From NCBI GenBank assembly GCA_950295325.1, contig OX485806.1, forward strand, positions 53,253,169-53,317,168: a DNA stretch of 64,000 bases. The letters run 5' to 3'. The notes beneath the pieces are model-generated. The model did not search any database and was not told the origin of the DNA. It saw only the letters and a list, made by a program, of their open reading frames with translations. Source of the stretch: Polytrichum commune. Its lineage: Eukaryota; Streptophyta; Polytrichopsida; Polytrichales; Polytrichaceae. The position numbers and the translations under genes are program-made. Below, piece after piece: positions 1 to 64,000 of this stretch (position 1 is its first letter; each line of letters begins with the position of its first letter).

Positions 1-575
1 GCTTGGACGGGCCTTGGATAAAACCAAGAAACTTCTTAGTTGTGGGCTTGTCCGGGCGGGGGCAAGGTGATGGCGCGTGCTCATAAAAGTGCTACCCGCG
101 AGCTAACGAGAGTTGGCGCATGGGAGTCATGAACCCATGTCTTGAAAGAGCAAAGTGGGAACCGAGTCGGGCGGGACTTGGCATCACCCCCGTGCGATCG
201 AGGCGTGGCTTAACAATGGAAAGTCATCTCGGAGTTGCAACCGAGACAACTTAGTGGAAGCGTTGAGGTCTCGCCTAGATGTGTCACGTTAGGCTAGTGG
301 AGCCTAACGGGGGAGGCCCCAAAGGAGGGGCAACCCATGTGAGTCCCGAAGTAGGTGGGTCTAGTATAGGTTAGGTCCTTGGAGGAGTTCCAAGGTCGCT
401 AACGGACCACCTAGTAACGACACCTTTGGGACTATGCCAAATTTGAAGATGCATTGTGGGGGTCGCGCCCTAAGGTAAACACAATGCCGCACCATAGAGG
501 ATGGCAACTTGAGAATTGGTGTGCCGACTACGAGTATAGTCGATGGGGGCATCGACTCCGTTTGGTGGGGGTGAG
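1..575 (+). other. 3' internal sequence of LTR retrotransposon family X
   Basis: No convincing coding frame. The stretch ends in a purine-rich tract (TTGGTGGGGGTGAG, about 562-575) directly before the TGTCG start of the LTR at 576. That is the expected place for a polypurine tract and implies a plus-oriented element whose body extends left of the window. A short palindrome (GTCGATGGGGGCATCGAC, about 539-556) lies just upstream. The assignment is inferred from position; no protein domain supports it. Confidence 0.45.
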
Positions 576-1548
576 TGTCGCGCACCTCTCCATGAGGAGT
601 GCCTGAAACACCATGGGCACAAGGGGGACCCCGGAGTGACACCCGGGACTTGTGGCGCCGTTGGTGAGAGGGCCCAAGTGATCCTAGTGTGGGTGAGGGC
701 CCCGGGCGTTGGGAACGCCTCCCACCCACGAAGACTAGGAGGCACAAGGGTAAGGCCATGAGTTATGCGTAGCTCATGGCGTGGTGATTCTAGAAAGCTC
801 AAGAACACCTCAATCGGAGGTGTGAGCTAGGAGTTATGGCCATTTGAGTGGGGCGCTGTCCCGGGACAGCGCCCTGTTACAGCAGTGCCTGGGAGCGATT
901 CCCGGGACTGCCAAGGTTCAAACAGGCATAACTTCCTAAATACTTGCCCGAATGGGGCAAGTGAGGAGTCCATCGGCATCTACGTGAAGCGTAGATGAAG
1001 ATGGAGTGGTTGGTTGTTATGATCAGACATCATACAAGGAAGTTATGATGGTCTGAAGCTGCTGGGCGGTTCTAGGCCCAGCAGCTAAAGGAAAATGTCC
1101 ACTTGGCCCCAACTCTTGGTAGAGAGACAAGAGGTTGGTTGACGGTGGGGTAGGGGCCCCGCGTGAAGTCCTAGAGGCTTATATGGGTGAGGTGGTGTGG
1201 CCTCACCCACCCGAGGCCGAACGGCAAGGCCTCCATGGGCTTTGGCCTATTGTGAGGCCATAGTTGCCTAGTATGGTTCGGGTTGTTGTAGTGTTGCTCC
1301 GGCAACGCGATGATCAACATGGGATTGGACTTCCATGGATGGAAGTCCACATCTAGGAATGGGCTACCGATTAAGGGGTGAGTCCCGAAAGCAAAGTAGG
1401 AGGGTTGGTTCCCTCCTATGAGCTATATGGTCCGGGGTAGGAGGAGCTAACCATTAGCATGGCGGAATGCGAATGGTTAGCGCTCGTAACCTTTGCTAGA
1501 ATTGAAAATTGGCAAGATTGTCAAGGGGGCTTAGCAAGGGTTGCGACA
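576..1548 (+). repeat. LTR of family X, copy 1 (probable 3' LTR)
   Basis: A 973-bp unit with inverted termini, starting TGTCGCGCACC and ending GGTTGCGACA. An inverted, diverged copy is found at 18521-18619 joined to 35753-36632, and part of it again at about 1740-2068. The TG...CA ends, the purine tract on the left and its occurrence as a lone unit elsewhere fit an LTR. The site corresponding to the copia insertion in the other copy (near 1450-1460) is uninterrupted here, so this copy serves as an empty-site reference. Short open frames inside it are not treated as genes. Confidence 0.75.
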
Positions 1549-1739
1549 TGGAGTCTCCCAATAGCTTCAAACCTCCATAATTTTGTCATTGAATCTTTGA
1601 TTCTATCAAGCGACTAGTCTCACGACATCTATTCTTTGCATCAATGCCAATAAACTCTTCACTTGCCCCATTCAAATAAAAATTAACAAATTATGGTTCT
1701 TTCAACATTAAGAATCTTGTGTGCCACTCCCATGTCATT

Positions 1740-2068
1740 GTTGTCCCACCACAATGCCCCTTCGAGTGCTAGGTTTTGTCCCTAGGTAGTGCCCCATTCA
1801 AATTGGCATATTTCCTAGCTCATACCTTTTATTGGGGAGTTTTTGAGCAATCTAGAATCTATCGCCTTATTCTACCCAATGTTTGTGGCCTTAACCTTGT
1901 GACTCCTAGTTTCCATCGGTGGAAGGCATTTTTAACGGCCGGGGCCTTCACCTATACTAGGATCACTTGGGCCCTCTCACCTATGGTGCCACAAGTCTCG
2001 GGTGTCATTCTAGGGTCCTTTTTGTGCCCATGGTGTTGCGGGCACTCCTCGTGGAGAGGTGCACGACA
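1740..2068 (-). repeat. LTR fragment of family X, copy 2
   Basis: From about 1783 to 2068 this matches 36355-36632 in the same orientation, including the stretch around CACTAGGATCACTTGGGCCC-like sequence and the end GTGCACGACA at 2068. It is inverted relative to copy 1. The left part is missing or too diverged to align by eye, so the left boundary is approximate. Confidence 0.65.
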
Positions 2069-2401
2069 TTATGGACCTACATATGCAAATGTAGTGCCTA
2101 GAAATTTGTTTGCTTTGAGATTGCAGTGTGGATCTTGATGAATTGGTGCTTTGGAGTTTCAGACTTGTAGAATATATGGGTTGAGGTATTTGATTGTGTA
2201 AGGCATGTTTGAGGTGAAATAGATATTGTCTAAGTGATTTGAATGTCTTAGAACTTCTCTTGAGGTATAGAATATATGAGTTGAAATGTTTGAGAGTGAA
2301 AGAAACCTTCTTTGAGTGATTTGAATGTCCTAAGATTCTTTGAGGTGAAAAGGATTTGATTTGATAATTTTTAGCGTACAATTCCATTTTTTGAGTAGAA
2401 G

Positions 2402-2836
2402 ATGGCATATCTTGAAAACGAAGGGGCTAGAGTCATGGACAAACTCTATGGAGAGAGGTCTAACCTTTGGAAGTTTAAAATGGAGATGGTTTTGGATTCC
2501 ATGCATCTTTGGGTCATTATAGACAGATCCAAAGAAGGCTCCAACTTCCAACATAGATGTTGCCTCAAAGGTGAATTGATCAAAAGCATGTTGGGGTTGA
2601 GGACTAATATATGGACAATCCTCCCACCAAGGTTGTGGACCACGCCTACACACCATCCCATTGTCTATTTGGCCAAGATCAAAATTGTGCATTTCCATGG
2701 ACCAAGCCCTTGTCACATCTCCATGGTTCCAAATGTCCTGGCATTTGCCAAAATCCTTATCAATTCCAAGGTTCCCATCACCCAATTATTCGTGTGCATG
2801 TCCGTGCTACTAGCTTTGCACACACCGACCTCTTAA
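2402..2836 (+). pseudogene. Ty1/copia gag N-terminal fragment
   Basis: The first 40 or so residues of the frame carry the copia gag N-terminal signature: KLYGERSNLWKFKMEM followed by LWVIIDRS, as in the plant UBN2/DUF4219-type gag region (LxGxNYxxWKxxMExxL...LWxxVDG). After about residue 50 the similarity stops. No protease, integrase or reverse transcriptase follows in either direction, and no LTR pair was found around it. It is probably a decayed copia relic. Only the N-terminal signature is diagnostic. Confidence 0.55.
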
Positions 2837-5800
2837 AAATAGGAGGTTGGAAATTTTTTCTCAGTGGATTTTTTCTCTTGTTGGTTTCCATAAGTACATT
2901 GCATGCCTTGGTTTTTACAAACGCCCATCACAACCTATCCTCAATTTTTGCCCATTTCATCTAATTGGTGATTTTTTAAGGGTGTTGCACTCTTGAATGT
3001 GCATCCATTCATGATTTCATCGTTGGATAGGCATGTTTTGCAAGTTTGATTGATGTTTGGCGCTCCGTAGAATGCAAAACATTATGTTTCTCATACACTA
3101 TTGTATTCTATGTACAATTTTTTGTCGTACAATGCAAGAGTAGGTCATCAAATATGGACATTGTCCATTCAATACAAAATAAAAAAATTTAAAGTCATGA
3201 AGATGATGAGAACATAAGAAAAAATGGCCACAAAAGCCATTGTAGAAGAAAGAAATTTGAACTCCATTGATGTTCCAAACGTGTAGGATATGTTGATTCT
3301 ATGCCTATTAATTGTAGTTGGATATTTCTGATAGTGGCATGATTAGGTCCTAAACGTATTAATAGTTGTTTCCCTTAAATAATGTATTCGAATCCTAATC
3401 AATACATTCAATTTCTATTATTTTCCACATTTTTTCATACTTTGTTTTTGCAAATGATTTGATAATTACTATATTTGTGTTGTTGTGGTTAATGTCATGC
3501 ATAAAAATCACATTATATTCATCCAAAATTAAACATGTTATATCTATTTTTTTTTTGTTTCATATTTTAGAGCCGTTTAATAATCTCAAAATCATGAAAA
3601 ATCTCTTAATACCAAATATAGTGTTAGCAATAAAAACATTTTAGTAAAATTCAACAACCAAAATACAATTAATGACACAAGAGAATAACAATCAAATTTT
3701 GATTATTATTTACAAACAATAAATTTTATTATAAAACATATGCATACAAACAACTTCTTTATTATCGACCAATCTTTTGCTAACAAAAATCCATATGATG
3801 CAACATATGTCCTCACATCATCTCCAATTGCTTTTAACTTTGGAGGAAACAAAAAAGAAAAAGAAATCTCACCTATGGGAAGACCATTAGCAAATTCAAA
3901 TAATGCATTGATTTCCTTTAGGTTGTGTTTATTTCATGATGGAAGTAAATTTGAAGGAGATGAAACATTTGGAATTGGCAACCCCCTTAGTAAACTTGCA
4001 GTGATTAAATCCGGTCCACCAAATTTTCATTTGTGCATGAAACTCAAGTTTTGCACACTTGACCAATTTGAACTTATATTTACATATATCAAATTTAAAA
4101 ATAATAATCACACACTCATATGGAAATAGAAACAACATTAAAGATATTTTGGAAGATATTTGTGTTTAAATCCTACATGTTGAAGGACCTATAGGATGTG
4201 CAAATGGCAATGGTGTAGCATCATTTCTTTTTTCTTTTTTTTGCAACCTCATCTAATCGGTTTTGTCTCTTTGTTGGGATTTTTTCCACCTTTTGTAAAC
4301 AAATTTTTTTTGAACATTCAATGAACCATGGGTGGATTTCCACCAAGTTGTGAATCCATAATAAGAAAAGCGTATAGAATATGCAAATGTTGCTTGACTA
4401 CTCAACCCCAAAATTGAAAAATGAAAGAAAAACTTGTTTTTTGGGAATGCAACCCTTTGTATTGTACTTCTAGGGAGATGGACTCTTCTTTGGAAACTTA
4501 AATGACATGTGTGGTACAAAGCATACATGGTAATTATTGGGGACATTGACCATATGACAACAATGGATGAAAACATTAATTATTTGATATTTATTACATT
4601 TAATGTCATTTTTTCTAAATCTTACAACCTTTTTTTGCATGTTAACCTATATTTCAAAAGGATTAATACATTTTTAAAATGTTTATACTTTTAAAAATAG
4701 ATACCTCTCCATTAAGTATTCTATGTATGTTAATGCCTCTAATAAAATCCTTCTTACAATCATGTTAGTTTGTACGTTGTGTGAAGAATCCACCCTTGAA
4801 TAAGGTTCCTTAAAAAAACTAAAAGAGAAGAACTTAATAAGAAAATATAACAATCACATAAACTAAATGAATATGATATCACAACATGTTGGACTCAAAA
4901 CAAACATGTAGATCGCACAACAAATCTTCCATCCAAATAACTCAACAAATTTGTGGATTTTGTGAAAGGTATATATTCCCTTAACAATGGAATAAAAACC
5001 TTGGCCTACAAAATACAAACCTATTCACTTCTTGAAAATGCTTGTTGAAATTCATTCATATTTTTTGCACAAAATTTTTAAACCAAAAAATTATTATTCA
5101 CGCCATATTTTGTTTCATGTAGAATCATTGTTTTATGACACAATTTCAATAAGTGCATCTTCCGTGTGGAATTAAGATCCAAAAACTCATTAAGGACATG
5201 GACCAAGTTCTTTGAGATGACCAAGGACGATTTGGAATATAGTGCAAACCCTCTTCTATGTAATATCTTAAACTATATTATTAACACTACATAAGCTTGT
5301 GTGGGGTGAAAATTCATCGTATTCCGGCAACAATGATAATGAACACCACAATATATTCAATTTTTTTACCTTTTTAGGATGTCAAATCAATTCGTATGAC
5401 TTTTAGTTTCAAAAACATTTATGACAAAAAATTCAAACTCTAGACAAAACAATTGGATGTTATGCAATTTTGCATGTTCAGTTCATTGCACTCAAGATAG
5501 AAAGGATGGACACATGGCCCAAAAATGGGTCACCATTGCATGTCACCGTTTGGGAGGTTGGATAGGCAGTAATGTGGCTAAATCCATGTTACAACCAAAG
5601 GTTGTAGAATGCAATAAAAATGCAAAATGCTTTTACCCAAGGCAATAAACACATTGCGTATATTTTATGCAATGTTAAAAGTAATTGTGTTTTCATTGTA
5701 ATTTTATACTGTCATGTTCAAATTGTTACTTCAATGTTGTGACCCATGTCCTCCAAGGCTGCCATGTCTTCCATGTGCCAAGCCAAAAGGCTCTTATCAA

Positions 5801-6099
5801 GTGCAAACTCTCCCACTGTTGTGGACTAGTTGTTGGTCGTAGTGTGGGCATGCTATTACCAACCAGGGCTTTCAAGAAATCACTCATGCCCATATCGCAT
5901 CAAAATTTTCGTCTAGTTTTAACCGTGAAATTGCTGGGATTATGTTGAGAAGTAGAAGATGGCCTACCACTTTTCACACTATCACGGCCGGAAATGGTGT
6001 CTGAACTGGCGTCTGTGATGAGCCCCTCATCAGTCAATCTATCCGTTCATTGGCCGGGTCTTTACGCGTCCACCAGACGGCACTGGTCAAACTAGTTTA
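2837..6099. other. AT-rich intergenic DNA, nothing recognised
   Basis: About 3.3 kb of AT-rich sequence with many A/T runs. Short open frames (for example 3740-4129, plus strand) have no recognisable motif, no homologous second copy in the window and biased composition typical of non-coding DNA. I found no terminal repeats, target duplications or RNA genes. It may include old, unrecognisable transposon remains. Confidence 0.5.
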
Positions 6100-6612
6100 G
6101 GGGCGGTTTACACTATGGACCATGAAGTCGTCCCACGTAAGAGGCCTATTTTGCGTGGGACGACTTCCATGGTCCGAGTTACTAAAATATTAGTTTTCAT
6201 GGTTCATGGGCCATTCACTAGGTGTAAACCGAATGTGGACCATGAAGAATGACCATGCACCAAAAAGTGGAGGTGCTGATTTTTTTAATATTAAAAAAAG
6301 GCAATTTATGGAAAAAGTCAAGTTTGACCATTAAATCATTAAAAAAATCATTAAAACGGCATTTTTCTGACATGGGCCCTTGCTTATTTTCCTAGACCAC
6401 CTCTTTTGCTTGTCCCAACGGAAAACCCGTTGGACCATGGTAATGGATAGAGTAGGCTTAAAAAAATATATTTTGTGGACCTCAACCTCCGTGGTCACTC
6501 GGCCATTTTTTCCTTGGTGTAAACCCAAGTCGTCCCGGGACGACTTCAACGTCCAATCACATCGCTTAGACGGCCGTGGGACGACTTCATGGTCCATAGT
6601 GTAAACCGCCTC
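6100..6612. mobile_element. PIF/Harbinger-like MITE, 513 bp
   Basis: Terminal inverted repeats of about 38 bp: the left end begins GGGGCGGTTTACACTATGG and the right end is its near-perfect reverse complement (one mismatch in the outer bases). They are flanked by the 3-bp duplication TTA (6097-6099 and 6613-6615). A 3-bp TTA/TWA duplication with G/C-rich termini is typical of PIF/Harbinger (Tourist-type) MITEs. No transposase is encoded. The left arm folds on itself: the GTCGTCCCACG arm is repeated inverted around 6156-6168. It ends about 180 bp before the QSOX start codon. Confidence 0.85.
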
Positions 6613-6615
6613 TTA

Positions 6616-6792
6616 GTGAATCTCTGAAGTGATGTTTCGCTGCCGCCTGGCTCCCTTTCGATCGATCACTTCTTCGATCCATCCCCTCCTCCATTTTTAT
6701 GAACCCCACACTTTAGCCCTTTTCGTATCATAGGCAACTGGGCGGTCTTTGTGCCAGGAGAGGCGACTTTGTTTAGTGCAGACCTTCTGCAC
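6616..6792 (+). promoter_or_regulatory. QSOX proximal promoter / 5' UTR
   Basis: The 177 bp between the MITE and the QSOX start codon. No clear TATA box was seen; there is a pyrimidine-rich stretch (about 6650-6690). The transcription start cannot be placed from sequence alone. Because the MITE abuts this segment, upstream promoter elements must lie inside or beyond the MITE, or the promoter is very short. Confidence 0.35.
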
Positions 6793-9700
6793 ATGGAATT
6801 GCATTGCATGGCGAAGCAAGTGCTCATAATTGCGCTGTGTCTGCTCCTTTTGGCGAGCAGCTCCCGGGCGCGATGGGGCGCCAGGAGTGGCGCAGAGAAG
6901 GATCCTGACGATGTTGTGCATGAGGTCACTGTGGCCACTTTTAATTCCACCCTGGCAGCAGCACCTGCGACTTGGGCCATGGTGGAGTTTTATGCCCACT
7001 GGTATGTGCATGATGCCGGTCTCAGACCTCCACTCTTCCTCTGCCCCACATTTTTCTTTGGTTTAAAAATTCAATATCGTCGTTCTGACCTCGAATTTAC
7101 ACCAAAAAATGGATCGCACAGACCAAACAATATATAGAGTGGTGCAAAGTGTCAAAAGATGTGAATATATATTGTTAGAGCAACTGTTTTTGTGATGCTT
7201 AGATAGGATCTGTTGGTTACTCGCAATCGCCCATTCCTTTTGTGGTGAAACTAACATAGGAATGGTCTATAGGTGAATAGATGCTTGCACTTCTGTGATT
7301 CAGTGTAGTTGCTTAGCAAGATTAGAAAACGAGGGTGCGGGTATGATAGGTTCTGCTTGACCAACATTACGATATCCGTTGACGCGTTCTAGCATTCTCT
7401 TTACTACTGTGAGAGGGCCCACATGTAACAAAACAATCCTCACATTCAACAGGAATTTGTTTATCAGCACGGTCCATGTTTGTGCTGAACATTGATCTGT
7501 GCACATCTTGGTCTGACATAAGGTATGTTGGGGATATTGCAGGTGTGGTGCGTGCAAGAATTACAAGGTCAGCTGTTGTATTGAAAAATAACCCTGTTGT
7601 GCTGCTACTTGCATTTCATTGAGTTTTCATTGGTAGCATCTCTGGGTTCCAAACTCAAGGAATATATGAATATAATAGAATTCGATCTCTTGGCGTAGGC
7701 TCCATACAACTGCTTCTGGCACCATGTCTGCTGTGTGTAGTATTCACTTTTGAGTACCGATACCGATTAGCCTAATGTGGGGATTTTGTGGATTCTGCAG
7801 CCACATTATGAGAAGGTTGCTCGGCTTTTCAATGGGCCCAACGCTGTCCACACCGGTGAAGTGTACCTTGCCAAAGTGGATTGTGCTGATCAGGTATTGT
7901 TAGAAATTCTTGCATCCACCCTGTTCTGTAGTTTGTATTATCCTCAAAAAGTTTTTATCATTTTTGCGGGTGGTTTAATCTATTCCCCACCGATAAGTTG
8001 TCTTTGATTCTCTCTGTCAGTCTTTGTTTTACTACTGCGAGCCACTTTTGTTTACTGCAAAGCTGGATGAATGGTTTTCTGTTAGGCATCATATGTTGAT
8101 AGTGGTTCTGTTTATTGACATCTGGGTGTGGGTGCAACTAAGTTGAGGATTTATTCAACGGAACAAGTAGATGGTCTGTTGTGAGTTCTAGCCATTGTAG
8201 TTGCAAAGCTTCTAGTAGGGTGTAAGGTCATCTCTAGCAATGCTTCTATGGCCACAGTGATGGAAATTCTGGTCACATTGGCTGCACAGATCAATCAAGA
8301 GCTTTGTGCAAGATTTGCAGTCAAATATTATCCAACATTATTGTGGGCTGCTCCTCCAATTCTTGCATCTGGAGACCGTATAGCAAAAGGAGAGGAGCTG
8401 GAGGAAGTGACAAACGTCTTTTCTGCAGAAAAACTTCTTGATTGGATCAACAAGCAACTTGCCAAGTACATAGAAGCAATCTAAACTGTTATCCCAATCC
8501 CGTGATAGAGTTTCTGGCTGTTAATGTGATTCCTTTTTCATGTGAATGATTAATTGCATGCAATGCACATCAAACATAGACACTTCATTATTGTCTTGTA
8601 TCTTCATAGTAGAACCCCAAGAGTACAAAAGGATAATGTGGCTCTGTGTCTGTTGGATCAGAACATATTTGTTATCTGATGCAACTGCACATGAAGCTGC
8701 ACTGTCTGCTGGTTTTCATTCGTCTGATATTGTGCAGGTAACCCACTCTACTGCTCTTTATGAACTTCAATGATGTTGTCTGTATGTTATGAAGTAGCTG
8801 GTCATATTGTTATTGGTATGGTTGCCACCCCTTTTTGTCCTGAGGAGCTAAATCTTGTGTCCTTGTTTGAATAGGCAGTTGCATCAGTTCACGACACTGA
8901 AGAAGCCACTGCCACAGCATTCCAAATTATGCTTGATGAGAGGGTTCGTGTAGTTCCAACTTATTAAATGTCTTTCACAGGTGTTCAAGGCCCAAGTTCT
9001 ACTGACCATTTCACCCTTCAGACCCCTTCAATGAAATTGCACTTCTCATTTATTTAAGTTTCAATGTTTCACTGGAAGATCGTCGTCAGCATTGGCTACA
9101 AGTAGATGCTTTACTGGGATATCACTTTCTGCAACTGTGTTGTGTCTCAATCCGTGAAGGACCAGGTGCTTCATCACATGATTGAGATGACATTTGGTTA
9201 TAAATTAAGAAATTCAACCTTAAAAAAATAACTTGGTGCAAATGGTTTTCAGATCACAGCCCCATGGTTCTTGTAAATGAACAACCATTTAGCTCAATGG
9301 AAGAAGATCATGTCTCTATTAACAGACAAACACTACGATACTGAGCTTTAGTGGATTTCTTTGTGTTGCGACCCTCAGAATTTGCTATTGAAAGTTGTGT
9401 TTCTATGAACCCATGGTTATGTTAATTGCTGTACATGTGCTCCTAGGGAGTTGATTTATGTGGATATGCCAATGTATGGTGTCAAATCTGAAGACAGTTG
9501 GACATACAACTCATTTAGCTCTATTGCTTTTACAGCTGTTGACTTCCAAAAATCGAGGTCCCTTCATACAATTTCTACAACTTTTGGTGGTCCATCACCC
9601 TTCCAAAAGGTTGAGATCACCCCGTTACCCACTGAATGTGAGTGCACCGCTTGTTTACTTTTGCAGTCCAGAACGGGATACATCACAAGTGTGCATTAAC

Positions 9701-12700
9701 CATGTAGCATAGCTTTGGCAGAGCTGAGTAATCCTCATAGGATGTCTTAAGAGCATCATGCTTCCCCTATGCAGTGATGCTATATACATCTGTTGTGGTT
9801 CAGATGTGGTCTTATGATTCTCTTTGTCTTTGAAAGTGGGAACACTGATAACTGTGCGTGTCTCAATAACAGGTGTCGTAAGGGTACTGCTGATCTGTTA
9901 GTGAATTTGGCTGATCTCTGGCCTGTTGGAGAGCCTTCAGCGCTGGCATTACAGAGTCGTCGAATTTGTGGAGATTCCTCACCAGGCAATTTTTGGGTTA
10001 ACACCTGCTTACTTTTTAAACTTCATATGCCATCATTGGTAACCTGTTCCACAGATTTTGTCTACTTAGTTCCAACACTTCTGTGGAAAGTTCTGCTACT
10101 GGCAACTGGCATGTGTGCTAATGCTGTGGGATTGTGGTTTCACAACAATAGTCTGCTTCATGGTGATGTTTTCTTACAGGAGACAGAACTTGCATTTGAT
10201 TTGCTTCTAGTGCTTCTAGAGTATTTTGAGTCTTTTGCTCTGTGACTTCAAGGCATCTCGTTATGTCATGAAATGGGCATATGCAAGATTTGGGCTGGAA
10301 TAATGTTATTCACATGATGTGTACATTGAAATCCCGAGTAGCCTGATCTCAAGCCAGTGCACACGATATTGCCAAACAGACTAAAAACAATTGGCAATAT
10401 CGTGTGCGTATTGTATTGAACTTCGTTCATTAATTTGTACTCCTGGGTATGAGGGGTAGTGTGCTTTCTGTAGTTTATGTATATCTACTTGTGAAGACAT
10501 TTATACTTGAATAGAGTGCCCACGCATTTGGAACAGTTTTTGGCTACTTCTCAGCTATGAAGACTGCCCATTGAAGTACTCATGTTGCAATTTTAAATGG
10601 GTAACTACTATTTTGTGAATGACTACTAGTATTGGAGTTTTAGTTCACAATTGGGTCATTTGATTAGCTGTTCGCACTGTATTAAGAACTAAGAGCATGC
10701 CTTTCTATGTTGTTTAAGTCCACATTTTCTCCTACTACTGCATTTACTACTACTGTATAGAGGAAATGACTGTAGAACATCTTGGAAAGAAACAACCTGG
10801 AAATGGTTACCCATGATGAAGCCTCTCTATACAAGGTGTCATGAAGAGAGAAGAGCTATGTGGTGGGAGACATCTCGTACTGTTGATATGACCAAGTTCT
10901 GTCAAGCATTCAGTCTTAGTTCTTAAGAACTGCTTTGAAGTTCTAGATATATATTAATGCTACATTTTCATGGAACCTGTGCATTGAGAAGTTTGAACAG
11001 GAAAACCCTCGATCATGGTAGCAATTGTGCAACTAGAAAATGTCACCCAGCAGTTAGGTGTAATTGTGAATATCCAGCATACGAATTTGGAATTTGAATG
11101 AGGGATAATCATATGGTTTTGGCTGACTGCTTGTATGGTTCACGTATGTGTGTAGGTTTCTTGCAGAGGTGACAAACGGGGATACAAGTAAAAATTGTTA
11201 CCTTTCTTCTATGAGTTCCAATTAGGTTTTTTTAGGTGACTCCCAGTTTGTGACTTCTGTTGATACGTTGCTAAAATTGTATTGAATATGGTTGCATTGC
11301 AGATCCCTGTGTGGACATAAATAACTTGTGATAGTTTAGATAAGGGTGTGCCATTAACACTGTTTTTTATTGGGCTCGATCAAATGCATGTGATTATATA
11401 TGGGTGGCTGTGCAGCTGTGGATTGTGGTTGCTATTTCATTCATTAAGTGTCCGGGTGTCGGACAAGGAAAGTAATGCGGCCTTGCGTGCAATCCACACA
11501 TTTGTTGAGAACTTCTTCAATTGTCAAGAATGCCGTGAACACTTCCTGGAAATGAGCTCTAGGTGGGTTCTGCCTCTTAATGTAGTGGTCTTCTAGCCTT
11601 GTGTGCATGGCTCTTGGATGACTACATCTGTGGCTTACTGTATGGGTACCCTTGTCATATTGTTATGAATGAAATAAATTGATGAGGGCACCATTTGAGA
11701 TATGCAATTGTGTTCTTTAATGTCTAGGGATCATCATTGTACTGCACAGGAAATTGTTGTGCAACCTGATATAGGTTATGACCCTGAGCCATATACTATT
11801 GTTGTATCAAACATGTCCTTTTTAGTAAGATCCTAAGGTCATGGGATGTAATCAGGCTGGTGCTTTTTCTCTCTGATGTTTGCTAATTCTTCAGAATTCC
11901 TACAGCAGTGTCATGAACTCAACAAATACTCGTCGAGATCTTGTGATGTGGCTGTGGCAAGCACACAATGAGGTATGTACATTGGATCATAGTAGAGATA
12001 TTTTATCGTTACTGTGCAGTAAGTGTTTTGCAGCAGTTGTGTGTTCTTTTCAATTATTTTGAACATCGAATTGGTCTTGCTTGGGAAGGAGATGTTCTTG
12101 TTGCAGTTTCTCTGCATTTCATTCCTTCTCCTTGCTGGTGTTTTGAAATTGAATGGCAAAATCTGGAAATCATGCTTTTCTGTCCTTTACAAGTGAAGGT
12201 TCAGTTTTGAATCGCATTTCTTTGATGAAGGACGAGAATATAAGATTTGTCAAATAGTTTTGCATGCAATGTGTGTAGTGGTGGTCTTACCTCCATTCAC
12301 TAACTCTGTTTCTTCTCGCCAGTTTTCTGCATCCGGGTCTGTTTCAGCAGCTATTGGAAAGCACTAGAGACATTTTCTCACTCTTTGTTGTGTTTGTAAG
12401 CAATTTCCATGATTAAAGCTAGGGGTGGTTTTGTTTTGATATAGGTGAACCAGCGTTTAGCAAAAGCTGACCTCAGTATACCTGATTCTAAACCTGAACG
12501 GGCTGTTTGGCCATCCAAGCAACTGTGCAGCACCTGCATATCTAGCACCCATGAACAGACTACACGAGGAATCGACATAGAGTGGGCTTATGATGCTGTT
12601 TACAGTTTTGTAACAAATTGGTATGGCCCTTCCCTGCAATCCTTACCCAAAATGAAAAGCACATTGGTCAACTTGAGGGAGTCAGTTAAGGGTAGCGAGG

Positions 12701-12828
12701 GAGAGGATTGTAGTAGAAGCGGCAGTGCAGCAGTGAAGGGCGCAGTTTTTGGAGTTTTCATGGAGAGCTGTGCCTTTGCACTTATTGCTTGGTGGTGGCG
12801 CAAGCAACAAAAAAAGTGCAAGTATTGA
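6793..12828 (+). CDS. QSOX: Quiescin sulfhydryl oxidase, 12 exons, about 496 aa
   Basis: QSOX is a secretory-pathway flavoprotein that makes disulfides in client proteins and passes electrons to oxygen. Exons inferred from frame, homology and GT-AG sites: 6793-7001, 7543-7567, 7801-7893, 8290-8465, 8662-8737, 8875-8943, 9536-9609, 9873-9996, 11156-11187, 11416-11566, 11895-11972, 12445-12828. Phases agree across junctions, giving about 496 residues (plant QSOX is near 500-530). Order: signal peptide (IIALCLLLLASS), thioredoxin domain whose CxxC is CGAC spanning exons 1 and 2, helical linker (AHHPS-like VVHHPSKRCRKG), Erv/ALR FAD domain with NCGLWLLFHSLSVR and the CQEC pair in exon 10, a third pair CSTC in exon 12, and a C-terminal membrane segment (about VFGVFMESCAFALIAWWW) with a basic tail. 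Start at 6793 or, equally good, the in-frame ATG at 6808. The exon 10/11 join is least certain: the donor at 11563 breaks frame, while the one at 11567 keeps it. No stop or frameshift; probably functional. Confidence 0.93.
10359..10407. repeat. Perfect 17-bp hairpin in QSOX intron 8
   Basis: The arm GCACACGATATTGCCAA (10359-10375) is followed after 15 bases by its exact reverse complement (10391-10407). It lies in the 1.16-kb intron between exons 8 and 9. It could be a MITE core, a small-RNA precursor or a chance fold; the stem is short for a plant miRNA precursor. Confidence 0.7.
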
Positions 12829-14688
12829 ATCTCCCTCTTTGACTTGTTGTACCTGGGTCTTTTTAAAACTTTACATTGGTGTAACAAATCCTATGTGACT
12901 GCAGACTTCATCATATTGTATTGTAGTGGAACTCTAGCTCTGGTCAGTTGTGCAGTAGGTTGAAAATTACAGTGCCCTTTTAATATGCAAAAGCCCTATG
13001 TGATGCCATTTAAATCAGAAAGAATTGAAGTGTGTTCCAAATGAAATGCAGGCACATGCGAAGGTAATGGTGAGGCTTACTGATGTATTTGCAACCATGA
13101 TGTCATCTCCATGTCAATCCCAAGAGGAAGACATAGTGAAGGTTTCCATACAAACATATAACTTCACAGCTGTAGAATTCGCAGCTTAGAATGATTAGTC
13201 AACACTCAAGCTGTCTAATAGATTTGTGGGAACCTGGGTGACATTGTTACAACCCCAACAGCTCTTACAGATAGAAAAAATTGTCGAACTCTTAATTGGG
13301 CAAAGTGCAAATTATGAGATATTACGACTTGAGCTTGTGATGCACAACATACATTGCAGGTTGCTTTTTGGTTCTTCGCAAAATGAGTACAATTTAGGAC
13401 TAATTTTCCACATGTCATTTCAAATAGGTCAGAACTTGCAGAATCCCACTTGGGAACCATGCCTTGGGGGGAGGGAATTAGCACATGTGAGCGCACTTCT
13501 CATTCATCCAACATAAAAGCCCCGAAATAGTATGCAACCCGGAGGTTGCTATGTTTAATTTATTTCACACCGGAATTATCTTTAAGGCCCTGTATTAGTC
13601 TATGAGATGTTTTTATGCTGGATGGATGAGAAGTATGCTTGTATGCGCTATTTCCCTCTCTGCATGCATTGGCACACAAAAGTTATATATCGGAGTACAA
13701 GCGATGGTTTTCGTCTTTGCATGTAATATAGGCTATAGAAACTTTTGGTTGCCTCATATTTTTCTCCCCCTGAAGATATTTGTGTCAGCAAATCCTATCT
13801 ACATTTAATCATTATTTGACGTGTTAGTTTCATTTTAGAATGACAAAGTCCCTTTGAATTGTAAGTGACAAAAATTGTAACCTTGGTGCTAATGAAGATT
13901 TTGTAATATTTTTGACTTCCAAGTTAATTACATGCTTTATTTGGCGGTTTCACTTTAAAAATGAAATCTAGTCAATTGCTTATTTACTCAATGGAAGTGA
14001 ACATATATATTGGATTTGAAACCTTGAAAATAAAGTGCACTCAATATGGGATTTGTGGACAAGTAGCCTTCGAAAATGCAAGTACAATAGTTTTTTTGAA
14101 ATCGGGCGGGCGGACAGCAGTTTTCGGTCGGGTGCAGAAAAAATGTCGGGGCTGCCCTAGACAGAATATCCCCCCCGAAAAGTTCGTGGGAGGGTACTTA
14201 ACGTCCTCCAAAAAAAAGGCTTTGCGCTAGAGAACCTGTCAGAGCCATGTCGTGCGTTTGCCAGCCTGTAGAGCCACGGTATTAAAAGCATGTGGTCCTG
14301 GCACGTAGTCCGAAACTGTCACTGCTGTTTGAGTGTGGCATTTATTGACATCCTCCTACATCAAAAGAGAGGAAGTCCTTGCATTGAATATGTGATGTTC
14401 GCAATGCAGACATGTGGAAACCATCCCAGCCTTACTGCAATTTACATCCTCCAATTTCATTGACTGGACGATTCCCGCTTCTGTTCGCTACACATCGTCC
14501 GTGAGACTGTGTAGCCCATGCACATACCGTTTTCTGTATTGCCAACGTATTTTTCCTTGATTTGTGTTTTCGGTGTATTGGTTTTTTTCGTGCAATGTGT
14601 TCCATTTCTTTGCTGCCATGTTTTATTTGTTCCGGCATGGTTCTCTGTGCGTGTATTCTTGCTTGACCCTTGTGCACTTGCAATGTAA
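12829..14688. other. QSOX 3' flank and intergenic DNA
   Basis: Includes the QSOX 3' UTR, whose end I cannot place because no obvious AATAAA stands out in the first 200 bases. Short open frames show no recognisable motifs. A GC-rich patch with homopolymer runs lies at about 14100-14230. No transposon termini were found. Confidence 0.4.
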
Positions 14689-15052
14689 GAGCATCTCCAC
14701 CCTTGGGCAGAAAGGCAGGCTCTCGAAATGCGCTTTGAAGGGCTCCAAGCATGCACTAATTTTTTTTAGGGTGGCACTCCCCCACCGTTACTTGCATACT
14801 GGCTCTTTAAGCCGAAAAATTGTCAGGAATATTCCCTGTAATGACGATTCACTGAATCGCAAGTGGATGAGGCCCCGGAATGTGGGCGTAGCAAGAGCAA
14901 CGCTCACCCGCGAGGATAGTGAGTGGAGCCGGAAGTTTGAAGAGCCTTGGCAATCAAGGCCTCGGTGTTGGGGAGGGGTGGGGCATGTTTTTCTCCAAGG
15001 CCGCGTTAAAGGGCTTGCCAAGTCCCTTTAACGCGGCATGGTGGAGATGCTC
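14689..15052. mobile_element. MITE, 364 bp, TAA target duplication
   Basis: Ends are GAGCATCTCCACC and its exact reverse complement GGTGGAGATGCTC (13 bp). They are flanked by TAA on both sides (14686-14688 and 15053-15055). GAGCATCTCC-type ends with a TAA/TTA duplication are common among plant PIF/Harbinger-type MITEs. A near-perfect palindrome (arms GCCGCGTTAAAGGG and CCCTTTAACGCGGC) sits just inside the right end at about 14999-15037. No coding capacity. Confidence 0.8.
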
Positions 15053-15055
15053 TAA

Positions 15056-16839
15056 CCACTTGACACTTGGAACACCAACACCATACAAGTGGGCATAGCG
15101 CAACATTGAGTATAATTTGGCTTCCATATAAGCTGTTTGGCGGTGCACTTCCCAATGTTGGCTTCTTGCAAGCTTTGTGCATGTCTCTATCGTGTTATTC
15201 TAGGTGCTTCCTACTGTTGGTGCAAGTAACATTCCTGTCGTTTGCTGCTGCCTCCCTACCCTAATCGGGTGGTCTTTGTCCCACCTCCTCTTTCCCATTG
15301 CAGTTCACCAGCTCACTGCTTCCTCTCCGCCCCCCTTGCACGCCGCGAATCCCCCCGCTACAATGCCCCCTCATTGCATGCCCTTGGCATCGACATAGAA
15401 TGCTGCTACGTGCACACCGTGGCTCTGCTGGAGTTCACAAAAATTAAGCTCTTCCATGGTTGTGTGCGTTCCGTGTCGCCCATAGTCCCGACACTTTCTG
15501 CGCAGACACATTGGCATTGGGGATGCAGGCAACAACCCATCGCCTGTGTGCTTTCCCTACCTTGGAAACCATGTGATTTCGGTCCTTCCACAATTCATGA
15601 CAGGGGAGCACAATACCCTCCTCCCACACTGACGGTGCACGCATGGGCAGGTCACGTCTTTGGTCATCCTTATCGAACATCCCAGCGGCGTGCTCTGCGT
15701 GTGTCGCATGTGCACACACTAGAGACCCCACTCCCGACACCACAGCCACGTAGGCAATGGTGCGTGTTTCCTCGTTCACCGCCGCTTTAAGTTCCCTCTC
15801 TCTCCTCTTCCCCCCATGGACCTCTTTCATACGTGCACACCCGTCATTGCCATGAGTATCGACCGTGCGGTGTTGCAAAAGACGAGTTTGTTCGTGCTTC
15901 AATGGCCATTCCTATGTAATATGTGTGCACATATTCGCCTATTCCACAAAAGCATGCTCGGCGTGGTCACTGGACATTCTGTCCATAGCCTCTGCTACGA
16001 TTGCCACCTCCTCCAATACACATAGACATCCATGCCCGTGCGTATTCTCGGGCAAGTCCCTTGTGTATATTGAACAGGATTCTGGGAACATCTCACACAG
16101 AAATTCAATTAGCATCTACAAGTATTGCAGGGGGGGGTGTTTACATGTCTGTCCTGCCAAAATGTTTGCTCGTTTGGGCAGAAAGAGTATGTGTGGATTT
16201 TTGCAACACTTTGAAAATACCTTTCAAGCTCGAATATGTTGTGCAAGCGGACCAGTGTCCCATCGTGCCACCTCAAAGTGTAGCAATGCCTCTCTGGCGG
16301 CTTGCATGCGTGCAATATTTCAAGCCAGATTTGCCATCAGTCTTTGGGTTGCTTTGCCAACTGCATTCCCTTTGTCTGTTTCGCCTCATTCGTGTTGCAT
16401 TGCAGCACAATGGTCCTCGCCAGGTGTTGGAGTATGCATTCCACACATACACCATGGCACTTCTCCCTGCACTCCCAACCCACTTTTTTATGTTCTGCGC
16501 AGAAATTCATTGCCAACCACTGCTTCAACATGCATGTCCCACACTTTATCTGGGGTGTCATCCTACCACAGTTCACCACCACCCGCTTCAGAAACCAACT
16601 CGATACAAACGTGATTTTGGGTTTGCGCATACGTATAAACAGAATGGTGTACATGCACATTGCCTTCACCATGTGGTGTTCCTAGCCCGCATCCCTCCGT
16701 CGGTTGTAAGCCGACACTAGTTTGTCGGTTTGTAGGTGTGTCGATCACTGCCGCCCCTACATCGTCCCAGTCCGTGCCCGCCGTGTGCTTGCGAGCTCAT
16801 CGTTGTCGTCTCCTCCCTCCCTTTACTGTCCTTGCATTC
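15056..16839. other. Unassigned region downstream of the old CACTA transposase
   Basis: Several overlapping open frames exist on both strands (longest about 249 codons, plus, 15865-16614; a minus frame at 16337-16672 with several Cys residues). None shows a motif I recognise. It lies 3' of the CACTA transposase remnant on the minus strand, so it may be the rest of that element, including a second gene. No CACTA terminus was found. Confidence 0.35.
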
Positions 16840-18520
16840 CTGGGAATACATAGCGGTTGTCGTTGGATTCTTCTTGCCCCAGACAGTCCTCCAGCCCTGT
16901 CGAGGAAATTCGCCTACCACTTGCTTCCTTCTTTAGCACTACGCTCCATCCTGGCATTGCTTTGTCGTCCACAAAGAACACTTGCACATGTCATGTCACC
17001 GCTCAGGTGGGGGCATCCTCTGTAGCCACCTCTCCAAGGAAAAGATTGGAGAAGAGTCTCGAGTGTAGCGTGGTGTCGCTATCATGTTGGCACTCCAGAA
17101 CCCACGCAAGTCCAAGCACAACCTGGGCGACGATTCTGTATCCTTCGCCACCCACGAAACTACCATGAGCACAACATTTATGCCCACATAATTCAACATC
17201 AAAATGTCTTTTAGTATGTTGACTCTCAGCATGTCGACCACCCCGCCTTGATCGGAGCAATTGTCGCCTTCTCTCTGAGTCTATAGCTTTGCTACTCCAC
17301 TGTCGAACGTCACATGTTGCGCCCTCCCCCCCTCCTCCAGTAAAACCCTGAAGTGTGATCCATATGCGGTCATGCTCTTAAACAAACCTACTTGCTTGCA
17401 AGGGATCAACAACAATGTCCTTAGCTTGGTCTCCTCCACCTCGTCACCGTCTGCCAACAGAGTGCAATGAGCCCGCAACCACGTGTGGAATGCGTCCCCT
17501 TGTTGCCTTGCGTTGGAGTCTTGTTCGTACTCCCTGTCCACCACAACAACCCCCCCCCCCCGTTCAGTCACCTCTGTTGCCTTCACCATAATGGGCATTT
17601 GTTGCGCTGCACATGTGTTAATTCATGTGTTCATACCTCCTCATGTCCGAAGTTGACCCATGGTGCACGATAACATATTGGTGCGCCCTATCTAGCTTTT
17701 GGCCCGACATGTTGTGCACACGCCCATGGCCCTCTACTACTAATGCCTTCATTCCTTGCTCTTCCTCTGTCTCCCATACATGTCGCTTCGTGTATGCCTG
17801 CAAGTTTAGGTACTCCGTGCAAAACCTGAGTGCTTCCTCTACACTGTACCCATTGGCCATTGATGTCTCCAGATGCGCCTTGCTTTTCACAAAAGATTTT
17901 AGAGTCCCCAAGTATCGCTTGCATTCCCCACTACTAGGCCGCACAACACCATCTCATCCACCAAATGTATTAGTATGTGTTGCATTATATCAAAGAAGGC
18001 TGGCGGGAAACAAACCTTTAAAATGCAAATTGTTTCTACAACATACAGTCGCAGTGCTTCCAATTTGGCCTTCTCCACCACTATGGCACATATTCCGCTA
18101 AAGCTCTTACCCAACCTTATTAACGCAATTATTTGCAGAGGTTGCAGCAAGGTTCTGATGACCATAGGAATGATTTGCTGCACCAAGCAATGGTAGTCGT
18201 GGAATTTGAGATCCATAAATCTTTCTTTCTTTAAATGCTTCCCCAGTGCCAGCCAGTATGACGTATGTCAAAAAATCATGTATACACCATAACAACATCG
18301 CTCTTAGTGTGAACCTGGCTTCCCCTCGCCAACATGCTGTGTCATAGCACGTTATGCCCTCTTGCCATAATTCCCTTAGTTCATCTAGTAAAGGGCCCAT
18401 ATACATATCTATGCGATCGGCCGTTATTGCATCGGGGCCTGGTATCAAGAGCCCTAGCATAATGAAAATTTTCTTTATAGTTAACCAATGAGGGATATTA
18501 TAGTTTAGCAATAGTACGAG
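16840..18520 (-). pseudogene. Old CACTA element transposase (tnp2 family), C-terminal two thirds
   Basis: Minus-strand frames align in order with the better-preserved tnp2 protein at 29395-32930. PHWLTIKKIFIMLGLLIPGP matches its PPWLLTKKFFLSLALLIPGP; RFTLRAMLLW matches RFTLRAMLIW; FHDYHCLVQQI matches SHDYHVLMQQI; NGYSVEEALRFCTEYL matches QGYQVEEALGFITEYM. SMTAYGSHFRV and the frame near 17100-17240 match the DUF4216-like tail. The frame is broken by many stops and shifts, and the DLPVRHVLDVMHC region is missing or unrecognisable. It is dead. The N-terminal part continues at 36633-37073, separated by the X LTR and its nested inserts. Confidence 0.85.
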
Positions 18521-18619
18521 TGTCGCACCCCTTGCTAATTCCCCTTAACCATCTTACCCATTTTCATTTATATCAAGGGTCATGAGCGCTAACCCTTTGC
18601 ATTCCCCCATGCTGATGGT
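18521..18619 (-). repeat. LTR X copy 3, left part
   Basis: Starts TGTCGCACCCC at the point where the old tnp2 frame breaks off. It matches the right end of copy 1 (reverse complement of about 1450-1548). The copia element begins at 18620, and the LTR resumes at 35753. The two parts together give about 964 bp, close to the 973 bp of copy 1. With no polypurine tract or primer site next to it, this is a solo LTR inside the CACTA transposase gene. Confidence 0.8.
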
Positions 18620-18811
18620 TATTGGGAAATGAGAGAAGAAAACAAAGCAACCAACGTAGGAAGGTAGAACACAATGCACAAGGATTGCATATAATGGAGA
18701 GAGTGATTAGCTCCTCCCCTTATGCCTTTATTTATATGTATAGGTTAGGACCAACGTTGACAACCCATATGGAACAACGTTGCCGATACAACCTAACACT
18801 ATCTTCCAATA
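18620..18811 (-). repeat. Copia 3' LTR (192 bp)
   Basis: Direct repeat of 35561-35752. On the minus strand it is immediately preceded by the purine-rich stretch GCAAAGTGGGAGT (about 18812-18824), a good polypurine tract. The Pol III-like or TATA-type promoter was not resolved, although an AT-rich TTTATTTATATGTATA stretch is present in both copies. Confidence 0.85.
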
Positions 18812-18960
18812 CTCCCACTTTGCGAGGTGGCATTGTACTCCAACCCCATTATCTCACTTAACAACTCATGCCTATCTCATGCTAATGTATTTGTTAGAAT
18901 ATCCGCTACCATATATTGTGTTGAACAATATTCTAGCTTTACAATTTAGTTTTCAATCTA

Positions 18961-20756
18961 TTATCTAATAAAATGATGTTGCACGTCTATATGCTTCGAC
19001 CTAACATGGTTGGTGGGGTTCTTGGCGAGTGCAATAGAACTTTGGTTGTCGCACGTGATGGTTGTGGCCTCTTCTTGTACATAACCTACGTCCTCCATTA
19101 GTTGCCTAAGCCAAATGGCCTCCCTCGTGCATCGGTTCATGGCCATATACTCCGCCTCCATTGTAGATTGTGCCACTGTTTGTTGCCGTTTGTTGCCGTT
19201 TGTCCACGAAACGGCTCCCTCTCCAACAAAGAAAACGTATCCGGATGTGGACCTACAATTTTCCATATCGCCGGCCCAATCCACATCGGAATAACCTTTT
19301 ATGCCGATATGTTGGCCGCCGATGGGCAACTTCATATCTAAGGTGCCCTTCAAGTACTGCATGATTCGTTTGACGGCCATCCAATGCATCGGACCCGGTT
19401 TCGACATAAACCGGCTTACTATGCTTACCGCAAATGCGAGGTTCGGTCTTGTAGCCACCATTGCATACATCAATGACCCCACTGATTCTTGATACGGAAT
19501 GTCTTTCATTTTATGTGAATGCTTCTCGTATTCCTCTTCCGAAAGCTTCACCAATGAAATTTTGGTGTTGAGCAGGGTTGCGATGGGATTGCAATCACCC
19601 ATGCCGAATCGCTCCAAAATGGTTTCGATGAAGCTTCGTTGATGCATGGTAATGGTGCGCGTCCTCCTATCCCGCTCAAAATGAACTCCGAGGAAGAAAT
19701 GCAACTCGCCGAGGTTGCTCATCTCGAATTCACGCTCAACACTAGACTTCAACTCGTTGATGGTGTCCACGTTGCTTGCCAAGATGATGAGGTCATCTAC
19801 ATATATGATTACAATCACAATGTAGTCACAAGTTTGTAGAACATACAATGAGTGGTCCGCATGGTTCCTCGTAAAACCTTTATTCACAAAAAATATGTGA
19901 ATTTACTTGTACCATGCTTGTCCGGATTGCTTCAATCCATAGAGCGATTTCTTCAACTTGCATACGAGATGCTCGCAGTCCTTTTGGACAAACCCCTCCG
20001 ATTACTCCATGTAGATGACCACGTCCAATTTGCCGTTGAAGAATGCGGTTTTGACGTCCATTTGATGCATTTCCAACCCCATGGCGGTCCCGATTGTGAG
20101 GATGACTCATATGGTGTTGAATTTGGCCACGGGTGCAAATGTTTGGCCAAAATCCACACCTTCCACTTGCGAGCATCCTTTGGCCACCAACCTTGCTTTG
20201 AAACGTACAACCACGCCGTTGGCATCTTTCTTCGTACGAAACACCCACTTACACTTTACGGCCTTGCGGCCCTTAGGCAATGGAGTTAATTCCCATGTGG
20301 CGTTGGCTATAAGATATTCGTATTCCTCTTGGATAGCCAACTCCCACTCGCTCGCATCATTCGATTCAATTGCCTCTGTCAAGTTTCTAGGTTCCCCAAC
20401 GATTGCCATGTTTGCATGCTCTTTGTCTTGGTGTTGCGGAGGTGGTTTGATTGCGGTTTTCATGGTCAAGTTTTGATGCCTCCCCGCTACGAATGGATTT
20501 CGCAGCCGGTACGTCGGCCTCCGCATCCTCCCCTACGTCGTGGTCTTCATCGGGCTCCGAAATGTTGCCGCTCGCGTCCGAGTCCTCCACGTCCAATTTG
20601 GGGGATATGTCCACCTTGACCGTGGGTGCTTCGTCAACTCTCCCACTTGGACAATCCTCCAAATGCGTTTTGTCTTTGAAAAACTCCACGTCCGGACTCT
20701 TCATGATTTCCTTCGTCTCCAAGCAAATGAGGCGATACGCCTTCATGCCCTCGCAA
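18961..20756 (-). pseudogene. Copia reverse transcriptase and RNase H
   Basis: Minus-strand copia pol C-terminal half. In order: the pre-RT linker (ETKEIMKSPDVEFF), RT start (WELTPLPKGRKAVKCKWVF, RFKARLVAKGCSQ, FAPVAK), the MDVKTAFFNG segment, the catalytic YVDDLIILA (about 19790-19810), LGELHFFLGV, then RNase H (GYSDVDWAG, STMEAEYMA, CDNQSSIALAKNP, KHIDVQHHFIR). A stop near 19888 and at least one frameshift near 20107 break the frame. The upstream end was cut by CACTA insertion at 20757-20760, and integrase continues at 34161. The last 150 bp before the LTR have no further domain. Confidence 0.93.
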
Positions 20757-20759
20757 TAT

Positions 20760-22072
20760 CACTACTAGAGAAATTGTGACCGGGCCAACAGATCCACAAC
20801 AGAAAACTGTTGAGGGCTTCAGTCATTTTGGTCGCGTTGAGGCGGTCACTTTTCAACAAAAATGTGTAGAAAGGTTTCTGTTGAATCGGTTTGTTTGGAA
20901 GGCAGTCTCATCCTCCGTGGCAGGCCACGTCATTCATAAACGAAGCTCTTAACATCTGAGGTGGCAGACATGTCCACGTCTGCGGGGTAAGTTTCTGGCG
21001 CGCTTTGCTGTAAAACCCACGATTTTTGACTTCCAATATTTTGCGCTTGACATTTTTGCGGTAGACTGAATTTCTAAAATTGGATATTTGCATTTACGTT
21101 CTCTGTTATTTATATGATATTTACCATTACAGATGAATTTTTTTCCTAAATGCAGGTGTTTTCTTGTCTGAGATGTCGAATTACAGTTGGACGTGTGGCA
21201 TTCTACTCTAGCATACGTGCTTTTCATACGTTACATGTCATGATGTGATTGGTCCATATATAGTGATCCCGAATTGGGCAGTTTTTAAATTGCATTTAGG
21301 GTTATTAGAACAAAATGTGAAATTCCTCGGGTTTCACGTAGGGTTTGTAGGGCTTTCGAATTTCAGATGAATACGATGGTATCAGTATTCAAGTGGTGTC
21401 TATCTACATTCTCACAAAATTGAGTCCACATAATAGACTTCGGCGTTCTTTACTGTTGAAGGCACATGTAACCCAACCTCCAATGGACGAATGAGAATCA
21501 TAATCAACTATGACCTTTCTCAAATTATAAACATGCATAAAATGATATGCACATTTACTTATTGAACACTTGGACAGAAAGCGCACCTAAAATTTAGTCT
21601 GGTCTACTCTCATCACATGGGGTACCCTCCCTAATTTCTGGCAAGTCATATGGAGGACCCCTGTTCACTTCCATACTACAATTCACCCCTACAACCACAC
21701 CATATACTTATTGCTCTGTTGCCATCAGTTTACCTATAACCCATATCCAAACTCTAAAAATACTACTCATAGTACTTTCTACATGATGCAACCATGACAT
21801 TCTAAGGTTAACATATATATCCCTTACTGTCCATACCACGGCACCCTAACTTCACACAACACATCATCCCCTCTGGATTTATTTAAAAAAATTGTTTCTC
21901 ATAACTCAGCGCCATTTTTCCAATTCGTTCTCACTCCCGCACATTATTGGTCTCTGCTGCACCCCCCCCCCCCTCCTCGTGCTCTCGTCTGAAACAACAG
22001 TCAAGTGAATATTAGACGTTCGTGTCTTCCTCTCCGAGTAACTGAACACTGTAAATCAAATGGGTTTCACGT
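20760..22072. other. CACTA left terminal and subterminal region
   Basis: Non-coding 1.3 kb containing the left terminal inverted repeat. It has a cluster of short motifs near 20790-20890 (CCAACAG, CAGAAAACTGTTG, TTTCTGTTGAA) that recur near the right end at about 34040-34130. In En/Spm, subterminal repeats bind the element's own TnpA protein; that role is inferred here. A 13-base C run lies at about 21961-21973. Confidence 0.65.
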
Positions 22073-25000
22073 TCACTTAAACAAATAGCATTTTTTGTCT
22101 TCCTGCGACAAAACCAGCATTTCATACCTTCGTGCTCCTTGTTTCGTGCTTCCTTTTTCGCCCTGATGTCTGTGTCTAGGGGTGTGAGATGATGATTCAA
22201 TGCCGTGGGCTGCCTTTAGTTCCGCAAGCTTTGCTTGCAATTTTTTAATGTACTGTTCCGTGGAATTTTCTTCTGACCCATCACCTCCCTGACTCTCATT
22301 GTAGGGTTTTCTTTTGTTTGCTGTGGCCTCCATCCCCTTCCTAATGGCACGTGATGACCGTCCTGTGTCCTGCGCAATGATGAACATTATACATCATCTA
22401 ATATCCAGTTTTGCAGTGTGCTCCCTGTGAAAACATACTGTACTCCGTAATTCAAATGTCATGACCATCAGTATTGGGATATATTCATGTTGCGTCCTTT
22501 TTCATTCGCTCTAATTCCAGAAATACCTTTGGATGGGATTTATCTGCCACTTCGCATGACAATATTTACAAAAATCTCATTCACTTGTTATCCTTTCTTT
22601 ACTACTACTTCTATCTGTGAAATAAAAAAGTTCAGTTACTGAACCAGAATCTCTCACTAAAGTATTTTGATGCTCTGTAAAATTCCAATGTCTTAGGCAA
22701 TTTTCTACCAACTCTTGGACGTCTCACAATGATATTATTTTAAAGCGTCAGACACATTTCGCGCATATTACATCTACGCTTCCTCATAAGGGTTTACAGT
22801 CATCAATATATTATGGTCCATACACTACATACTTAGTGGAAAAATAATATATATGGGCAACCTACAGTTAGCAGCCCACCTCAGGAGCACTTGTGAATTC
22901 TGACATACGTTCTATGCATGCCAAGTTTGTTGCAAAAAGGCATGATAAGATTTGCTTACCGATTCATTGTGCCCATCGCCCTCTGATTCTTCTTCTTCAT
23001 CTATGTCCTCCCAGGTCGGAGTAATTGTCTTCTTTTTGGCTTTCGTTCCAGTACTTCCTTTTGGACGGTGCGCTTCTGCATATACTTCGTCAGGGTCTGG
23101 TGACCTACCCAACACCTCCCGTAAATTCTCTCTCACCCCATTTACTCCTCTACTTCCAGTCCGATTAATTGTTTTCCTACTAGCATTCGCATGCTTTCCC
23201 TGTTCGGATTTCTCCTTCCACTGCTCGCTAGATTCGTAGCTCACAAGTCTCCCCCATACCTCAGAGTCAATGTGTTTCGGTTGACTATCACCCCGCTTTA
23301 TCATTTTAATAAGCTCGCCTCTTCTCCTCCCTACAGCTCTTCCCATCAAACCTCTTAGATATTCCTCATTCAACTCACCCGAATATTCGAAGCACTGGCT
23401 TAATCGTTCCTTGAATATAATGACATCCTCGTAAGTTTGTTTTTTGATATGGGTGCACGATGGATCGAGGCCGACTGAAAGCTTGTTGATTTCGTTCATC
23501 CATGCAGGTCTGCCCGCGCCATATGGAACTCCCTCCCTATCTACTGTAACATAGAAAGGTTTTTTTCCATCCCTCTCTCGTCTTGTTGCATCTGCTTCGC
23601 GTGTGGCTTGTTTGTGTCTTCGTTGTTTTCTTTCAGATGCAGGTGACGCTACTGGTAACTGCTCCAGTTTCACTTCTGGTCTCGGCGCCCGCTCCCTTCT
23701 GTCGTGGTCGGCATGATGAGGAAATGCAATGTTTTCAGATCTCGGAGGGGAGGATCTTGGACTGGACCTGCGGATTCGATGTTGTCGTCCCAGATTGCGA
23801 TTGCCGTGCACATCCCTTGAACAAGAGGAATCCGTGTATGATGGTGACACACTGCGTCTTCCAGAATGATGTCTGTCCTTGGATGACTGTCCCCTCAACT
23901 CGTAACTATCTGCAAATGCATAGCACCCACCACATCAATAACTGCCCACTGCAATGTGCTTCAAATTTTTGTCCAGGAATTGGGGGGAATACATTCTCAA
24001 TTAAATAAGCCACACAATCAAAAACACAGTAACTTGTCTCACCATAGCTTGGCGACCGAGCACGCTTCTGGCCATTTGGTGTACGCCACACCCTCTGTTG
24101 CTCCCAATGTATTCTTGTATATGCAGGGCTCCCTGATCTTCCATGTCGCGGGCTTCTAGGTGTATAGTACCGCGTTTGGTTCCAATTATTTTCTGTTGGA
24201 CTCCCATAGCTTCTGTCCATGTAGTCGCGATGTCGTGAATATCGTTCATGCATTGGGTATGATTCCACTTGTCTGGCTTTTTTCCATGCCCTCTGCACAA
24301 ACATATGTCATCCTCAAAGATGACTATAATCAGCTATCTCCAGCTAGGTATACCTTCACCCGGCCCAAAGCATCGAAGGCCGAGCTCTGTGCTCACATTC
24401 GCAGATTACATTTTTAAAATCCACTCATCTTTTTTCTTCACTGACAGTCAATACCCCACACCTCCCACATGACAGCACAAGGGGTTTAGGTTTCTGCACA
24501 TGAACCTTCTGTAAAAAAAAGATCCGCACTTACATACTTGCACATTGCGGATGGAAATAAATTTTACCTTCTCTATGTGTTCAAGCTCTTGGTCAGAATG
24601 GTCCTCGCTGAGCTGCACGTAAATTTCTCGATCCTGCTCTTTCTGCTTTGTTCGACCTGTGTTACCCATCCCAGATTCCAATGCTCCTCTTGTTTCAGGT
24701 TCCAATGTATCCCCTGCAATTATTCCATGTGAACTCACGTTTGTAACGTCAGGTGCAAATTCATTAATACGTTCCTCCGGTGCCTCGGGAATGTCGCCAC
24801 CTGATTGAGCAGAATTCCTCTCCATGTCAGGACTTTACATTTGAACCTTCCCTTTTTACATTCAAACCAGCATGGACTAAATTGCACCGTACAATATTCA
24901 CGATAAAATGCAGAATGATCACATTTGTAAATGTGCGCTATGATTCCTCCTGATGATGTTTATTAACTTCCTTTTCCCACATTCAGTACATTTCGATTTG

Positions 25001-26264
25001 AGCAACATTTTTGAGGCAGCAGTTCCTGATCTTACCTCCTGCGTGAGCAATCGCATCGACTGCACACGGACTGTCCGAACCCATTTCCTTAGGGGCTGGG
25101 GCCAATACATCTTCAGATTTGCCTTCATTACATTCTGTGTCAGCTATCTGTGTGCTACTACGACGCTTTCCCGGATGTAGAATTGTTTTCACAACTCGCC
25201 CACAAGCTAAGGCATCCTCTATTCGTTTCCGCCTAAGTTCTTGTGGATCGGCCACTGGGTTTTTTGTTCTGCCTGCTGCGACAACTGCGGGTCCCGTGCG
25301 CTCATATGTGACGTTGTTTTTTCCTTTTCCAGCAGCATTTTCCTGCTTTTTTCCCTTTCCTCGCCCCTTTCTTTTGTTCATTCCCTGCCCCTCTGCTTCG
25401 GCTTCCAATGCCGAATGTGCTTGCATTGGTTTCGGCGTTACCCTTGTTCGTTTTGGCGCTGTTGGTGCTTTGGATTTTTTCCCGAACCATGGTTCCGGAA
25501 GGTCCGTCTCCTTGAGACTCTTCACCATCTCGGACTCTCCAACCTGTATAACACCTCGATACTCCCAATTTAGTGGACACCTTACACAGGCAGGCACATG
25601 TTCAGCATAACACCTTGTTATTGACGTATTCTTTACATACGTAGAATTTGTTGGTTTACCTTCACATTCACAGTCCAACATGCGATCCTGGATTCCATCG
25701 AAGCGTGTCAAAAATGTTAATTTACTTTCTATATTCTCATGATGCATGGCTCAAACCATTCTTCAAATAAACTTAAGTGGTATGTGAAACTCAATTTTTC
25801 AATTCCACAGTGAGAAGACGTGTATGATATACCTCTTTTCCAATGAGGTTGTCCAAGTCCGCAGCTGCACCCTCCTCCGAAACGTGTACCGCCAATGTGC
25901 CTGCGTCTGGGTTCTCCGCGCCTGAAGAAGTTACGCTGTCTGATGTACATGAAATGATGTTGTCGTTGCTTTGAAGCTCATCGGCATCAGGAACAAATTC
26001 AGGGTCTGTGTCACCTGAGGTTTCCTCAGTGTTGGATGACTGTGGCTCCTTTTCTGCGTGCTCTTCCTCACAGTCCAGAACTTTCTCCTCTTCATCCCCG
26101 TTGCCCAATCTGCGTTTCCGCCTCAGCTCGAACACCTTCCTCAAATGCATGTGCACACCGACGGAGGCCTGCACTTCTCTTGTATGTTTGTTGCCGCCGC
26201 CACCACAGGGGTCGCCACATACCTCCACAATGTCCACATCGTCGGCGCGCGTTCGCTCCTCCAA
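22073..26264 (-). CDS. CACTA accessory protein with Transposase_24-like domain (TnpA role)
   Basis: Multi-exon minus-strand gene. Approximate exons, high to low: 26264-25833, about 25747-25036, about 24825-24568, 24292-24053, about 23902-22960, 22369-22073. The GT donors at 25832, 25035, 24567, 24052 and 22959 are good; several acceptors are uncertain. Exon 1 is acidic. Exon 2 is Lys/Arg-rich (KRKGRGKGKK). Exon 5 holds the recognisable part: GAGRPAWMNEINKL, then IFKERLSQCFEYSGE, GRRRGELIKMIKRG, EVWGRLVSYESSEQWKEKSEQ and a DPDEVYAEAHRPKG tail. This order fits the plant Transposase_24 (Ptta/En/Spm) family. The last exon has a short coiled coil (QYIKKLQAKLAELKAAHG). It probably binds the subterminal repeats and assists the tnp2 protein. 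It is transcribed away from tnp2. No internal stop was noted in the exons. Confidence 0.72.
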
Positions 26265-27604
26265 CTCTTCCCGTTCCCTCGTCCGCTTCTACGTCCACTA
26301 ATGCCTTCTTCCTAAACTTTGTATACCTACATGCACTTCAGGTAGAATGCGTTGGAGGATGCAGATTGATGCACAACACAGTGTCTGTGTAGTGTTCTTG
26401 GGGACGGCCATGGTCCTGCAGCAGCCGAGTTAACCATCTTCTAGAAACTCCGTTCATAACAGGAGGAGGTCTGTAATTGACCATAACGTAGTCGTCTTTT
26501 TGGGGACGATTTTCATCCAAGTTTCGAGGTTAGGGTATCCTGAAGGCACAGACGACGAGACAATTCTCCTTGTTGCGTTGCAATGGCCGAGATTTAACAC
26601 TCACTAATCGACAAATTGCGGCACACCAGGGCATCTTTAAAATTAACGTTCTATCCAACATTACCCAGGCAGCCATATATAGGGGTATACCACGACTCCT
26701 TTCTACAGATCGCGTGGATTATATGACAAACTCGCCGCTAAAGTCTCCACAGTAGACAAGTACGTGGATTGCTGCATGGTTAGAGTGTGTGAGTGCTTCC
26801 AAAATCGTAGCTGCTCCCAAGAAATCCTTGAAAATCTGTAGATAAAGTGCGTGGTTATCGCAAGATATCTCGTTAGGGAGCTGCTTTTCGCGTTTGACGT
26901 GGTTAGACATACCTACACTCTCTCAATGGACCCAAAGAAGGCGCAATTCGACCACAAAAATTGAAGAACAACGCGAGGGGTTGGGTAAGTATATCTCATC
27001 TTGAATTATTGGGGTGTAGCTCCTTCTGAAGCCGGAGAAGGTTGTCGTTGATGTCTATTAAGCGCACCAAATCGTTGTCCGTCGGAATCGCCATCTTCGG
27101 ATGTCTACGGTAGGCACCTTCTTTCCTGGTTATTGCACGTCAGCACCTAACAGAGATTGTGAACTCTGACCCAAATCCCAGAAGGCGACGCGTTGTTGGA
27201 AGCAATCACTGTGTGCAATCGGAATTTCGGGAACCCTACGTGTAGAGGTGAGTATACACCACCTCCCCAGTGTGTATTCTATCATCCCCTCTGCTTTGTG
27301 TAATAACACCCAGTGCCCGGAAGGGTGAAAATCACCGGTGACGAAAAAGCTATTGCGAAAGGAAGAGCATGCGGTTTGTGAAGTGGATCTGTGTTCATCC
27401 GCGGTATGTTGATTTCGGGTTTTGCTTGCAACTGAGCAAAACGTCCAATCGTACCTGATGTAGTGGGCAGCGTAGATGTCTACTCCTAAACGTGTGACAC
27501 CACCGCCACCTCCATTTCATGAGTGCTAATGAAATGGGGCTGATGATGTGATGTGCGTTGCTTTTGCCAACGTGTCATCTTAAGACGTCTCTGTTATGAT
27601 TAAA
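26265..27604. other. CACTA central spacer between divergent genes
   Basis: No protein motif recognised. It lies between the start of the minus-strand Transposase_24-type gene and the plus-strand genes, so it probably contains promoters for both directions. No TATA box could be assigned with confidence. Confidence 0.4.
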
Positions 27605-28001
27605 GTATGTTGCCAGGTAGGGAAACGATTGGATTTATGTGTTCCGTAGGATGTGCCTGTGTGATATGCTAATAGCTCAACACCCTTTTTTTGTTTACCT
27701 TCTGAACGCCTGCTCTTGGATATTTGTGAGAACTGTATCCACTGCCTGAGTGTGAGCCTAATGTGTGATTCTTGTGGTGGCAGGTGAAGTTTGAGGTTGC
27801 CGAGTATGTTGCCAGGTAGGGAAACGATTGTGCTTATGTGTTCCGTAGGATGTGCCTGTGTGATATGCTAATAGCTCAACACCCCTTTTTTGTTCTCCTT
27901 CTGAACGCTTGCTCTTGGATATTTGTGACAATTGTACCACTGCCTGTGTGTGAGCCTAATGTGTGGTTCTTGTGGTGGCAGGTGAAGTTTGAGGTTGCCG
28001 A
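27605..28001 (+). repeat. Tandem duplication, two units of about 199 bp
   Basis: Unit 1 at 27605-27803 and unit 2 at 27804-28001 are almost identical, differing at a handful of bases. Each ends in GGTGGCAG followed by GTGAAGTTTGAGGTTGCCGA, so a 3' splice site and the start of a short exon are duplicated. After unit 2 the reading frame continues (VKFEVAEYVAWRNNSFGRR). Confidence 0.88.
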
Positions 28002-28794
28002 GTATGTTGCATGGCGCAACAACAGTTTCGGTAGACGAATGGTAGATACAGAATCAGCCCTCCGTGAGTAGCTGTCATCCCAGCCGTAATGGTTGCCCTC
28101 TATGAATGTTCGCTAAATTTTTTGCCTCCGCATTGAGATGTAGGTGTTTATTTGGACTCCCAGTTCATAATTCAAGCTTTTTGCCTATGAGTGATCACCG
28201 AAGTCCCTGACATGTAGAAGCGGCCATTGTTGAACGTGCGCAGGAGAGTGGCGGAGCTTTCAGAGCATGGACGCGGCTAGCAATGGGGACGAGGGGCTCC
28301 CCGCTTCAACGAGCAAAGGTGATACTCGATGTGTATGCTCTTCGCCAGTGCATAGCGAAGAGATTTGCATGTGCAATTACGCTTCAGGTCATGCCATCCA
28401 GGATATTTGCACAGGAGATATGAAGGACAAGAGGAGGAGTCCAAGTTTGCAACATCAAAACATACTGAGTAGGCGGGAATTGACACAACAATTGAAAGAA
28501 CTCCTAAATCGGTCAGACTTGATACTCCAGAATAGTATTCGTTTACAAATGTTGTCACAGAATTTACTTCAAACTAGCCTTCGATTGCAAGACCTGTGTG
28601 TCATTGCTGAAGACAGTGAGAGCATGACAGAGGAGATTGAGAGTATGAGTGAGGGGAATGGGTTTATGCCTCAGCAGAATGATAGCATGATTGGTCATTA
28701 TACTGCCCTAGTTCAGGATAATGGTAGTATGACTGAAGAGACGGCATGGGTAGTCGTTCCGGTTGAACAACAGTCTCTGTATGTACAATTATAA
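27982..28794 (+). CDS. Small CACTA-borne ORF of unknown function
   Basis: I do not recognise this protein. A short exon (about 27982-28070, VKFEVAEYVAWRNNSFGRRMVD...) is followed by an open frame of 175 codons at 28267-28794. That frame opens with a Cys-containing region (CVCSS, ICMCN). It continues with a Leu/Gln-rich amphipathic stretch likely to form a coiled coil (LTQQLKELLNRSDLILQ, LQMLSQNLLQTSLRLQDL). It ends with repeated acidic SMTEE / SMSEG / DSM / GSMTEE blocks. It sits in the spacer between the two divergent transposase genes. It could be a third element gene, an upstream part of the tnp2 transcript or a captured host fragment. Confidence 0.4.
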
Positions 28795-29086
28795 TATGAC
28801 AAAACTGTTGAGTTGTCTATGAATCTATACTCCAATTTATGCAAATATTGTGGTGTCACGCAGTTGGCAATCATGTGTGCTTTCAATGTGTAGTGTTTTT
28901 AGAATAAGGCATTCGAATTGGCTGGAAGAGAAATTCCTCGATGTAGCTCGACTCAGTAGTCGTTGTTGACAGCATGTGTGTGCTTGTGCAGGAAAATGCG
29001 TTATCTCATAACCAAAGCCCAAGATGTGTAAATGAAGAGTCTGGACCAGTAGCCCGTGTAGTCAGCTTGTCTCGAAGTAGTCCAGC

Positions 29087-32000
29087 ATGCGTCGTAGATT
29101 ATGCGCTGCGTACCACATTGAACGCTCGTTAGCCCAGAGATTAGGATTACCCGAGTATCCATGTGCTTGCAATCGATGCAGAGGAGCACGTATAAAGAAA
29201 GTTCAGACTATGGCAAGACACCACATCTCCTATGGGCGCGACCCGTACCTCGTCTATCCAGTCATGGTAAATATTTGAACTCGAAGACAATATGTGTTCC
29301 GTAGGTGTTAATATATCGGTTTGATCGAAGTAGAAAAAGTGGGATAGGTGATCCGTGCCTCGTGAACTAACAATATCTGTCATGCATTCCACAGACAGTG
29401 GACGGTCAAAATGTGCGGGGACCAGCAAGAGCGCGAAATGGGTCGCCAGAAGGCTATAGAAGAGAAGGGCGTAATGGTGGCGATGAAGGATTCACGTGGC
29501 CACGCCGAACGGCAGTAGACATCGAGAACATGGCAAGGGATGCCTTCGGCCATTTCGAAGACATTCACAGAAATAGCCTCAATGGCGGCGACGGCGCAGA
29601 TCTGGGTGTTGATGTGGGAGATGGGGACAGTGAATTCAATGAGGCCAATTTAGAGCACATGATTCGGGAGTCCACGGAAAGAGTGTACGAGGGGAGCTCC
29701 CAAAACCGTTTGCAGTGCGCAATTGTTTTGTTTTCTTTGTGCACGCTGTACTCGGTTCCACACACATTTTTAGACGCTCTGTTGGCGTGGTTAGCAGGTG
29801 ACTTGTTACCCACCTCGAACAGGTTCCCAAGAACGGCATATGAGGTGAAGAGCTTGCTGATGAAGCTCGGGTTGAAACATGAGCAGGTGCACTGCTGCCC
29901 AGACGGCCATGTGCTTTACGAAGGGATAAATGCAGATCTGGAAGAATGTCCCACCTGCCACCAGGTAAGATACATCCCGGGGTCCAATAGAGTTCCGCAG
30001 CGCGTAGCTAGATATTTTGATGTGATTAGACATTTACAACGCATGTTCAAATGTCCAGAAGTTGCAAAACACATGACATGGTACCAAACACATAAATCCC
30101 GTGACCAGGTAATGAGGTCCGTTGCAGATAGCCCACAGTGGAAGACAATAGATGAGAAGGAACCTGAATTTGCTGCAGTCCATACGAATTTACGTCTAGG
30201 ACTGGTGGGGGATGGGATTATTCCATATCGCAATAATGCAATTAAGCACTCGACTTGGGTGTTGTTAATTACAGTGTACAATCTCCCACCCTGGCTTTTG
30301 ACAAAGAAGTTTTTTCTGTCACTAGCATTACTAATACCTGGCCCGAAATCTCCCACTGTCGAGAACATTGATGTATTTTTAGCACCCATAGTTAGAGATT
30401 TACAGAAATTGTGGGTAGGTGTCCCTGCCATAAACATGGCAATGCCGGAAGGGAACAGAAGATTTACATTAAGAGCCATGCTGATATGGACGGTAAACGA
30501 TTTTCCTGCCTATGGGCTTCTATCGGGCCAGCAGGTGAGTGGGTACAAGGGTTGTCCTTTATGTGGCCCAGAGACATGCGCAGAGCATGCGCAACTCCTA
30601 AGCAAAATGTTTTTCTTAGGCGGGCGACGGTTCTTAGAGATGGATCACAGGTTCCGTAGAGCCCAAGCTGCATTCAACAATCACCCGGAGTTTGACATGG
30701 CTCCCGAGAGACCAAGTGGGGAAGAGGTGCTAAGTTGGGGTACAGAAAGAAGCGCATTTCTTGCAGGTGGTGGACTAAAGAATTCCATCGAAGACCTTGT
30801 CAAGCGGCACGGTGTGAAACGGCGAAGTATATGGTTTGAACTGCCATATTGGAAGGTAGGTGTAACAATACTATTGGGCATCGAACAGGAGGTATTGTCA
30901 TTGTTTGAAGTTCATTGACTGAAGGAGAGTGGACTGCCTACAAATGTGTTTCATAACGTAACATGGTACTTGTATGTGCAGGACCTGCCGGTACGTCATG
31001 TATTAGACGTAATGCATTGTGAGAAAAACCTGGCGGAGAACATACTGCGAACGACTTTCGGAGAAAAAGACAGCCCATCCGTAAGAGCCGATATGGAGGC
31101 ACGAGGAATTAGACCTCAACTTCATTTACAACTTTGTGGACCAAATAGGGATCGTTATTACATGCTTGATGCTCCTTACGTCCTATCTCCGTCTGACAAG
31201 GCGAAAGTGTTGCTCATTTTGAAGCAATTACAAACTCCTACAAATTATGTGGTGGCTTTACATACAAAAATAAGCAAGGGGAAACTAAGCGGTCTAAAAT
31301 CTCACGATTACCATGTTCTGATGCAACAGATATTGCCGTTGTGCTTCAGGAAAGTTTCTAACAAAGCTCTTGCAGGTGCTGTGATACGACTAAGCATGAT
31401 TTTTAGAAAAATCTGTGCGAAGACAATTAATGGGGCAGAGAAGGACCAAATGTTACAGGATTGTGCAGAAACGATGTGCATGTTTGAAAAAGAAATGCCC
31501 CCTGCTTTCTTTGATATCATGTCCCATTTGCCGTATCATTTAGTACAAGAGGTGTTTTTGTGTGGCCCAGTCCACACAAGGTGGATGTATCCTTTTGAAA
31601 GGTACTTTAAATCTATGAAAGGTTTTGTGAGGAACCTTGCTAAACCTGAAGGGAGCATCGCGCAAGGGTACCAGGTAGAGGAAGCTTTAGGTTTCATTAC
31701 AGAATATATGTCAGATTACAATGTTACTACAAGGCGAATCTGGGACGACAAGGAGGAACCATCTATGGTGGACGAGATCTTGGAGGGGAAGGGGAAGCGA
31801 AAGCTATTGTCGGAGGAACTACGGAATGCAATGCATGCGTTTGTGCTCGACAACTCAATACACATAGCACCATTCCGACAGTAAGTAAAACACCTCCAGT
31901 ATTTGTGCTTTGATTGTGATAAATAGCGCAGTAGTTTGTCAAATTTTGGTAAATGGGTTCATTTTTGCTGTTGCAACGTGTGTCCACTCTACATGAAGCT

Positions 32001-32930
32001 GGTTGTTCAATCGCAGAGCCTGCATGTGGTGTAGATTCGGTGAAGGCAGTAGCACTGGAAATGCTGAGATTTTCGTCAGAGTTGTTGAACCTTAAACTCT
32101 GTTAGCCGCGCGCAATCCAATTACATTGTTATACATTTCATGTGGCGTGTGATCCCAGAACTTGTATATGACAGATGTGGGGCATTGGCCATTGCAGAAT
32201 TTACGAAGAATTGTGGGAAGCACGGACCAGCGCTCGGGCGGGATTCCGGAGACTACCATCATTACAGGCACAACGATACAAGAGCATGTACGCATATGGG
32301 TATCACTTTCGAGTTAGGAGCGCTGAGGAGACCATTACTAAAACTTGCGACTCAGGAGTTGCTGCATTTTTCCGAAGGCCATGCCGTTCTGGGAGGCGCA
32401 GCGAGAATGTAGAGGATGCTAACTTGGAGTATATTGGCCAAATTTTAGAAATTGTGGAACTTAATTATGGACACCATTGCACCGTAATTTTTGTTTGTGA
32501 TTGGGTAAAGGCGAACTACAGGGGGAGGAACGCTACTGTGATAAAAGATGAGTGGGGTTTTACGGTAGCCAATTTCAACACGATGGTATCATATGGTTAC
32601 GAGTCTTTTGCTTTCCCTGTACATTGCAACCAAGTGTTTTTTTCCGATGAGGAGGACTCGCCAGGTTGGAAAGTGGTTTTGCGAACAGACGTTCGTGGGC
32701 GTCGAGTGGACAGCGAAATGGAAGAACAACATGAAATTCCGCTGTTTGCAATGGGAGTTGATTCTGATTATCAAGGTTTGCGCGCACCGGAGGAAGTGCC
32801 TAAAATCAATCCCGATCCACTCCCATCAGGTAGGAACATACGTATTAATGAGGTATTCAATGAGGTTGTAGAAGAGGAAGCTGTGGTATTTGATAGGGAC
32901 TTAGGGGAATCATCGGAGGAAGGTGAATGA
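29087..32930 (+). CDS. CACTA transposase, tnp2 family with DUF4216-like C-terminus
   Basis: Catalytic transposase of the element. Exons inferred: 29087-29275 (CACNRCRGARIKK, YGRDPYLVYPVM), 29395-30855, 30982-31880, and about 32176-32930. The second and third exons hold the tnp2 core: HTFLDALLAWL, the CCPDGHVLYEG...CPTCHQVRY cysteine pattern, RVARYFDVIRHLQRMF, LGLVGDGIIPY, WLLTKKFFLSLALLIPGP, RFTLRAMLIWTVNDFPAYG, GYKGCPLCGPETC, LPVRHVLDVMHCEKNL, SHDYHVLMQQILP, PFERYFKSMKGFVRN, QGYQVEEALGFITEYM. The last exon resembles DUF4216 (YGYHFRV, ILEIVELNYGHHCTVIFVCDWV, PGWKVVLRTD). All exons are open. The 5' end is uncertain because a further upstream exon is possible, as is the join to the last exon. 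The element could be autonomous. Confidence 0.88.
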
Positions 32931-34157
32931 AGATGTAGTTCAATGATATGTAGTGACAGGGTAAATCCAGGGAGAGGTGACTTAAGGATTGGTTCACGAA
33001 GAACAGATGCCAGGTGGGGAGGTCATGGATATGCAGACATGTAACATTAGAAGGGATGCAGGAATGCTAATGGCATGATGGGGCGAATTGAGCCTTCATA
33101 GTGATGTATAATCCTCTATGCAATGACAAATTCGTAGTACCAACTATTGTAATACTGTTGCAGGCTTTTTGGTTTTCTTCGTAAATGCAAACCACATGAT
33201 TTCACTACAGAGTGTCATGAGTATTTGGATGCTTCACGTATGTAAAATTCGTTGTTTGTGTAAGTACTGGATGGTTGGTATTGTAGAGGTAGTTGGATGG
33301 TGATGTTAATTTGCCGCACATGAAGGTGACAAGTATTACATGCTTGTTTTTTTCCACAGTGGGCAGGCACATTTGTGATACTGGGATTGAGACTCCTGGA
33401 TTCGTTTTTAATGAGGGTCTGTCTAATTTTGTTATTACAATTGTGTTCCCCTAAAGCAGTACTTCCCTGTACGCACAAAGAGCATAGATTTATTATGGGG
33501 TCATGTTGGATCAACATAACACCAAAGAGAAGTGTGCGAGTAATGTAGTTAGCCAGGACGTCAAGTGATTGGACGGTTTGGATTACGGTTAAATCACAGT
33601 TTTGTTTGTCGTGGTATTTGAGAAGGATGAAAATTACAATCTTTATATAAAAGGAAAACAGAATTTCTGGAATATAGACCTCACCATGGACATAAATTAC
33701 AACTGCAGTGTAATAAAAAGAAGCGCACATCATTTGAGGGAAATTACATGTATCGTGTACTTGTAAATAATAAACGACATGAAAATTACGCGGTGGCAGG
33801 AGGAAAACAGAGAACAACAAGTGTCTGTAATTTTTCACGTGAAACTACAGTGACATAATCTAGGCACTAATTGTGAAATATATGACTTCATTCAGAACAA
33901 CAAAAAAAGTTAATGCCTTGCATCTGTGGCCCACCACAGCCCAATAACACCTTTAATTTGCCATGTCAGACCCTAAACCCTAAATATCATGACACCGCAA
34001 ACCTAACAAACAGGCTGTGGAAGTTAACAGACACTAAGCAGCTTTTGTTGATTATCCAACAAAGAACTGTTGAATAAGGAAAATACCGAACGCTCCTACT
34101 CCAGACGACAGAAATCTGTTATATTTCTGTTGTTCCGGTCTCCATTCTCTAGTAGTG
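32931..34157. other. CACTA right subterminal region
   Basis: Non-coding 1.2 kb ending in the right terminal inverted repeat (about 34126-34157). The last 120 bases repeat CAGAAATCTGTTAT, TTTCTGTTGTT and CCAACAAAGAACTGTTGAA motifs, matching the left end in inverted sense. A 207-codon open frame on the minus strand (33215-33838) has no recognisable motif and I do not treat it as a gene. Confidence 0.6.
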
Positions 34158-34160
34158 TAT

Positions 34161-35158
34161 CCAAAAACAAACATTTGACGCCCTTCGCGTCCAACTTCGT
34201 TCGCCTTTGATCCGGCACCTTCACATAAGCCACACAACCAAAAACGCGCATGTGGAAGATGTGCGACATCCTCCCGCTCCATGTCTCCTCGGGTGTCTTA
34301 TCGTCCACGGCCTTAGTTGGACACCGGTTGCGCACATACATCACATTGCACACCGCCTCCACCCAAAATTCATGGCCGAGGCGTTGGGCATGAATCATGG
34401 ACCACGCCACCTCCACGATGGTTCGGTTGGCTCGCTCCACCACGCCGTTTTATTGCGGCGTGTAAGCTGAGGGGGTTCCCCGTGCAATGCCATGTTTGCT
34501 CAAAAAATCATCAAATGCCTTTGATACATATTCCCCACCGTTGTCCATCCTAAGAATCTTCACTACGTGCTCCGATTGCATCTCCACCAAGGTTTTCCAT
34601 TCTTTGAACCTTGCCAACACCTTGCTTTTGGACTTGAGTACGTACACCCAAATCTTGCGTGAATACCTTGCGCCTCCTATCGACGGCATTTTCATCAACC
34701 CGTATACGTCGGAATGCACGAGCTCCAAGATCTTGGTGGCGCGGGTACCTCCATCCGTGGGGAATGGTCGCCTCGTTTGTTTGCCCTCCACACATCCTTC
34801 GCATGCAAAGGAATGCGCATTGCCTTGCGTCACTCTCACGTCCATCCCGCTCACCATGTTTTGAAGCATTTTCATGCTATTCGCATTGAGATGCTCCAAC
34901 CTCTTGTGCCAAAGAACTCGTTTTGGCCCCATTCATCACATTCGTGTCCAATTGGTACAAATTGGACTCCAACGATGCAACGGACAACATCTCCATGTTG
35001 CTTGCCCTCACCACGGATCCCAACGAGTTGAAATGCACCTTCAAACCCCTCGAAATGAGCTTGCTTACCGAAAGCAAGTTGGAATGCATTTTGGGCACAT
35101 GAAACACGTTGTGCATTCTAATGCTCCGCACACTAAAGTTAGATGCAAAATGACTTGA
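34161..35158 (-). pseudogene. Copia integrase and protease-integrase linker
   Basis: Minus-strand upstream half of the copia polyprotein. The end of the protease/linker region (HNVFHVPKMHSNLLSVSKLI) leads to the integrase zinc domain (LWHKRLEHLN...CEGCVEGKQ). The core follows with its acidic residues in LVHSDVYGLM, RMDNGGEYVSKAF and VERANRT. It ends at FGCVAYVKVPDQRRTKLDAKGVKCLFL, where the CACTA element interrupts it. A stop codon lies just before the third catalytic residue (about 34450), and one base appears to be missing at the point where the frame would join 20756. The catalytic protease motif and gag are absent upstream. Confidence 0.92.
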
Positions 35159-35560
35159 AAATCATCAAGAGAGCAAAACTAACCTTCTTGGAACACAAAT
35201 GACCTCAAACTAAGCATAGATAGGAGGATTCTTTCAAGTCATCACTTTTTCACTCAAATTAGATGTAAAATGACTCAACAACCATCAAGAGTGTACAACT
35301 TAGCCTCTTGGAACCCTAATCACCTCAAACTCTCAAAATACGAATCAATCTCACTTAAGCACTCAAGATACAATGAACCTCAACCAAATGGGTCCTCCAC
35401 GTTGGTCCAAATGTCCAAGAATGCTCCAGGATGCTCCAAAAGTGCTCCAAAACTCTACTGAAAGCTTGAAACACCTCCAAAACGCCTCCGATCAGATCTG
35501 GCTCTCTCCTAGCTACTCCTAAGTCGATCTCTCTCCTCTAAGACGAAGTGAACCCATAAC
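35159..35560 (-). other. Copia leader with gag deleted
   Basis: Only about 400 bp separate the 5' LTR from the integrase linker, too short for gag and protease. An imperfect tandem repeat of about 120 bp is visible: both units contain a TAGATG(C/T)AAAATGACT stretch, then CATCAAGAG, then CTTGGAAC...ACCTCAAACT, starting near 35137 and 35257. A primer-binding site next to the LTR was not identified. Confidence 0.55.
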
Positions 35561-35752
35561 TATTGGGAAATGAGAGAAAAAAACAAAGAGACTAGCGTAG
35601 GAAGGTAGAACACAATGCTCAAACATTGCATACAATGGAAATAGTGATTAGTTCCTCCCTTTATGCCTTTATTTATATGTATGGGTTAGGACCAACGTTG
35701 ACAATCCATATGGGACAATATCGCCGATACAACCTAACACTATCCTCCAATA
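35561..35752 (-). repeat. Copia 5' LTR (192 bp)
   Basis: Direct repeat partner of 18620-18811 with the same termini TATTGGG...CCAATA. About 20 mismatches and no length difference by eye. It is followed outward by ATGGA, the target duplication, and then by the remainder of LTR X. Confidence 0.85.
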
Positions 35753-36632
35753 ATGGATAGCTTCTCCTACCCTGGACCTTATAGTTCATAAGAGGGAACC
35801 AACCCTCAGACTTTGCTTTTGGGACTTACCCCTTAATCGGTAACCAATTCTTAGATGTGGATTTCCATCCATAGAAGTCCAATCTTTTGTTGATCATCGC
35901 ATTGCCGGAGCAACATTACAACAACCCAAACCATAGGAGGCAACTATGCCCTCACATTGGGCCCAAGTCCATGAAGGCCATGCCATTTGGCCTCGGGTGG
36001 GTGAAGCCACACCACCTCACCCATATAAGCCTCTAGGACTTTTCGTAGGGCACCTACCCCACCATCGAAAAACCTTTTGTCTCTCTACCAAGAGTTGGGG
36101 CCAAGTAGACATTTTCCCTTAGCTGCTGGGCCTAGAAGCCCCTAGCAGCTATAGACCATTATAACTTCCTTATGTGATCTTTGATGCTAACAAACAACCA
36201 ATCTATCTTCATCTACGCTTCACGTAGATACCGATGAACCCCTCACTTCTCCCATTTGGACAAGTATTGAGGAAGTTATGCCTGCTTAAACCTTGACAGT
36301 CCCGGGAGCCACTCCCAGGCCATTGCTGTACTAGGGCGCTATCACGAGACATCGCCCCACTCAAATTGTCATAACTCCTAGCTCACACCTCTGATTGAGG
36401 TGTTCTTGAGTATTCTAGAATCACCACGCCATAAGCTACACACATCTTATGGCCTTACCCTCATGCCTCCTAGTCTCCATGGGTGGGAGACATTTTCAAC
36501 GCCCGGGGCCCTCACCCACACTAGGATCACTTGGGCCCTCTCACCAACGGCGCCATAAGTCTTGAGTGTCACTCCGGGGTCCCCCTTGTGCCCATGGTGT
36601 TATGGGCGCTCCTCATAAAGAGGTGCGCGACA
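35753..36632 (-). repeat. LTR X copy 3, right part
   Basis: Continues the LTR interrupted at 18619. It matches the reverse complement of about 576-1453 throughout (for example the segment with CCACCTCACCCATATAAGCC and the CACTAGGATCACTTGGGCCC stretch). It ends GGTGCGCGACA at 36632, after which the old tnp2 sequence resumes. Confidence 0.82.
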
Positions 36633-37073
36633 ATGGGGCATAGGGAGTGCGTCGACCTCATCTACGAATGCAGGTTTACACCGTCTGCACACAGTCCTAA
36701 ATGTATGTTCCTGTTGTCGGACTCAAACTCTGCATGCCTCAGTCTTATGTGTTCCTACTACGGAAAATCACAAGGACCCCGCATTTTCCTATCATTTGAA
36801 TTGTTGCTCCCATGCCATGTCATTAATGCGGCCAGGTGTGGTATGGAGAATATTCTCCTTAAACAGGGAATAAGGGGAAAATGTCTGAGCACCTTATGAG
36901 GGACGTTGGCCATCCCTACTCTTTTAAACCTCGAGGCAGGGCAGTTTGGGTAGCTCTCCATCTTTGCGTATTCATTCATGAAGAACACACACCCGTTTTT
37001 ACAGGCATTTATTGTGTTGTACTTGAGTCCCAATCGGCTGAGCATACCGGTAGCAACCCCCTCACTAGTCGGT
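36633..37073 (-). pseudogene. Old CACTA transposase (tnp2 family), N-terminal part
   Basis: Minus-strand sequence aligns with residues of the intact tnp2 protein upstream of its PPWLLTKKFF segment: LSRLGLKYN for LMKLGLKHE, ACKNGCVFFMNEYAKMESYPNC for CCPDGHVLYEGINADLEECPTC, KVLRHFPLIPCLRRIFSIPHLAALMTWH for RYFDVIRHLQRMFKCPEVAKHMTWY, and a degraded LGLCADGV for LGLVGDGI. Stops and a shift are present. It is the other half of the remnant at 16840-18520. At 37073 it is cut by the terminal repeat of the giant Ty3 element; no continuation was found beyond 57873. Confidence 0.85.
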
Positions 37074-40000
37074 TGTCGAGGTCACCTTCAAACCCTCAGC
37101 AAACTTAGACGGTGTAACCCGCTGCTGACCGGTTTACATGGACACTACACTTATCTAAATTAACTTTTGAAGGTGTTTCCTCTTGGATAAATCTTTAAGG
37201 AGAAAGTAGCCTAAGCTTTCAAGCTTATGTTCCCCGAAATCCTAATGTCGAGGTTAAGTGTTGTGAATATAAGGAGTGTTTTCGCAATCAATGTAATGGT
37301 ATCAAAACATTCTTCAATTTCATTTCCAATTCTAAATCCTCAATCAAAGTTCACAATCACATTACTTTGAGTGTTTTCCTTAACAATCCATTGCAATGCC
37401 TTTAAGGTGAAAGTTGGCTACTTGATGGTCTTCAAAGTCTTTTATTCTTGAATGATGGTTTGAAGATCTTCTTAATGTCTTCATTCTTCTAAAGTTCCCT
37501 TTTGTCTGGTTTTCCTTTGTATTCTCTACTCATGAGAGTTTAGTTCTTCATTCTTGAATATCTCTAAATTCCTAGGAAGGATCTTCTCTAATCTTCCTAT
37601 TCTCTTGAGTGCTTCGGTCTTGCATTCCTTACGCAATCTTCTTTGTCTTCACGATGAGCTTCGGATTTTGTCAATCTCTTAGCCTCTTCACTTTTGATAT
37701 CTTGACATCTCCTTAGACCCAAAAGGTATCTTAGATCTTGGTTAAAAAAAAAATTCGTTTAAACCTTTAGTCCTCAAAGGGCTTCAAACTTGCGGTCTTG
37801 GCCTCGGGCTTGCGGTCCTCTGGTCCCGAGGGCCCTCAGTCTCCAAATCTTGAAGAAAGCTTTTAATGTCTTCAAGTCTTTTCTTGTAGTCCTTGATTTC
37901 GTAATCTCTTGAAAAGACCTTCAGATCCTAAAGTCTTCTCGGTCCTCCAGTCTCATGGGCCCTCAGTCTTGCGGCCCTTTTAGCTTTCCATGTTCTCCCG
38001 GTCTTCAAAAGTCTTCAATCAAATCTTCAAATACTTCACAGGTCTTGAGACTTCGCTCCTATGGTCTCGTGGTCTCTCAGTACCTCAGGCCCTCAATCTT
38101 CAAGGTACACCCAAAAGGGATCTTCAAATCTCCAAGTCTTCGGATTCGTTATGAATCAATCTTCAAGTCTCGTAACTCGTCGTCCGGTTCCGCGGTCCTC
38201 CAGTCGCGGTCTCCAGTCCGCGGGCCTTCAGTATCGCGGGCTCTCAGTCTAAATTCGGTCTTCAAACCCGAAGGCGTTCGTCTTCGAGTATCTTCAAATG
38301 TCGCTAAGTCTTCGGTCTTCGTCTTCACGCCTTGCGGCCTCGTGGTCCCTCAGCCGCGGGCCTTCAATCGTCTTCAAGTTCGAGGATAATATTTCAATCC
38401 TTTAAGTCTTCAAGCTCGAAAAGATCTTCGATTCCTCAAGTAAAATCGCGAAGCTCCGGTTGTCGTCAAATCGCTCCCGATAATGCTCCAAATAGGTCTT
38501 CGTTAAAACGCTCCCGATAATGCTCCTCTTGACGCTCACGTTGGATTGTTGAAATGAATAATGAGGTGTTATAGGGGCCCGTAGTGCCCCTTTATATAGG
38601 TTTTGAAATCTTATAATTGGTTGAATCGGCGGTTAGGTGTGGCCCCTAATGCCAAATGTCTAATTAGGCTAATTTTAGTCTGAATTAAGGCTGCAGTCTA
38701 AATTTAGGTCTGTCACATCTATTTATAGAAACCACACGTGCTAAATATAGATGTTCATGAGAAGTGGATTGGTTGCAATTCCTTCTAATACCTAGATGTG
38801 CCTAGGTGTGTTCGGTTACCATCCATGAGTCATCCATTCCCAATTTCATCCTTCATTGCTTAGATAGTTAAGGCGGTTAATGTCATCCAAGGGATTTTCA
38901 TCCCTTGGCTTGGATATCTCTAGTTCTTCATCCACACCCTCTAATGAGATCATTGTTAGTGACTACGTGTTCACTAAAACAATTAGGTGTTACTATCCCT
39001 AGTCACTAATGCACTCCCTTCCTACTCAAAAACGGTAACTAGGTACCCTAATTCCTTCTACCTATTAATCCGGCCGTTCCCTAAGTACTAGGATGCGTTC
39101 CCGCCGACCTTGCATCCGTTCCCAGTGCTCTAAGTGTGTTCCCGGGTCACCTCCGTTCTCGGGCGTTCCCGAACCACCTTGGCGAGTTCCCGGTGAGCTC
39201 CCTTGTTCCCGAGCCGTCTTTGGCCACGTGGCCCTTCGTAGGTCGTTCTCCGTAGATACCCAACTCCGTATAACCGGCGTCCAGAGTCCCGGCCACTACT
39301 CGTCCCGGCCTTACGACTCCCCCCAGATACCCGGTTATTACCCCTGGCCTCCCTTGCTGCTTGCTCTCGTAAGCTGCCACCTGGCGTCTCTCGGCCTTCG
39401 CTCCTTCCTCTTTGTCTTCCGCCTGGTCTGTCTTCCGCTTGGGCCCTCAGCTCTCCTGGGCTCTCTTCCCATTCACAGCGCGAAGCTCCGTTCACGATCC
39501 TCTGTGTGCGTGATGCCCCGCTCCGCTACTGCTCCTTCCTTGTTACCCGAATGCTCGGAGGTGCCTTCTGTGGTGTACATTTTACCCCTCCTTCCGGAAA
39601 GAAGCATGTCCTCATGCTTCGTTGCCTCGGTGAGGGTGGTAAGGTTTGGGATCTGAAACCTGCATTCGCGGAATGGTGCCATGGTCGACGGTGCCGAACT
39701 GCCCCTTTGTGATCGTGGTTTGTTGTTCTTCCAGCGTCCGAGTTGCATACTCCTTAAGCTGGGGTATAGTGATGTTGGTTGAGTGCTCTGGGTGATGCTC
39801 CAGCAGCCACTGGTGTCGTCTTACCGCCTCGAAGCAGATCGTGGTGTCTTCTCTCCGCAGGGACTCTCTTGCATGTTGGAATGTTTCCTGGTTGTCGCGT
39901 AAAAGCTTAGCGATTGCAATCTTCTGGCCGTGGGTGTAGGGACGTAATGTGGGGAGAGGCTGGTTGTTGTTATGTTCCTTTGCATATGTTGCCTCGTGTC

Positions 40001-40315
40001 GTGCTAGAGAGGCTATGCTGCGGAGAATGTATCTCCGAATGTAGAAGGGGGGAGATCCCGTTACCACTTCGATAATGCCCAATGGTAACTTGAAATCTCC
40101 CATTGCCCACATGAACGCCAAGGTGTCCTTTGCTCTGGCGTTAGCGTGATCCCACAGCTTTTTGAACTGCGCTTGCTTCAATGTAAGTCCTCTCTTGAGT
40201 ATGGGTAGATCGCTGACCAATAGATCGATTACCCTGTATGTTTGGTAGTACTGCATTATAGATCTAAGGGGTGCAGTGTGTTCTAACAGTTTGGTATAGA
40301 CTTCGGCCCTTGGGT
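37074..40315 (-). repeat. 3' terminal repeat of the giant Ty3 element (shared portion)
   Basis: 3242 bp matching 54632-57873 at an offset of 17558. The only mismatch I noticed is near 37151 (C here, T in the other copy). It contains a TATA box, a block of degenerate CT-rich subrepeats (about 37790-38500) and the last 234 codons of the 926-residue ORF. The outer end begins TGTCGAGG on the plus strand, that is ...CCTCGACA in element sense. Confidence 0.92.
38591..38598 (-). promoter_or_regulatory. LTR TATA box (3' copy)
   Basis: In element sense the sequence reads CTATATAAAGGGGC, a strong TATA box; the second copy is at 56149-56156. Transcription in the 5' LTR would start roughly 30 bp downstream. 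That leaves about 1.5 kb of R-U5 and places the 926-residue ORF in U3. Confidence 0.7.
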
Positions 40316-42392
40316 GAATGCAGGCGTGTGGCAGTGCGAATTGGTCTGTGGGGATGCTTTGATGGAGTTGTTGCTGCAGGTCCTCCTTTTCTTGTTTAAC
40401 TACCTGTAGTTCTTGCTGGAGATCGTTGAGCAATTGGTTAGCCGCTCCCTCCGCGAGCGCATGGCGTTCAGCTCTGTCCAAAGGCTGGTTGGAGTCCTGG
40501 CCGAATTCGGAATCCAGCCTAGGGTTGGAAAGGGCTGCTTTTAATGCCCGATTTTCGGTTCGTAACCCGGTGATTTCTGCTCTCTCTCGTTGCTGAATTC
40601 TTTGTGCCTCCTTTACCTTCCGATCTCGGGTGTCCAAATGGGTTTGAAGTTCCTGGATCTGTTTTTGAAAAAAAGTAATCTTTTTATCCCTGTCCTCCAA
40701 CTGGTGTGACTGGGTCTCTTCCAGCTTGCGATTGTTCGCCAGCATTTCGGAATTTCTGTGGGTAAGGGTCTGGATCTCCTTTCTTGAGCTCTCCATCTCT
40801 TCCTCTTTTTCTGCTAGCTGTTGTTGCAGTTCCGCGGCTTCTTCCCCTTTTGCTTGCAGTTGTTGCATGTACGTCTTCTCCAATTGCTGAAATTTCAATA
40901 AGTCTTCCTGGTCCCTTTGAGTAACTGTTTGAAGTTCAGTCTGCAACCTGGTCGTTTGGTCCTCCCTTTCTGCCAACTGTGTCTGGGTTTCGAAGGAGTT
41001 CTCAATGTAGAGGTCTATAAGCTCCTCCTTGTCGGCCAGCTTCTCTTCCAGTCTTCCGATCTGCAAAACGAGAGAGTTGATGGTCTCTGTCTGTGGGGCT
41101 TCGGACTGGTTCTTCCCTGTTTTTGACCCTTCGTGCAGAATTGCCTCTCTCTGCACTTTGTGGAACTGGCGGTCCACATTACGTATCAAATTTGGTGGGG
41201 CTTTGCTTGTAAGGGTAGTCAGCAGATTTTCCAACCGTCTGTGGGCTTGAGTGATCTGCTGCACAAGGTTGGGTACATCATTCGGAACCTGCCAGGGCTC
41301 CTCAGTCTCGTACACAGTTGATTGGGGCGTGTCGGTTGTTTGAGAGGGCGGGGCTGGGGCAGCTTGTCCTACCTGGGATTTTTCCATCGGAGGCTCCACT
41401 ACCCTGAAGGTGCTTTGAAGTTTTGGAGAAGGTACCGGTGCATCTATGCACCTCTTCTTGTGAGGCTTGGAGGCACTAGAAGGGTTGGTCATATGAAACC
41501 CTGCCTCTGCCTCATGGAGGAGATTCATTACCCCAGCTGCTTTTAGAATTAGTGTGAGGTGAGGCCCAATAGCGGTCCTTTCCACCTTAACCGGGTTTTC
41601 TGAATGTTTTTGGTGGAGTTTCAGAATTTCGTCACGAAGTTCTTGGTGAAATTCTTCCACCCAATCAATGGTGTTGCCATTTAGAGCTGCTAGAATTAAT
41701 TCCGCAAAAGGTATGGAGATGTGGTTGTGTCCTGTTATATTGAGACAAAATAAAGAATTGAGGATTCTGAGAGGCTTCTTGGCACCTGGGTAGGTGCAAT
41801 CCGTCACCCTCACCGTCTCTTGTCCATCTGATGTTGTCCTGGGCGATGGAAATAATTCTGTGAGCTCCCATTGCTTGGTTGAGGCGACCTTTCGGGTTGT
41901 GAACTCAAAAATATCTCGCAATTGAGTTTTCCAGTTGGTTGCTAGTAATGGAATTACCTTGCCTTGCACCGTGGTTGTCATGGTGGATACCTCGAGGTTC
42001 GCCACTGCCTCCCGAACCAAAGCCTCATGCAACACTGTCCATGTAACCCTGTTTACAAAACCATCAAGATTGATTTGTTTGAGGAACTTGGCCTCCTCCA
42101 AGGTGAATTGATGGTGCCTAAGAACTGTATCCACCACGAAAATGTATCTTGCTGGCTGCTCCTCTCCCTGCTTCCTCTTCATTTTATCAGCGAAACCTGA
42201 CTCCTCAATGGTTTTCACTGCTCTGCACAATATCTCTTGGTAAACATGAAATTTGCACGACCTCGGGTACCACTGGGACTTACTCTTGCTCCAACACACG
42301 GAGGTGAAAGCCTGCAGACATGTGTTTTGCAAATCTCTCCAAAACACTCCCTGCTCATTTAATTTCGGCTTGACCTCATATAAGCTCTCCAT
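39612..42392 (-). CDS. 926-residue retrotransposon ORF of unknown function, with coiled coil
   Basis: I do not recognise a firm homologue. The frame is fully open. The N-terminal half (about 1-330) is globular; its order of segments (VREAVANLE...VQGKVIPLL, an ELILAALNG helix, then TAIGPHLTLILKAAGVMN) faintly recalls the plant 'putative transposon protein' domains found in Tat/Athila-type elements. That likeness is unverified. Residues about 330-430 are Pro/Ser-rich. Residues about 440-620 form a long Gln/Glu/Lys coiled coil (QLAEKEEEMESSRKEIQ and similar). The C-terminal 234 residues lie inside the terminal repeat, so they are also present at 57170-57873. It lies downstream of pol and in the same sense, the position of env or accessory ORFs in other Ty3 elements. 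No membrane segment or signal peptide suggests an envelope. Confidence 0.7.
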   Translation of the reverse strand: MESLYEVKPKLNEQGVFWRDLQNTCLQAFTSVCWSKSKSQWYPRSCKFHVYQEILCRAVKTIEESGFADKMKRKQGEEQPARYIFVVDTVLRHHQFTLEEAKFLKQINLDGFVNRVTWTVLHEALVREAVANLEVSTMTTTVQGKVIPLLATNWKTQLRDIFEFTTRKVASTKQWELTELFPSPRTTSDGQETVRVTDCTYPGAKKPLRILNSLFCLNITGHNHISIPFAELILAALNGNTIDWVEEFHQELRDEILKLHQKHSENPVKVERTAIGPHLTLILKAAGVMNLLHEAEAGFHMTNPSSASKPHKKRCIDAPVPSPKLQSTFRVVEPPMEKSQVGQAAPAPPSQTTDTPQSTVYETEEPWQVPNDVPNLVQQITQAHRRLENLLTTLTSKAPPNLIRNVDRQFHKVQREAILHEGSKTGKNQSEAPQTETINSLVLQIGRLEEKLADKEELIDLYIENSFETQTQLAEREDQTTRLQTELQTVTQRDQEDLLKFQQLEKTYMQQLQAKGEEAAELQQQLAEKEEEMESSRKEIQTLTHRNSEMLANNRKLEETQSHQLEDRDKKITFFQKQIQELQTHLDTRDRKVKEAQRIQQRERAEITGLRTENRALKAALSNPRLDSEFGQDSNQPLDRAERHALAEGAANQLLNDLQQELQVVKQEKEDLQQQLHQSIPTDQFALPHACIHPRAEVYTKLLEHTAPLRSIMQYYQTYRVIDLLVSDLPILKRGLTLKQAQFKKLWDHANARAKDTLAFMWAMGDFKLPLGIIEVVTGSPPFYIRRYILRSIASLARHEATYAKEHNNNQPLPTLRPYTHGQKIAIAKLLRDNQETFQHARESLRREDTTICFEAVRRHQWLLEHHPEHSTNITIPQLKEYATRTLEEQQTTITKGQFGTVDHGTIPRMQVSDPKPYHPHRGNEA

Positions 42393-43922
42393 TCTAACCT
42401 CCTTGTTAGCTCTTGCCGAACAATCTGGTAGTTTCCCTAACTTCCTCTACTCTGGTGTGTGTGGGCAACTGCTGCACACAGTGATATTGAGGGGTGGTTT
42501 CTCTGCCGCAACTCACTTGGGCCTTCAGCTGAACTTGGCGGTTGGAGTTCTTGATTAGGGTTTAACAAGCTTCAGCTGGCTTGCCTTCTCTGCATGTGGG
42601 TGGTAGGCCCCACTCTTTGCTGGACTCCTGACTTGGCCAGGTAATACCCTCAACCCAATTTCTATTGTGTAAGTTTAACTTCAATTCACTTACTGACTTT
42701 GTGCAAGTGGTTCTTTGCAGGTACTGTAAGTCCCCTCCTTTACGTGGGATTCCCCACTTCGGTGGGTTGAATCCCCATTTCTTTGGGGCTCACCTTGTGT
42801 GGGCCCCTCCAATGAAATCAAAACTGGATTTTAATCTTCTCCATTATGTTTCCAATTTCTGATGTTTGTGATTGTGTGTATTGTAATTGTGGTCCATTTA
42901 CTAAACATTCATTTATCCCTAGCGCAACTCGCTTCTTCAATAATTTCGGCTTTCATAATAATTCACCCATATTTCATGTGCTCCAGGCTTTATACTTATC
43001 CCTAACACAAAACTAGTTCCTATATCCCTTCAAAATGTGACTCCAATATTCTAACCAATCTTCACCAAAATAAATAAATAAATCACGATCCTTATTGGAC
43101 CAACTTTCATCCATTTACCAAGTTCTCCTCACCCTAATGGTTGAATCTCTTTCAATCATCTAAGTGTTCTGCAATCTATTTGGGGTTTGAAAGTCCTCAT
43201 AGAAGGCTCGCTCACACATCATTCCCTTAAGGCCTTGTAACGTGTACTTCAATTCTTCATCCAATCGCTTTAAAATTCCGTTCGGCTCCAAATCAATCCT
43301 CCTTTAAACAGAGTGTCGTCCATCCATTGATATCTTCTCACTTTCCCAGATTAAGTCCTTTTTCCATAGAAGATAACAATATGAATTCAAACTCGCTTCC
43401 TTTATCCCCTGGTCCTCAAAATTCTATCCGAGCTTCGACCAGATTCTCCTTTTCGCATCCGATCCCATGTCTCATCTAGTCTTCTAGGGGTTAACCCTTC
43501 TTAAAATCGAATAAAAGAGAACATGTCCAAGCCTTGTAGTCATCTAAAGTGGTGTTCCCATTTAGAATACTCAAAAATCCTTATCTCTCTCAAGTTTCTT
43601 CCGTGATTTGTGATTTGTTTCTTCCGTGATGTTAACTTCCTAGAATACGTGCTTTTCCCAATAATGTAACTCATCCATATCATTGTGTCAGTAACTTGTT
43701 GGGAATCTCTTCCCTCCTTAAAGCAACTCCCATTCATCTTTTGGTGATCCTTGGTGGAAAGCGATTATTTTGGCTATGTTTTCCTATGCTTAGGTACTAA
43801 TGACCTTTCTCTTTAATCCTCTCATCCTTAAATTGCGATGAAAGGGCTCTTACTGGCTTACTATTCCAGTGGTCAGTCCTAGGTGAGCCTTTACCTAGAC
43901 TTTATTTATTTTTTTAGAATTT
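42393..43922 (-). other. Non-coding segment between pol and the 926-residue ORF
   Basis: AT-rich, with no domain-bearing frame. If the full LTR begins next to the polypurine tract, this is its outermost U3. A possible TG start is at about 43923 in element sense (TGAAAATTC), but no second copy survives to confirm it. Confidence 0.4.
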
Positions 43923-46900
43923 TCATTTGTGAGTTGGTTCCCCCCCAGCTGGCTCCAAGTCAGGTAAGGCAGGGTAGGCATGGGTTGTATTCCTCATAGG
44001 TGTTGTGGTTCCCAAACTTTCTCCTAAACTTGATAGTAGTTCCCATTGGGATATGGTATGTAGGTTGGTTTCTTTTTCGTCCCTTTGGTCGTGCCTTAGG
44101 GGGTTTAAGGTATCTTTTGGTTGACCACTCTCTTGTTTTGAGGGATGTATGTGGTATACTTCTAGCATTACTCTATGCATTTCCAAATCTTCAGCATCTA
44201 AGATTTCTTGACTTTGGTAAGAAGTGGAACCAATATGTGAAATGATTTCCGTATTTGATTGAGAAGATGGGGTGATGGGAATTGGTGTAGTACTAGTCCC
44301 TTTGTATAAAGGATTTTGTTTTGCTCGTATCTCCGTTTCCAAAAAGTGGCGTGCTAAAATTTGTAAGGCATAAGCCTGAGTTGATTTGGGCTCTTGGTAT
44401 GGTTTTAGCTTGTTCATGTTGACTCGTCCCAAACGGTCCCCTTGTAGGGTGGTAACATCCACTGAACCATTATCATAGACTTGTTGAATTAAATAAGGTC
44501 CTGCCCATCGTATTTTGAACTTGCCCGGCCCGGGTATCTTATGGCGCAAGTGCCACAAGATTCGTTGACCGGGATAAAAACGTGTTTTGGGTGGAGTATT
44601 TTGCTCCCCATCTTCGTTGCTTCGAGAGTTTTGACTTTTCTCCATAGCTTGAGTAAGGTCCTCTTTTAGAGTGTCGTGTTTCTTAGCCTCCTTTTGGAGT
44701 GGCTTGGTTATCCCAAGGTCACAATGTTGACATTGTCTCTTTGCCCGGGGTTTGTCATGTCTTTCCTTTCGTAAGAGTTGCATATGTTTCATGTTTTCTT
44801 CAGCTTCATGTCTGGTCAAATCCATAGTTCTGAGTTGCTCCATTCTCTTTTCTAAAATGGGATGAAACTCTTGACTCCGCTTTTGATAAATATCGGGATG
44901 AAGATAAGCCATAGGTAACAAGGCTTCTGTCCCGAATACTAATGAAAATGGAGTGTGCTTGGTGGTAACCTTATAGGCTGTCCTATAGGCCCAAAGTGCT
45001 GCATGTAACTTGGTGTCCCAATCCGTTCGATTGGCGTTAACCATTTTAGTCAAAGCAATCTTAATTACCTTGTTGGTGCTCTCCGCTTGCCCATTGGCCT
45101 GTGGGTAGTAAGTGGTTGACTTCCGGTGTAAAATCATAAATTCTTGAGTGAGCACCTTGATGGTGTCATTAATAAAATGACTTCCTTGGTCGCTCACAAA
45201 CTCTAATGGACATCCAAATTTCGTAATTATTTCTTCAAAAAGGAATTTGGCTGTGGATTTAGCCGTGTTATCCTTTAAGGCTCTGGCTTCCACCCATTTG
45301 GTGGTGTAGTCCGTAGCCGTGATAATGTACCGATTCTTGGTACCTTTAGCTGGCGGGTTGACCGGGCCAATGAAATCCAAACCCCATTTCTGAAATACCT
45401 CAATGGGCATTGTGGGATGTAAGGGTTGGAGATTGGTTGAGATTTTTGGGCCAACCCTCTGACAGATGTCACATTGGGTGCAGTAAAGATGAACATCTCT
45501 CTTCATGGTGGGCCACCAGTACAAAGCCGTTAAGACCTTGTGTAAGGTGATATTGGCTGAGAAGTGTCCTCCAGCTATCCCCTCATGAGCTTCCGCAATG
45601 ATGGCTGTAGTTATCGGTCCAGCTACGCATATCCTTCGTATACCATCGGGCCCTTCTTTTATCAGAGTCCCGTTGTGGTTTAGCATGTATGGACGACTTC
45701 GTATGGCGATTTGTTGTCGTTGCGTGGTTGAGGCTTCCGTGGTCAGCCTCCCGTGGGTTAAATAATCGATGAAAGGTGTTCTCCAGTCCGGTTCTTCTTT
45801 GTCCTTGATCGTGACAGTTTTGCAGTCAACAACATGCTCCGGGGTTTCATTGGGCCAACAAACTCTACACTTCTTGCATAGATGGTCAATGTCTGGAGGA
45901 ATTGTGGGCCACCAATAAGGCCCTTGGGTGACTTGTAAAATCATTTCATCCATTGAAAGATGAGGGTACCGTTGATTGTGAATGGTTGTCAACCATTCGA
46001 TTCCTCTTTCTTGAGAGATGCACAGTCTCGTTTGCCCATTTGCAAAACTTCGCTTTAACTTTCCTTTCTTTAGAAAGTAATGAGGTAATTCCGTCCGTAA
46101 GGTACCCAACTCTTCATGAAAGGCGAAGTCGCTTAGTTCCATTGGGTTTTTGAGGTATTGAATGATTGGTTCTCTCCAATCATGTGTCTTCTGATTCTGG
46201 AGGAAGATAGTCCCGTAGTTCTCGATTTTAAGGCCTGACGTTGCAGTGATCTGACATGGTTTACATTCGTCAATTAAGTGGTTTATATCTGAAGAAATGG
46301 TGGGCCACCAATACGGGCCTTTGTGTACTTGTGCGAGTACTTCTTTTCTCGTTAGATGCGGTATTTGATATTCATGTATCCTCTTCACCCAATCCTTGGC
46401 GTCTTCTTTGGCCACGCACATCTTAACTTCCCCATTTGGTAATCGATATTTCAACCCATCTTCGGCTATGAAATACGTCTCGGTGTTAAGGCTGAGTAAT
46501 CCCAACTCTTCATGTGTACCAACATGGTTTAACTCCTCAAAGCTCTTTAGTCGTTGTGTGATTGGTTGTCTCCAATCTGGCTTAGGTGTTGGTTTTGGTG
46601 AAGATGAGTTTTGATTTTCCCTGGGGCATTCCTTCGGTGTCTCCGTTCCTCTGCAAGTTTTGCAGTATCTTAAATGGTTGCACACGTCATTTCCCCATGT
46701 CGGCCACCAGTACGCTCCTGTGGCCACGGCCTTCCATGTTTCTATGGCAGCCAAGTGGGGTTCGCTTTCCCCATGTACCTTGGCTAGGTACCTGGGAACT
46801 TGAGTCTCGGGGATACAAACTTGGTTACCTTTTCCTCCTTTGCGTATCCGTTGTAACGTGCCGTTGCTGAACACAAAGTACTTCTGGCTTTGTGTTACCG

Positions 46901-49900
46901 TCCTTTTTACCTCTGGTGGTAGGGTTTGGTCGAAGATCTCCTTGCATGTTAGGTACTCCATATAAGGACGTCTCCAATCTGCAGCAACCCCTCTTAGTAG
47001 GTCTTTCCGGTCCAGAGGTGATGGTGTCTTCGGGTCTTTTGAAAACTCTGCTTGGTTGCTGCATACCGTACATTTCCGACGGCATAAGCTGTTAATGTCG
47101 GCTCCGCATGTGGGCCACCAATATGGCCCAAACATGATTAGGTGCCACATTATCTCTTCGCTAAGATGTTCCCCGGATTCTGTAACATGTAATTCTTGCA
47201 GGTATTTGTTGATTTCACGTCCCGCAATACATATCTTCACGTCTCCATCCGAGAATATCCTCTTTAGTTTTCCTTCTTCAATGAAATATTTTTGGCTTTG
47301 TCGAGTTATCCTTTTGTATTGATTCTTCGAGATGTGGGGTCCTTTCAAGTACCCGTATGTGAGGTATTCTATTAACAACCTCCTCCAATCCTTGTTGTCA
47401 GGTGTTTGTACGATGACGGACCCGCAAATTATGTTATGGAGCGGGCCTCGAAATCTTCTTCGACAAGACGGGCAGTCGTACATAATGTAGATTTGTATGT
47501 CACACAGCCCCATCGTGGGCCACCACCGATTCCCTTGCAAGCATCGAAGCCAAGTTTGTTGGTCGTCTAAGTGTCTCTGCTGGTGTACGTGCATTTTCCC
47601 TATCCAATGCTTTATTTGGTAACCAGCGATGCAAATTTTAGCCATTCCATTCTTCTCCAGTTTTCGAAGTTTTCCCTTTTCCAAAGTGAAAATTTCGCTC
47701 TCTCGTATGGTTTCCCGCTGCCCTCTTTGAGTTTCCATGTCCATTTTGAGTCTTCCATGCGCCAGATATTCGACTAGAGGTGTTCTCCAATCGTTAAAAG
47801 TTTCTTTGTATGGTATAATGTCCGCCCCGTTACCCGGTTCCGAAGAGCTTGCTTCTGTGTGTAACTCTTCTCCATGCTCTTCGCACTCGATGCATAGTGT
47901 GATGAGTAGTGAGACATCTTCCGTGATAGTTGGCCACCAATACGGCCCTTGTAGAACTAATTTCCTGGTGGCATTTACTGAAAGATGTTGATTTTCTCGT
48001 ATATGGAGGGTCTTGATGTAACTCCTCACATATCTTCCAGGCATACATTTCTTGGTAATGCCGTTATGAAACATGCGATGTAACTCCCCTTCAATGAGTA
48101 TGAAAAATTTGCTTCGGTACACTACCAATTTTCTTTCTTCTTTGGGTAGGGAACTCACCCAGGGGGTTCCGTGTGTTAGACAAGTTAGGTATTGGACATA
48201 TGGTGTTGTCCAATCCGATTCTGCTTTTCCTGTCATGTCTTCTTGCGCTTCCAAAGGTTGTACAGGGAGTGGATCGTCGTCGTCCTCTGAATCTTGTGGG
48301 GTAATATTCCCGGTTTCGTTTCCTTGGTCAACAACCTTACATACCGGACATTCTTGACAGTATTCCAGTACGTCTCTTCGTCGAGTAGGCCACCAATATG
48401 GGGTGCGTAGTATGTAATGCCATGTTGAAGTTAGATTGTAGTGTATCCCATCTTGCTCATGGGCTTCGCTTATGACTTCTTCAATGATGTCCCCGGCTAT
48501 ACACTCATGTATCTTGCCGGAGATACTGACTCGCTTGAGCTTTGCGTCGTCTAGGACGAAGGGCTCACTCAGTTGCCTGATCTTGTTTTGTTCTCGTGGG
48601 GTAGCTAGAGCTGACAACAATCTTCCGTGGGTAAGGTACTCAATGAAAGGTGCTCGCCAGTCTTCGAATGGTTGCACGTGAACCATGAATAAACTTGCGT
48701 CCGGAAACTGGTCTTGTACCCCTGAGGGGTCTTCTCCGCTTTCTATCCTTGATAGGTGGTCAGCCATTACATGGCTCCTACCAGGCTTATAAACTACTTC
48801 AAAATCGTACTCTTGAAGTAACAGCATCCATCTCGCGATTCGCCCGGACACCACTGGTCGATTGACCAAGTATAGCAGGGCTTGATGGTCCACGTAGAAC
48901 ACGAAATGGTTTGCTAGCAAATAGTGTCTGAATTTGCCCACTGAGTAGATCATTGCTAGGGCTTCACGCTCCGTCGTACTATAGTTCTTCTCCGCACTGT
49001 TTAAGAGTCGACTAGCGTAATGAATTGGGGAATCTCTATCCCTGTGTATGTTCTGAGCCAAAACGGCTCCAATTGCGATGTTCGAGGCATCGCAGTGTAC
49101 GTGGAACTCCATGGTCCAATTGGGAGTTACCAAAATGGGTGTAGTTGTTAACATTTTCTTCACTTCTTCGAAGGCCTCTTGACAAGATTTTGTCCAAATG
49201 TACTTCTCTCCTTTCTTGAGTAGTAAGTACAAAGGCCGAGTGATCTCAGCATACATCCATATGAATTTCCGATGGTATGTAGCTTGGCCTAGAAAACTCC
49301 GAATTCCTCGTACGGTGGTTGGTGGAGGTAATCCTTTGATAACTTCCACCTTCTTCGGATCCACCAACAATCCTTCTTTGCATACCACGTGCCCTAAGAG
49401 TCTCCCTGAATTAACGCAGAAAAAACACTTCTCTGGGTTCAGGCTTACTCCATTTTCGCGGCACTTAACGAGACATTTTTCCAAATGCTCAATGTGGTCT
49501 TCTTTGGTTCCATAAACTGTAAAATCATCTAAAAACACCTTCATGAATTTGTCGAGGTAGTCGGCAAATATCTTCATCATGCCCCTTTGGAAGGTGGCTG
49601 GTGCACACATTAATCCAAAGGGCATCACCCTGTACGCAAACGCTCCGTATTCGGTGATGAAAGACGTCTTCAGCTGATCTTCTAAGGCGATCATGATTTG
49701 GTTGTAGCCACTGTACCCGTCCATTAGCGTGTACATTTCGTGTCCTGCAACCGCTTCCAAGATAGATTCTGTAAATGGTAATGGAAAAGGGTCCACCTTC
49801 GTGACTGCATTCAGTTTTCGATAGTCGACACACACTCGCAGTTTCCCATTCTTTTTGGGTACAATCACGATTGGTGACAGCCATTCGGTTTTATCCACGG

Positions 49901-52568
49901 GATATATGAATCCTGCCTCCAAGTACTTGTCTATCTCTTCTTTCACCTTGGCTGCGTAATTGGGGTTCATCCTATAACGCATTTGTCGTATCGGCTTGGC
50001 TTCCGGCTGTAGCTCAATCTTATGCTCGCACACATGAGGGGGTATTCCCTTCATGTCCTTGTAGGTGAAAGCAAACACATCCTTGAAATTTAGAAGTAGC
50101 TCTTTCACTTTTGCTTCGTATTCTCCCAAGTCTTTCGCTATCTTGACTAACTTAGGCTCTTCCGGAGTTCCTAAGTTTAAAGTCTTTACTAAGTCTTCAT
50201 CTTCAACTGTCCACCCCGCTATCTTCTTCCCTTTGACGGCTTCTGAGGCAGGGGTGCGATCAATCTCTATCTCTCCTTCTTTTGCTTTGTAAAACTGGGA
50301 GGGATATACCGGTTTCTCTTCCATAGCTTCTTGTTCTTTCTTCGTTGTTTTTCTTGACCGAGGTTTCTCGGTTTCACCTTTTCGTGATCCAGGTTTTCCT
50401 GGCTCGTGGTGAGTATCAATCTTCACTGTGTTGCAGCTTGGTTCTCTTAGCTTCTTCAAGCTTTTCAAATCAAAGTTCCCCATGGGTAGCAGTTCTGGGA
50501 AAGCTTCATAGACTATCGCTTCTTCTTCATCGGACAATCCCATTTCCCAGTCATAGTCTTCCCAATTTAAGGGTCTCTTGGCCGGTGGTAGTGCCGGTGT
50601 TCGTTGGGTGCTTATCTCCACCTTGTTTCCACCCTGCGTTAAGGTCAATTTGTTGAGGGGCCAATCATGTTGTGCTTGGGCCTCTTTTAACCATGGCCTC
50701 CCTAGCAAAAGGGAGTAACTGTCTTCGGTACTCACCATGTCTATGACGGTGAGTGTCGTTCCAATCACGATGCCGCCGACATCCAGTCGTACGTCTCGGA
50801 TGATTCCCTTGGGCATGACCTTTCTTTGGTCAGCCATTTTTATAGTGAATGGTGCAGGCTCTATCTTCTTGAGCCCCAATTTCCTTCTCAATGTATCAGT
50901 GATGATGTTCACTCCTGATCCACCATCAATCAAAGCATCCGGAATCCTCTTGTTCTTCACAATCACTGATATCATGGGCATTTCTTCGTCGAATGCCTTT
51001 GCTGTCACTTGGTATGTAGGTGTCGGTTTCTCAGACGTTCCTTCTTGGCTGGTAAGGGCAGCCATTACCCGTTTCCTACAATAGGGGGCTATCTCTAGTA
51101 GTTGCCCTATTGAAATGTTGGCTCTTGTGTGATTCATCACATTCTCTAGAATCTCATCTACCCTTGCCTGGGTAGTCTTTGGGGCGCCTCCTTTCTCGGG
51201 GCTCCGTTCTTTAGGCTTCCTTGCCTCTTCTTCTTCTGGGTACCAAGGTGCGAACTCCTCTGGCGTGGGTAGAGCTTCGCCCTGTTCCTCCTGTATGTAT
51301 TTGATAGTTTTACTCACCTCCCGGTGGACTTCCATATCAGCTTTCCATTCCTCGCTGTTGGCTCCTATCGGCCTTTCATTTTTCTCCTTATCATCAACGT
51401 GTTCATCTTGCTCGAACACCTCCTCTTTGTCTTCATCGGGGTGTGCGTCCGGCTCGCGCACAACATCTCTCTCTTCATCAGAGTTCTCATCTCTTTGTTG
51501 GTGGTCTTCCTGCTCCTCAGAGCTGCCACTGCTCGAATTGTCGTCATCATCACTATCGTCACTTTCGCTATCTTCCTTGCCTCCCTCGGCCGCAGCCCGT
51601 TGGACTCTTGTCATCACACACACAGCAGGGGACACCACGTTGGCTCCCACGGCTGGCTTAGCATTCCTGAATCCACTCAACTCCTGTTGGTGTTTGATAA
51701 AGTGCGGACAGTCCGTCTTCCGGTGTCCCTTTTGATGACAGTAAAAACACTCGTCGGGGTTGCCATCTCGCTGAGGTACGCCAATGTACCCAGTTCTCGG
51801 CGCTGCCTTGGTGTTGGTACTGTCCATCAAGCTTCGGTTGTATTCATGATTGATAGGTCCTCTGGGACCTCCTCGGTAGGGGTATCCATCTTCCCTCCGG
51901 TAATCTTGGCTCTTGTAGGGGTAGTAGCCTTCCCTCCTGAAGTCATCTCTGTAGTTGTCGTTGGGCCTAAAATAGGGCCGTTCATCTCTGCGATATTCAT
52001 TTCCCCGGTAGGGGCCTCCCGCCTCCCGCCGGTAATCGCCTTCCCTGAATGGGGACCTTTCATCTCTTCTGAATTCTATCCTTGGTTCAAACCGAACCCT
52101 TCTGTCATTCGTTTCTCGCCTAGGAGTGATCGCTCCTGGCCTTCGATTGGATTGGGGTTGTATTTGATTTACCCCATATCTTCTATCCCGGGGTCTCCGA
52201 GATTCGTGCCTTTCATAAACACACTCACTTGTGTTATGAGTAAGGCTATTACAATTTGTACATTGTTTCATTTGACACTCTTGCACGTAGTGCCCTTCAT
52301 TTCGGCATCGCCGACAAATTATGCCCGTTCTGAATTTCCGGCTTCCCAAAGCCAGTCCTTCTATCTCTTCTCTGAGAGTCTTGATGTCATCTTTGGTTGA
52401 GTTATTTCTTCTACTCTTTGTCTTCTTTTTCTTCTTTCGCCGTTCTTCCTCTGAGTCATCACTTGACTCCTCACTGTCACTCTCATCGAGGAACCTCCCT
52501 TTCCTCATCTGTCCTAATTCCAACTTCCGTGCCGATGCTTTTGCCTCATCCAAGTCATCGGTCGGCAT
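43923..52568 (-). CDS. pol: Ty3/gypsy Pol with eight integrase zinc-binding modules, 2881 aa
   Basis: One open frame holding, in order: three CCHC knuckles (CRRCRNEGHYVQEC, CTNCNSLTHNTSEC near residues 85-115; CFYCHQKGHRKTDC near 275), acidic low-complexity (about 320-400), aspartic protease (ALIDGGSGVNI, near 549), reverse transcriptase (about 860-1060, catalytic FLDD near 1013), RNase H (HCDASNIAIGAVL, near 1150-1240), then eight repeats of a module ending in H-x5/6-H...C-x2-C (about 1302-2373). The integrase core follows (WGLDFIGPV, VSDQGSHF, QAESTNK; D,D-35-E, about 2395-2500), then a GPY-type C-terminal domain (FKIRWAGPYLIQQ, near 2688) and a Ser/Thr-rich tail. A usual Ty3 Pol is about half this length. 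The frame starts here at the first Met after an in-frame TAG that separates it from gag. All catalytic residues I looked for are present, so the protein looks active. Confidence 0.95.
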   Translation of the reverse strand: MPTDDLDEAKASARKLELGQMRKGRFLDESDSEESSDDSEEERRKKKKKTKSRRNNSTKDDIKTLREEIEGLALGSRKFRTGIICRRCRNEGHYVQECQMKQCTNCNSLTHNTSECVYERHESRRPRDRRYGVNQIQPQSNRRPGAITPRRETNDRRVRFEPRIEFRRDERSPFREGDYRREAGGPYRGNEYRRDERPYFRPNDNYRDDFRREGYYPYKSQDYRREDGYPYRGGPRGPINHEYNRSLMDSTNTKAAPRTGYIGVPQRDGNPDECFYCHQKGHRKTDCPHFIKHQQELSGFRNAKPAVGANVVSPAVCVMTRVQRAAAEGGKEDSESDDSDDDDNSSSGSSEEQEDHQQRDENSDEERDVVREPDAHPDEDKEEVFEQDEHVDDKEKNERPIGANSEEWKADMEVHREVSKTIKYIQEEQGEALPTPEEFAPWYPEEEEARKPKERSPEKGGAPKTTQARVDEILENVMNHTRANISIGQLLEIAPYCRKRVMAALTSQEGTSEKPTPTYQVTAKAFDEEMPMISVIVKNKRIPDALIDGGSGVNIITDTLRRKLGLKKIEPAPFTIKMADQRKVMPKGIIRDVRLDVGGIVIGTTLTVIDMVSTEDSYSLLLGRPWLKEAQAQHDWPLNKLTLTQGGNKVEISTQRTPALPPAKRPLNWEDYDWEMGLSDEEEAIVYEAFPELLPMGNFDLKSLKKLREPSCNTVKIDTHHEPGKPGSRKGETEKPRSRKTTKKEQEAMEEKPVYPSQFYKAKEGEIEIDRTPASEAVKGKKIAGWTVEDEDLVKTLNLGTPEEPKLVKIAKDLGEYEAKVKELLLNFKDVFAFTYKDMKGIPPHVCEHKIELQPEAKPIRQMRYRMNPNYAAKVKEEIDKYLEAGFIYPVDKTEWLSPIVIVPKKNGKLRVCVDYRKLNAVTKVDPFPLPFTESILEAVAGHEMYTLMDGYSGYNQIMIALEDQLKTSFITEYGAFAYRVMPFGLMCAPATFQRGMMKIFADYLDKFMKVFLDDFTVYGTKEDHIEHLEKCLVKCRENGVSLNPEKCFFCVNSGRLLGHVVCKEGLLVDPKKVEVIKGLPPPTTVRGIRSFLGQATYHRKFIWMYAEITRPLYLLLKKGEKYIWTKSCQEAFEEVKKMLTTTPILVTPNWTMEFHVHCDASNIAIGAVLAQNIHRDRDSPIHYASRLLNSAEKNYSTTEREALAMIYSVGKFRHYLLANHFVFYVDHQALLYLVNRPVVSGRIARWMLLLQEYDFEVVYKPGRSHVMADHLSRIESGEDPSGVQDQFPDASLFMVHVQPFEDWRAPFIEYLTHGRLLSALATPREQNKIRQLSEPFVLDDAKLKRVSISGKIHECIAGDIIEEVISEAHEQDGIHYNLTSTWHYILRTPYWWPTRRRDVLEYCQECPVCKVVDQGNETGNITPQDSEDDDDPLPVQPLEAQEDMTGKAESDWTTPYVQYLTCLTHGTPWVSSLPKEERKLVVYRSKFFILIEGELHRMFHNGITKKCMPGRYVRSYIKTLHIRENQHLSVNATRKLVLQGPYWWPTITEDVSLLITLCIECEEHGEELHTEASSSEPGNGADIIPYKETFNDWRTPLVEYLAHGRLKMDMETQRGQRETIRESEIFTLEKGKLRKLEKNGMAKICIAGYQIKHWIGKMHVHQQRHLDDQQTWLRCLQGNRWWPTMGLCDIQIYIMYDCPSCRRRFRGPLHNIICGSVIVQTPDNKDWRRLLIEYLTYGYLKGPHISKNQYKRITRQSQKYFIEEGKLKRIFSDGDVKICIAGREINKYLQELHVTESGEHLSEEIMWHLIMFGPYWWPTCGADINSLCRRKCTVCSNQAEFSKDPKTPSPLDRKDLLRGVAADWRRPYMEYLTCKEIFDQTLPPEVKRTVTQSQKYFVFSNGTLQRIRKGGKGNQVCIPETQVPRYLAKVHGESEPHLAAIETWKAVATGAYWWPTWGNDVCNHLRYCKTCRGTETPKECPRENQNSSSPKPTPKPDWRQPITQRLKSFEELNHVGTHEELGLLSLNTETYFIAEDGLKYRLPNGEVKMCVAKEDAKDWVKRIHEYQIPHLTRKEVLAQVHKGPYWWPTISSDINHLIDECKPCQITATSGLKIENYGTIFLQNQKTHDWREPIIQYLKNPMELSDFAFHEELGTLRTELPHYFLKKGKLKRSFANGQTRLCISQERGIEWLTTIHNQRYPHLSMDEMILQVTQGPYWWPTIPPDIDHLCKKCRVCWPNETPEHVVDCKTVTIKDKEEPDWRTPFIDYLTHGRLTTEASTTQRQQIAIRSRPYMLNHNGTLIKEGPDGIRRICVAGPITTAIIAEAHEGIAGGHFSANITLHKVLTALYWWPTMKRDVHLYCTQCDICQRVGPKISTNLQPLHPTMPIEVFQKWGLDFIGPVNPPAKGTKNRYIITATDYTTKWVEARALKDNTAKSTAKFLFEEIITKFGCPLEFVSDQGSHFINDTIKVLTQEFMILHRKSTTYYPQANGQAESTNKVIKIALTKMVNANRTDWDTKLHAALWAYRTAYKVTTKHTPFSLVFGTEALLPMAYLHPDIYQKRSQEFHPILEKRMEQLRTMDLTRHEAEENMKHMQLLRKERHDKPRAKRQCQHCDLGITKPLQKEAKKHDTLKEDLTQAMEKSQNSRSNEDGEQNTPPKTRFYPGQRILWHLRHKIPGPGKFKIRWAGPYLIQQVYDNGSVDVTTLQGDRLGRVNMNKLKPYQEPKSTQAYALQILARHFLETEIRAKQNPLYKGTSTTPIPITPSSQSNTEIISHIGSTSYQSQEILDAEDLEMHRVMLEVYHIHPSKQESGQPKDTLNPLRHDQRDEKETNLHTISQWELLSSLGESLGTTTPMRNTTHAYPALPDLEPAGGEPTHK
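43936..43950 (-). promoter_or_regulatory. Candidate polypurine tract
   Basis: In element sense AGCTGGGGGGGAACC, a run of seven G followed by AA, inside the last codons of pol. It is the strongest purine tract downstream of integrase and a plausible plus-strand primer. If so, the 3' LTR begins close to 43924 and is far longer than the repeat preserved at both ends. Confidence 0.5.
45450..48665 (-). repeat. Eight-fold tandem array of integrase H2C2 modules
   Basis: Module boundaries (plus coordinates, in order of translation): 48663-48330, 48217-47869, 47797-47445, 47395-47050, 46983-46630, 46582-46235, 46189-45838, 45795-45450. The start-to-start spacing is 393-446 bp. Each begins DW(R/T)xP...YL and continues with a G-x-L-x-R...G...C-(I/V/M) strand. 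It then has H-x5/6-H, the motif (G/R/T/A)-x-(Y/R)-WWPT, and C-x2-C (CPVC, CIEC, CPSC, CTVC, CKTC, CKPC, CRVC, CDIC). The modules differ strongly in sequence, so the array is old, yet no zinc ligand is lost. The last module is directly joined to the integrase core and most resembles a normal integrase N-terminal domain. Confidence 0.95.
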
Positions 52569-52592
52569 TAAATCAATGTGCTTAGCGTATTC

Positions 52593-53768
52593 CTATTTCA
52601 ACCCATTAAGGAACCATGCTTTCTTGAATTGATTACTAGGTTGAGGGTGAATCTTTGATGATTCCACCATAACCCTTTCATAAAATTTCTCGACTGTCTC
52701 GTCTTTCTTTTGCTTGAGGGAGCCTAAGCTTTCAATGACTTCTCCCTCTGATTTCTTTGATCTGAATCTCATAAGGAAGGCAGTTCCTAAACTTGGCCAG
52801 TCCGGAAAATGGTTTGGGCCAAATTGGGAGTACCATTCCAAGGCTCGTTTCTTTAAGGTAACAGGGAATAGTTGTAATTTGATCGCGTCTGTGTCTTCTT
52901 GATTTGCGAGACACACGTTGTTGAACTCTTGCATATACGTATCGGGATCCGTCTTACCCTTGTAGGTTGGTAAGGGAACCTTCGTTCTTCGGGGTTGTGC
53001 GGCCATGTTGACTGGGTTGGGTAAGTTGCTTCCAACACCAGGTGGGTTGTTGCTCTTGGCTGGTGGTGGGCTGACTCCGGTGTTAATTCCAAGGTTTTGG
53101 AATTGCTTAAGTTTCTCTTCAAACTTCCTCCGTAGGTCGTCAAACTCTTCTTGACTGATGGGTCTTTTTACTCCTTGGTCCGTGTTATCTTGTGTGCTTT
53201 CTCCGGAGAAGCCGGAGTCTTCAAAGCTAAATTGTTCTTCAAAATTTCTTTTCAATTTCTCCCAACTCCTTGGGTTGAAAAGATTTTCCTCAGCCGTGTT
53301 TCCTTGATGGGTGTTGTCCTGCGCTTTATCTACTGGGGTATGTGTACCCGTGTTTTTACCTGTACCTTTCGTTCTCAACACATAGGTTCCAAGAGGGGTG
53401 CCTATTATCAGATCATCCTCATCTTCCTCGTTTTCTCCCTGATTCAAGTTCTCTTCATCCAAGTCTTCATGTCCTTTGCTTGTCTCACCATTACCTCCTC
53501 CTTCACTTTGACTTCTATGGTGGCTGGGCTTAGGGGTGTGGGAACCTACTGCCGGTGGTTCAGAGGCGTATCGGCTCTCTTCACTTCCTGTAGTTCGTTG
53601 TCTTGTACGCCTAGCGTACCTCTCTTCTCTTTCTCTCTTGAGTTGTTCAGTCCGCCTTATGCGGTCTTCTCTGGAATGCATGCGCTCCACATGCTTCTTC
53701 TCTGCCTCCTGTTCTCTAGGAGTTGGTGATGTACTTCTCGTACTAGATGTATCCTCATGATCAACCAT
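52593..53768 (-). CDS. gag: Ty3/gypsy Gag (capsid region), 391 aa
   Basis: N-terminal 230 residues are charged and low-complexity (Arg/Glu-rich, then Gly/Asn/Asp-rich). Residues about 255-391 carry the Retrotrans_gag capsid signature: YKGKTDPDTYMQEF, IKLQLFPVTLKKRALEWYSQF, W..L...FLMRFRSKKS, LGSLKQKKDETVEKFYERV, KKAWFLNGLK. The frame ends in TAG at 52595-52593. The next codons continue in the same frame straight into pol (EYAKHIDLMPTDD), where the nucleocapsid zinc knuckles lie. The stop therefore splits capsid from nucleocapsid. It could be a readthrough signal or a recent nonsense mutation in this copy. Confidence 0.93.
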   Translation of the reverse strand: MVDHEDTSSTRSTSPTPREQEAEKKHVERMHSREDRIRRTEQLKREREERYARRTRQRTTGSEESRYASEPPAVGSHTPKPSHHRSQSEGGGNGETSKGHEDLDEENLNQGENEEDEDDLIIGTPLGTYVLRTKGTGKNTGTHTPVDKAQDNTHQGNTAEENLFNPRSWEKLKRNFEEQFSFEDSGFSGESTQDNTDQGVKRPISQEEFDDLRRKFEEKLKQFQNLGINTGVSPPPAKSNNPPGVGSNLPNPVNMAAQPRRTKVPLPTYKGKTDPDTYMQEFNNVCLANQEDTDAIKLQLFPVTLKKRALEWYSQFGPNHFPDWPSLGTAFLMRFRSKKSEGEVIESLGSLKQKKDETVEKFYERVMVESSKIHPQPSNQFKKAWFLNGLK

Positions 53769-54108
53769 GTACGCTACTGAGAGTGTTTCGGGGTCATGGT
53801 CTTGGCCGGCTCTCTCAGCTCTGACGCCTCAATGCACCCGTACTTCACCTGTTTGCCTATGGATGATTACTTGGACACTTGGTTTAAGTTCTTGTTTCTT
53901 GTTCCTGCTCCTGCCCCAAATTCAAGTTCCCCACACTACCATGCAAACCACCATACAGAGGTAAGAATATCTTTCTAACATACAAATCGTACAACAAACC
54001 TTCTTGCTTGTAATGGTAACCTCAATGTCGCGTTGCTCCTAACACATAGGCGCTAATTCCTTCTCTTCCGTCATTCCACACCTTAGAGAAAATTACTGCC
54101 TGCAGCTC

Positions 54109-54522
54109 CTATGGTAACTCAGCAATGTTTCTCTCAAATTGTGACCGGTACGTGAATCCTATTTCTCTTTCTTGATGTAATTGCCAGACCTTGTCTTCAT
54201 ACATCTTCTGCATATCCCACATGAGATCGTGGAATCTCCTGGTTCCTTCCCATTTCTTCAAGGTTGTTCGGCTGGTATCATACTTTGGATAATCCCATGG
54301 CCACTTACCCAAAGCCAAGACTTCTTGTTGCTTTGAGTTCTCTTCTTCTCCTCCTTCGCTTCCCTGCACGTAGAATCCTCGGAAATTAAATTGTTCGAGT
54401 CTCCGTTGCACTGCTCTCTCTATACGATCTTGCTTCCGTGGTCCAAATGTTTCTTCCCATTTGCGTTTCTCATTCATCTCCTGTTGGAGTCTTCCACAAT
54501 ATAGGTAGTACATGTTCTCCAT
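54109..54522 (-). CDS. Leader ORF upstream of gag, 137 aa
   Basis: An open frame of 137 codons between the primer-binding site and gag, rich in Arg, Glu, Gln and Trp, mostly helical in appearance (MNEKRKWEETFG, IERAVQRRLEQF, MWDMQKMYEDKVWQLHQE). I know of no homologue. Ogre-type elements carry an extra ORF before gag, so the position is meaningful, but identity with that ORF is not shown. The 340 bp between it and gag hold no motif. It may be spliced or read as an upstream ORF. Confidence 0.5.
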   Translation of the reverse strand: MENMYYLYCGRLQQEMNEKRKWEETFGPRKQDRIERAVQRRLEQFNFRGFYVQGSEGGEEENSKQQEVLALGKWPWDYPKYDTSRTTLKKWEGTRRFHDLMWDMQKMYEDKVWQLHQEREIGFTYRSQFERNIAELP

Positions 54523-54605
54523 TGATGCCTGCCATCCAACTTACTCCCAAATATTGTATGTTGTAAATTTTATCTTCTAATCTAGGTAAGTGTAACGTCC
54601 ATGTG

Positions 54606-54631
54606 GCGAATCCCCAGCATGGTCGCCAAAA
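54606..54631 (-). promoter_or_regulatory. Primer-binding site
   Basis: In element sense the LTR ends ...CGACA and is followed by TTT and TGGCGACCATGCTGGGGA. TGG pairs with a tRNA CCA tail, and the TGGCGAC...CTGGGGA pattern recalls primer sites of Tat/Ogre-type elements. I cannot name the tRNA with certainty. Confidence 0.7.
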
Positions 54632-57600
54632 TGTCGAGGTCACCTTCAAACCCTCAGCAAACTTAGACGGTGTAACCCGCTGCTGACCGGTTTACATGGA
54701 CACTACATTTATCTAAATTAACTTTTGAAGGTGTTTCCTCTTGGATAAATCTTTAAGGAGAAAGTAGCCTAAGCTTTCAAGCTTATGTTCCCCGAAATCC
54801 TAATGTCGAGGTTAAGTGTTGTGAATATAAGGAGTGTTTTCGCAATCAATGTAATGGTATCAAAACATTCTTCAATTTCATTTCCAATTCTAAATCCTCA
54901 ATCAAAGTTCACAATCACATTACTTTGAGTGTTTTCCTTAACAATCCATTGCAATGCCTTTAAGGTGAAAGTTGGCTACTTGATGGTCTTCAAAGTCTTT
55001 TATTCTTGAATGATGGTTTGAAGATCTTCTTAATGTCTTCATTCTTCTAAAGTTCCCTTTTGTCTGGTTTTCCTTTGTATTCTCTACTCATGAGAGTTTA
55101 GTTCTTCATTCTTGAATATCTCTAAATTCCTAGGAAGGATCTTCTCTAATCTTCCTATTCTCTTGAGTGCTTCGGTCTTGCATTCCTTACGCAATCTTCT
55201 TTGTCTTCACGATGAGCTTCGGATTTTGTCAATCTCTTAGCCTCTTCACTTTTGATATCTTGACATCTCCTTAGACCCAAAAGGTATCTTAGATCTTGGT
55301 TAAAAAAAAAATTCGTTTAAACCTTTAGTCCTCAAAGGGCTTCAAACTTGCGGTCTTGGCCTCGGGCTTGCGGTCCTCTGGTCCCGAGGGCCCTCAGTCT
55401 CCAAATCTTGAAGAAAGCTTTTAATGTCTTCAAGTCTTTTCTTGTAGTCCTTGATTTCGTAATCTCTTGAAAAGACCTTCAGATCCTAAAGTCTTCTCGG
55501 TCCTCCAGTCTCATGGGCCCTCAGTCTTGCGGCCCTTTTAGCTTTCCATGTTCTCCCGGTCTTCAAAAGTCTTCAATCAAATCTTCAAATACTTCACAGG
55601 TCTTGAGACTTCGCTCCTATGGTCTCGTGGTCTCTCAGTACCTCAGGCCCTCAATCTTCAAGGTACACCCAAAAGGGATCTTCAAATCTCCAAGTCTTCG
55701 GATTCGTTATGAATCAATCTTCAAGTCTCGTAACTCGTCGTCCGGTTCCGCGGTCCTCCAGTCGCGGTCTCCAGTCCGCGGGCCTTCAGTATCGCGGGCT
55801 CTCAGTCTAAATTCGGTCTTCAAACCCGAAGGCGTTCGTCTTCGAGTATCTTCAAATGTCGCTAAGTCTTCGGTCTTCGTCTTCACGCCTTGCGGCCTCG
55901 TGGTCCCTCAGCCGCGGGCCTTCAATCGTCTTCAAGTTCGAGGATAATATTTCAATCCTTTAAGTCTTCAAGCTCGAAAAGATCTTCGATTCCTCAAGTA
56001 AAATCGCGAAGCTCCGGTTGTCGTCAAATCGCTCCCGATAATGCTCCAAATAGGTCTTCGTTAAAACGCTCCCGATAATGCTCCTCTTGACGCTCACGTT
56101 GGATTGTTGAAATGAATAATGAGGTGTTATAGGGGCCCGTAGTGCCCCTTTATATAGGTTTTGAAATCTTATAATTGGTTGAATCGGCGGTTAGGTGTGG
56201 CCCCTAATGCCAAATGTCTAATTAGGCTAATTTTAGTCTGAATTAAGGCTGCAGTCTAAATTTAGGTCTGTCACATCTATTTATAGAAACCACACGTGCT
56301 AAATATAGATGTTCATGAGAAGTGGATTGGTTGCAATTCCTTCTAATACCTAGATGTGCCTAGGTGTGTTCGGTTACCATCCATGAGTCATCCATTCCCA
56401 ATTTCATCCTTCATTGCTTAGATAGTTAAGGCGGTTAATGTCATCCAAGGGATTTTCATCCCTTGGCTTGGATATCTCTAGTTCTTCATCCACACCCTCT
56501 AATGAGATCATTGTTAGTGACTACGTGTTCACTAAAACAATTAGGTGTTACTATCCCTAGTCACTAATGCACTCCCTTCCTACTCAAAAACGGTAACTAG
56601 GTACCCTAATTCCTTCTACCTATTAATCCGGCCGTTCCCTAAGTACTAGGATGCGTTCCCGCCGACCTTGCATCCGTTCCCAGTGCTCTAAGTGTGTTCC
56701 CGGGTCACCTCCGTTCTCGGGCGTTCCCGAACCACCTTGGCGAGTTCCCGGTGAGCTCCCTTGTTCCCGAGCCGTCTTTGGCCACGTGGCCCTTCGTAGG
56801 TCGTTCTCCGTAGATACCCAACTCCGTATAACCGGCGTCCAGAGTCCCGGCCACTACTCGTCCCGGCCTTACGACTCCCCCCAGATACCCGGTTATTACC
56901 CCTGGCCTCCCTTGCTGCTTGCTCTCGTAAGCTGCCACCTGGCGTCTCTCGGCCTTCGCTCCTTCCTCTTTGTCTTCCGCCTGGTCTGTCTTCCGCTTGG
57001 GCCCTCAGCTCTCCTGGGCTCTCTTCCCATTCACAGCGCGAAGCTCCGTTCACGATCCTCTGTGTGCGTGATGCCCCGCTCCGCTACTGCTCCTTCCTTG
57101 TTACCCGAATGCTCGGAGGTGCCTTCTGTGGTGTACATTTTACCCCTCCTTCCGGAAAGAAGCATGTCCTCATGCTTCGTTGCCTCGGTGAGGGTGGTAA
57201 GGTTTGGGATCTGAAACCTGCATTCGCGGAATGGTGCCATGGTCGACGGTGCCGAACTGCCCCTTTGTGATCGTGGTTTGTTGTTCTTCCAGCGTCCGAG
57301 TTGCATACTCCTTAAGCTGGGGTATAGTGATGTTGGTTGAGTGCTCTGGGTGATGCTCCAGCAGCCACTGGTGTCGTCTTACCGCCTCGAAGCAGATCGT
57401 GGTGTCTTCTCTCCGCAGGGACTCTCTTGCATGTTGGAATGTTTCCTGGTTGTCGCGTAAAAGCTTAGCGATTGCAATCTTCTGGCCGTGGGTGTAGGGA
57501 CGTAATGTGGGGAGAGGCTGGTTGTTGTTATGTTCCTTTGCATATGTTGCCTCGTGTCGTGCTAGAGAGGCTATGCTGCGGAGAATGTATCTCCGAATGT

Positions 57601-57873
57601 AGAAGGGGGGAGATCCCGTTACCACTTCGATAATGCCCAATGGTAACTTGAAATCTCCCATTGCCCACATGAACGCCAAGGTGTCCTTTGCTCTGGCGTT
57701 AGCGTGATCCCACAGCTTTTTGAACTGCGCTTGCTTCAATGTAAGTCCTCTCTTGAGTATGGGTAGATCGCTGACCAATAGATCGATTACCCTGTATGTT
57801 TGGTAGTACTGCATTATAGATCTAAGGGGTGCAGTGTGTTCTAACAGTTTGGTATAGACTTCGGCCCTTGGGT
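54632..57873 (-). repeat. 5' terminal repeat of the giant Ty3 element, probably truncated
   Basis: Near-identical partner of 37074-40315. Its inner edge next to the primer-binding site is canonical. Its outer edge (57873, ...TTGGGT) lacks the complementary TG/CA terminus and target duplication, and beyond it the sequence is unrelated to the flank at 37073. The outer part of U3 is therefore probably missing. The TATA box at 56149-56156 is retained. Confidence 0.88.
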
Positions 57874-57943
57874 ATAGGTAGCATTTCATTTTCCTAAGCA
57901 ACAGGGTTTTTGATTTTGACCACCGAGTGCATGCGGGTGCCAA
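57170..57943 (-). pseudogene. Truncated second copy of the unknown ORF's C-terminus
   Basis: The last 234 residues (from RAEVYTKLLEH onward) are identical to the end of the 926-residue ORF because they lie inside the terminal repeat. The first 23 residues come from unrelated flanking DNA, so the open frame from 57943 is fortuitous. Confidence 0.85.
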
Positions 57944-58327
57944 TTGGTTGCGGTCGCTTTCAATTTCTGCTTAAGTGTTGTTTTGGGAAAGAGGATCCAG
58001 TCTTGTTATTGCATTGTTCTTTGTATTTTGTTTTGGTACCTTCCCATGTGGCGTACTAGAGTGTGCCAGCACTGCTCTATTTTGTGTTGTCCTAGATTGT
58101 GATAGGGTATTGTGGGGGTGAGGTCGGAGTAATGACCGACGAGACCCTTGTGTGTGCACCAAGTGGGCGGTGCTTGTATTCCCTTATGGTAAGGCTGGAT
58201 TGATAACCAACAAACCATAAGTTTGGTGGTGTTTGCAGGTGCAGGTCGCCTTTCACTTTTTGACCCTTTACCTTGACACCACATTAGTTTAGGTTGTTGG
58301 TTCCAGTGACCGAACCCATTGTCGGTT
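57874..58327. other. Junction and upstream region of the DNMT-bearing element
   Basis: No coding motif. It lies between the truncated LTR of the giant element and the first codons of a degraded gag (about 58328). It may contain the leader of the second Ty3 element; no LTR pair could be established because the other end is outside the window. Confidence 0.4.
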
Positions 58328-59658
58328 TATGGATATAACTCGAAGCCAATATTATCATTCTCCGTCTCCGACATCATCGGAAGGCCGATTCTCGGACCTC
58401 TTAGATGTTGAACCAGTGTAGCACCCAACGAGGCTGTTCAGCCTACTTTGGCATGGGGGACTGCCACTCGGTCTCACGTCCTTTAGGTGGGATCCTTTGA
58501 CGAGATGGAGGAGGAGACGCGAGGCGACATCCGGGACCGATTTTCCGGTCGAGTGGGGACCATTTTTTTGCAAGATTAGAAAATTTGGTTCAGGACATGG
58601 ATGAGGGAGAAGCGTCAACGCAATATCAGTTTCAATAACTGGTATGCGTTTGAGCTATTGCCCCAATATTTGGAGCACGAGGCTCTGCAGACTTATGAGT
58701 AGTGGACGGAGGCTCATTGGATGGAACTCCCCTAGGTGGAGCAGGGAGACTCGAGTTGAGTTGGTATCCGCATTGAAGGAACGCGCAACTTCTAGTTTGA
58801 TGTCCGTTCATGAGGTTAAGTCGAAGGTGCCAAGGGAGTATATGTGGTGGATGTGGAAGGAGTTTCTCCTGGTAAACCCAGGGATAAGGGTTCTGCTCCC
58901 ACTGCGTAAGTACATCGGGTCCAATTCTTCCACTCTCCTGTTATGTCCAGACTACCCAGGCGGCTTTAGCCTTTTTGCAGGCTTCGCCAGTTTTTGAGCC
59001 GTTGCGGGCATTTGAGCTGCATCTACATGAGGAGTACAAAGGTTTCCGTCGGGACCAAATGTAGCGGATATAAGATTTTAGACGGGAGAAGGACAATACA
59101 CCTCGTACCATGTATACGAGCTTGGCGAGGTTTGCCATAGAATCTGAAGGTATATTTGCGGAAAATCAATTTGTCAAGGTGTTTTTGTCCAAGATTGACA
59201 AGTGCCTCCTTGACTTGGCGCTGCCCATGATCATCATGGACTTTGGTGGTCGGGCAACACTCGCAAAGGTATTCGCCATTGTGGAGCAGTGTAATCGTGC
59301 ATTGTGTCAGCACGATGCCACTGATTTGGTGTCTTTGGTAGTGAATTCTAGCAAATCCCTGAAGGCTCCGATCGCGACTGTGGAGGTGGGCAAGACCTTG
59401 CATTGTTGGTCTTGTGGACAGGCGGGCCACGCTAAGAAGGATTGTCCTTCGAAGCAAAGGCAAGCCCAGACCGTAAGTAATCCGAAGCAGAAACCATTTG
59501 TTCCCGCGAAGGATTCGACGAAGGGGGCGGGTAAACATTTATCCAAGCAGTTGGCGTGTTCCCATTGTGGGTGGAACAATCACGCGGTGGAGAACTGCTT
59601 CGCTCTCCATCCAGAGAAACGTTTTTCTTTCGATCGGGAAATAAAATGTTGGAGGTGA
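58328..59658 (+). pseudogene. gag of the DNMT-bearing Ty3 element
   Basis: Possible start at 58328 (MDITRSQYYHSPSPTSS). The capsid portion is broken by stops and shifts up to about 59100 (recognisable scraps: FVQDMDEG, PQYLEHEALQTYE). From 59110 an open stretch follows: FAIESEGIFAENQFVKVFLSKI, a helical capsid end, then two zinc knuckles CWSCGQAGHAKKDC and CSHCGWNNHAVENC (both C-x2-C-x4-H-x4-C). It packages RNA in live relatives; here it is inactive. Confidence 0.8.
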
Positions 59659-60067
59659 AGATTGGAGCATTCGAGGAAAGGTTCAAAAGTTTGGCGTCAT
59701 CCGGCCAAATCTTGGACTCACCGTCCTCCTCCGCCGCTAAGGCTAGTTTTTCCACTCCAGATTATTATATGTTCGGAGCCTTGGGAGAAATGGTGAGTTT
59801 TGCAGCGGTGACACGGGCACAACCGGTTATGATCGGCAAGAGGCTTGCCCAGGAGTTGGGGTTGGCGGCCGAAAATTTGGCTCCCTGTCCATTTACCATT
59901 GTCACATCCATTGGTCACGTGGAACGGGCCACAGGTTATACTCGGGAGCCATTACAGCTTAGCTTCCAAATAAAGCCTGGAGATCCACCCGCACCTCTTC
60001 TTCTTAGGTCTGTAGTGATGGATGTGACCAACTATGACATTTTAGTTGGTCAGCAAGCATTTTACCC
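59659..60067 (+). pseudogene. Aspartic protease region of the DNMT-bearing Ty3 element
   Basis: Part of an open frame 59556-60221. QPVMIGKRLAQELGL, the flap-like PFTIVTSIGHVERATGYT and MDVTNYDILVGQQAFYP match the Ty3 protease layout, with ILVGQ equivalent to the ILLG motif. The catalytic D-(S/T)-G-A is replaced by VTRA just before QPVMIG, so the enzyme is dead. The frame runs into the MITE at 60068, so the last codons of the open frame are MITE sequence. Confidence 0.75.
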
Positions 60068-60562
60068 CCAGGGAGTGCACTGTTCAAGTACTGTATTTAT
60101 ACACGTGGGTGCACAAAAGGGGTATTATTTAAAACAAACATGTACAAAATGTACGTACAAGAGACATATTGCTATTAAGCAAGAAGTAGATATACATGAG
60201 GCTATAGAAAAATATATGTAAAGTACGCATTTACGCATTTACGCGTTCAAGTCAGACCTGGACCAAGAATCATGTGTTTTTTCATCCACTAAGTAACGAC
60301 TTTATAACTAAAAATCCATGATTTGATATTATACATATAATAGGGCCATATTTTTGCATTTCCAAACATTTGTACACATGTTATATACAATTTCTGTATT
60401 TGTTTTTGGACCCTTGTGTATGTATGGAAATGTATTTTGAAGCAATGAGATTTGTAAGTATATTGCTTGATTTTAGCAAAAATAAAATGTATACAGGGGT
60501 ATTTTAATAAGGGGCATGCACGCACGTGATGCTTGGTTTTAATGAATAGTGCACTCCTTGAG
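60068..60562. mobile_element. Mutator-like MITE, 495 bp, 9-bp target duplication
   Basis: Flanked by ATTTTACCC at 60059-60067 and 60563-60571. Ends are related inverted repeats: left CCAGGGAGTGCACTGTTCA, right in reverse complement CTCAAGGAGTGCACTATTCA (the core GGAGTGCACT is identical). A 9-bp duplication points to a Mutator-like non-autonomous element. The interior is AT-rich and non-coding. It interrupts the polyprotein between protease and the methyltransferase region; FYP codons appear on both sides because they lie in the duplication. Confidence 0.85.
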
Positions 60563-60571
60563 ATTTTACCC

Positions 60572-62050
60572 TCTTGACTTTGGTTTGGACAATTGGACTG
60601 AGGAGGCGTGGATCCGACCAGGTTGATCGGCTGGGGACGGCCGCAGGGAGTTTATTCCTGTGGCATTCGCGGCGGCCACGACCATAGCACCATTATCCAT
60701 GGTCTTTGGATGTGGTGCTATTGTGGATACTTTGCCTTATGGTTCCACATTGTTGGAGGAGTCAATGGCATTCATGGGGAGTACAGACGATCAACGGGAT
60801 ATGGCACCTAAGGGTGCATTGGTGCGCCATCCTAAGGATCCCCTTCCTCTCTGGCGTGATTTCGCCGAGCTATTCCGGCGATGTGAAGACATTGTCCTAC
60901 CTTATAGCCCACTGGCGTTGGCACACCCCATTTTGTGACGCCCGCCAAACGCGGGGATCACTTTGGTGGAACTGTTTGGGGGCATCGGCACGGGCTTAGC
61001 AGGCATATTGGAGGCTGGCCTCACAATCAGACGGTATGTCTATGTGGACAACTCTCCAGTGTCCACATGTGTGGCTCGTCACCATCTTCACCAGTTGACG
61101 GTATTGTACCCCTAGGAATTACGCCCGACTACCATTCGTGGGTGTTTTCCACGTCTCCCTCGTGATGTTACACTCATCAGTGAGGCCGACTTGGGTCCAG
61201 TGGATATGGTGATTGCGGGATAGCCATGCCAAGGCAACTCACGTGCTGGAGCAGGCCGAGGTTTAGAGGATCCCAGGTCTAGTATTTTCTGGGACCTCAT
61301 CCGGCTTATGTAGTGGTGGTTTACCCACCAACCTTCCCCTCTAGGGTATATCTTTGATAATGTACTTTTGTTGGGAGACTCTTGGACAGGGTGTTGGAAG
61401 ACGGCCATTATGTTCGTCAACACCTAGGAGATCCCATTTTTGTGGATGCCGTGAGCATTGGTTCTTATGCCCACCAGCCTCGGTGGATTTGGACCAACCT
61501 TGCACTGTCATTTACTTTAGCTGTAGCATTTTCTGCAATGCCTCCACCTTCTAGTCAGAAGGTGGATGACATCTTGAATCCAAACCGGATCTCTTTGCCG
61601 GTTGTTCGAGATGATTTACCCCTGTTGGCATTGGTCAACACAATGGGGGCACCGCGGGGGCCTTTCCCACCTTTATGACGTTTCCACAGTCATTCGCATT
61701 CCGTGATCGGGGGTCGGGTATGGTCAGGGATTCTTACACCAAAACCCACACCGAACCCTTGGTTGACGAACGAGAGCGGGACCATGGGATTCCGCACTGG
61801 CACCATCGCAATTTTTGGCCTTTCTGAGGGTCAACGACGCTTTGTGTTGGGCCAAGCCATGGATCTTCATACCATGGTGTGGACTGTTGGTTTATGCCTT
61901 GCATTGCAACGGCATCATAGTGACCAGTTGTTGTCTCTAGGGACAGAGGATTCTGGTCAGGGGTACAGTGGTCCACATCCATGGAGGAAGGATTTAAGGT
62001 CATGGTTGGAGAAGCCGAACGAATCTTTCGATGCGAGCAGAAGGTGATGA
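60572..62050 (+). pseudogene. C5-cytosine DNA methyltransferase domain inside a Ty3 element
   Basis: The domain would methylate cytosine in DNA. Motif I (AdoMet binding): TLVELFGGIGTGLAGI at about 60961-61005. Then YVYVDNSP. Motif IV: MVIAG, stop, PCQGNSRAGAGRGLEDPRS at 61207-61280, where PCQ holds the catalytic Cys. Motif VI region: YIFDNV (canonical ENV; Asp replaces Glu). Motif VIII-like: VDAVSIGSYAHQPRWIW at about 61442-61490. Motifs IX-X: MGFRTGT, SEGQRRFVLGQAMDLHTMVW at about 61785-61880. The motif order and about 370-residue span are those of a complete C5 methyltransferase. In-frame stops at 60936, 61113, 61221 and 61311 and at least one frameshift after 61313 make this copy dead. A linker of about 95 residues precedes motif I. 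It lies in polyprotein order between protease and reverse transcriptase. Confidence 0.88.
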
Positions 62051-62169
62051 AAGAGCTCTGATCTCAACGGGTTTATATTGCTTTGGCTTCTTCACCTCCG
62101 GTGGTGGCTTCATTATAACATATTGGTGGTGATGAAGAGGGGATGGACTCTATTGCTAGCACGGAGGTT

Positions 62170-63812
62170 GGGGGCATGGTTAATGCCCCTTCCTCTCATT
62201 AGCAATTAGAGTATGTGCCAGCACTAGGTGGCTCTCTTCTAATGGAGAAGGAAACCACAGAGTTTGATGATTGGCCATTGGAATTGGGCCCTCATCTCAC
62301 TGGTGCTGAGGCACGGAAAGTACGAGCATTTATTCGCTCGTACTGTAGGTGTTTTGCTTTTAGCCTTCAAGATCTTGAAGGTTATAAAAAAAAACCCACC
62401 CACATTCGGTTGGAGGATAATCATCCCATTTTTTGGAGAGCTTAGAGGCTCAGTGTTTCCGAGCGGATTGGCATTCAGGCTCGTTGCCAAGAACTCTTGG
62501 TAGCAAGGCTAATTAAACTCTCCAATGGGGTGTATGTTTGTGCTACGGTTATGCCATCAAAAAATGATATCTTTGACAATTGGATGGAGAATCGGATGTG
62601 CGGGAATTACCGTCCAGTTAACCGGAAGACTAAGTCGGATCGGTATCCCATGCCAATCCCAGAGGAGTTGTTTGACGCCCTTGGATTTGCTCGAGTCTTT
62701 AGCACGTTGGACTTGAGATCCAGCTATCACCAACCCCCATTACTTGTGGGAAACCGGGTGAAAACTGCATTATGCGGAGTTGATCAGGATGGGAAGGATC
62801 AACTGTACCATTGGGAGTTTCTTCCATTTGGCCTCAAGAATGCACATGTTCAGTTTCAGAGACTAATGTTGATGTAATCATCTTCAGCAGGACACCACAT
62901 GAGCATGTTAGGCACCTGCAAGCCGTTTTTAAATGCTTGCAACGCTGGGGATTGCGCTTACATCATGGCAAGTGCAAGTTTTTCCATGACCGACTGGCAT
63001 ACCTAGGTCATATGATTATTCCGGGAGGTCTTGGGGTGCAACAAGCTAAGGTGGATGCCTTGCAGAAGATCCCGGCACCAGTCGATGTACCAAGACTTCG
63101 TGCTTTCTTGGACTTGGCAAATTACTACCGACGATTCGTCAAGAACTTTAGCTTGATCACCAAGCCTCTCACCATTTTCACGAGCAAGGACCAATCTTGG
63201 ACTTGGGGTTGTGAGCAACGACATGCATTCGAAACGTTGAAGCAGAGACTGGGTACAGCTCCAGTGCTTCGACGTTCAGATTTTTCCAAATCTTTCCAGT
63301 TGCATACGGACTAGAGCTCATTGTGTTTGGGAGCAATTCTCACTCAGAATGATGACTTCGGCCGGGAGTATGTTGTTGCTTATGCATCGCGAAGCAATTG
63401 TACGACGGAGGCCAATTATTCGTCTTATGAAGGAGAAGTATTGGCGACAGTGTGGGCTATTGCCCATTTCTGGCCATATTTTTATGGTCAATACTTTACT
63501 TTGGTAATTGACCATCAACCGTTACGGTGGCTCATGGAGTCCGATAAGCTTACTAGCAAGCTTGCTAGATGGTCTTTGTTGCTCCAAGAGTATGACTTTG
63601 AGATGGTGCACCGTGTTGGGATTACCAACCTGGATGCAGATGGACTTTCACGCAATCCAAGTCCTTCGGATGAGGACTTGACCGGGGCCAGGTGGCATGG
63701 AGATTGTGATCGGGAGGCGGTTCCAGGTTGGCACGCGGTTGCTTACCTCACTTTATTTTCTGGTGCGGCTATTGAGGTTCCGGTGCAGGGCTCGGATGAT
63801 GAGACTGATTAA
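62170..63812 (+). pseudogene. Reverse transcriptase and RNase H of the DNMT-bearing Ty3 element
   Basis: Frames in order: THIRLEDNHPIF, VARLIKLSNGVYVCATVMPSK, CGNYRPVNRKTKSDRYPMPIPEEL (RT motif), FSTLDLRSSYHQ, FLPFGLKNA. After FQRLM about 25 residues, including the YxDD catalytic box, are deleted, and the frame resumes at VDVIIFSRTPHEHVRHL. Next come LGHMIIPGGLGV, LANYYRRFVKNFSLITKPL and the RNase H region (SLCLGAILTQ, NYSSYEGEVLATVWAIAHFWPYFYG, VIDHQPLRWLM, RWSLLLQEYDFEMVHRVG, NLDADGLSRNPS). Stops occur at about 62443 and 63312. It is inactive. Ty3 rather than copia identity rests on this RT-RNase H layout. Confidence 0.9.
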
Positions 63813-64000
63813 ACTCAAGCTATTGCGGATATATGGGAGCATCTTCCCGTATTGCAAAAGCTTCAGCAAAAGACCTTTCATTCGTCTACCTCGGCAATAG
63901 AAAGGAACATGATTGGACATCGAATAACAAGGTTCCGTTGTGAGAACAGTTTGTTATTTTGATTGTGGTGGGATGGGACAAGGCGTATTGTCCCTAGACC
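63813..64000 (+). other. Start of the post-RNase H region, runs off the window
   Basis: Too short to assign. Integrase of the DNMT-bearing element would be expected to begin within or beyond this segment, but no H2C2 motif is visible yet. Confidence 0.35.

Follow-up and report, generated by a model that had tools for sequence, protein, structure and literature searches.

The window, that is the whole stretch of 64,000 nucleotides of Polytrichum commune analysed here, contains on its reverse strand a retroelement (Table 1) in which gag stands ahead of a pol with the Ty3/gypsy order of protease, reverse transcriptase (RT), RNase H and integrase, the protease being recognised by a weak Pfam match together with a DGGSG motif. 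The terminal direct repeat is 3242 bp long, with 1 mismatch between its two sides and with edges that have no matching flanks; this single mismatch, in a repeat whose 5' edge is odd, is the ground for calling the element very young. The integrase core carries the D,D35,E triad and matches the rve model with 38.4 bits, and both the RNase H before the array described below and the core after it are ordinary.

Table 1. Features of the element in the window, in pol residues where given and in window positions
Feature	Position	Strand	Remark
Terminal direct repeat, 5' LTR side	54632..57873	(-)	5' edge atypical for LTR start
gag ORF, 391 aa	52593..53768	(-)	Retrotrans_gag 34.6 bits
pol ORF, 2881 aa, uninterrupted	43923..52568	(-)	
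Aspartic protease region, residues 535-628	50685..50966	(-)	Below both curated Pfam cut-offs; DGGSG at 548
Reverse transcriptase, residues 903-1061	49386..49862	(-)	
RNase H, residues 1125-1254	48807..49196	(-)	
Module 1 (NED-NTD), residues 1300-1414	48327..48671	(-)	
Module 2, residues 1449-1566	47871..48224	(-)	
Module 3, residues 1590-1704	47457..47801	(-)	No Pfam match when alone
Module 4, residues 1724-1840	47049..47399	(-)	NED-NTD fold in model
Module 5, residues 1862-1976	46641..46985	(-)	
Module 6, residues 1995-2109	46242..46586	(-)	NED-NTD fold in model; zinc-less in some relatives
Module 7, residues 2126-2241	45846..46193	(-)	
Module 8, residues 2258-2372	45453..45797	(-)	In the tree, the ordinary integrase NED-NTD
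Integrase core (rve), residues 2392-2489	45102..45395	(-)	D2398, D2460, E2496
SH3/GPY-like C-terminal domain, residues 2663-2724	44397..44582	(-)	By eye; no Pfam match
Third ORF, 926 aa	39612..42392	(-)	Weak coiled-coil Pfam matches; extends into 3' repeat
Terminal direct repeat, 3' LTR side	37074..40315	(-)	Terminates in CTCGACA

The usual view is that an integrase of a retrovirus or of Ty3 carries one zinc-binding N-terminal domain. In the pol protein of the window, eight tandem modules lie between RNase H and the integrase core, with WWPT at residues 1392, 1544, 1682, 1817, 1954, 2087, 2219 and 2351, and each of them obtains 137.7-148.8 bits from a profile that was built from the very eight modules it scored. 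Fifteen columns are invariant in 8/8 modules, including both His and both ligand Cys as well as one further Cys, and therefore this copy has all 32 ligands. The pattern H-x5/6-H-x24-36-C-x2-C is observed 8 times against a mean of 0.055 and a maximum of 3 in 2000 shuffles, and with WWPT inside it is observed 8 times against 0 in 2000 shuffles; chance motifs as the source of the modules are ruled out, as eight was never reached. The first-pass annotation was thus right in describing eight consecutive modules in an uninterrupted pol frame at 45450..48665, a span correct within a few bases; the identity between module positions is 22-41%. The check it proposed with the Pfam Integrase_H2C2 model (PF17921, curated cut-off 25.5 bits) succeeded in part: the whole protein gives 156.8 bits over 7 stretches and 5/8 isolated modules pass (M1 41.1, M2 29.5, M5 28.8, M6 29.4, and M8 57.4, which has the HHCC N-terminal domain of a retroviral-type integrase), while M4 (23.7) and M7 (22.4) fall just under the cut-off and M3 is without a match.

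In their predicted structures, modules 4 and 6 share the fold of the NED-NTD of foamy-virus and Ty3 integrase, and retroviral and Ty3 integrases are the sole families among the matches listed by VIA-align and Foldseek. As modelled for modules 4 and 6, each module is a whole NED-NTD unit and goes beyond an H2C2 finger. The earlier size of roughly 115 residues and the His/Cys ligands of the proposed H2C2 module hold, and what has to be revised is the unit itself, which is NED plus NTD, repeated at a pitch of 132-152 residues with linkers of 16-34 residues.

As to selection, the pooled dN/dS is 0.05-0.17 across all eight positions, which indicates purifying selection, with synonymous distances (dS) often >1 in module comparisons, and the linkers are the least constrained part (0.27). 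The ligand columns are conserved at 0.96-0.99 against a column mean of 0.48, in a count that left out incomplete rows; the refutation foreseen earlier, failing HMM scores together with ligands no better conserved than other residues, has thus not fully materialised. The survival of all ligands is nevertheless a property of the window copy and not of all its relatives: module 6 is without ligands in 10/32 distinct loci and the third module of 5-module copies in 3/3, and the zinc-less module 6 evolves faster, with dN/dS of 0.31-0.33 against 0.09-0.11 in adjacent modules. We consider the array architecture and purifying selection on it very likely, and, judging by dN/dS and the module tree, the array is old and held by selection, as had been claimed.

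The element has matches in 33 places of the source genome at 74-100% identity. Nine copies, chosen for long frames, were followed end to end and carry 5 (n=3), 8 (n=3) or 11 (n=3) modules, so that eight is not a fixed array size and none of the copies followed is of the single-module kind feared beforehand. In all nine the module order beside the core is strict, and none of these long-frame copies has <5 modules. The 11-module array has the M1-M3 block doubled and 8-module arrays retain one or the other block; array length, as read from these copies, evidently varies by a three-module block. Within one position, identity across 8- and 11-module copies is mostly >60%, with a few rows at 53-59%, and in the tree the last module is the ordinary integrase NED-NTD. 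The best eight Pfam matches of the genome (L001-L008) have one module match each and an RNase H or core similarity of 25-39%.

Altogether the sequences indicate that this is a plant Ty3-type retrotransposon family in which the N-terminal NED-NTD unit of integrase has been amplified into an ordered array, and the array points to an integrase whose binding arm may be unusually long. The last module, the core and the C-terminal domain would assemble the usual intasome, from which the seven extra modules would hang on their linkers as a multivalent arm. By analogy the arm may hold nucleic acid of the element itself, either subterminal LTR cDNA or RNA, and would thereby extend the role of the single NED in Ty3 and foamy virus, while some positions may touch host proteins instead and some have decayed. 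This is the reading we prefer, tentatively and at somewhat less than an even chance. Two findings speak against a nucleic-acid arm: the acidic character of modules 1 and 6 (pI 5.7 and 6.3, respectively) and the weaker constraint on modules 2-7 (dN/dS of 0.10 in the L043 comparison, where the core has 0.02). Moreover, copies can gain or lose three modules and ligands are lost at some positions, therefore not every module is needed. A broader form, possible though rather less probable, is a modular integrase in which every position has turned into an independent recognition domain whose partner surface has long been conserved, with arrays re-cut three modules at a time and including a few zinc-less variants.

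Alternatively, the extra modules could direct integration by binding chromatin or transcription factors of the host, with a different partner for each position. The separate identities of the positions, low between and high within, favour such targeting, and the reported interaction of the Ty3 NED with TFIIIC (PMC8632968) suits it as well; in the structural account of Ty3 in the same paper, however, host contact is chiefly by the C-terminal region of an outer subunit, and we regard targeting as a rather doubtful alternative. It is also conceivable that recombination simply adds NED-NTD copies in a neutral ratchet, where selection mostly wants folding without harm. The gain and loss of the three-module block, the faster-evolving zinc-less module 6 and the zinc-less third module of the 5-module arrays agree with this, but the low dN/dS at all eight positions over dS often >1, the persistent distinctness of ligand-bearing modules and the lack of arrays below five among the nine long-frame copies make it improbable. 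Quite unlikely is the possibility that the element protease cuts the short and least constrained linkers, freeing modules to act as a nucleic-acid chaperone or decoy apart from integrase, as the strict array order beside the core in the nine copies stands against it. An assembly or annotation artefact, feared earlier, is contradicted as far as sequence goes and has a negligible chance, given the many genome places and the array pieces in the same order on six public fragments (contigs of 3-18 kb, possibly from the same species), and because modules so diverged cannot be produced by repeat mis-assembly.

These six fragments were recovered by a shorter protein query, which draws shorter candidates; the search with pol region 1440-2260 gave 0/2756 candidates at E <= 0.001. 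A scan of viral_contigs with P0115 gave 3 stretches fitting a pattern, 0 of them confirmed. Two-module integrases are found in the fern Adiantum nelumboides (P0132, P0141, P0142) and in contigs P0115, P0128, P0130, P0131 and P0133, and HHCC is present in both modules of 7/8 of them, P0142, with an incomplete second module, lacking the pattern. In the module tree, calculated without P0142, they form separate clades (first copies 100, second copies 97, sisters 96), by which a common origin with the fern form is ruled out; on the tree, the two-module integrases are a separate NED-NTD duplication.

Two separate plant lineages have multiplied the NED-NTD unit, which selection has kept over synonymous distances often >1, and the case shows a retroelement protein that grows via block recombination while its modules keep their own identity. 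The contribution of the NED is poorly known; since nature offers integrases with 2, 5, 8 and 11 modules alongside one another, its role can be tested by counting, with the natural zinc-loss variants as built-in controls. If the modular reading is true, the variable-length arm would serve the family for reading RNA, LTR ends or the chromatin of the host, and would be unlike that of any integrase found in our literature search, which covered titles and the starts of abstracts, with preprints and most subscription journals outside its scope, and found no tandem integrase N-terminal domains.

Among known systems, the plant non-chromovirus Ty3 lineages OTA, Phygy and Selgy share a non-chromovirus-like pol with the window element, and most OTA elements resemble it in carrying an extra ORF and in the length of their repeats (PMC6317226); the words "zinc" and "H2C2" are absent from the main text of that REXdb paper. 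The closest RT sequences among the best 120 of 1883, at 56-60% identity, are P0070, P0071, P0081, P0088, P0102, P0110, P0113, P0114 and P0111, the last from the liverwort Riccia sorocarpa, the sole named relative at this identity; they have one module each (partial in Riccia) against eight here. The two-module integrases resemble the window integrase in having tandem NED-NTD units between RNase H and core, and differ in having just two. Finally, the integrases of Ty3 (PDB 7q5b; E 5.5e-15) and prototype foamy virus (3l2q, 4e7k; E 2.5e-26) are alike in sequence to module 8 plus core and have the D,D35,E core in common with it; one NED-NTD is given for each in the domain list of PMC8632968, whereas the window integrase has eight.

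In the integrase of the Ty3-type element of the window, eight tandem zinc-binding (HHCC) NED-NTD modules, M1-M8, follow one another. They share only 22-41% pairwise identity, yet 15 columns are invariant in all eight, including WWPT and the DW at the start of the module, the two His, the two ligand Cys and an additional Cys. The H-H-C-C pattern, observed eight times, had a mean of 0.055 and a maximum of 3 in 2000 shuffles, and together with WWPT it was again observed eight times against none in 2000 shuffles. When the modules were isolated, five of the eight scored above the curated Pfam cut-off and two slightly under it, and module 3 searched alone gave no Pfam match; the NED-NTD fold is predicted for two modules. 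Moreover, M2-M5 are basic (pI 8.4-9.2), M7 and M8 are near 8, and M1 and M6 are acidic, so the job of a module may vary with its position in the array.

Features of the Ty3-type element (window coordinates, or residues of the pol product)
Feature	Position	Strand	Remark
Terminal direct repeat	54632-57873	minus	3242 bp, one mismatch vs partner repeat
Second terminal direct repeat	37074-40315	minus	3242 bp, one mismatch vs partner repeat
pol ORF	43923-52568	minus	2881 residues
RNase H	pol residues 1125-1254	minus	
Eight tandem modules	pol residues 1300-2372	minus	between RNase H and integrase core
Integrase core	pol residues 2392-2489	minus	
Third ORF	39612-42392	minus	926 aa; Pfam: sub-threshold coiled-coil matches only

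With modules 3-4 as query, the same genome holds at least 33 such places including its own (74-100% identity in alignments covering no fewer than 212 of 244 residues), a lower bound as only the best candidates were scored, and additional matches reach down to about 29-36% identity. Nine copies were read whole from RNase H through the core: L039, L040 and L042 have 11 modules, the window copy, L043 and L046 have eight, and L041, L044 and L045 have five. The 30 shorter loci (L009-L038, L009 being the window copy) each stop within or ahead of the last module; RNase H lies directly ahead of an eight-module run in 18 of them (L038 counts nine through a frameshift), eight start partway through a longer array, of which ten modules are seen, two (L015, L028) show eight modules without an RNase H match, and in L018 and L031 the array breaks off after six and five modules. 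The genome's eight best Pfam H2C2 loci have one module match apiece. L020 and L021 (G000:C5:27130477, G000:C5:27147697) lie 17.2 kb apart on the same strand with equal scores, and may form a tandem element with a shared LTR; L024 and L025 (G000:C5:13223365, G000:C5:13234680), about 11 kb apart in opposite orientation, carry the same module 4 frameshift.

A tree built on 73 modules places the final module of the five-, eight- and eleven-module arrays among the modules that occur singly in other plant integrases (support 99); this final module is therefore the ordinary N-terminal domain, and module 1 is common to the three classes (99). The 11-module array is an eight-module array with the block M1-M3 doubled. 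Separate trees of M1, M2 and M3 (support for the split 100, 100 and 96) assign the second block to the window copy, L043, L019 and L020, and the first to L036, L038 and L046, of which L036 and L046 are the same copy; thus eight-module arrays arose at least two times. Most simply, to judge from these trees, they would derive from an 11-type ancestor by loss of either block, and recombination between copies would give the same picture. Copies are mosaic, since dS for L036 is 0.01-0.13 in M4, M7 and M8 and above 1 in M1 to M3.

Pooled NG86 dN/dS between the window copy and nine others is 0.079, 0.142, 0.093, 0.139, 0.123, 0.170, 0.140 and 0.050 for M1 to M8. Against L043 alone it is 0.10 in M2-M7, 0.04 in M8, 0.27 in linkers and 0.02 in the core, and RNase H has a dN of 0.05 with dS saturated. 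The four ligand columns score 0.961-0.992 against a column mean of 0.477 in a count that dropped incomplete rows, but a recount over 32 distinct loci finds HHCC kept in 203 of 234 modules. The placement of the others is non-random. Among 30 M6 rows, 10 loci have lost more than just the His pair of M6 (L016, L021, L022, L029, L032, L034, L037, L040, L042, L043), with Y and P where the two His would be, and the third module of five-module arrays has lost its CxxC in three of three (L041, L044, L045); in P0129, a public ENA fragment with four modules of the five-module type, that CxxC is still there. Between zinc-less M6 copies dN/dS is 0.31-0.33 in four pairs, against 0.09-0.11 for M7 in three of those pairs; therefore constraint follows the zinc site, and its loss relaxes the module without removing it. 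For the ligand-poor third module, at 0.09-0.25 in three pairs, no relaxation is demonstrated.

As to mechanism, the architecture, the predicted fold of two modules, the array history and the selection are established. The last module of the array, together with the core and a putative C-terminal domain, would function as its counterparts do in Ty3 and foamy virus; the additional modules may form a flexible multivalent arm. PMC3738965 describes the foamy-virus NED as essential in complexing viral DNA, yet without a role in in vitro activity. That the extra modules hold nucleic acid ranks first, as a plausible though tentative reading; host targeting by them comes second and is rather less probable. 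A neutral ratchet, ranked third, is unlikely; at their own positions the zinc-less modules speak in its favour. Release of free modules by protease cutting, ranked fourth, is quite improbable.

The same minus-strand element also has a gag ORF, which shares one frame with pol, with a single TAG stop between (window 52569-52595); open frames of 3264-3716 aa are reported for some other copies, a length that could hold gag as well. The third ORF has the position of env-like ORFs in some plant elements. The terminal repeat has its 5' edge (40315, 57873) within this ORF (regions 39612-40315, 57170-57873); this edge begins ACCC, not TG, with no purine tract preceding it and no target-site duplication at it, and in two other copies the sequence runs on across this point at ~69%. 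The 3' end CTCGACA is common to the window copy and both compared copies, with differing flanks. The 5' repeat may include sequence from the end of a copy that once lay next to it. Nearby (window 18961-32930) are pieces of other transposons: a CACTA-like Transposase_21 with DUF4218 and DUF4216, part of a Ptta/En/Spm transposase, and part of a copia-type RT.

Outside this genome, ten relatives with 56-60% RT identity among the best 120 of 1883, Riccia sorocarpa and nine other entries, have one module in eight cases, a partial one in Riccia sorocarpa and two in P0115. The match to Riccia sorocarpa makes a bryophyte the likely host of the element. A search from RNase H to module 5 gave, among the best 120 of 796, one module in 93 sequences, two in 7, three in 1, four in 4, seven in 1 and none in 14. 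The run of seven modules belongs to the ENA fragment P0122, with M1-M7 in order at 60-86%, its first and last module clipped by the fragment ends; P0123 has three modules, and P0124, P0125 and P0126 four each. In the literature searched, judged by title or abstract start, no integrase with a tandem N-terminal array is described. The present one has the retroviral-type core and HHCC domain, with an array in place of the single N-terminal domain, and is filed as a variant of the retroviral-type integrase. Three of the two-module sequences among those best 120 come from the fern Adiantum nelumboides. In a tree without P0142, one of these, the first copies (support 100) and second copies (97) of two-module integrases are sisters (96) and sit apart from array modules 1-7, and therefore NED-NTD duplication has happened at least two times.
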